A stretch of 37,941 nt of DNA, from NCBI GenBank assembly GCA_027334165.1, contig DAHWXM010000006.1, positions 1-37,941 on the forward strand. Reading direction: 5' to 3'. Made by a program: the position numbers and the translations under genes. Below the pieces are notes generated by a model. It made no database searches and was not told where the DNA came from. It was given only the letters and a program-made list of their open reading frames with translations. The stretch comes from Microcaldota archaeon. Its GTDB lineage: Archaea > Micrarchaeota > Micrarchaeia > Micrarchaeales > CABMGC01. The first letter of the stretch is position 1. Each line of letters begins with the position of its first letter. Below, in pieces: positions 1 through 37,941 of this stretch.

Positions 1-11
1 GGGATGAAGAG

Positions 12-84
12 TGCGAGTGCCGGGATTTGAACCCGGGTTTTTGCCTTGGAGGGGCAAAGTCCTACCAGGCTAGACTACACTCGC
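12..84 (-). tRNA. tRNA-Gly(UCC)
   Basis: Minus-strand cloverleaf GCGAGTG/CACTCGC acceptor, D-stem GTCT/GGAC, anticodon stem TTGCC/GGCAA with loop CCTCCAA, T-arm CCGGG-TTCAAAT-CCCGG, discriminator A; 73 nt. Confidence 0.93.
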
Positions 85-137
85 ATATTTATGAAAGATA
101 ATTTGCAGGCAAATATATAAAGAGGGTGCGCCTTCGC

Positions 138-734
138 TCAGTACCAGAAGGCCTTCTTCATCTCTGTTGTGATTCCACGCTTTTGCATCAGACGCAGGGC
201 AGCGAGAAGCTCGCGTGCTGAGCTCCTTTCGTTCAGCCCCTCCAGATTGCGCCTCGTGTTCACCATCGAGAGCTTCTCGAAGAGATCTGCCTTCTTCACT
301 ATGCTCTTCGGGGTCGGCACGATGGAAAAACCAAGTCTGCACGATGGGCCGAATATCCTCTTGAAGATCAGGCGCGATCGTGCGGCGTGGTACCGCGACG
401 TCACCACAAGCAGCGATGGATCTGAGGCCTTGGTCCTTGATGAGATGAGCATCTTCGTGTACACCGCGTTCGCGATGGTGTTGAAAGACCTGCGCTCCTT
501 TATCAGCGCACGGGAGGGTATGCCTAATCCGGTGAGGTACTTGTGCATGACGTCAGCTTCGGAAACCGTGTACGGGTGCCTGGTGGCACCTCCGCTGAGT
601 ATTATCTTTTCCGAAGCGCCTGCGCGGTACAATTCCGCCGCGCGGTCCAGCCTTCCCTCGAGTATGTCGCGGATGGTACCGTCGCGCCTCACGACCATAC
701 CCAGCACAACGATGTAATCGTACCTGCTTTCCAT
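138..734 (-). CDS. DUF218 / YdcF-SanA-like protein
   Basis: YDYIVVLGMVVRRDGTIRDILEGRLDRAAELYRAGASEKIILSGG and later TSRYHAARSRLIF motifs typical of DUF218. Confidence 0.8.
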   Translation of the reverse strand: MESRYDYIVVLGMVVRRDGTIRDILEGRLDRAAELYRAGASEKIILSGGATRHPYTVSEADVMHKYLTGLGIPSRALIKERRSFNTIANAVYTKMLISSRTKASDPSLLVVTSRYHAARSRLIFKRIFGPSCRLGFSIVPTPKSIVKKADLFEKLSMVNTRRNLEGLNERSSARELLAALRLMQKRGITTEMKKAFWY

Positions 735-789
735 CGCATCAGCCAGTAATGCCGTGGAGCGTGAATGAGGGCGCCGGGATCCTCGCGGA

Positions 790-1308
790 TCACACCCTCC
801 TTCCTCTCCTTCCGCCAGGCCTCTTTGTCGTATCAGTAGGCATCGGAGTCACATCCTCGATGCTCCCTATCTTGAAGCCGCTTCTGGCGAGGGCCCTGAC
901 AACGGCCTGAGCGCCGTGGCCCGGAGTCTTGGAGTTGTGGCCTCCAGGAGCCCTTATCTTTATGTTGACGTGCGTCACGCCCTTCTCAAGCGCCACTGCA
1001 GAAACCTTGTATGCCGCCTGCATGGCAGCATATGGGGATCCCTCCTCGTGGTCGGCATCGACCACCATACCTCCGCTTCCTGTTGCTATCGTCTCGGATC
1101 CGGAGAGATCTGTGAGCGTTATTATGGTGTTGTTCTTTGACGAGTATACGTGTGCAACGCCCCAGCGGGTTCCCTTGGGCTTTATCCTCTGCTGGATGTC
1201 GGACACTACGTTCTCGTACGCGACCATTCCCTTCTTCTGCTTCTGCTGTTCCTGTCCCTGTTTGCCCTCGGTAGCAGACTTCTTAGCTTTTTGACTTGCC
1301 ATGATCAT
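790..1308 (-). CDS. rps11: 30S ribosomal protein S11
   Basis: [27 protein letters not shown]...[28 protein letters not shown]...[20 protein letters not shown]. Confidence 0.97.
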
Positions 1309-1898
1309 TCGCCCTTGGATTGCACTTCGTTAGGTGCAGCCTTCTCCTGCGCCGCGGACTTTGGTGCCGCAGTCACAGCCACCGTAGCCGTCGCTGCGGC
1401 GCTGGTCTTCGCATCTGAGTGGTTTATGTTAATAGGCTTGTAGTATGATATCATCTCGTCTTCGGATCTTGGGACCAGGTAGCCAGGCGCATTTACCCTT
1501 CTCCCGTTTATCGCTATGAACCCGTGGGCTATGAGCTGCCTTGACTGCTTGATCGTCTTTGCCATGCCCTTCTTGTACACGACGGACTGCAGCCTGCGTT
1601 CGAGGATGGCCTCTGGGCTAACGGAAAGCAGATCGTCAAGAGTCGCAGTGCTGCGCACTATCCCGTACCTGGCGAGCCTTCCTATTATGTCCTTTCCGAC
1701 CTTGTCCTCAGCGCGTCCGGAGAGAACCTCACGCACGTTCTTCCTTATCGTCGCCACCTCCGTAGTGGCCTTCCAAAGCTCGCGGAGATTGGCGAGGCCG
1801 AACTTGTCGCACATCCCGTGCTCCTCATCGATCCTCTGCTTGTTCCACATCATCTTTGTCTTTTCATACTTTCTGCGTATGCGTTTTGGATCTCCCAT
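1305..1898 (-). CDS. rps4: 30S ribosomal protein S4
   Basis: N-terminus [23 protein letters not shown] and S4 domain [43 protein letters not shown]; Ala-rich C-terminal tail. Confidence 0.97.
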
Positions 1899-1910
1899 TT
1901 AATCACCAAG

Positions 1911-2540
1911 TTATTTGGCTGTCTTCTCTGCAGGCTTCGCGGCTGCCGTGGGCACTGATGCTGCCGATGCAGAAGGTGCGGCCTTGCCACCAGCAGGCGC
2001 TCCCGAAGGTCCCTTTGCTGCTGCCTCCCCGCCTGCTCCAGGCATGGCCTTGCCCTTCGTGACTCCGATGGTCGCGCCGGTTCTGCCCGTCGACCTTGTC
2101 CTCTGTCCTCTGGCGCGCTGGCCGTACATGTGCCTGAAGCCGCGCCATGCCTTAGCCCTTATGTCCCTGTCTATGTCCTGCCTCACCGAAACGGTAAGGT
2201 CGGTTCCCACAAGGTGCATGTCGACTCCGGTGTCTACGTCGTTCCTCCTGTTGAGCATGAAATTTGGTATGCCAAGCTTCGTAGGCTCCTTCATAGTGGT
2301 CTCGAGCTCAGATAGCTGTGCCTCTGAAAGCGTACCTATCTTTGTGTACATGTTTATGCCGTTCTTCCTCTCCACCGCGAGTCCTATAGCCCTCGCCATG
2401 TTGTACCCTATGCCCTTGATCTGCATCAGCGCGTTGACAATGCTGTAATTGCCGCGGATGTCCCTTCCGGCCATTCTAATGATGCCGAGATCGTCGGCCT
2501 TTTCCTTTTGTTCTTTCTGTTGTCGCTTATCTTCAGCCAT
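1911..2540 (-). CDS. rps13: 30S ribosomal protein S13 (true start likely 2540; the longer ORF runs into tRNA-Ser)
   Basis: IRMAGRDIRGNYSIVNALMQIKGIGYNMARAIG...RDIRAKAWRGFRHMYGQRARGQRTRSTGRTGATIGV; MAEDKRQQ start at 2540. Confidence 0.95.
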   Translation of the reverse strand: MAEDKRQQKEQKEKADDLGIIRMAGRDIRGNYSIVNALMQIKGIGYNMARAIGLAVERKNGINMYTKIGTLSEAQLSELETTMKEPTKLGIPNFMLNRRNDVDTGVDMHLVGTDLTVSVRQDIDRDIRAKAWRGFRHMYGQRARGQRTRSTGRTGATIGVTKGKAMPGAGGEAAAKGPSGAPAGGKAAPSASAASVPTAAAKPAEKTAK

Positions 2541-2552
2541 ATTAAACACCAA

Positions 2553-2666
2553 CGCCAGGGTTGGGATATTCAGCATGTTGCTTTTGAACCCAAAAGACTC
2601 AAAGAGTCATGCGCTAACGGGCACTTGTTTCCAGGCGCACGCGTTACCGGATTCTGCCACCCTGGC
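2553..2666 (-). tRNA. tRNA-Ser(GGA) with two introns (2616..2628 at position 37/38; 2567..2582 at position 59/60)
   Basis: Acceptor GCCAGGG/CCCTGGC, G73 discriminator, anticodon stem TGCGC/GCGCA, loop CTGGAA^A interrupted by 13 nt, Ser-type variable arm GACTC-TTT-GAGTC, T-stem TTGGG/CCCAA with loop TTCAAA^T interrupted by 16 nt. Mature length 85 nt. Confidence 0.92.
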
Positions 2667-2906
2667 AGGTACTACACATTGTAACCTTTGGCTTATTAAA
2701 ATTTGCCATAGGCAGCAGAAACAAGTATAGATATGGATAAGAGCATATATAAAAGTTGCTCCTACGCGTTCGGAGACAAAGATGCCGCCGTGAAGACGCG
2801 ACGCACACGTCGGTGGTGCCGTCATCAGCAGTGGAGTGAGCGTTTTCCAATTGTGGGGAATTCTTCAAATGATGTTTACAATTTGCAATTGTTTATAAAT
2901 CATGAA

Positions 2907-3794
2907 ATGCGGAGCTTTATTGGTGGCACGATGGAGAGGTTCGCAGAAAAGAAGTCAGCGGTCATTGGCGTAGGAGAGATGCGTACGGCCGTGTGCTACG
3001 CTGGGCGCGGCACACTGGCGCTTTTCGATGTTGATGGAACCCTCAGGGAACAGGACAGGCGCATGGGCGCAGAGATGGCGAGAGACTTCATCGCGTTGGC
3101 GAGCTCGCTCGAGGATGGCAGGATAGGGATCGTGAGCGGGGCCAGCGTGCGAAGCCTTAACACCAACTTTGTAATCCCGCTGGTCGCGCAGATGAGGGAG
3201 GTCGGATTCTATCCCAACGTTTGGGCAGTGGTCAACGGAGGGAGCAGGGTCATGGCGGTGCGCGCCGGACGGCTTGTCCACGAGTACGATGAGCCGTCGC
3301 TAAGCGGCTACGACAAGATGAAGATAATAGACGCGGTGCAGAAGAAGGGGATGATAGAGATGCTCGGAGGCGTTCTCAGGAAGACGCCAAGGATATACGA
3401 CCGCGGATCGCAGATGGCAATCGCACTTATACCGGATGCAACTTCCGAGGAACGGAGCGGCTTTGATCCGGACGGGACTTATCGCGACACGTGGATCGCG
3501 GATCTCACGAACTTGGTGCCCAAGACGCTGATCGTGGAGAGGAGTGGAAGAACGACCGTGACTGTGAGGAACAGCGTCGACAAACTGTTCGCTGTAGAGG
3601 AACTTGCAAAAAGGAACGGGTGGGACCTCAGCCGTCTAGTTTACGTCGGAGACGAGATGCACAAGGGAGGCAATGACTACCCAATGGTGCGCGGCGCGGA
3701 GAGATACGGCTACTCGTGCGTAGTGGTGTCTGGACCTGCAGAAACGGAAATCGCGATGTCGACACTCATGGAGCTGCGGAGGAAGGAGGCGTGA
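2907..3794 (+). CDS. HAD-superfamily hydrolase (Cof/phosphomannomutase-like); start at 2907 or 2931
   Basis: LALFDVDGTL motif I; LVYVGDEMHKGGNDYPMV motif IV. The ORF-track start at 2733 lies over a TATA-like box. Confidence 0.75.
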   Translation: MRSFIGGTMERFAEKKSAVIGVGEMRTAVCYAGRGTLALFDVDGTLREQDRRMGAEMARDFIALASSLEDGRIGIVSGASVRSLNTNFVIPLVAQMREVGFYPNVWAVVNGGSRVMAVRAGRLVHEYDEPSLSGYDKMKIIDAVQKKGMIEMLGGVLRKTPRIYDRGSQMAIALIPDATSEERSGFDPDGTYRDTWIADLTNLVPKTLIVERSGRTTVTVRNSVDKLFAVEELAKRNGWDLSRLVYVGDEMHKGGNDYPMVRGAERYGYSCVVVSGPAETEIAMSTLMELRRKEA

Positions 3795-5064
3795 TGCCGG
3801 CATGCCGTTTCTCCGGATACGCCCGTGATCCGTACAGCGCGTAAAATACGTCCTCTAGGACCTCCGGCCGCCCCATGGCTATAACGACAGTTGCATCGTT
3901 GCCTACGCCAAGCGCATCGCTTATGAAAGAGATCTCCTTCTCCGTGACGCACTGCGGAGGGTTCCTGCTGGTGAAGGCGAGGCAACCCTTGTCGGCAAAT
4001 TGCTCTATCACAGTGTTTTCGTTGTCAATGCGGGCCGCAACCATGGCGAACGAACGCTGCGTGCCCGAGATGTGCGATAGCACGGAGACGTGCTTGTTGT
4101 CAGTGAACGCACCGGTGACATCGAACAGCCGCACTGCGGCGTGCATGTGTTCCCGTCTCTTTATTCTCTCAGGTGCGGATGACGAGTGCTTTCTCTGCAG
4201 GACTATGCCTGCGCTTAGCATGAGCGCGGCCACAATGTATATCGCCCTCATCGGAGTGCCGAGCGCGAGGTACGATAGCGGTATCGTCATGAACGGCACT
4301 ATCAGCATCGCGTTTCCGGTGAATATGGGCCCGAGGATCCTAAAGGCATAGTAATAGAGCGTCGTTCCCAGTGTGTACGTTATTATCCCGAGGAACAGTA
4401 TGGCGAACGTGACCGCGGGGGTGAAGTTCACTGACAGGCTCGTGCCGGTCCCTACGGCCAGTGCGGCGAAGAAGGCGAGCGAAACAAAGTTGAATATGGC
4501 CACCGAGCTGAACGTGTCTGCGTTGTACATCTTCATGAACAGGTTTGCCAGGGTGACAACGAAGGCCGATGCAAGTATCAGCATGAGAAACGGGGCCTCC
4601 AGTGAGTTTATCCCGGCAACCCCAGGACCCGCGGCCATCAGGTATATGCCTACGAAGCCCACTAGCAGAGCTGCGTACTGCGCCTTGCCGACCCTCTGCT
4701 TCAGTGCAAACGGGACCATGATGGCAGCCATTATGACCCAGCTGCGGTAAAGTATCGCGGCGATGCTCGGGTTTGTATTCGCGGCGCCTATGCCTAGGAG
4801 CATCTGGGATATCGCGTCGTTGAACAGGCCGACGAGGAGAACTATGGCGAGGGTATTCCTGTTGAGCACTATCTCCCGTATTCCGCGCAGCCCGTCCCGG
4901 GCAATGCCTATGATGAGCGACGCGGCAGAGCCCGTAAGGAATACGTAGAATAGGAGCTGCACCGTACCGATGTCCTTCCCCGCGTACGCGAGAGGTATCG
5001 GATACGCGGCAAGCTCGATCACTGCCGCGGACAGCGCGAGGAGCGCCTTGTGTCCCAGCTTCAT
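3766..5064 (-). CDS. EamA/DMT-family transporter with C-terminal soluble domain
   Basis: About ten hydrophobic helices (EamA-like repeats), then a ~130-aa hydrophilic C-terminus. Start likely MKLGHKALLALSA at 5064. Confidence 0.75.
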   Translation of the reverse strand: MKLGHKALLALSAAVIELAAYPIPLAYAGKDIGTVQLLFYVFLTGSAASLIIGIARDGLRGIREIVLNRNTLAIVLLVGLFNDAISQMLLGIGAANTNPSIAAILYRSWVIMAAIMVPFALKQRVGKAQYAALLVGFVGIYLMAAGPGVAGINSLEAPFLMLILASAFVVTLANLFMKMYNADTFSSVAIFNFVSLAFFAALAVGTGTSLSVNFTPAVTFAILFLGIITYTLGTTLYYYAFRILGPIFTGNAMLIVPFMTIPLSYLALGTPMRAIYIVAALMLSAGIVLQRKHSSSAPERIKRREHMHAAVRLFDVTGAFTDNKHVSVLSHISGTQRSFAMVAARIDNENTVIEQFADKGCLAFTSRNPPQCVTEKEISFISDALGVGNDATVVIAMGRPEVLEDVFYALYGSRAYPEKRHAGITPPSSAAP

Positions 5065-5180
5065 ACCATTCCCCAGAAGACATCGTGAAGCCAACCTTAT
5101 AAATCTTGCACAATGGCAAAAATTGTTTGTGCATTTTGCGAAAAATGTATATTTATATAACTGAGTTGCGTCAGTGTATC

Positions 5181-6185
5181 ATGGAGTACTCCAAACGCGA
5201 AAAGCTCATCCTGAGGGAATTGAGCAACGATGCGCGGATCAGCGTGAGCAGACTTGCCGAGATCGCAGGTTGCTCGAGGCTCACTGCGAAGAGGATTGTG
5301 GACGAACTTACGGGAGAGCTTGGGATACGCTTCGTGCTGGAGCTTGACGAGAACAGGCTAGGGGCTAGGGAGCGTCACCTAATAGCGGTGTCATTCTCCA
5401 AGAGGCCGCCGGAGAAAGAATTGGCAGAATTCTTCGCCGGTGATGTCAACGCACAGGAAGCCTACCTTACGGAAGGCAACTTTGACCTAGTGGTTTACGC
5501 CACCGCAACCAGGCCTGAAGATTACATAATCTGGGAGACTAGGATAGCGACACACTTCTCGGATTACGGGGTCATGATAAGGCCATCGGAGTTCGTGCTG
5601 TCTCACTTCGGATACCTTCCGTTATCCAGCAAGCTGATACACAAGGTAGACAAGGAAAGCGGGATAGACGACAAGGACAAACTCATACTCGAGAGCCTGA
5701 ATGAGGATTCTAGGATGAACCTGTCTGAGCTGTCGAGGAGGACGGGGATGAGCGGCAACGTGATACGATACAGGATCTTCATGCTGCAGAAGTCCGGCGT
5801 GATAAAGAGATTCACGATAGCAATGCAGAGACCGGAGGGACACGTGTCGCTCTTCTACATGATAAACTACAGGTTTACCAAGACCACGACAAACATAGCG
5901 TTCGCAAGCGCCAGGGAGTTTTACATGGGCATAGACGGCGACTTGCCGCTGATCAACACCTTCCAATTCATAGCCCCTGTCAGCGGCAGCTTCAGGTCGT
6001 TCGGCATGGTGTGCGCACCGGACGAGAAGAGCGCGATGGAGTACGCGGTAAAGAGGCATAAGGTGATATTCAGGAACGAGGACGCGGAGATAAAGTACGC
6101 GGTTGTGAGGAAGGTGCTCAAGGGCCTCCTTCCGATACGCAATCTCGACATGAGGCAGAACTACAGGAAGATAGAGTGGGTGTAG
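5181..6185 (+). CDS. Lrp/AsnC-like transcriptional regulator with two HTH domains
   Basis: Two AsnC-type HTHs: REKLILRELSNDARISVSRLAEIAGCSRLTAKRIVDEL and DKLILESLNEDSRMNLSELSRRTGMSGNVIRYRIFMLQKSGVI. ATG at 5181 downstream of TATA-like TATATTTATATAA. Confidence 0.8.
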   Translation: MEYSKREKLILRELSNDARISVSRLAEIAGCSRLTAKRIVDELTGELGIRFVLELDENRLGARERHLIAVSFSKRPPEKELAEFFAGDVNAQEAYLTEGNFDLVVYATATRPEDYIIWETRIATHFSDYGVMIRPSEFVLSHFGYLPLSSKLIHKVDKESGIDDKDKLILESLNEDSRMNLSELSRRTGMSGNVIRYRIFMLQKSGVIKRFTIAMQRPEGHVSLFYMINYRFTKTTTNIAFASAREFYMGIDGDLPLINTFQFIAPVSGSFRSFGMVCAPDEKSAMEYAVKRHKVIFRNEDAEIKYAVVRKVLKGLLPIRNLDMRQNYRKIEWV

Positions 6186-6233
6186 CGCACGTTGGAATAC
6201 CACGATTTCATGGGGCACGGGATACAAAATAAC

Positions 6234-6252
6234 AATTTATTTCAAATAAATT
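6234..6252. promoter_or_regulatory. perfect palindrome AATTTATTT-C-AAATAAATT
   Basis: 9-bp arms around one base, upstream of TATA-like ATTTAAATATC (about 6269-6279). Confidence 0.5.
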
Positions 6253-6298
6253 TTGATAAAAGGCGAGATTTAAATATCTTCGAGGGAGCATACTTCCT

Positions 6299-6361
6299 TG
6301 TGTTAAGGAAACTAATGTTTTAACCCACCGACTCCTTATCCCACCCACTTTCCTTAACACA
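6299..6361 (+). other. 13-bp perfect inverted repeat, candidate 5'-UTR RNA hairpin
   Basis: TGTGTTAAGGAAA (6299-6311) and TTTCCTTAACACA (6349-6361), 37-nt loop, between a TATA box and the ATG at 6390. Confidence 0.6.
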
Positions 6362-6389
6362 CCATATTCAAAAACCAACCGGGATCGCC

Positions 6390-7100
6390 ATGAACAAGAG
6401 AATTAACTGGAAAAGGTTCGGACCCACAGTGGCAGGTGTGGCAGTCGCAACAGGATTGGCGATAGGCGCGTACCACGGCGCACGGGCAGACGAGCCCGTG
6501 GCGCAGACGCGCGGCGTGATTTCGCAGATTACAAGGAGTGTTTCGAACAGTACAGGCAGCGTTAAAGGCCAGCTGCCCCAGCAGGAGCAGAGCGAGCAGA
6601 AGCAGGAGAAGCTCGACCAGGAGCTGAAGGGCCTGCCTTTTGAGATATCAGACCCGGCGAGCAATGCGCAATGGGAGCAGGCGAAGTTCGATTTCGAATC
6701 TGCCGCACAGTACTACGCCGTAGCGGCGGGTAATGCGCAGATAATGGGAAAGCAGGATGTGGCAGCGTACTACGCTGCAAAGTCGGTTTCCACGCTGGAG
6801 ATACCAGCGAAGGATTACATGAACAGCGAACCGCAGATATCAATAAAGTACTTTGACATGGCTGCGGGGTTGGCGCTCGGATATTACAAGGCAGGCTACG
6901 GCCCAGAATTCCTCGGGTATGCGATAGACAACCTGAATATGCTTGAACAGGCTTACATCAAGAATGCAGAGAATGTGGATCCCAGCTACAAGGTGGCCGG
7001 CTTGACGATCAGCATCGGCAACCAGAGCGAGGCCAGACAGGATAGGGAGCAGGCGGCGAAGGTCCGACAGGAGATAAGCACCCTAGTAAGGAAGCGCTGA
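6390..7100 (+). CDS. hypothetical protein with N-terminal hydrophobic segment (secreted or membrane anchored)
   Basis: MNKRINWKRFGPTVAGVAVATGLAIGAYHGARA signal/anchor-like segment, then a Gln/Glu-rich helical domain. Confidence 0.6.
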   Translation: MNKRINWKRFGPTVAGVAVATGLAIGAYHGARADEPVAQTRGVISQITRSVSNSTGSVKGQLPQQEQSEQKQEKLDQELKGLPFEISDPASNAQWEQAKFDFESAAQYYAVAAGNAQIMGKQDVAAYYAAKSVSTLEIPAKDYMNSEPQISIKYFDMAAGLALGYYKAGYGPEFLGYAIDNLNMLEQAYIKNAENVDPSYKVAGLTISIGNQSEARQDREQAAKVRQEISTLVRKR

Positions 7101-7259
7101 GCCAATCCAGGAGAAACTGAAGTCACTCCTATTTGAGAGCCGCCGGGCAAGCGGATGGCACAGGAATTTTACGGGATGATAGCTGGGCGTGTAGCACTGC
7201 CTCCTTTTTACACAACTGCGGTTATATATTTTTCCACGTACATATAACTAGGTAATATT

Positions 7260-7856
7260 ATGCAGGCACAGTTCGACATAGGAAGCGTGGCACCGCAGAT
7301 AAAGGCAAAGGCTTGGTTCCCAGAGACGCAGAAGATAGCGGAGTTCAATCTCTCATCATACAAGGGCAAGTGGGTCATACTCACCTTCTATCCAGGAGAC
7401 TTCACGTTCGTGTGCGCGACAGACATAGAGGCATTCATGAGCTCCTATGAAGAATTCGTAAAGAACAATGTCGCGATAGTCGCGATCAGCACGGACAGCG
7501 TGTTCTCCCACAAGGCATGGAGCGAGACCTCGCCGCGGGTCAAGACGAGCAAGATACCGCTAGTGGATGACTTCAACAAGCGGATATCTACCGATTACGG
7601 CTACCTGAACCAGGAAACTGGTGCGGCAAGGAGAGGCACGGTGATAATAGATCCCGACGGAGTGGTCCAGTACGCCGCGATACACAACGATGCGATAGGG
7701 AAGGACGTCGATCACATATACACGGTGCTGATGGGCCTCAAGTACATACGCGACACCCCGGCGGCGGAAGGGCACGTGTGCGCGATACCGGCCAACTGGA
7801 AGCTCGGCAAGCGTGCGCTTGACATAGACGTGGTCAACGACATAGGCAAGCTCTGA
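7260..7856 (+). CDS. peroxiredoxin (AhpC/TSA family)
   Basis: YKGKWVILTFYPGDFTFVCATDIEAF peroxidatic Cys motif, GHVCAIPANW resolving Cys; TATA GGTTATATATTT upstream. Confidence 0.93.
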   Translation: MQAQFDIGSVAPQIKAKAWFPETQKIAEFNLSSYKGKWVILTFYPGDFTFVCATDIEAFMSSYEEFVKNNVAIVAISTDSVFSHKAWSETSPRVKTSKIPLVDDFNKRISTDYGYLNQETGAARRGTVIIDPDGVVQYAAIHNDAIGKDVDHIYTVLMGLKYIRDTPAAEGHVCAIPANWKLGKRALDIDVVNDIGKL

Positions 7857-7897
7857 ACGCGCTGTGAAACTTAATAAGCTTAGCTGTCCTAAGAGTA

Positions 7898-8743
7898 GTG
7901 ATGCTTATGCGCATGGCCATAACGGGTTTGTTGCTTCTAGTGTCAGTGCTTGCGGCACAGTCGGGAGCCATGTATCTCGCGATACAGGGTCCGGTCAACG
8001 GCACGCTCAACAACAACGGCAGCATATATCTAGGGAAGCTAGGACCTGGGGAGAGCTTCTACGTCCTCGCATCCGCATCTACGTCTAACGCGAGCGGCGC
8101 TTACGTCAACATAGGCTGGGACAGGTTCGAAGCGATAGGCCTTCCTAATGGATGGTCCGCACAACCGTCTCCACTCTACGAGAATCCGATGAAGCTCAAA
8201 ATAACCGCTGCGCCGTACGCACAGGACGGTGTTTACAGGCTCGTGCTTCGCGCTGTCAACGTAGGAAACTACTCAAAGCTGGGCAACATAACAGTCAGCG
8301 CGTACGTAAACGTTACACCCAACGTCTTCGAGCTCAACGTGAGCCCGCCCGTGATAAACACAGGAGTGGCACAGCCATCGAATCTTTACATAAGCATAAA
8401 CAACACTGGCATATCCGATGATCCATTCGTCATAAACGCGTACGGACTCCCGGCATGGAACGTTTCAGATGAGGTGATAGCACTTCACAGCACCTCCTCG
8501 GTATTCGTGTATCCTGTCTATGTAAAGGAACCCGGATCATACATGTTCAACCTTACCGTGACGTCGGCATCTAGTCCCTTAATAACAAAGTCGTACGCAA
8601 TAACGCTGAATTCGCAGTCGAGCCTGTCTAACGACTATTATGCGCTGGGCCAGGGAGTCGTGATATCGCCGATAATACTGGAACCGGCGTACAGCGTAAT
8701 GATGCTGCTTTCTGATATCTACAGGCTTGCTTCTGGAAACTGA
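7898..8743 (+). CDS. secreted/surface protein with C-terminal hydrophobic segment
   Basis: N-terminal signal MAITGLLLLVSVLAAQSGA, Asn/Ser/Thr-rich beta-type body. Confidence 0.55.
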   Translation: MMLMRMAITGLLLLVSVLAAQSGAMYLAIQGPVNGTLNNNGSIYLGKLGPGESFYVLASASTSNASGAYVNIGWDRFEAIGLPNGWSAQPSPLYENPMKLKITAAPYAQDGVYRLVLRAVNVGNYSKLGNITVSAYVNVTPNVFELNVSPPVINTGVAQPSNLYISINNTGISDDPFVINAYGLPAWNVSDEVIALHSTSSVFVYPVYVKEPGSYMFNLTVTSASSPLITKSYAITLNSQSSLSNDYYALGQGVVISPIILEPAYSVMMLLSDIYRLASGN

Positions 8744-8760
8744 ACGGAGGTTGTACCAAC

Positions 8761-9450
8761 ATGGCCAAGAAAGAGGAGAAGAGAGGTTCGAGCCTGCTTT
8801 ATGTGAAGGCCCGCACAATGGAGGACATAGCGAGATATGCGTACAGTCCGGACGTCGCACCTAAGAATCTCGTGTGCACGAAGTCAGGGAATTCATTCAG
8901 GCTCGTCGTGTTCGGCGAACACATAAACGATACGGTGATGGCGTATTACGTTGACATCGCTGATGAATCCAATGCGATGCGCTACACGCTGCCGAATTCG
9001 TACGAACGCGAGTCAGCGGTGCTGGCAGTCGGCAATTCTGCAAACGAAAAGAACAGCATGAGCGTGCTAAGGATGGACCTCTCCGTGTTCAAGGAGGAGA
9101 AGGACATAAGCCAGGAGGATATACTTCTCATAATGGTCTCATCGGCCGATGACATAGTTAACACAGTGGCAAGGAGGAGTGCACGGGAGGAGATCTCAAT
9201 GCCGTTATACTCCTTCGAGAGGGACGGAAAGAAATATATCGCCGGCTTTGATTTGGTCGAGGAACTGAACGATGATAGGAAAACCTTTTATTATGCTGTG
9301 CTCCAAGATAAGGAGTGTAAGAGTTTCATCAAGTATAACTATGCTGACAACACTTTCTCTCTGACGAACAGCGTTGATGAGCATGCTTATATCTATCTCA
9401 AGGTAATGAATCTCGAACAGGCGTTTCCATTCTTTAAAGTGCCCGATTAG
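8761..9450 (+). CDS. hypothetical protein; stop codon lies inside tRNA-Asn
   Basis: Intact 229-codon ORF with coding-like composition; TAG at 9448-9450 overlaps the tRNA acceptor region. Confidence 0.55.
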   Translation: MAKKEEKRGSSLLYVKARTMEDIARYAYSPDVAPKNLVCTKSGNSFRLVVFGEHINDTVMAYYVDIADESNAMRYTLPNSYERESAVLAVGNSANEKNSMSVLRMDLSVFKEEKDISQEDILLIMVSSADDIVNTVARRSAREEISMPLYSFERDGKKYIAGFDLVEELNDDRKTFYYAVLQDKECKSFIKYNYADNTFSLTNSVDEHAYIYLKVMNLEQAFPFFKVPD

Positions 9451-9512
9451 CTCAGTGGTAGAGCGCGTGGCTGTTAACCATGAGGTCGCAGGTTCAATCC
9501 CTGCATCGGGCG
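9441..9512 (+). tRNA. tRNA-Asn(GUU)
   Basis: GCCCGAT/ATCGGGC acceptor, GCTC/GAGC D-stem, CGTGG-CTGTTAA-CCATG anticodon arm, GCAGG-TTCAATC-CCTGC T-arm, G73. Confidence 0.96.
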
Positions 9513-9579
9513 ATGCCCTTCAGGTTATACCCCTACGGGACAAGGTATAAATATTCATCGCTGGCACAATGTCACGTCG

Positions 9580-10806
9580 ATGACAAACGACATCGACTAT
9601 TGGCAAAGGATGGCGAACCGCCTCTACGATAGGGTTTTGGCAGACGTGCGCATAATTGCGCAAAATAGGCGCTATCTCGAAGACCACGTAACACTGCTAA
9701 AGGCCAAGAATATGCACCCACGTAGCGTTATACGGCATATCTACGGCATTCTAAAGCTGATGGAGGCCCTGGGTTATGACAAAGACCTGAAAGCGGTAAC
9801 AAAAAAGGATATGGAAAAGGCCGCAGCGTACATAAACTCCTGCGATCCGCCATATAGCATGGAATCCAGGCTCCATTTTCAGGCGGTTTGGAAGGTTTTC
9901 TACAAGGAGCTATTGGGAGAGGGCGTATATCAGCCTCCAGTGACAGCTTGGATGAAGATAACGAACAAAACCAGAAAGAACCTTATGCCAGACAACATAC
10001 TGACTGAACAGGAAATAGTCAGAATGCTCGATTCTGCCATAAACCTCAGGGACAAGTTCTTCCTTAGCCTGTTATACGAAACAGGCTGCAGGATAGGGGA
10101 GATAATGGGAGTCAGGAAGAAGGACTTAGACCTGACAGTGCAGCCAGCAAAGCTCACAATAACAGGAAAGACAGGCTGGAGGAAGGTACCGCTGCTTATG
10201 TCAGTCTCATTAGCGGTAACCTATCTGGATACTATAAAGGACTTAAGGGACGACCAGATAATCTGGAGGCAAATAGGCAGCAGCAAGGGCAAGGACAAGC
10301 CTATGACAGATGATTCCGCAAGGAAGCTCCTAAGGGTTATAGGCCACAGGGCAGGCATTACAAAGCCCATCAACCCTCATGCCTTCAGGAAGGCAAGGGC
10401 ATCCCATCTTGCTAATAAACTTTCAGACCAGCAGCTAAGGGCCTACTTCGGCTGGGTTCCAAGCAGCAATATGGCGGATTACTACATAAGGGTCAGCAAC
10501 ACTGCCCTGGACAACGCCTATATGGAGATAAACGGCCTAGAAGTCAAGAAGGATGCGTCTCAGGCACTACTGAAGCCAAGAATGTGCATACGCTGCAGCT
10601 TCTCTAACAGCCCAGACATGCAGTTCTGTGGAAGGTGCGGCTCTGCGCTTGACACGCAGACAGCAATCCAGATGGACGAAGACAGGAAAAACATAGACAA
10701 TGCGCTAAATGCCTACATAAAGAGTTCAGACCCCAAGGCGCTGAAGGAGGAGCTTTCGCACATGATCCTGAAGCTTGACCGCATGCAGAAGACAAAGAGG
10801 CGTTGA
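9580..10806 (+). CDS. tyrosine recombinase/integrase with C-terminal zinc ribbon
   Basis: LLYETGCRIGEIMGVRKKDL (R), NPHAFRKARASHLA (HxxR), SSNMADYYIRVS (Y); CIRCSFSNSPDMQFCGRCGSAL zinc ribbon. Confidence 0.9.
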   Translation: MTNDIDYWQRMANRLYDRVLADVRIIAQNRRYLEDHVTLLKAKNMHPRSVIRHIYGILKLMEALGYDKDLKAVTKKDMEKAAAYINSCDPPYSMESRLHFQAVWKVFYKELLGEGVYQPPVTAWMKITNKTRKNLMPDNILTEQEIVRMLDSAINLRDKFFLSLLYETGCRIGEIMGVRKKDLDLTVQPAKLTITGKTGWRKVPLLMSVSLAVTYLDTIKDLRDDQIIWRQIGSSKGKDKPMTDDSARKLLRVIGHRAGITKPINPHAFRKARASHLANKLSDQQLRAYFGWVPSSNMADYYIRVSNTALDNAYMEINGLEVKKDASQALLKPRMCIRCSFSNSPDMQFCGRCGSALDTQTAIQMDEDRKNIDNALNAYIKSSDPKALKEELSHMILKLDRMQKTKRR

Positions 10807-10956
10807 CCAGAAATTCATTTAAATAATTTTATTTAAACCGCATACTTTTATTTAAGCAAAAATACTGACGTGAAAACCGATTTCTTATACTGCAGTAAAA
10901 GGCAGATTAGTCGACCGCCTCGACGTCGTTGAGCATTTAAAAATATTCAGTCCCGC

Positions 10957-11154
10957 ATGAACCACATCATGGACGGCGACCCCACAGAAGAGGAAAAAGT
11001 GCGTTGGGCAGAGAGTATCCGTCGTGCAAAAGAGAATCTCAAACAGCTTTCTGAAGAAGAGCAAAACTTCGTCAAGGCGATTATCGCTGAAGTTGAAAAA
11101 CTAAAAGCTATGAAATTACAAAGCCAAGCTGAATATGACAAAGAGGAAGTCTAA
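10957..11154 (+). CDS. small charged hypothetical protein
   Basis: 65-aa ORF, highly charged helical sequence. Confidence 0.4.
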   Translation: MNHIMDGDPTEEEKVRWAESIRRAKENLKQLSEEEQNFVKAIIAEVEKLKAMKLQSQAEYDKEEV

Positions 11155-11161
11155 TGTCATA

Positions 11162-12319
11162 TTAGGGGGCTGTGCTTATGCCCATCTCCTTGAGAGCATC
11201 CTCATACTCCTTTGCTTTGGATTTTACTAGATTGGCATATTCGGTGGCCTTAGATTCATCAAATGAGGACTGGAAAACCTTCTTTATATCATCCACAGAA
11301 CATTGCGTGTAGTCTAACAAGCTGCTGATGTTTAACTGTTGCTTCAGTTTAGACTCCACGTTTAATAACTTTTTCAAATCATCCTGCGGTATCTCTCCAA
11401 AGAACAAGAAAAACGAAGAATCGAAGACAAATTTCCTCACCTGTACTTTCTTCTCCTCCTCCATAGGTATCTTACCAAGTTTTATGTCAGTTCCTATAAG
11501 CTTAGTGAAATCGGCGGGCAGCATATTCTTTCCTATAATACCAATATTACCTCCGCCCATCTTCGCCTTGAATATCAGTATGTTCATATTCAAAAACTTA
11601 GAGTAGTCGCCCTCACCGTATCTTTTGTATAAGAATTCCTTCTGCCTGTCACTTAGCTTATCAAGTTGCTCTTTCCATTCTGTTTCTAACTGGTTTCTAA
11701 GTTCTTTGTATAGCCATTGCTTCAGAAAATTAGGGTTTTGCAACTTCTTAGTTAATCTATTAGCAGTTGTTACGAAAAATGAACTGCGCCTACCCATCCT
11801 TACAAATCCTACTTTCTGTAAGAAAGCTGGATATAATCTTACAAGTCTTACTTTATTAGACACGGGAGCTGGGTTGGCATAACAATATAGGATAAAGGCA
11901 TCAGTTCCTTCAAGATGTTTGGCTACGTCTGCTTGGCTAATTAGTCCTTTATCTACGAGTTTTGCTACCAGATTCACTCTTGCTTTTTGTTGTTCTCCCA
12001 TCTTTTGAGTCATTTCTTTAATAAGTTTAATCTGCTCATCACTAGTCTTTTTCTGATCCTCGCCCTGCTTTTTTAATTCACCGACATTACTTGTAAACTG
12101 AGATTGCAAGGTAGATACGGCAGTACTGAATTCCTTATTTGATGAGGCTTTATCTACAAATTGCAAGCCTCCCATAACTATGATAATTATTCCTATTATC
12201 CAAAGAGGCACTAACGTTGTGTTGAATGTCAAATACTCAAGAATACCTCCAAAAACAATCAGGAGGAGGGACACCCAGTAATTTTTTAGTACTTTTTGGA
12301 GGTTCATTGAGTCTACCAA
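11162..12319 (-). CDS. membrane-anchored coiled-coil protein, last gene of the RM operon
   Basis: Two N-terminal TM helices (WVSLLLIVFGGILEYLTF, LWIIGIIIIVMGGLQF), then a long charged helix; starts 6 bp after the hsdS stop. Confidence 0.6.
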   Translation of the reverse strand: MVDSMNLQKVLKNYWVSLLLIVFGGILEYLTFNTTLVPLWIIGIIIIVMGGLQFVDKASSNKEFSTAVSTLQSQFTSNVGELKKQGEDQKKTSDEQIKLIKEMTQKMGEQQKARVNLVAKLVDKGLISQADVAKHLEGTDAFILYCYANPAPVSNKVRLVRLYPAFLQKVGFVRMGRRSSFFVTTANRLTKKLQNPNFLKQWLYKELRNQLETEWKEQLDKLSDRQKEFLYKRYGEGDYSKFLNMNILIFKAKMGGGNIGIIGKNMLPADFTKLIGTDIKLGKIPMEEEKKVQVRKFVFDSSFFLFFGEIPQDDLKKLLNVESKLKQQLNISSLLDYTQCSVDDIKKVFQSSFDESKATEYANLVKSKAKEYEDALKEMGISTAP

Positions 12320-12325
12320 TAAGGG

Positions 12326-13414
12326 TTAATTTGCAGGATTAAAGTATTTGTTTGATAAAGACTCTAGAAGAAGATTAAGTTTATCCGAAGTAACTATCTG
12401 CGTTTCTCTAATCTTCTCAAAATAAGACATCTTTTGTGAAAATTCCTTTTGAAGTTCCATGGAAGGGACTTTTATTTGCTCCTCTAATAAGTATCTGTAA
12501 TGACGGCTATATCCTCTACTCTCTATACCTACTTCTCTTAATGCGTAGTAAAAGTATTTAGGATCAAATTCTTTTGAAGGTGTTAGCACTTTAACACCAT
12601 CAGCTCCCAAAGCAAATTTAAAATCAATATATTTTAAGCATAAAGTATGGTCACCAAAAAGGATAACTGGTAAATCCCCGTTATATAAAGACTCTTCACT
12701 ATCTGTATAACCTCCGATGAGACTTTTGCCCTGGTCTACTATCGGATATTTGCCACTTTCCGAAAACTTGTTTTTAGGTATCTTTACAATCTTGCATTTC
12801 GGTTTAACTATACAATCTTTTATTAAACGTGTTTTAATTTCTTTAGCAAACGTAAGGTGAAATAAACTTGAAGAATATGAATCGCTCAACTGTATTGCAT
12901 GAATGTTCCTTTCATGGATCTGGTTTACCTTTAACAGGTTGGACGCTATACGTCTTTGTACTTCAAGAGAGGGTACCTGAATAAACAATGTCTCAAAAAA
13001 TTCTTTTGGTACCCTCTGTCTACCAGTTGTACCAGTCATGCTTTTTACGGCAGAATCTCTGATCTCTGGGGTCTTTAGTAAAAAATAAAGCCAGTCCGCA
13101 AGTACCTTTTTAGGTGATATTACTATAAACTCAGTGGATCCTAATCCTACTTCATCTTCTAGTCCTCTCGCTATTGCTACTTTGCCATTTTCTGTGCACG
13201 GAGTTATTCTTGCAAATAATATATCATTCTCTTTGAATCTGCTAAGACCAGAATTCTCACTAGTTTTATTAATAAAATAACTTATTTTTCCTGAAGTTTC
13301 GTCTATTGCAGACATCTCAATAAAATGATTTTTGGAGTTTTTAGTTAAGTTGTATGAGGGGTTTATATCTGCAACTTCAGTCAACTTTCTATATTCGATG
13401 TTATTCCTCATCAT
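12326..13414 (-). CDS. hsdS: type I restriction-modification specificity subunit
   Basis: Two target-recognition-domain-like halves (FKENDILFARITPCTENGKVAI...VPSLEVQRRIASNLLKVNQI; VPSMELQKEFSQKMSYFEKIRE). Confidence 0.9.
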   Translation of the reverse strand: MMRNNIEYRKLTEVADINPSYNLTKNSKNHFIEMSAIDETSGKISYFINKTSENSGLSRFKENDILFARITPCTENGKVAIARGLEDEVGLGSTEFIVISPKKVLADWLYFLLKTPEIRDSAVKSMTGTTGRQRVPKEFFETLFIQVPSLEVQRRIASNLLKVNQIHERNIHAIQLSDSYSSSLFHLTFAKEIKTRLIKDCIVKPKCKIVKIPKNKFSESGKYPIVDQGKSLIGGYTDSEESLYNGDLPVILFGDHTLCLKYIDFKFALGADGVKVLTPSKEFDPKYFYYALREVGIESRGYSRHYRYLLEEQIKVPSMELQKEFSQKMSYFEKIRETQIVTSDKLNLLLESLSNKYFNPAN

Positions 13415-14895
13415 ATCATCTTTTTAAGATTCTTTATATCTTCGACAATTTCCTCCTGTAATTTAAGCGTTTCTTCAAGTATTTTATCTGGGCTGCCTTG
13501 TTTAGAATTAACAACCTTCCTAGGCCTGTATAAGCCTGCAGAAAGCCCAAAATCACGATCCCTGATCTCTTCAAAATTCGCATACCAGCTCTGATCTGAT
13601 AAAGCCTTAGTTTTCCATTTTTCAAGAAGATCTGGTATGTCGTTTTCTTTTACTTGCATAGGTCTTGAACCTAAACTGTACCCTATATTATGAAGTTCGT
13701 AAAACCAGACCCTCTTCGTTGACCCGCCCTTTTTGAATACTAGAACTGATGTTTTCACTCCAGCATACGGCATAAACGCACCGCTTGGCATGGATACTAC
13801 GGCTTGCAAATCGCATTTTTCTAGCAGGTAGCGTCTAATGTCTTTGTGCGCAGCACTATTCCCAAAAAGTAAGCCTTCAGGCACTATTATACCACAACGC
13901 CCTCCATCTTTAAGCAGCTGAACTGCGTATCCTAGAAATAGTATCTCTGTCTTTGTTGCTATGATGGGTAAGTCCTTCTTTATTCTTGTCTTATCTATTC
14001 GACCAGCGAAGGGGGGATTCGTCAAGACAATGTCATACTGCTTGTCTTCTTCCTGCCCATATTCTATTGCAATTGCGTCCTTTCTCTTTACATTCTCTGA
14101 CTCAAGTCCATGTAGAAGTAGGTTCATTCTTGCGAATCTTATCATTCCTTGGTCAACATCGAAGCCGTACAGGGTGCTGTGTTCAAGCTTCTTTCTTTTC
14201 TCATCGTTTAGTAAGTCTCCCCAGTAGGCTTTCCTGTCTTTCAGTGTTGCGGGTCTGGAGTTATTCTTCAATATGTTGAAGTACGAAGCGATAAGGAATC
14301 CTCCTGTACCACATGCAGGGTCGACTACTGTTTCGCCTATTTGCGGGTTTACCATCTCAGTAATGAAGCTTATTAGGTGTCTTGGCGTTCTGAATTGCCC
14401 AAGCTCACCAGCAGCATCCATCTTTGAGAGAAGGTACTCGTAGAGGTCTCCCTTTGTGTCATTATCAAGCATTTCAAGCGGGAATTCATTATCAATCTTC
14501 TGTATCAGGTCATGGAGAACGTCTGGTTTAGTTATCTTCAGTACTGCATCGTGGAAGTATTCTGACACGTCCTCGTTATTGGAGTCCACCTTCGACAGGA
14601 ATGGGAACAGCTCATCTCTGACAAATATCAATAATTCCCTACCGCTTTTGTCCAGCAGCTTGCTCCACCTATACTTGTCGTTTTTGCCACTGAATATAGG
14701 CTTGTATTTATCGCCAAGCAACTCTGCTTTCTCATCATCCCGTTCTTCCAGCATCTTCAAAAACAAAAGATAACTAATTTGCTCTACATGATCGCCAGGA
14801 TTTGGCAATCCCGAAGACCACAGATAATCTCTAAGGCCATCTACCTGGCTCTTTAGTTGCGTTATAGTCATTGCGTTTTCCACGTTTTCTACCAT
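13411..14895 (-). CDS. hsdM: type I restriction-modification N6-adenine methyltransferase subunit
   Basis: DPACGTGGFLIAS SAM motif, VLTNPPFAG NPPF catalytic motif, N-terminal LWSSGLPNPGDHVEQISYLLFLKMLEE. Confidence 0.96.
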   Translation of the reverse strand: MVENVENAMTITQLKSQVDGLRDYLWSSGLPNPGDHVEQISYLLFLKMLEERDDEKAELLGDKYKPIFSGKNDKYRWSKLLDKSGRELLIFVRDELFPFLSKVDSNNEDVSEYFHDAVLKITKPDVLHDLIQKIDNEFPLEMLDNDTKGDLYEYLLSKMDAAGELGQFRTPRHLISFITEMVNPQIGETVVDPACGTGGFLIASYFNILKNNSRPATLKDRKAYWGDLLNDEKRKKLEHSTLYGFDVDQGMIRFARMNLLLHGLESENVKRKDAIAIEYGQEEDKQYDIVLTNPPFAGRIDKTRIKKDLPIIATKTEILFLGYAVQLLKDGGRCGIIVPEGLLFGNSAAHKDIRRYLLEKCDLQAVVSMPSGAFMPYAGVKTSVLVFKKGGSTKRVWFYELHNIGYSLGSRPMQVKENDIPDLLEKWKTKALSDQSWYANFEEIRDRDFGLSAGLYRPRKVVNSKQGSPDKILEETLKLQEEIVEDIKNLKKMI

Positions 14896-17066
14896 TAAAC
14901 CACCTCTAGATTTGGATTTAGCTTAGGGAACACTAGCGTGTTCAGCTCCTCTATTATCTTCCTAAGGTCTCCATCAAACAATGCCTTGGCCCTTGCTATG
15001 CCTCCGATACTGCGTATGGCTGGCTTGTCGAAGTCTGCCATAGAAAGCTGCACTTGATTTACGATGAAACGGTTGGCCAATACCTTAAGGAAGCGCGCCT
15101 GTTCTTGAGTGAAGTTCTTCTGCGTTACATACGACTCGAAGGCACTGTTTACCAACTCCTCTGGGTTAGGGAACTTGTATGCCCCTATTGCGTGTCTGAT
15201 GAACTCTACAAGCGTAGCAAACCGCTGGTCGTAGACTTGCTGCAGGTTTTCCTCATTGAAGAAGTACTTTGGCTGGTTCAACTCTACAGCAAGCTGTTCT
15301 ATCTCTTTCTCATCGACCTTCTCATTATCCTTTATCTTCTTTAGTATCGGATGATCCTTCAACAGCTTCTTTACTGTCATTACGAAGACATCCTGGTATT
15401 CCTTTCTGTCTACTAGCTCACCATTTGTGCCGACCTGTATGACTGCTCTAGATTCTATCTGATCCTGTACGTTTGGCAGTTCTATTGGCTCGTGCGTGCC
15501 TGTAGGTAATCTCCTATGCTCTGCATGGCTGAAGCCAGAGAACAGTATCGCAGCTAGGCCTTTCGGGTCATAGCTCTTGTCCTTGAAGAAGTCAGAGTTG
15601 CCTACAAAGTCCCATAGTATGAATGCCTTCTTCTTTATCCTTTCACATATCCTTGAACCCCTGCCCCTCATTTGCAGATATAGCACAACAGAAGCAGTAG
15701 GCCTCATCATCACAATGTTGATTACTTCTGGACAGTCGAATCCAGTATCAAGCATACCTACTGACACTGCTATCTGCGGATACTTTTCAGTCTTGAACCT
15801 CCTGATTACTCTGTCAGCGAAGATCGTGTCTGAGGTTATGACTTCTGCCATCTTGCCTTGATGCTCTGGATACGCTTCGTTGAGCAGCATTGCCAACCTT
15901 GCGGCATGGCGCTTTGTTACAGCAAACACTATGGTCTTGCCTGGGTTGTCTCCTGCTTTCTGCCTGAATTCCTGAACCCATGCTTTGTTTGTGGCTGGCA
16001 CTATGACCTTTCTCTCCAGATCAAATACATCGTAGTCTTCAGTTTCGTACTTCAGGCCTCGTATAACGATGCCAGTAAGTGCCTTGTATATGTTGTAAGA
16101 GGACAGATATCCGTCCTTTATACCATCTTGGAGTGTGTATGTGTAAGTGGGCTTAAGATAAGTGCAATCAAAGAACTCGTAGGTGTTCCTATCTATCTGC
16201 GGACTTGGTGTTGCTGTCAGACCTAGCTGTATCGCATCAAATCTGGAGAGACAAACCTGCCACTGGCCATAAATAGAACGGTGACACTCGTCTGAAATAA
16301 CAAGGTCAAAGTATGCAGGACTGAACTCTGCATAAGTGTTTACCATTGTCTGCAGCGTGCTTATCGTTATCTCTTTCTCCTGCTTCTTGGCCCCTGATTT
16401 GAGTATATACGTAGAATGGTCGGATAATAGCTGCTTGAATGCGCTCTCTGCTTGATTTGCAAGCTCTGACCTGTCAACTAGAAATAGTACTCTCTTTGCC
16501 CTTCCTGATAGGATAAGACGCTTTACAAGGGCGATAGCCACTCTTGTCTTCCCTGTTCCTGTGGCCATCTCTAGAAGTGCCTTTCTCCTGAGTTGCTCTA
16601 GTTCAGCTTCAAACTTCTTAACTGCATCCATCTGGTATTTCCTGTCTATGATGTGCTCCGTTTCCTTCCAGGGTATACTGGAGAGTGGTACTATGCGCTC
16701 CCTTGCTGCCAACCTGCTTTCTAAGTCTTTCTGTGTAAAGAACCCTGAGACTGGCCTTGCATCAGAACCGCCCTTATAGTCCCAGAAGAGTATCTTCTCC
16801 CCGTTGCTCAAGAATATGAACTCAGCATTATGGGCTTCAGCGTCTTTCTGCGCCTGGCCCTTTGCGCTATACGGCTCAATGTCTGGCTTCTTCGCTTCTA
16901 TGAACGCCAAGACTCTGCCTCTCCTGTCCTTTAGAGTATAGTCCTGTCCACCTGCGACATCGCCACCATAGGTAGATACTTGGCTCTTGTCTTCTATGTC
17001 CCAGCCAGCCTCCTGCAGCTTGCGGTCTATGACTATCCTAGCATCAAACTCTGATTGTTTCATCAT
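14895..17066 (-). CDS. hsdR: type I restriction endonuclease subunit (DEAD/DEAH)
   Basis: DYTLKDRRGRVLAFIEAKKP nuclease motif, LLEMATGTGKTRVAIALVKRL Walker A, VISDECHRS, MRPTASVVLYLQMRGRGSR. Confidence 0.94.
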   Translation of the reverse strand: MMKQSEFDARIVIDRKLQEAGWDIEDKSQVSTYGGDVAGGQDYTLKDRRGRVLAFIEAKKPDIEPYSAKGQAQKDAEAHNAEFIFLSNGEKILFWDYKGGSDARPVSGFFTQKDLESRLAARERIVPLSSIPWKETEHIIDRKYQMDAVKKFEAELEQLRRKALLEMATGTGKTRVAIALVKRLILSGRAKRVLFLVDRSELANQAESAFKQLLSDHSTYILKSGAKKQEKEITISTLQTMVNTYAEFSPAYFDLVISDECHRSIYGQWQVCLSRFDAIQLGLTATPSPQIDRNTYEFFDCTYLKPTYTYTLQDGIKDGYLSSYNIYKALTGIVIRGLKYETEDYDVFDLERKVIVPATNKAWVQEFRQKAGDNPGKTIVFAVTKRHAARLAMLLNEAYPEHQGKMAEVITSDTIFADRVIRRFKTEKYPQIAVSVGMLDTGFDCPEVINIVMMRPTASVVLYLQMRGRGSRICERIKKKAFILWDFVGNSDFFKDKSYDPKGLAAILFSGFSHAEHRRLPTGTHEPIELPNVQDQIESRAVIQVGTNGELVDRKEYQDVFVMTVKKLLKDHPILKKIKDNEKVDEKEIEQLAVELNQPKYFFNEENLQQVYDQRFATLVEFIRHAIGAYKFPNPEELVNSAFESYVTQKNFTQEQARFLKVLANRFIVNQVQLSMADFDKPAIRSIGGIARAKALFDGDLRKIIEELNTLVFPKLNPNLEVV

Positions 17067-17516
17067 TCATCCCTTGTTTAGTCTCTTGATCCCTTTCCTC
17101 ATTGAAGACATAGAATTTGCCTTTGAAGAAGATCCATGCTCCTCCAGGTACGTTTTGCGTGTCTTTAGGCCCATCTGCATGGCTTCCAATACCATTTCTA
17201 CAGTTTCAGCAGAGGTTTCAGCTAGAAGTTCTGAAACACTCTCTGCGCCGTGCGCCCTTAAGCCACTCCACCTGAGCATGTCCTTCCCAGGCACGTACTC
17301 AATCTTGAATGCTTCCAATGGCGCATCTTCAGCTTCGTTGATCCTGTCAGTTATTGCCTTCTTGAAGAACTCGTTTGGTGTGACCCCTTCCTGAGCTAGC
17401 AGTTCACGGAATGTCTGCTTTGTTCCTGAAGGTACCCTAACCGATATGCTAGAATAAGTGATTTTCCTACGGCCAGTATACTGTAAGTCTGTCATAGTAT
17501 AGGGTTTCTCGGCCAA
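17067..17516 (-). CDS. small putative DNA-binding (ribbon-helix-helix-like) protein, first gene of RM operon; start TTG 17516 or ATG 17495
   Basis: RRKITYSSISVRVPSGTKQTFRELLAQEGVTPNEFFKKAITDRI resembles an RHH fold; abuts hsdR. Confidence 0.5.
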   Translation of the reverse strand: MAEKPYTMTDLQYTGRRKITYSSISVRVPSGTKQTFRELLAQEGVTPNEFFKKAITDRINEAEDAPLEAFKIEYVPGKDMLRWSGLRAHGAESVSELLAETSAETVEMVLEAMQMGLKTRKTYLEEHGSSSKANSMSSMRKGIKRLNKG

Positions 17517-17539
17517 GTATTTATGCTTTTCTATTTTTG

Positions 17540-17556
17540 TGTTGACAGTGTCAACA
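17540..17556. promoter_or_regulatory. perfect palindrome TGTTGACA-G-TGTCAACA, candidate operator
   Basis: 8-bp arms around one base in the divergent intergenic region between the RM operon and wHTH-PCNA. Confidence 0.6.
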
Positions 17557-17762
17557 TATAATATTCACATTTTCACTTTTTCACATAGCCCAAGCTAACA
17601 CCCATCGCATTGACTCTACTTCACCCAGAAACAGCAGGCTTCTTGTATAGCGTTGCCCAAAACGCATTTTGCTGTGGATATAACGCAGTACAAACATAAA
17701 TGCCTATCTACGTTTCAAGGTCGTGGACATTCTATAAAAACATTGTCCGCTAATGGTATATC

Positions 17763-18800
17763 ATGCCAAAAGACAAGACTAGGGACAAGCTCCTGGAGCT
17801 ACTTGCACAGGGCAAGAAGTACACACAGGGCGAGCTTGCCAAAGAGCTTGGAACCAAGCAGTCTGCCATATCAAAACAGCTAAAGCGCATGGAGAAGCGG
17901 GGCTGGGTCATAGGTCATGGAACTACCTCCAATCGCCACTTCGAGCTTACCAAAAATGGAATAAGCGCAGCGCAGAATCCCTCTCAAAATGGAATAAGTA
18001 GAGCCTCAAAACCTGAAAATGGAATAAGCTATACGGGCAATGTGTTCCTTGTAATAAACGCTCTTTCCTTCAAGGAGATGATCGAAGGAGCTGTCAACCT
18101 CAAGGATACTGAGAAGGCTAAGAAAGCCTTGATCCGAGTCGGTATGGACGGAATCGAAATAAAGCAGCTGGACTCAAGCGGGATATCGATGATCGTTGCC
18201 CGTATTCCGAAAGCGCAGTTCATATCATACAGGCTCGGCAGCCCTGAGAACATAGGCATATACGTGGAGAGAGTTTCAAGGCTGATAGAGAGCATGCCGA
18301 ACGACAAGGAATTAACCATAGCCGTACTGGAACAAGATGGCAAGAAGAGATTAAGGCTGGAATGCGAAGGAAATGTCAGTAGCGTTTCCATTGAAGAAGG
18401 CGTCAGAGGAATGGAAAAAGAGCCGCATGTCGTTTTCAAGTCCGTCGCAGAGATTGACGGCAAGCTGCTGCATAAAACCGTCCGTGAGGTTGCTAAGGCT
18501 GGTGATGACCCTACTGTAGCGGTAAAGATAAGCAAGGACGGCCTCGGCCTGGCAGCCAGGCTGGAGGGCGGGGGATATACTCGCAGAACATTCGACAGAT
18601 CGCAGGTAAGAGTGAAGGCAGACGCTCAGGAACAGATCGCAGCATATAAGACGGAATACATAGAGAGCATGCTCAAGGGGCTAAAGAAGGACACGCCCGT
18701 AACCATTCAATTGACTACAAAAGAGCCCATCAGAATCAGCTATCGCATGGACGGAGTCGACTTCGCATACTATCTGGCCCCGTACATAGAAGATGAATGA
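17763..18800 (+). CDS. winged-helix/HTH domain fused to a full-length PCNA-like DNA sliding clamp
   Basis: N-term RDKLLELLAQGKKYTQGELAKELGTKQSAISKQLKRMEKRGWVIGHG (wHTH); C-term ~250 aa PCNA: VFLVINALSFKEMIEGAVNL..VGMDGIEIKQLDSSGISMIVARIPKAQFISYRLGSPENIGIYVERVSRLIES ... YKTEYIESMLKGLKKDTPVTIQLTTKEPIRISYRMDGVDFAYYLAPYIEDE. Confidence 0.85.
   Translation: MPKDKTRDKLLELLAQGKKYTQGELAKELGTKQSAISKQLKRMEKRGWVIGHGTTSNRHFELTKNGISAAQNPSQNGISRASKPENGISYTGNVFLVINALSFKEMIEGAVNLKDTEKAKKALIRVGMDGIEIKQLDSSGISMIVARIPKAQFISYRLGSPENIGIYVERVSRLIESMPNDKELTIAVLEQDGKKRLRLECEGNVSSVSIEEGVRGMEKEPHVVFKSVAEIDGKLLHKTVREVAKAGDDPTVAVKISKDGLGLAARLEGGGYTRRTFDRSQVRVKADAQEQIAAYKTEYIESMLKGLKKDTPVTIQLTTKEPIRISYRMDGVDFAYYLAPYIEDE
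17953..18028 (+). repeat. three copies of AAAATGGAATAAG (encode NGIS) in the linker of wHTH-PCNA
   Basis: Exact 13-mers at 17953, 17986 and 18016 (33- and 30-bp spacing). Confidence 0.8.
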
Positions 18801-18846
18801 TTCAAGAAGTAGCTATTAATATAGCGAATGCGATTTTATCTTTAAA

Positions 18847-19794
18847 GTGGAACTTATGACACTCTTAACAAAACACATAATTTACGCTATCATAGCCTTT
18901 GCTGTGCTCCTAGTGGTTGTGTATTTCGGTTTAATTTCATTTGTAGATATTCCCGCATGGGCAGCACTCATCATAGCGGCCTTCAGCATATATTATTCTA
19001 GCGAATCCTTGATTATGGACGTTAAAATCAAGCATTCTGAAGACTTGCACAAGTTCATCGCCGAATGGAAACGTGTAAATGAAGGGTTTTATTATAAGAT
19101 TATACCTCTAATGGGTGCAGAATTTCAGAAGAATGAGTTAAAGTTTACTAGACCTCAATATTCCCTAGAAAGTATAAACAATGACATATTATATACGGAT
19201 TTGACAAAGAACCATTTAGAAGGTAAATATAAGGAATTGCTAGAAAACTGGAGGAAGTACTGTAAGTTAGCCGAGGAATTTGAAACAAAGCTCAATGACC
19301 TACGCAGTTATATCCAAAAGTTAGTTATGAAAGAGCTAAGCACAGCAGGATTATCACAAACAATAGATTACAACTACAAAGGCAACGACGTAGTAAATCC
19401 ATGGTTTATAGATACATTGTTCTCAAATTATATCTCAGATATTGATAAAAGTCAACAGATAAAGGTACAGGAGATAAACTATAGCCTACCAGAAACACAA
19501 TCTATGGCAAAAGGATACCAAGTCACATTAACTAAGAATAACGGTTTGTTTAGCGGTTCCATAGCTATCGCACGCAACACACAAAATGCAGAGAAATATG
19601 TTGCTATTTTTGAGAACTTACAGAAGGAATCCTCTAACACAAAAGACAAAGAACTCAAAGCCATGTTAAGTGATATATCGAAGAAAGGCGAGGGCATCAG
19701 CACTTTGTTCCAAGAAGTATCTAAGACCCTAGTTGATTTAGATAAATATCCCGTATTCGGAGAAAAATGCGAATTTATTAGGAGAGCACTATAA
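18847..19794 (+). CDS. two-TM membrane protein with cytoplasmic helical domain
   Basis: IIYAIIAFAVLLVVVYFGLISFV and IPAWAALIIAAFSIYYS hydrophobic segments, then charged helical region; GTG start or internal ATG. Confidence 0.55.
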   Translation: MELMTLLTKHIIYAIIAFAVLLVVVYFGLISFVDIPAWAALIIAAFSIYYSSESLIMDVKIKHSEDLHKFIAEWKRVNEGFYYKIIPLMGAEFQKNELKFTRPQYSLESINNDILYTDLTKNHLEGKYKELLENWRKYCKLAEEFETKLNDLRSYIQKLVMKELSTAGLSQTIDYNYKGNDVVNPWFIDTLFSNYISDIDKSQQIKVQEINYSLPETQSMAKGYQVTLTKNNGLFSGSIAIARNTQNAEKYVAIFENLQKESSNTKDKELKAMLSDISKKGEGISTLFQEVSKTLVDLDKYPVFGEKCEFIRRAL

Positions 19795-19796
19795 GT

Positions 19797-21668
19797 TCAG
19801 AAGATGAAGTGATCGCTTTCAATATTAAAGGCGTCTTTAATCTTCTTCGATAGATCCTCATAACCTCCATCAATGTCATTCATTGTTTTCAATTGGTCGA
19901 AAAATACAACTTGGATGCCCTCTTTAATCAGTGCGTTCCGTATATCAAGTCTTCTGCTAAAAATTAATTCTGCTTCACTGGGTTCGTACTCATCTTCTTC
20001 GGAATCACCAATATCAATATCATACGTAAAGCCCATCACGAAAAGATATTTTTTGATCTCCTTGTTCACAGCAATATTATAGTCTTTCCTAATTTTTGTA
20101 TAATCTAGAGACTTGAAGAACTTCAAAACGTCTCCTATGTCTTTTTCGAGGTTCTTTGTCTTCAGCGACATTGTAGTCTTAGCTTGTACTAAGAATGCTG
20201 TTAAGTTATTCTCTGCAAGCACATCCAAGTCCGTTTTGTTAAAAGCTTTATGTAAGGCCAGGAGATTTGCTTTATAGCGTTTTAAGATGAACATGCAGGC
20301 TAAAAACTCTGTGGATAAACCCAGTGATAACTGTAATCTCTCTATTAATTCTTTTATTAAAATTGTGTCAAGATACCTCTCCGTGGTATAAGTTTTCAAT
20401 AAACTATAGGAAGTCTTTACGCTAATCAATGAGATATTTCTCTTATATACTTCTATTAGGCGGTCAAGCAAACGTTTTGTATCTGACTGATATCCCCCCT
20501 TGTTGAATAGCGCAATAGAATCAAATACTATCCAGTATGAGCCATTACTTATTCCAAGTGAACCAAACATAGGTACGTATATTGCATAGCTGTAAGCATA
20601 GTCTTTTTTAGTTCTGTATATGGGATCTTCGTGCTCAAACCTAATGAGCTCAACTTTCTGATTTCTTAAAGAACTATCCCACACATAACCAAGAATCAAT
20701 CGCCTTAATATCTCTGTGGCTTCATCCAACTCATAAGCCCTTTTATAGCCCATGAACTCTGTAGTACGTATTAATGATATCGGCCTATTCCTAAAAAGCA
20801 GTTCCATATCACCGTTGTCTTTTGCCACTTTAATACTAGTCGCCCTTCGCATTGATACCCTGCGGATTTTGAATATTTTTACACACTCGCAGTTGGTGAG
20901 CTCTCCAAGTTTTATACATGCTTGCCTAAGTGCTTCTAAATCAGATGCATTGTCGAATTCATTTTTTATGTTAGAATATACGGAAGACGACAGGTAATCG
21001 CATAGATACATAATACAATATTTATACCCTAAAATGATCTCCATTCTGCGAGAAAATAGATTCTTATTCTCAATTCCTAACCAAAAACTCCTTGCGCTCT
21101 CATTAGTCATCAAACTGTAAAACAACGTTCCTGGTTGATACTGGCTCTTATAATAACCATAGTTATTGATCAACCACCTTAGGACTGAGTAGCGAAATGC
21201 AGTTTCGTTCTCAATAACTTTTGTTGGTTTATATGTAGTATCAATTTGCTTTTTTGCAGACTTTAATGCCCGCTTTAATTTATTTGCCTGCTCAGATACC
21301 TCTTTCTCGGAGATGTTTTTAGAATGTAGAATCTTCATTAGTCTTTTAATCTCATCTCTAAGTTTGAAGACGTGTTTTATGTTTTTATCATATTTAGATA
21401 GTTTATGTGCAGCAGAACCACCTAACGTTCCTCTGCCCCAAGCGATATATTCATACGTATCAAAAGCACGGGTTAACCTTTCCATATGGTTGATTATATT
21501 TACTACCAACACACCAGAGAAATAGACGTATCCACGAAGTAGGTTGGATCTTGAACTAGACCTCCCGCATTTATCCAGAAAGTCGTCAAAATTCTCCTGT
21601 TCTAGAACTTTAGTCAAAATAAAATAGTCGTAGTAAAATGTATCGTATATTGTTGGTGATTTGTCCAT
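19797..21668 (-). CDS. orphan 623-aa protein with candidate PD-(D/E)XK-like C-terminal nuclease motif
   Basis: Intact long ORF; C-terminal KTDLDVLAENNLTAFLVQAKTTMSLKTKNLEKDIGDVLKFF resembles D...QxK nuclease core. Confidence 0.6.
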   Translation of the reverse strand: MDKSPTIYDTFYYDYFILTKVLEQENFDDFLDKCGRSSSRSNLLRGYVYFSGVLVVNIINHMERLTRAFDTYEYIAWGRGTLGGSAAHKLSKYDKNIKHVFKLRDEIKRLMKILHSKNISEKEVSEQANKLKRALKSAKKQIDTTYKPTKVIENETAFRYSVLRWLINNYGYYKSQYQPGTLFYSLMTNESARSFWLGIENKNLFSRRMEIILGYKYCIMYLCDYLSSSVYSNIKNEFDNASDLEALRQACIKLGELTNCECVKIFKIRRVSMRRATSIKVAKDNGDMELLFRNRPISLIRTTEFMGYKRAYELDEATEILRRLILGYVWDSSLRNQKVELIRFEHEDPIYRTKKDYAYSYAIYVPMFGSLGISNGSYWIVFDSIALFNKGGYQSDTKRLLDRLIEVYKRNISLISVKTSYSLLKTYTTERYLDTILIKELIERLQLSLGLSTEFLACMFILKRYKANLLALHKAFNKTDLDVLAENNLTAFLVQAKTTMSLKTKNLEKDIGDVLKFFKSLDYTKIRKDYNIAVNKEIKKYLFVMGFTYDIDIGDSEEDEYEPSEAELIFSRRLDIRNALIKEGIQVVFFDQLKTMNDIDGGYEDLSKKIKDAFNIESDHFIF

Positions 21669-21734
21669 TATCTATCCCGTATATGTTTATACTATTCAGA
21701 ATTATTAAGACCTTTCTGGTGACATAATAGTATT

Positions 21735-22430
21735 ATGGCAAAGAGAAGGGAATCGTCACCATACAAGTGGATTCTAGCAATTATAGTCATCGCAGCTCTG
21801 CTCATCGCTGCAGTTGTCATATCAAATATCTACAGCATGCCCTACATCAAGCCTTCAAGCTTCAATTCAAGCAACGTATCCAACTCCATGAAGCTAACAG
21901 TCACGATATCTAACCAGACAGTGGCATACGGAAGCAACATCTCAATAGAGGTCAGCCTCTTCAACACCGCCTCGCAGGCATACAACATATCAATACACGG
22001 CTACTATACGCAACCTAACACGATAACGCTGGGTTCAACGTCTCCATGCGGGAACTGGGAGATGCCACTTGGAATAGCCCTGTTCAAAGGCCACTATAAT
22101 CTGAGCGAAATAAGCAACGGCACAGGAGAGCTGCAGCTTTCAGAGCCTGGTGTATATTACGGTTGTCCTGCAGAACTGATTGCCACATCATACTACTTCT
22201 GGCCTCACAGCGATAACGCAACGGTCTACATACTCACAAGCGGAACGAACACATCCAAGTACGCAACTCTGCCCATACAGACTACTTTTGTAGTAGGAGG
22301 ATACTGGAGCAATTCTACCCTTTTCAGGAATCAATATGCCTTTAACAAATTCCCTGTAGGTAACTATACCGTAGTCGCTGGCAACGGCTACTGGAAGCGA
22401 TACGTAATAGGGTACTTCAGGGTCGAATAG
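21735..22430 (+). CDS. membrane-anchored extracytoplasmic protein
   Basis: MAKRRESSPYKWILAIIVIAALLIAAVVISNI anchor, then Asn/Ser/Thr-rich beta-type ectodomain. Confidence 0.55.
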   Translation: MAKRRESSPYKWILAIIVIAALLIAAVVISNIYSMPYIKPSSFNSSNVSNSMKLTVTISNQTVAYGSNISIEVSLFNTASQAYNISIHGYYTQPNTITLGSTSPCGNWEMPLGIALFKGHYNLSEISNGTGELQLSEPGVYYGCPAELIATSYYFWPHSDNATVYILTSGTNTSKYATLPIQTTFVVGGYWSNSTLFRNQYAFNKFPVGNYTVVAGNGYWKRYVIGYFRVE

Positions 22431-22526
22431 CTACGGCCTAGCCTATGCGCCAGCGCACGCCCAGGCACCCACGCCCCTTACAATTTAAATAATATAAATG
22501 AATTTATAGAATTTATATTCTGGTAT

Positions 22527-22542
22527 ATTCATTTAAATGAAT
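22527..22542. repeat. perfect palindrome ATTCATTTAAATGAAT flanked by direct repeats TCTGGTATA
   Basis: 16-bp palindrome; TCTGGTATA at 22519-22527 and 22549-22557. Confidence 0.6.
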
Positions 22543-22607
22543 GTATATCTGGTATACACACTTATATGCGAAAACAGGGCGAAAATCGACGGTATAAAAA
22601 TCCTCCT

Positions 22608-22653
22608 TGTCGGAGATGTGCCTGTGGCGCATATTGTGCTTCGGGCGATGCGC
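22608..22653 (+). repeat. 46-bp structured direct repeat, copy A
   Basis: TGTCGGAGATGTGCCTGTGGCGCATATTGTGCTTCGGGCGATGCGC; 41/46 identical to copy B. Confidence 0.85.
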
Positions 22654-22669
22654 TTCAAGTATGACCCGC

Positions 22670-23032
22670 TTAGGCCATTGCTTTTTGGAAGTATGCAGTA
22701 TCAAAGTATATTGCTGCAGAGTCAAGCTTGCCGTTTTTTACATTCCAAACCTCTGCCACGTCAGCACTGAATTTGTTTCCTTTTGGAGACATTAAGTCGT
22801 AGTTTACTATGACGCAGGCACTGTCGCCTTCTATTATCGTGCTTTTTATCTTCAGGCTTAACATTCCCTTGAAAAAGTTATTGTTAACATACGCTTCCCT
22901 CCCTATAGTCTCTTTAACCACCGTTCCAGTCAACGAGAAGGCATCGGATAAAATAGAACCAAAATCCCCTTTCTTCCGGAGCCCTTCATAATACTTATCA
23001 AGCAATTCTTTTGTCATATCCGAATCTGTCAT
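22670..23032 (-). CDS. NTF2/SnoaL-like small protein
   Basis: ELLDKYYEGLRKKGDFGSILSDAFSLTGTVVKETIGREAYVNNNFFKGM...ADVAEVWNVKNGKLDSAAIYFD typical of SnoaL-like folds. Confidence 0.6.
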   Translation of the reverse strand: MTDSDMTKELLDKYYEGLRKKGDFGSILSDAFSLTGTVVKETIGREAYVNNNFFKGMLSLKIKSTIIEGDSACVIVNYDLMSPKGNKFSADVAEVWNVKNGKLDSAAIYFDTAYFQKAMA

Positions 23033-23089
23033 TCTAACACCTACTACTATTGGTCTGAGAAAGAATAAAAGCCCAATTATCTGGTTTCC

Positions 23090-23135
23090 TGTCGAAGGTG
23101 TGCCTGCGGCACATATTGTGCTTCGGACGATGCGC
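23090..23135 (+). repeat. 46-bp structured direct repeat, copy B
   Basis: TGTCGAAGGTGTGCCTGCGGCACATATTGTGCTTCGGACGATGCGC; contains GTGCC-TGC-GGCAC and GCACA-TAT-TGTGC inverted repeats. Confidence 0.85.
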
Positions 23136-23295
23136 GCCTGGCACAGCGCTCGCAGAACGGGATACGGTATCCGTTTAGCGGAAGATACAGCACGGATACG
23201 CGCATTTTGAGCGGTTTTTGCGTGTCATGCACGTAATCTTTTTTTACATCGCGCTTATTATACTGGATTCTTGAATCAGATAATCGGAGTTTGGC

Positions 23296-23730
23296 ATGAC
23301 AACCAGAAAATCGGCAGGAAACGGAGTTAAAAAGGGGTTAAGTGATGAGGAGGTTGCCGCGATGAAGGAACGCATGCGGGAACTTAACGCGAACAGGGCT
23401 GGCGGAGAGAAGGCAGTGCTTGACGCAATCAACAGGATGAAGGAACCGGACCGCTCCATGGCGAAGCGCGTTCACGCAATAGTCATGGCAAGCGTACCGG
23501 ACATTTCGCCGAAGACGTGGTACGGGATGCCAGCGTACGCGAAGGGGGGCAATGTCGTATGCTTCTTTCAAAACGCGGGAAAGTTCAGGACAAGATACTC
23601 GACACTCGGCTTCAGCGACAAGGCAAACCTAGATAATGGCAGGATGTGGCCGACATCATTCGCACTGAAGGAACTGACTGAGGCCGAGGAAGCGAGGATT
23701 TCCGCGCTGATAAAAAAGGCGGTAAAGTAG
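23296..23730 (+). CDS. DUF1801-family protein
   Basis: [85 protein letters not shown]. Confidence 0.8.
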
Positions 23731-23733
23731 GTA

Positions 23734-25806
23734 ATGCGAATGGCTAACGATCCCGTGTGCGGCATGTACGTGGACGAGGAAACGTCTAATCTGACAAGCG
23801 AAAAGGATAACAGAAGGTACTATTTCTGCAGCACGACGTGCAAACTTCAGTTCGACAAACCGGAGCTAGAGATGAGGACACTGAAGCGTGCGCTCGCCAT
23901 ATCATGGCCACTGACCTTGGCGGTTGCCGTGCTTACTTACGCCCTGAAGTTAAGCTACGGCAACTATGTGATGCTTGTGCTTGCGAGCATAGTGCAGTTC
24001 TACGCGGGGGAGAGGTTCTATGCCGGTATAATTGACGCCGTAAAGAACAGGTCGGCAAACATGGACACGCTGATAGCGATAGGCACTACCGCCGCGTGGG
24101 CGTACAGCGCAGCGGTGACACTCATGCCAGGCATAGTACCGGCGAGCAGCGTGTATTTTGACACGTCTACGATAATAATAGCGTTAATACTCACAGGGAC
24201 ATACATGCAGAGACTGGCAGAGGAGAAGGCATCCACTGCGATCTCTGCGCTAGTTGCCCTTCAGCCCAAAACGGCGCATGTGGTAAAGGTAAACAGAATA
24301 ACTGACATCAGGATAGAACTTGTTAAGAAGGGGGACGTATTGCTCGTGAAGCCAGGTGAGAAAATACCCACGGATTCTACGGTACTTTATGGTGAAAGCT
24401 CGGTTGACGAATCGATGATTACTGGAGAGAGCATGCCGGTTACGAAGAGGAGAGGTGACGGTGTGACCGGAGGTACCATTAATGTAACAGGCTCACTAAG
24501 GATTAAGGCAGCAAGGGTTGGAGAGGACACGGCGCTGGAGCAGATAATAAAGATCGTAAGGGATGCGGCCTCGAGCAAGGTGCCCATACAGAAACTTGCA
24601 GACAGGGTGTCGTCCTATTTCGTACCGGCGGTGGTGCTGATCGGCCTGGCGGCGGCGCTGGCGTGGTACTTTGTAGGGGGAGTAGGATTTGGCATTGCGA
24701 TGCTCATATTCGTCAGCGTTCTTATAATCGCATGCCCATGTGCCTTGGGGATAGCGACTCCGGCTGCGCTTCTGGTCTCTTCCGGGAAAGCCGCAAGGGA
24801 AGGCATACTGGTCAAGAGCGGGGAGAGCCTTCAGATGGCAAGCAAGGTTAATGTGATAGTGCTTGACAAGACGGGGACCCTGACCAAGGGCAAGCCCGAA
24901 GTCACTGACATCGTGCCGCTTTCCGATTATAGTGATAGGCAGGTTCTCGAGTTTGCGGCAATTGCTGAGAAGAATTCCGAGCACATCCTAGGAAAGGCAA
25001 TAGTGGAAAAATCGCACAGGGAAAGGATAAACGCGGAATTCCCAAAAGAATTCGAATACAGGCAGGGCTTCGGAATAACGGCGTTTGACAAGGACGGCAA
25101 AAAGATAACGATAGGCAACAGAGAGCTCTTCGGAGGCACCCTGCCGAAAGGTCCAGAAGGGCATCTCCGAAAGCTGGAATCTGGTGGAAAAACGACGCTC
25201 GTAGTTGGTGTTGATGACAAGATAGTCGGGCTGGTAGCGCTGGCCGACGTGTTGAAAGAGGACAGCAAGAAGGCAATTGGGGCATTGCAGGGCTCTGGGA
25301 AGGAGATATGGCTCGTGACCGGCGATAATGAACGCGTTGCCAATGCAGTAGCAAGGCAGCTGGGCATAAAGAACGTCGTGGCGCGGGCCAAACCCGAGCA
25401 GAAGATGGAAAAGATTATCGAGTTGCAGAAGTCAGGCAATATCGTGGCTATGGTGGGCGACGGTGTAAACGATGCGCCGGCGCTTACAAAGGCGGATCTA
25501 GGCATAGCCATAGGCACCGGGACGGACGTGGCCGTGCAGGCAGGCGGCATAATACTGATAAGGAATAGCATATACGATGCGTACATCGCACTGGAACTCG
25601 GCAGGAGGACGATGTCGAAGATAAGGCAGAACCTCTTCTGGGCATTCGGTTACAATGCGATACTGATACCCATCGCCGCTGGGGCACTTATACCGGTTTT
25701 TACCGTAAGCGTTTACAACGTCCTGCCCCTTCTGGCGGCGTTTGCCATGGCCTTCAGTTCGGTTACGGTGGTGTCAAACTCGCTGCTGCTCGGGAAATGG
25801 AACTAG
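23734..25806 (+). CDS. P1B-type heavy-metal (copper-type) ATPase with N-terminal YHS domain
   Basis: [15 protein letters not shown]...[12 protein letters not shown] (YHS), [14 protein letters not shown] (CPC), [25 protein letters not shown]. Confidence 0.95.
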
Positions 25807-25880
25807 GCAGTTCACGTCACTGAACTGAACGGCATCCCGGCGTGTGAACGACGAGACAGGCATGCAACACATTTATAGCA

Positions 25881-27072
25881 GTGGGGTTTGCTATTGATCA
25901 GTACATCGGCCGTTTAATGGTGGATTATCTAACCTTGCCGGTAATACTTTTCTCCTTTGTGCTCGGAGAAATAATAGCGCTGAGGTTCAGGATTCCGCCA
26001 TTGATAGTTTTCCTTTTGATAGGCGCCCTGGTAGGAACATACGGTTTTGTTCAGCAGAGCGATACGCTCTCTTTTTTTAGGGGAACTCGGGAGCATACTG
26101 CTTCTTTTTGCGATAGGCACTGAATTTTCCATTGGCAGGCTAATCCATGATGGGTTCGGAAGGGCAGGCGCGATAGCGATAATCGAGATAGTCATTGCCA
26201 TGAGCCTCCTTTATTTCGCGTTCTCGCTGTGGTTTAGCCAGCCGATTGCCATAGTTCTCGCCCTTGCGTTCTCAATCACAAGCACCGGAACCACCGTCAA
26301 ATTGATACAGTCCTAAGGGTGCGGGAAGAAATTCAACATATCGCAGATGATACAGATAGGCATAATTGAGGATCTGGTGGCGGTGTTCGCATTTAGCGTA
26401 ATAAATTCGTTTGCGATAATACGTAGCCCAAAGCCGGAGGAGGTTGCCGTATCTTTTCTGGTATCGTTGGTGCTCTTTGTCATAGCTTACTACGTTTTTA
26501 CGCGACTGCTTAACAGGATAATTTACAGGTACAGGATAGTCGGAGAGGACATGCTGATGCTTGCGCTCGCGCTGTTGCTGCTGTTTGTCTCGATAGTGAC
26601 GTATCTCAACCTGTCAGCCGCGTTTGGTGCTTACATAGCGGGAAGCATAGTCAGCGAATGGAAAAGCAGGAACGGGACACTGGAGGAAGACATGAGGAAG
26701 TTCTCGTACACATTCATAGCCTTTTTCTTCTTCACCATAGGCCTTTCGGTGAACCTCTTTGTAATAGACTATGGGCTCTTGCTCGTGGTGCTGCCCTTGG
26801 TGGTGGCCGCAAAGTTCGTAAGCTTGTTTGGAGGGGGATTGGCAGTACTGAAGAACGTGAAAAGGCCTTTTTTCATGGCTGCGGGGATGCTCTCTATAGG
26901 AGAGCTCTCTCTTGTGATAGTGAGCGCGGCGGTAGGATCCTCGATAATGCCGGAAAGCTTCTTCGGATTGTCGTCCTTTGTGGTATTCTTCTCAGTAATA
27001 ATATCGTATGCGATGGTGATAAACATCGACCGCATCTATCTCGCGATATCGCGTGTGCGTGGAAGCGCGTAG
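25881..27072 (+). pseudogene. Kef-type (CPA2) cation/proton antiporter disrupted by a frameshift and an in-frame stop
   Basis: Fragments 25881-26123, 26047-26316 and 26347-27072 are consecutive antiporter segments; frameshift at T7 run (~26070) and TAA at 26314-26316. Confidence 0.8.
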
Positions 27073-27137
27073 CTCGCTGGGCGGGGTTTGTGCGCATTTA
27101 CGCTGTATCCGTAGAGCCGCCGCGGCTATTCAGCGTG

Positions 27138-28409
27138 CTAGGGCTTGCGCCTTCCGAAAGCCCTGCTCGCGTAATTGGACAGTATAGGCACCTGCACGAC
27201 GAGCGAGAGGAACACTACCCCCAAAACCATTGCGGTAAGTGTTGAGACCTCGACGTTGTGAAGGGAAGTCGAGGACGCCAGTGTGGCCAGCAGTGCTATT
27301 GACAGGGCGCCGCGCACCCCTCCGAGAGTCGCCATGTTGCTCCACGAGAGGGGGATTTTCCTTTCGGGTCGGTTTGACAGGGCTAGCGTTGGATATACGA
27401 TAACTATGCGGGCTATCATGGTCGACAGGTAGGCTATAAGAATCAGCCCGGCAGCCTGGAAGAAGATGACCATGTTGGTCTCGAATCCTATGAAAAGGAA
27501 CGCGACGGTGTTGCCTATGAATGCGGCTATCTCCCAGAAGGAGAGGATCGAGCGCCTTACGGATTTGCGGATGGCACCGCTTGTCAGCGTGCTGTTTCCA
27601 AAGTACAGCCCCACCACAACCACGGCGAGCAGGCCTGACGCGCCGATCGCCGTGGCAAGAACGTACGAACCGTAGACGGCTGCCAGCGTGAGTATGGTCT
27701 CTGCAAGCTTGTCATCTATTCTTATGTGGATGCCCTTCATTACCCACGCAACGGCAAACCCTATAGCTGTGCCGGCAAGGAAGTTGTACAGGAATAGGTC
27801 TATGCCATTGAATATTGACGTGTACTTGAGCCCCACGGAAGACAGAAGTATCGTGAAAAGCACTATGGCCGTGGCGTCGTTGAAAGACGCTTCCATGTCC
27901 ATCATGGCGGATAGCCTCGCTGGTACACGTATGTGTCTGAACACCTGCAGCACCGTTATCGTGTCGGTAGGGGATATTATGACTGCGAATAGCAGCGCCG
28001 TGGGCAGCGGTATTCCGGCCAATTTCCATACGACAAGACTTGTGACGGTGGTGGACAGCAGCACGCCGAAAGTTGCAAGCGTTACGGAGGGCCGTATCAT
28101 TGCCCTGAGCTCCCTCTTTTTTATGTGCATCATGGCTTCGAAGAGCAGGGGAGGCACGATGAGTCCGACAAACAGCCCGCTTTCGACCATTTGGCCGTAT
28201 ATCGACTGCATCCATTGCACCGACGTTTGCAGGGTCTCTGATATCGGATTTGGGATAAGTGCGGCAAGGGGAAGGGCGGTGATCGCGATGCCGATGAATA
28301 CCAGAACAAGGGTGTATGGGACCTTGAATCGCAGGGCTATGAGTTGCGCGGCCACCATCAGCGTTAGGAAGAGCGTGAGCGTTATTTCTATAGTAGCGTA
28401 AATCACCAT
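27138..28409 (-). CDS. Na+/H+ antiporter (CPA1/NhaP-like)
   Basis: VGLIVPPLLFEAMMHIKKRELR, ISPTDTITVLQVFRH, MDMEASFNDATAIVLFTI, MATLGGVRGALSIALL. Start likely MVIYATIEI at 28409. Confidence 0.9.
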   Translation of the reverse strand: MVIYATIEITLTLFLTLMVAAQLIALRFKVPYTLVLVFIGIAITALPLAALIPNPISETLQTSVQWMQSIYGQMVESGLFVGLIVPPLLFEAMMHIKKRELRAMIRPSVTLATFGVLLSTTVTSLVVWKLAGIPLPTALLFAVIISPTDTITVLQVFRHIRVPARLSAMMDMEASFNDATAIVLFTILLSSVGLKYTSIFNGIDLFLYNFLAGTAIGFAVAWVMKGIHIRIDDKLAETILTLAAVYGSYVLATAIGASGLLAVVVVGLYFGNSTLTSGAIRKSVRRSILSFWEIAAFIGNTVAFLFIGFETNMVIFFQAAGLILIAYLSTMIARIVIVYPTLALSNRPERKIPLSWSNMATLGGVRGALSIALLATLASSTSLHNVEVSTLTAMVLGVVFLSLVVQVPILSNYASRAFGRRKP

Positions 28410-28515
28410 GGAAATCGTGCCTAGCTCTGGTCCATAGGTACTATTCCACACACAATATAAATACCGTTGCTGAAACAAGGTATAATAATGCCTTTGAGGC
28501 AATAGTATAGATTCT

Positions 28516-29028
28516 ATGAAGGCAAAGACTATCGCACTCGCCATCGTATTGATAGCGGCAGCGGCAGTTGCGCTTTATGCGGCGCACTCCGCACTAGCGA
28601 CCCCTACGGTAAAGAGCGGGGACAGCGTATCCGTCTACTTCACAGGAGCGTACACGAACGGAACCGTCTTTGACTCAAACATCGGTGGCCCGCTGTTCAA
28701 CTTCACCGTTGGCGCGAGCCAGGTTATACCGGGATTCGACCAGGCCGTCGTGGGCATGAAGCTAAACCAGACCAAGACGGTGACGATAACCCCTAGTGAG
28801 GGCTACGGCAGTGTCAACCCCACTCTGATAGTGAGCCTACCGATAAAGGAGTTCGGGAATCAGACCATAAAGTCTGGCGAGGTGTTCACACAGACGGCTG
28901 CCAATGGACAGCAACTGAGCGGCAGGGTTGTCGCATTCAACAGCACCAACGTGACTCTAGATTTCAACCCGCTGCTCGCCGGCCAGACACTCATGTTTAC
29001 GATACGCGTGGTAAGGATATCTGGTTGA
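28516..29028 (+). CDS. FKBP-type peptidyl-prolyl cis-trans isomerase with N-terminal anchor
   Basis: VKSGDSVSVYFTGAYTNGTVFDSN...VIPGFDQAVVGMKLNQTKTVTITPSEGYGSVNP. Confidence 0.93.
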   Translation: MKAKTIALAIVLIAAAAVALYAAHSALATPTVKSGDSVSVYFTGAYTNGTVFDSNIGGPLFNFTVGASQVIPGFDQAVVGMKLNQTKTVTITPSEGYGSVNPTLIVSLPIKEFGNQTIKSGEVFTQTAANGQQLSGRVVAFNSTNVTLDFNPLLAGQTLMFTIRVVRISG

Positions 29029-29117
29029 ACCGCGCGCTTGGCTTAGCGTTGGAATGTATGAATCGAGGGATAGCGCAAGCGTTATAAAATCCCATACCCG
29101 TAGAATGAATAGGGGAT

Positions 29118-29519
29118 TTGATGAAGGGATTCAGGTCTAACATAGAGAGGGATACACTGCAGAACGAGGACTTCAGGCGCGTGCTTTACACGGGCAAGCA
29201 CAGCCAGCTTGTCCTGATGAGCCTGCTTCCGGGGGAGGAGATAGGCGAGGAGGTGCACGAGACCGTTGACCAGTTCTTCAGGTTTGAGAAGGGAGAGGGA
29301 GTGGTGTCCATAGACGGGGTGCAGAGCAAGGTGAGGGACGGGGATGCCGCGATAGTGCCGTCAGGAGCACGACACAATGTCATCAACACGTCCAAGGCGG
29401 AAAAGCTGAAACTCTACACGATATACTCGCCTCCGGAACATGCGGACGGAACCGTCAGGAAAACCAGGGCGGATGCATTAAGATCCCCGGAGGAATTCGA
29501 CGGCAAGGCCACGGAATAG
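29118..29519 (+). CDS. cupin-domain protein
   Basis: LLPGEEIGEEVHETVDQFFRFEKGEGVVSIDGVQSKVRDGDAAIVPSGARHNVINTS. Confidence 0.9.
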   Translation: MMKGFRSNIERDTLQNEDFRRVLYTGKHSQLVLMSLLPGEEIGEEVHETVDQFFRFEKGEGVVSIDGVQSKVRDGDAAIVPSGARHNVINTSKAEKLKLYTIYSPPEHADGTVRKTRADALRSPEEFDGKATE

Positions 29520-29532
29520 GCATCACGCACGG

Positions 29533-30066
29533 TCAGTGTGCGTTCGGCGCCTTGGCTGCCAAATGCTCCTTGTACTTCCTGTAGATGTGAGTGGACTCTC
29601 CAGCAAGGAGCCCGGTTGAGAATGCGAGCAGCAGATTGACCGCGAGCTGCGCGAGAGACAACGCCGGAAACGCCATCTCCAATAGAACGCGGCCTGAATA
29701 CGCGGCCAGCCAGAACACCATCACGTACGGGGCACGCTTGTAGTGCACCCCGTTCTCCTTGTCAAAGAATTCTGTGCTGCCACCGTACCTGAACCCGGCA
29801 GCAAGGCCGACCAGGATCAACAGAACGCTGACCGTTATTTCCATGTAGAGATTGGAACCGTTGTAATAGAAAATGTAGAACAGGGTCAGCAACAGATATA
29901 TTGCGGGAAGACGCGCAATGCGTGATACACTGAAGCGCGTTCCCCTGCTCCCCCGGTATAGCCTTGCGGTTACGAGCACGACGATGGCCAGTAGAAAGAT
30001 GCCGCTTGACCACGTGTTTGCAGTAGCGGGATTTGCGGGTGATGCCTGAAGCAGTGTGTTGAACAT
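29533..30066 (-). CDS. multi-TM membrane protein, unknown function
   Basis: Several hydrophobic helices; TATA-like AGGTATATAAAAATG upstream on minus strand (~30120). Confidence 0.55.
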   Translation of the reverse strand: MFNTLLQASPANPATANTWSSGIFLLAIVVLVTARLYRGSRGTRFSVSRIARLPAIYLLLTLFYIFYYNGSNLYMEITVSVLLILVGLAAGFRYGGSTEFFDKENGVHYKRAPYVMVFWLAAYSGRVLLEMAFPALSLAQLAVNLLLAFSTGLLAGESTHIYRKYKEHLAAKAPNAH

Positions 30067-30261
30067 TTAGTCATTCCAGCATTGATTTTGGGCCTTTGTT
30101 ATTGTTTTCGTTTTGCATTTTTATATACCTTTGTTGTACGGTTTCCGACTGGCAGATTGGGGCGCAAAGTCTTCCGCTCATGGAGTTAGTGCGAATGCGG
30201 GCTTGCGGCGCTGCATAGGGGCATTAATAAATGCGCGCTGGATTAGGATACATGTGGGGCA

Positions 30262-30951
30262 ATGACGAAGGATGCGCTTGTGGTAGAGGGCCTTGGCGTG
30301 AAGGCGCACGGGCGCGCGATACTCGAGAATGTAAGTTTTTCGGTAAGAAGGGGGTCAACGCTCGCGATAGTGGGCCCGAACGGCGCCGGCAAGACGATGC
30401 TGCTTAAGGCACTTCTCGGGGTCGTCCCGCACGAAGGCACGATCAGATGGCTTGATGGAACGGTGAGAGGTTACGTGCCCCAGAGCCTGGTTTCCACAGA
30501 TCTCCCGATATCCGTTGGCGAATTTCTGGGTCTGAAGTGCGGCGATGACCCAAGGAAGTGCATGGGATACGTTGGTCTTGGCGGAGGGCTGCTGGCGCAA
30601 CCTCTCGGATCGCTTTCTGGGGGACAGCTGCAGCGCGTGCTGATAGCGTGGGCCCTGGTCGGCCAGCCGGACACGCTGCTCCTTGACGAGCCCACTTCCG
30701 GAGTGGATATTGGCGCTGAAGAGCCGATATACCAGAGAGTCACGGGACTGAAGAAGAGATTGGGGATGACCGTGCTGCTCGTGACGCACAACGTGCACGT
30801 GGTTCTTCACTATTCTGATTACGTGATGGCGCTGAACAGGAAGGTGATTTTTCATGGGAAGACAAGCGGCATTTCCGGCTCGATGCTGCTGAACATGATG
30901 TACGGGGGGAAACACATGATGCCGCGGGAGACGCACGCGAGGCTGAGATAA
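30262..30951 (+). CDS. ABC transporter ATP-binding protein (zinc/manganese-type)
   Basis: IVGPNGAGKTMLLKALLG, PLGSLSGGQLQRVLIAWALVGQPDTLLLDEPTSGVD, LLVTHNVHVV. Confidence 0.92.
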   Translation: MTKDALVVEGLGVKAHGRAILENVSFSVRRGSTLAIVGPNGAGKTMLLKALLGVVPHEGTIRWLDGTVRGYVPQSLVSTDLPISVGEFLGLKCGDDPRKCMGYVGLGGGLLAQPLGSLSGGQLQRVLIAWALVGQPDTLLLDEPTSGVDIGAEEPIYQRVTGLKKRLGMTVLLVTHNVHVVLHYSDYVMALNRKVIFHGKTSGISGSMLLNMMYGGKHMMPRETHARLR

Positions 30952-30954
30952 GCG

Positions 30955-31743
30955 ATGTCTGGCATTTACTACGCATTGATCGTCGGTATGTTCGTAGGGG
31001 CAGCGGCAGGGTATCTGGGCTCCATAATGGTGTCTAGGAGAATGGCCCTGGTAGGGGATGCGCTCTCCCACGTGGCGCTGCCTGGCCTGGCGCTCGGAAT
31101 ATTGTTCGGATTCGATCCGTTTGTCGGTGCCTTTGCACTTCTTGCCGTAACAGTGATAGTCACATGGTACATACAGAAAACCACGGCGCTTGCAATGGAG
31201 GCCATCATAGGGGTGCTGTTCGTGCTCGCGCTGGCGATAGGCATACTGATAACTCCGCAGGTAGATCTGCTCGAAGCGCTGTTTGGGGATGTGGCCAACG
31301 TTACCTCACTGGATGCGGCCGTGACGATACTGATAGCTACGGCCATAGTGCTCATCGCGCGGGCCATATACGGCAAGTTGGTCTTGGCCATGATATCCGG
31401 GGACCTTGCGACGTCGAGCGGCATAAACGTCAACGGCATAAACCTCGTATACCTTCTCCTTGTGGCCGCGGTGGTGGCGATAGGGATAAAGGAGGTGGGA
31501 ACGCTTCTTGTCGGAGCCGTAGTCATCGTTCCCGCGGCCGCGGCCAGGGTTATATCAAGAACGCTTAGGGAATATGCCTTAGTGAGTTCGGCATTCGGTG
31601 CGACGAGCGCGATTTCCGGAATAGCTATATCGAATTACGTTGGCATGCCTGCTGGGCCCCTGGTGGTGATAGTCGGTGCCGCGGTGTTTGCGGCCTGCAT
31701 GCTTGCGGGGAAGACCTTGCATATCGGCAAGTACGTCGGATGA
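30955..31743 (+). CDS. ABC-3 family metal permease (ZnuB/MntC-like)
   Basis: GYLGSIMVSRRMALVGDALSHVALPGLALG, EALFGDVANVT, GTLLVGAVVIVPAAAARVIS. Confidence 0.92.
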   Translation: MSGIYYALIVGMFVGAAAGYLGSIMVSRRMALVGDALSHVALPGLALGILFGFDPFVGAFALLAVTVIVTWYIQKTTALAMEAIIGVLFVLALAIGILITPQVDLLEALFGDVANVTSLDAAVTILIATAIVLIARAIYGKLVLAMISGDLATSSGINVNGINLVYLLLVAAVVAIGIKEVGTLLVGAVVIVPAAAARVISRTLREYALVSSAFGATSAISGIAISNYVGMPAGPLVVIVGAAVFAACMLAGKTLHIGKYVG

Positions 31744-31754
31744 CATGCTCCCGC

Positions 31755-33084
31755 TTACCCTTCATGCGGCTCATGGAGCTTGCTGTCGAAGCGCGTGAGG
31801 TTCCTCCTGTCTATGAAACCGTAGACAAGGATCCCTGAAACCGGGAGCGCAAGGCCGAGAACCATGCCGGTCATGTCGAACTGGGACAGCAAGAGCAGGC
31901 ACGACGCTACGCCGAGCAGCGCGGTTACGGAGAACCAGCCCACGTTCAACGGAGCCCTGAACGGACGTTTCAGGCTTGGTGCCACGCGTCTCAGATGCAG
32001 CAGCGATATGTTTATTATGGCAAAAACGAACAGCGAGCCGAAGCTCGTTATCTCCGCTATGGTGCTTATGTTTCCGAGCGCTAGGAAGAGAAGGGCTACG
32101 ACCAGCGCAGATATCGAGGCCACGTAAGGCGCGTGCGCGCGGTTCAGCCTGCCGAGAGGTGACGGGAGTGCCTTGGCGCGTGACATCCCATAGATTATCC
32201 TGGACGAAACTATGAGCAGGACAAGCGCGGTGTTGAACGTCGTTAGAAGCGCGAATGCTGTGAGGAGCATTGAGAATCCGCCCCCGAGTGTCGATGATAC
32301 CGCGAACGACAGCGGAGCCTTTGCAATGGAGAGCTGCTGCCACGGAACCAGACTCACGGCAGCCACGCCGACAAGCACGTACAGCACCGTCGAGATGAGC
32401 AGCGATATCAAAAGGCCGAGCGGTATCAGCCTCTCGGGGTTCTTTGTCTCCTCGGCGAGATTCGTTATGTTATCGAAGCCTATGAACGCGAAAAACACCA
32501 GTATGGAAGCGGCGACAACACCGGACATGCCCGTAGGGGAGTAAGTGTAATCAACGGTGCCGAACTTGCCTATACCAGCGCCAACCACTATGATGAGTCC
32601 GAGAACCGCTATTATGCTGAGAATGGTGTTGACCTTAAGCGAGCTCTTTATGCCGCTTATGGCTATCACGGTGAGTGCGACCAGAAGACATGCCGCTACT
32701 GGGAGTATCGGAAGCCCGGTCACGCTCTGCATGTATCTCGCGAAGCCCATGGACACAGTGCTGGCCGCCACTATCTCGGTCATCAGCATGGTCCATTCTA
32801 TGAGGAAGGAGAACGAGCGCCTTCCGTACGCCTTGCCGACGTACGTGTACTCGGAAGCCGCCTTAGGGTATGTCGATCCTAACTCCGCGTAAGAGAGCCC
32901 GGTGAACAGCGCAGCGACTGCGCCGATAACGAAGGCAAGCCAGACGGCGTTGCCAGCAAGGCCAGACGCGACACCTGCGAGCACGTATATTCCCGCGCCT
33001 ATGATGTTTCCTATGCCGTACGTAACGAGCTGAAAAAGCCCAGCCTCTCGCTTCAGTTCCGTTGCAACACCACGAATAACTTGA
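31755..33084 (-). CDS. APC-superfamily amino-acid permease; true start upstream of annotated ATG 32984 and unresolved (5' coordinate approximate)
   Basis: 12-TM APC pattern; reading frame continues upstream of 32984 as TELKREAGLFQLVTYGIGNIIGAGIYVLAG. Confidence 0.88.
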
Positions 33085-33125
33085 GAGTGAAAGCTCTTTA
33101 AAGAGATTGGCGCCCCGGCAAGGCC

Positions 33126-34883
33126 TCACTCGAGCAGATGCGGCACGCTTCCGGAGCCGCGCTTCACGCTGCGCAGCGTCTGTTCCGTAGATCTTCTAGT
33201 CCTTGCTGCCCTGTAGTATGAAAATTCGTCGCGGGTCCCAAGAGCTATTAGGTCTATGACCATCCCGTTTGAGCTCCTGCCGGTTCTGCCAGTCCGTTGT
33301 ACCGATGCAATGCCAGTGCTAACCTGGTCGTAGTTGATCACGTTAGCCTCCGGAAGGTCCAATCCCTCCTGGCCCGCGCGCGTCGATACGAGTATGCGCG
33401 TGGCACCAAGCCCGAAGTCCGCTATTGCCTTTTCCTGATCCTTTCCGCTCACGCCACCGCTCTTTCCAAGGAGCAGGGATGCGCCCGCGCCAAGCGATTC
33501 TGCTGTTGATGCAAGCAGGCGCGCCTGTTCGCGAAATTCGGTAAAGACTATGAAGCGCTTTTCTGGGTACTGTCGCAATGTCTCATTGAATATGCGCAGC
33601 TTGGGATTCTCCATTTCCTGATTGTAGTTGTCGCGCAGGTACTCGTACATTATTAGGAACTTCCTGTTTGCGCGGATCCGCTCCCTGAAAGATTTCTCGG
33701 TGTTGGCCTGGCGGCCGCCTGACGTCCTTTCGACATGCCGCAATGTCCCCTCTATGCTTTTCAGCGCGGTCGAAATGCTCTGTGTCTCAAACAGGTTCAG
33801 GAGGTTGTAGTAGAACATTAGTTCAGAGTGTAGTGAAAGCGCGTGCGCGGCCTTCTTCTCCTTCTCGTTGAGCAGATGATAAGGCTTTTTCCGTATGCCT
33901 GGCACTGTTTCCAATATCGCGGAGTGTATGGTATCTAAGCGCGAATACCTCATGAGTCTCGATGCGTCGTCCAGGGAGGATACCGCACGCACGTTGCTCG
34001 CATGCATTACTTCCGAAAGTCCCGGATCGCCGCGCGCCGAGTCTGGAAGCATGCGCATCGCCTCCAGTTCCACCAGCGCGTCGAATGAGAGCTCGGTAAG
34101 CCGCGTGCGTATGTGCGTGAATATGCGCGGGAGCCTTACCTCCTTCCGCACGCGCATCACTTCAGGCAGGTATCGCGCTACCGCGCCATCGTTCCTCGAG
34201 TATATCTCTATGTTGTTTATCCCGAGGTTCCTCATCACAGTCTCTATCTTGCCGTAATCGTCCCCTGGTAGTGCGGTTAGCGCAAGCACCGGCTTTTCTG
34301 CGGCGAGGGCCGCACGGGCTACGCGGTTGTGGGAGTGATTGCCCACTGTGTGATGGCATTCGTCTATTATCACAAGCGATATCTTGCTGATGTCTATGCG
34401 GCCGGCCTCGATGTCGTTTGCAACGGCTTGGGATGTGCCGACCAGTATCGATGGATTCCTAGAGTATGCCCTCGCACGCGATTCCGGGCCGGCAGAGTCC
34501 CCGATGATTGTCGCTATGGAATCAGAAGGTACGTCGATGTGCTCCGTGAACTGCGCCGCCTGCTGCCTCGCGAGCGGGCCTGTGGGAGCGACGAATAGGA
34601 CCGGGCCGTCTTTGAGCTTGTGGCCGGCTGCCATTACTGCTATGAGTGTCTTTCCGGTGCCAGTTGGCAGCACCACGAGCGTTGATACTGGTTTCCCATT
34701 TTCTCCGATACCCAGGGCAGACTTTGCAACGGCTTCCTGATACTCGCGGGGCATGGTTCCGGCATCCATGAAATTGCTCGGCCTTGCGCTCTCTGGCGCG
34801 CCCCTGGCCAACGGCGTGAAAGTGCTTGAGAATAGATCCATCTGCCTCGGATCCGGCCGCCTTTTTTGCCTGACCGCTCGCAT
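33126..34883 (-). CDS. Hef/FANCM-like superfamily 2 helicase without nuclease domain; start likely ATG 34883
   Basis: LVVLPTGTGKTLIAVMAAG, VIIDECHHTVGN, FTEFREQARLLA...LVSTRAGQEGLDLPEANVINYDQVSTGIASVQRTGRTGR; TATA CTTTAAATAG upstream of 34883. Confidence 0.85.
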   Translation of the reverse strand: MRAVRQKRRPDPRQMDLFSSTFTPLARGAPESARPSNFMDAGTMPREYQEAVAKSALGIGENGKPVSTLVVLPTGTGKTLIAVMAAGHKLKDGPVLFVAPTGPLARQQAAQFTEHIDVPSDSIATIIGDSAGPESRARAYSRNPSILVGTSQAVANDIEAGRIDISKISLVIIDECHHTVGNHSHNRVARAALAAEKPVLALTALPGDDYGKIETVMRNLGINNIEIYSRNDGAVARYLPEVMRVRKEVRLPRIFTHIRTRLTELSFDALVELEAMRMLPDSARGDPGLSEVMHASNVRAVSSLDDASRLMRYSRLDTIHSAILETVPGIRKKPYHLLNEKEKKAAHALSLHSELMFYYNLLNLFETQSISTALKSIEGTLRHVERTSGGRQANTEKSFRERIRANRKFLIMYEYLRDNYNQEMENPKLRIFNETLRQYPEKRFIVFTEFREQARLLASTAESLGAGASLLLGKSGGVSGKDQEKAIADFGLGATRILVSTRAGQEGLDLPEANVINYDQVSTGIASVQRTGRTGRSSNGMVIDLIALGTRDEFSYYRAARTRRSTEQTLRSVKRGSGSVPHLLE

Positions 34884-35027
34884 GGATGCTGGTAGGCGGT
34901 TACTCCTATTTAAAGCATGGCTCTGCAAAAGGCGAGGGACGCAGGGCTTTTAATTGCGGAAACGTGCCGCACGGAATGCTTATTAAGAGTTGATTGGCAT
35001 GACACTCTGTTATTTCTTGGCGGTTAG

Positions 35028-36206
35028 ATGAAGGACTTTGGATTCAACTTCCTACTGGTGTCTCGTGCCCTCAGGAGCGTGGGCGTCATCTTCATGGCCC
35101 TCGCTGCGCCGCTGTACCTTTCTGGGCTTGGTGTCGGGGTAGTCGCCATAGGCGTAATATACCTGGGCATCACTGCCTTCAACGCGGCATTGGTGCTGAT
35201 ACTCGGCATGCTGGGCGACAGAATAGGCTTCAAGCCCATCCTGCTGATAAGCGAATCCATAACAGCGGTGAGCGCATCGGTGATAGGGCTCGACAGCGGG
35301 AGCATAATGTTGGTTGCGCTTGCGATGATTGCGGGGGACCTCGGAGGCACTGTCGGCGGGCTACGCGGATCATTTTCTCCGGGATCTACCGCATTGATAG
35401 CCAATAACTGGCGAGAGGATGAGGACAGGATAAAGAAGATCAGCAGGCTGACCACGGTCGGATCGCTGTTCAGCATACTTGGCAGCTCGCTCATGATACT
35501 GCACGGGTCGCTGCAGGGTTACGTCGGATCCTTGCAGGCCTTCAGGATACTCTTCCTCGTGTCTGCAGGCATGCTGTGGCTCTCGTTCGCGTGCCTGTTC
35601 TTCGTTGGTGAAAACGTGCGGGTTAAGAAGACAACGAGGCTCATGAAGAAGTCCAGCTTCAGGTACATCGCAAGGGTGATAGTGGCAAACGCGATGAACG
35701 GCATAGGACTCGGGATATCGATACCGTTGCTACCGCTGTGGTTTGCGCTGAGGTTCCACGCCGGCACCGGAGAGATAGGCCTACTGTTCACAGCGGCAAA
35801 TGCGCTCACCGCGGCCGGAGCGTACACCGCCGGGATAATAAGGAATCGGTTTGAGATGGTGCGCCTTGCCGGATACACCAGAAGCATGAGCGGGGGGGTT
35901 CTCATGCTCATGGCATTCAGCCCTCTGCTCCCCATAGCCGCGGCATTTTACCTTTTAAGGCAGCTCGTTATGAGTCTTGGCGCGCCGGCGAGGTCTGCGG
36001 TGATGGTCAGAGGAGTTAACGCCGAGGACTACGGCACCGCGACCAGCTTTCAGGGGGTGGCTAACAGACTCTCCCAGGGCAGCTCCGGACTCAGCGGATA
36101 CCTGATGAGCATCTCCCTCCCTGCGCCGCTCTTCATAGGAGGCCTCTTCCAGGTCGCGGGAGGAATAGCCTATGCCAAGCTGCTCGGCAAGCCGAAACGA
36201 GAGTGA
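35028..36206 (+). CDS. MFS transporter
   Basis: 12-TM-like hydrophobic pattern, LILGMLGDRIGFKPILLISE MFS loop motif. Confidence 0.85.
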   Translation: MKDFGFNFLLVSRALRSVGVIFMALAAPLYLSGLGVGVVAIGVIYLGITAFNAALVLILGMLGDRIGFKPILLISESITAVSASVIGLDSGSIMLVALAMIAGDLGGTVGGLRGSFSPGSTALIANNWREDEDRIKKISRLTTVGSLFSILGSSLMILHGSLQGYVGSLQAFRILFLVSAGMLWLSFACLFFVGENVRVKKTTRLMKKSSFRYIARVIVANAMNGIGLGISIPLLPLWFALRFHAGTGEIGLLFTAANALTAAGAYTAGIIRNRFEMVRLAGYTRSMSGGVLMLMAFSPLLPIAAAFYLLRQLVMSLGAPARSAVMVRGVNAEDYGTATSFQGVANRLSQGSSGLSGYLMSISLPAPLFIGGLFQVAGGIAYAKLLGKPKRE

Positions 36207-36283
36207 ATCCGGCGCGCGGGCCAGATCCCGCCGGCATACCGTGGGGTTTTTAAAACAGTCTGAGATATATATCCGGCGATAAT

Positions 36284-36424
36284 ATGCAAGCATATTGCGT
36301 GAAATGCAAGGAGAAGCGTGAAATGAAGGACGCAAAGGAAGTGACCATGAAGAACGGAAAGAAGGCGGTAACGGGATTGTGCCCTGTCTGCGGGACGAAG
36401 ATGTTCAAGATTGGCGGAAAGTGA
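36284..36424 (+). CDS. small zinc-ribbon protein (DUF5679-like)
   Basis: MQAYCVKCKEKREMKDAKEVTMKNGKKAVTGLCPVCGTKMFKIGGK, read directly; below the ORF-track length cutoff. Confidence 0.8.
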   Translation: MQAYCVKCKEKREMKDAKEVTMKNGKKAVTGLCPVCGTKMFKIGGK

Positions 36425-36535
36425 CTTTCTGCCCCGCCGGGCGAGCCCGGTCCTTATTTTAATTTTATTTTGTTGCGCGCTTTGGCAGAGTGTAGCGCAC
36501 GCTAGCCGACAGCCTGACGAGCGGATGACGCAGGT

Positions 36536-36712
36536 TCAGAGCGGAAGCGCGGTCTCGTGCTCTTCGGCCTCAAAGTGCACCTTCGCGTGCGTGCCGTCGC
36601 AGAAAGGCTTGTGGCTCGAATGTCCGCATCTGCAGAACGCAAACTGTGTCTTGCCATCTATCACGACAAGATTTGGCCCGTTCTTGGTAGATTTGATTAC
36701 AACGTCTGGCAT
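36536..36712 (-). CDS. CDGSH iron-sulfur domain protein
   Basis: MPDVVIKSTKNGPNLVVIDGKTQFAFCRCGHSSHKPFCDGTHAKVHFEAEEHETALPL; CxC-x8-CDGTH signature. Below the ORF-track cutoff. Confidence 0.93.
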   Translation of the reverse strand: MPDVVIKSTKNGPNLVVIDGKTQFAFCRCGHSSHKPFCDGTHAKVHFEAEEHETALPL

Positions 36713-36780
36713 ATGTCACACAGTTGATACAACTCGCATGAAAGTAATAAAAAGCATTTGAATGCGAGGCCGGCCGCGGC

Positions 36781-37281
36781 TCAGTTGAGCAGCACCACGT
36801 ACAGGTTGAGCATCATGGCAACTACGACCCAGGATAGGTACGGAAGCAGCAACAGGCCGGACAGGCGAGATATCCTGAAGAACAGCACGGCATTGGCGGC
36901 TATCGCAACGAGCAGCGCGGCTATGCAAATCAAGCCGTAGAGTGGTGAATGCAGTCCGAAGAACAGCGCGGACCAAAGCACGTTGAGGAGCATCTGGATT
37001 GCGAATGTGAACATCGCCGGCACGATCGCTTCGGATTTTTTTCCACGCTCCAGCGCGAGATACAGCGATGCGCCTATCAGCGCAAACAGAGTCAGCCATA
37101 CTGGCGCGAATACCCAATTTGGTGGCGTAAAGGGTGGCTTGTGCAGCGACGCGTACCAGCCGCCTATTGCGGGAGCGGTAAACACTGTTCCGGCAGAGCC
37201 CACGATCTCTATGAGTGCCACGAGGCACACGAGCTTCAGCGGCTTTGAGACGCGCATCGCACCAACACATGTGCATTGCAA
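36781..37281 (-). CDS. tspO: TspO/MBR-family protein
   Basis: GWYASLHKPPFTPPNWVFAPVWLTLFALIGASLYL...MLNVLWSALFFGLHSPLYG...LPYLSWVVVAMMLNLYVVLLN. Confidence 0.92.
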   Translation of the reverse strand: MQCTCVGAMRVSKPLKLVCLVALIEIVGSAGTVFTAPAIGGWYASLHKPPFTPPNWVFAPVWLTLFALIGASLYLALERGKKSEAIVPAMFTFAIQMLLNVLWSALFFGLHSPLYGLICIAALLVAIAANAVLFFRISRLSGLLLLPYLSWVVVAMMLNLYVVLLN

Positions 37282-37365
37282 CTTAGGGATAAAAATCCTT
37301 CGCCAGGGGCGGGTGCGACAGACTTAAAAGGATTAACGGGGATATCTTGCGTGCCAGTGAGTTAG

Positions 37366-37839
37366 ATGGAACAAAAAACGAAGGACGTATTGATAGGCAT
37401 AATTGCGGGAGCCATAGTCGCGGGATTGACCAGCGTCCTGATAAGCTTTATCGGGATAATAGTCGGCGGAACCGTGGCGGGCTACATAATAAAGGGTAAC
37501 AAAAAAGAGTCTTCACTGGCAGGAGCCGCGGTGGGATCCATACTTGGCATCGTGATAGCTTACCTCATGTATACGTTCATATCGATAGGGCTCCCACAGG
37601 GCAACTTGACAGTGGGCAACACCACCATCGTCATAAATTCTACAGTAAGGAGCTCTTACGAGACGCTCAGGAACAACTTCGGGTATGAAGCCGCTGGAAC
37701 CGTTGCTCTGAGCGTGCTTCTAGGTGCCGTAGGCGGACTCCTTGGCATGTTCATCAAGGGATATGTGAAAGGCAGGCAGCAGGCACAGGAAGCAGCAGTA
37801 CGGGCGCCGCGCAAGACCAAGGGTCGCATAAAGAAATGA
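37366..37839 (+). CDS. small glycine-rich membrane protein (DUF5518-like)
   Basis: IIAGAIVAGLTSVLISFIGIIVGGTVAGYIIKG...SLAGAAVGSILGIVIAYLMYTF. Confidence 0.55.
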   Translation: MEQKTKDVLIGIIAGAIVAGLTSVLISFIGIIVGGTVAGYIIKGNKKESSLAGAAVGSILGIVIAYLMYTFISIGLPQGNLTVGNTTIVINSTVRSSYETLRNNFGYEAAGTVALSVLLGAVGGLLGMFIKGYVKGRQQAQEAAVRAPRKTKGRIKK

Positions 37840-37874
37840 CATTGCGCAAGCGCTAAACATCACATCGCTCGAGA

Positions 37875-37941
37875 TCAGATGCTTATGCCGAGCGTGTGCC
37901 GTATTAGGAAGCCCAGCACGAAGAGCACTGCGGTGGCGCCC
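37875..37941 (-). CDS. C-terminal end of a membrane protein truncated by the window edge
   Basis: ATAVLFVLGFLIRHTLGISI* on minus strand. Confidence 0.4.
   Translation of the reverse strand, partial: GATAVLFVLGFLIRHTLGISI

Follow-up and report, generated by a model that had tools for sequence, protein, structure and literature searches.

Sliding clamps have no sequence preference on DNA and are placed on it by clamp loaders. What use, then, might an archaeal mobile element make of a PCNA that is joined to a winged helix-turn-helix (wHTH) domain, and is such a protein a real gene product at all? The question is raised by a gene, referred to below as HTH-PCNA, in the stretch of 37,941 nucleotides of a Micrarchaeota contig that is here called the window. 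An earlier sequence-only reading of the window had proposed that the gene fuses a clean N-terminal wHTH to a complete two-domain PCNA and is carried by an integrated element, divergently to a restriction-modification (RM) operon; a merger of two genes by sequencing error would have refuted it. For the function it suggested either a clamp directed to specific sites or a repressor built on a clamp fold, and the evidence given below bears on both. The features of the locus are collected in Table 1.

Table 1. Features of the integrated element and of the HTH-PCNA gene (positions in the window)
Feature	Position	Strand	Basis
tRNA-Asn (GTT), integration site	9440..9513	+	ARAGORN
Left attachment site, the tRNA 3' end	9502..9530	+	repeat of right-end core
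Tyrosine integrase, 408 aa	9580..10806	+	Phage_integrase E=1.7e-21
Whole cargo operon, type I RM	11162..17516	-	Pfam, PADLOC
385-aa membrane protein (cargo operon)	11162..12319	-	Pfam, PADLOC
HsdS (cargo operon)	12326..13414	-	Pfam, PADLOC
HsdM (cargo operon)	13411..14895	-	Pfam, PADLOC
HsdR (cargo operon)	14895..17066	-	Pfam, PADLOC
RHH protein (cargo operon)	17067..17516	-	Pfam, PADLOC
17-bp palindrome TGTTGACAGTGTCAACA, perfect save the central base, at RM operon promoter	17540..17556		sequence
~55-bp block, also upstream of cargo in sister elements L055 and L057, inverted there	17618..17671		sequence comparison
Promoter: TATA box flanked by inverted repeat GGACA/TGTCC, ATG ~28 nt downstream	17725..17748	+	22-bp core conserved in L053
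HTH-PCNA gene, 345 aa	17763..18800	+	sequence, profile, AF2 model, Foldseek
wHTH domain, residues 4-64	17772..17954	+	Pfam; AF2 pLDDT ~80 across most of domain
Linker, residues 65-92, three NGIS repeats	17955..18038	+	AAAATGGAATAAG at 17953, 17986, 18016
Two-domain PCNA, residues 95-345	18045..18797	+	profile searches, AF2, Foldseek
315-aa membrane protein	18847..19794	+	75% nt identity in L059; also the next gene after HTH-PCNA in G065
623-aa protein, no family match	19797..21668	-	no hits
231-aa protein, no family assigned, N-terminal hydrophobic segment	21735..22430	+	sequence
Right end: AT-rich repeat region and attachment site (22604-22662)	22454..22667	+	conserved in other elements, genomes

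The gene is one uninterrupted open reading frame, and both of its proposed domains were recovered. Residues 4-70 match several wHTH families above the Pfam cut-offs (among them MarR_2, 34.1 bits; HTH_5, 33.7; HTH_24, 31.0), and the AlphaFold2 (AF2) model contains helices at residues 5-14, 22-29 and 33-45 and a strand at 58-63, as in a wHTH with its recognition helix. The Pfam models PCNA_C (21.8 bits, cut-off 23) and PCNA_N (18.9, cut-off 20.3) both score slightly under threshold because the PCNA part is divergent. The NCBIfam sliding clamp model NF002222 is matched from position 25 to the last of its 245 positions (E=1.8e-21), and hhalign pairs residues 99-344 with 14 host-lineage Micrarchaeota PCNAs (99.6%, E=9e-24). 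Structure prediction gave a PCNA fold for residues 95-345, where a failure would have refuted the sequence-only reading. In Foldseek, each of the model's best 50 PDB matches is a PCNA, with TM(target) of 0.71-0.82 and a lowest E of 4e-19. The AF2 model was derived from 8 sequences (mean pLDDT 74, pTM 0.65); with only two sequences the wHTH was folded and the PCNA part was not. Two tandem clamp domains spanning nearly the full family model are thus present, with the qualification that they are divergent, at 29% identity to the host PCNA, and not near-canonical.

Carriage by an integrated element, occupying 9.5-22.66 kb of the window, is supported as well. The integrase gene adjoins tRNA-Asn, an att-like core at 22637-22662, which follows an AT-rich right end of ~200 bp, repeats the tRNA 3' end and gives att repeats at both ends, and the GC content of about 0.55 in the flanks drops to 0.34-0.47 between 9 and 23 kb. 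The orientation of the genes confirms that HTH-PCNA is divergent to the type I RM operon. Integrase copies with 79-95% identity, some of them partial, occur in five other genomes of the order, and in G065, G031, G089, G082 and G090 tRNA-Asn is likewise followed by the element or by what is left of it. The sister element in G082 (L057) encodes a 79%-identical integrase and another type I RM system and lacks a PCNA; members of the element family can thus do without one. Searches with the genes of the element gave no match to a replication initiator, replicative helicase or polymerase family. A PIP box was not found in the integrase, and the one strict match among the element's proteins, at the N-terminus of the 385-aa membrane protein, is plausibly a chance occurrence. 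Upstream of the cargo, the ~55-bp block of the window (17618-17671, inverted) is 86% identical to L055 4750-4804 and L057 6137-6191, with unrelated cargo genes downstream in the three elements; a cargo-exchange or regulatory sequence is a possible reading of this block.

The tRNA-Asn locus shows a further organization of its own. Downstream of tRNA-Asn, a ~55-bp unit is found repeatedly and always points the same way; it combines a stem-like part, GATGTGCC..GGCGCA, with the core TGCTTCGGGCGATGC from the tRNA 3' end. It occurs in the window (9502-9530, 22604-22662 and 23086-23135) and at the loci L108, L109, L110, L111, L061 and L095. The units separate modules of one to several genes, including those for DUF1579, RibD-like, SnoaL-like and surface proteins and a P-type metal ATPase. 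Between two att-like units of the window lies a lone SnoaL-like gene (22670-23032), as expected of a one-gene cassette, and in G090 (L095) a small gene that reads similarly has tRNA-Asn on one side and the PCNA fragment on the other. Of 164 genomes, 70 contain matches to parts of the right-end unit and 45 contain related integrases. By their sequence arrangement, these loci look like integron-like cassette arrays anchored at tRNA-Asn in this archaeal order; archaeal integrons have been reported, in a text that does not mention Micrarchaeota (PMC9668308).

A search for the same architecture elsewhere returned the whole fusion in two of the 301 genomes of the phylum, the window genome and G103, a Micrarchaeota MAG of the same order and a different family (contig JAJYLX010000002.1, locus L053, equated with the G103 contig by coordinates and scores). 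Both copies are in-frame fusions, and across residues 1-338 they share 94% identity at the protein level. Near the end of the L053 copy, a 1-bp difference, perhaps genuine and perhaps a homopolymer error, alters the last residues, part of the PIP-binding tail. Decayed pieces, all at the tRNA-Asn locus, occur in four more genomes: G065, where a deletion joins the integrase to HTH-PCNA from residue 49 via a common VIGH stretch and residues 49 to about 290 are retained in frame through the HTH/PCNA junction; G089 (residues 256-345); G031 (the last 24 residues, after an integrase fragment); and G090 (a PCNA piece near tRNA-Asn). The in-frame copy in L053 together with the decayed copies indicates that HTH-PCNA belongs to this element family, and that the junction and linker predate the window copy. 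Between the window and L053, dN/dS is 0.13 for the HTH (residues 1-64), 0.17 for the PCNA (93-338) and 0.16 overall; purifying selection acts on both domains. Two genes joined by error, or a gene in decay, would fit the origin of the data in MAG assemblies, the decay of several relatives and the frameshift close to the end of L053, but such an artefact or pseudogene is very improbable given that a second family carries the fusion in frame at 94% identity, that dN/dS is low for the HTH and the PCNA alike, and that promoter and linker are conserved. The claim of a single gene is borne out by the L053 copy and by the frame across the junction in G065.

In the linker, the three identical 13-bp repeats AAAATGGAATAAG (17953-17965, 17986-17998 and 18016-18028, spaced by 33 and 30 bp) encode NGIS, and this coding pattern is maintained in L053 and G065. 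The repeats were considered as iterons and rejected as such, since an excess of synonymous conservation is not demonstrable and no extra copies exist anywhere in the window; a fourth NGIS-like copy overlaps the start codon but has no conserved counterpart in L053. Of the other weak wHTH matches, those whose loci were inspected lie in unrelated proteins. No HTH-PCNA was found in IMG/VR, phages or plasmids. Phyla beyond Micrarchaeota were covered by exact peptide patterns (84,980 genomes), a search that remote HTH-PCNAs could escape.

The host MAG (816 kb, 83% complete) was checked for a clamp of its own, as the sequence-only reading had advised, and it encodes a separate canonical PCNA on contig 3. 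In a tree of 27 PCNAs, which is provisional because it includes no other archaeal phyla, contains long branches and has a bootstrap that is not fully settled, the three HTH-PCNAs join the Micrarchaeota host clade (100/100) on a long stem, apart from the archaeal viral PCNAs. The interdomain connector motif KEPxVxF, common to HTH-PCNA and the host Micrarchaeota PCNAs, agrees with the tree, and both provisionally suggest that the PCNA part was captured from a host-lineage PCNA. A second, strongly diverged Micrarchaeota PCNA paralogue without an HTH is encoded in G028 (L026 3525-4235); it is placed near the viral PCNAs on a long branch and apart from the HTH-PCNAs.

Which functions of a clamp could this protein have kept? 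The positions of the PIP-box pocket (L136, I141, M143, P322, L338, A339 and P340) are retained, as is the C-terminal LAPYIE tail with its LAP motif in the window copy, the tail being lost in L053 through the 1-bp difference. The retained pocket favours a role in binding clamp clients. The conserved residues of the subunit interface are not kept. Residue 179 is R in all 16 host-lineage PCNAs vs P in HTH-PCNA (window numbering), residue 234 is D/E vs K, residue 238 is D/E/N vs K and residue 242 is D vs E, each host state again in 16 of 16, and the RR[YF] block present in all 16 canonical Micrarchaeota PCNAs is deleted. These positions were tied to the Pyrococcus furiosus interface by alignment to 1iz4 and by the ion-pair residues of that interface, which we take to be R82/K84/R109 and E139/D143/D147. 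Among the Foldseek PDB matches are 1iz5, the P. furiosus mutant D143A/D147A, which alters both acidic positions aligned to HTH-PCNA, and 3a2f, a P. furiosus PCNA "monomer mutant". As judged from the alignment, the canonical interface charges are lost or reversed, and both faces depart from those of the host clamp; one should therefore not presume that the protein builds a standard ring or mixes with the host PCNA. On the simplest reading of these residues, the protein would still dock its partners but no longer pair with a host subunit, and HTH-PCNA could assemble into its own ring or act as a ring-less dock tethered by the wHTH.

The promoter provides a candidate target for the wHTH. The window and L053 are similar from 17726 onwards, a limit that coincides with the inverted repeat GACATTCTATAAAARCATTGTC holding the TATA box, and the sequence upstream is not conserved. 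In leaderless archaeal transcripts the ATG lies ~28 nt downstream of the TATA box; the same distance here supports the annotated start and thus the inclusion of the HTH in the protein. An inverted repeat around a conserved TATA box favours autoregulation, which from such a candidate operator we infer to be probable. GACA-N12-16-TGTC pairs show no enrichment within the window. The palindrome at the RM operon promoter is likely an operator to which the RHH protein or some other regulator binds; it was rejected as an HTH target, having only a half-site in common with the repeat and the RHH protein being an equally good candidate.

The claims on the sequence of HTH-PCNA are strong, and its function can be inferred from them. 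The reading ranked highest, which we favour tentatively and would not put at even chances, is that of an element-borne, self-regulated PCNA paralogue that is addressed to DNA by its own wHTH and serves the element. By binding the inverted repeat that encloses the TATA box of its own gene, the wHTH would bring about autoregulation, and it would probably also bind other sites of the element. At these sites, the PCNA part would dock host clamp clients (polymerase, FEN1, ligase, clamp loader), and the docked enzymes would help replication or repair of element DNA during excision or establishment. A subunit interface that has ceased to match would keep the protein apart from the host clamp. In favour of this reading stand the fusion in two genomes with decayed copies in four more, the purifying selection on both domains, the PCNA fold, the kept pocket, the altered interface, the place in the tree and the precedents in T. 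kodakarensis and archaeal viruses. Against it weigh the lack of matches to replication genes in the element, the PCNA-free sister element in G082, the GACA/TGTC pairs not being enriched, the altered tail in L053 and the integrase in which no PIP box was found.

A transcription factor comes next in rank and is unlikely: the PCNA fold would be merely a scaffold or oligomerisation module for wHTHs, and the protein would regulate itself and perhaps the divergent RM operon. HTH-PCNA indeed lies about 246 bp from the start of this operon, GACA/TGTC half-sites are present at both promoters, and the short wHTH is without the extra dimerisation helices that MarR and ArsR proteins carry. A scaffold, however, would need neither the conserved PIP pocket nor the C-terminal LAPY motif, and the flanking cargo differs in L053, so the link with the RM operon is not conserved. 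Ranked after the transcription factor, and unlikely as well, is an autorepressor coupled to a clamp mimic directed against the host, with the HTH silencing its own promoter and the PCNA part sequestering PIP-box proteins or poisoning the host clamp, to the arrest of the host or the advantage of the element. The position of the TATA box within an inverted repeat that is conserved in L053 while the flanks diverge, the combination of a retained PIP pocket with a lost host-compatible interface, and the precedents of the HTH-fused anti-CRISPRs AcrIIA15 and AcrIF24 (PMC10901769, PMC9001735) all suit this decoy. Purifying selection cannot separate a decoy from a working clamp, and the integrated element persists alongside an intact host PCNA, which argues against it.

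More doubtful than either is a site-addressed clamp in the strict sense, in which a host-incompatible orthogonal ring, or a ring-less dock whose wHTH replaces encirclement of DNA, would act at defined sites of the element; if true, the element would gain private access to host replication and repair enzymes without the normal RFC-directed loading. Least probable among the functional readings is a recombination directionality or repair factor, whose HTH would bind att or arm sites and whose PCNA would recruit nucleases and ligase of the host to the intermediates of integration or excision. Linkage to a tyrosine integrase and the conserved 200-bp right end with its palindromes would fit such a factor, but the L057 element has a related integrase and lacks HTH-PCNA, and the half-site arrangement of the promoter was not found at the right end. 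For the favoured DNA-addressed paralogue, the combination of a clamp, a sequence-reading domain and a diverged interface makes it testable whether PCNA can be site-addressed and whether a mobile element runs a clamp separate from that of its host, and HTH-PCNA may offer a small natural tool to place a polymerase or ligase at a chosen sequence.

HTH-PCNA shares with the archaeal PCNAs of host Micrarchaeota, P. furiosus and A. fulgidus the two-domain clamp fold, the PIP-box pocket and the LAPY C-terminus, and differs from them in the N-terminal wHTH and linker, the low identity to the host copy (29%) and a 4-aa deletion in the interface strand region. That PCNA paralogues exist on archaeal mobile elements, as the sequence-only reading held, is established. 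A precedent is PCNA2 of T. kodakarensis (TK0582), a dispensable protein that assembles into a separate trimer, departs from the host clamp chiefly at the interface and was probably acquired laterally, possibly from a virus (PMC3504372, PMC3984812). Like HTH-PCNA, PCNA2 is a second PCNA that differs from the host clamp at the subunit interface; unlike it, PCNA2 is a plain PCNA without a DNA-binding domain, for which a homotrimer and polymerase stimulation have been demonstrated. According to a review, chromosomal PCNA copies probably arose by integration of mobile elements (PMC8371274). Plain PCNAs are encoded by the archaeal tailed viruses phiCh1, CGphi46, HATV-3 and a Halorubrum tailed virus, as well as by Methanomicrobiales vir524 (about 246-258 aa in the four annotated records and vir524); they are likewise encoded by mobile elements, but fall outside the clade of Micrarchaeota PCNAs and HTH-PCNA.

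Virus HCIV-1, which has PCNA domains and no identifiable polymerase (PMC4958249), provides a case of PCNA domains inside a larger protein, VP1, which is also a Foldseek match; in contrast to HTH-PCNA, VP1 is a virion protein of ~1,608 aa (gene 3472-8298) and is not described as an HTH fusion. An element-borne PCNA is therefore already known, whereas no description of the HTH-PCNA architecture was found in the open-licence literature. A parallel in domain logic is offered by AcrIIA15 (PMC10901769) and AcrIF24 (PMC9001735), which are reported as HTH-effector fusions whose HTH represses their own promoter. As in HTH-PCNA, an HTH is joined to a functional domain on a mobile element; the effector fold and the target differ, and the likeness is one of analogy only.
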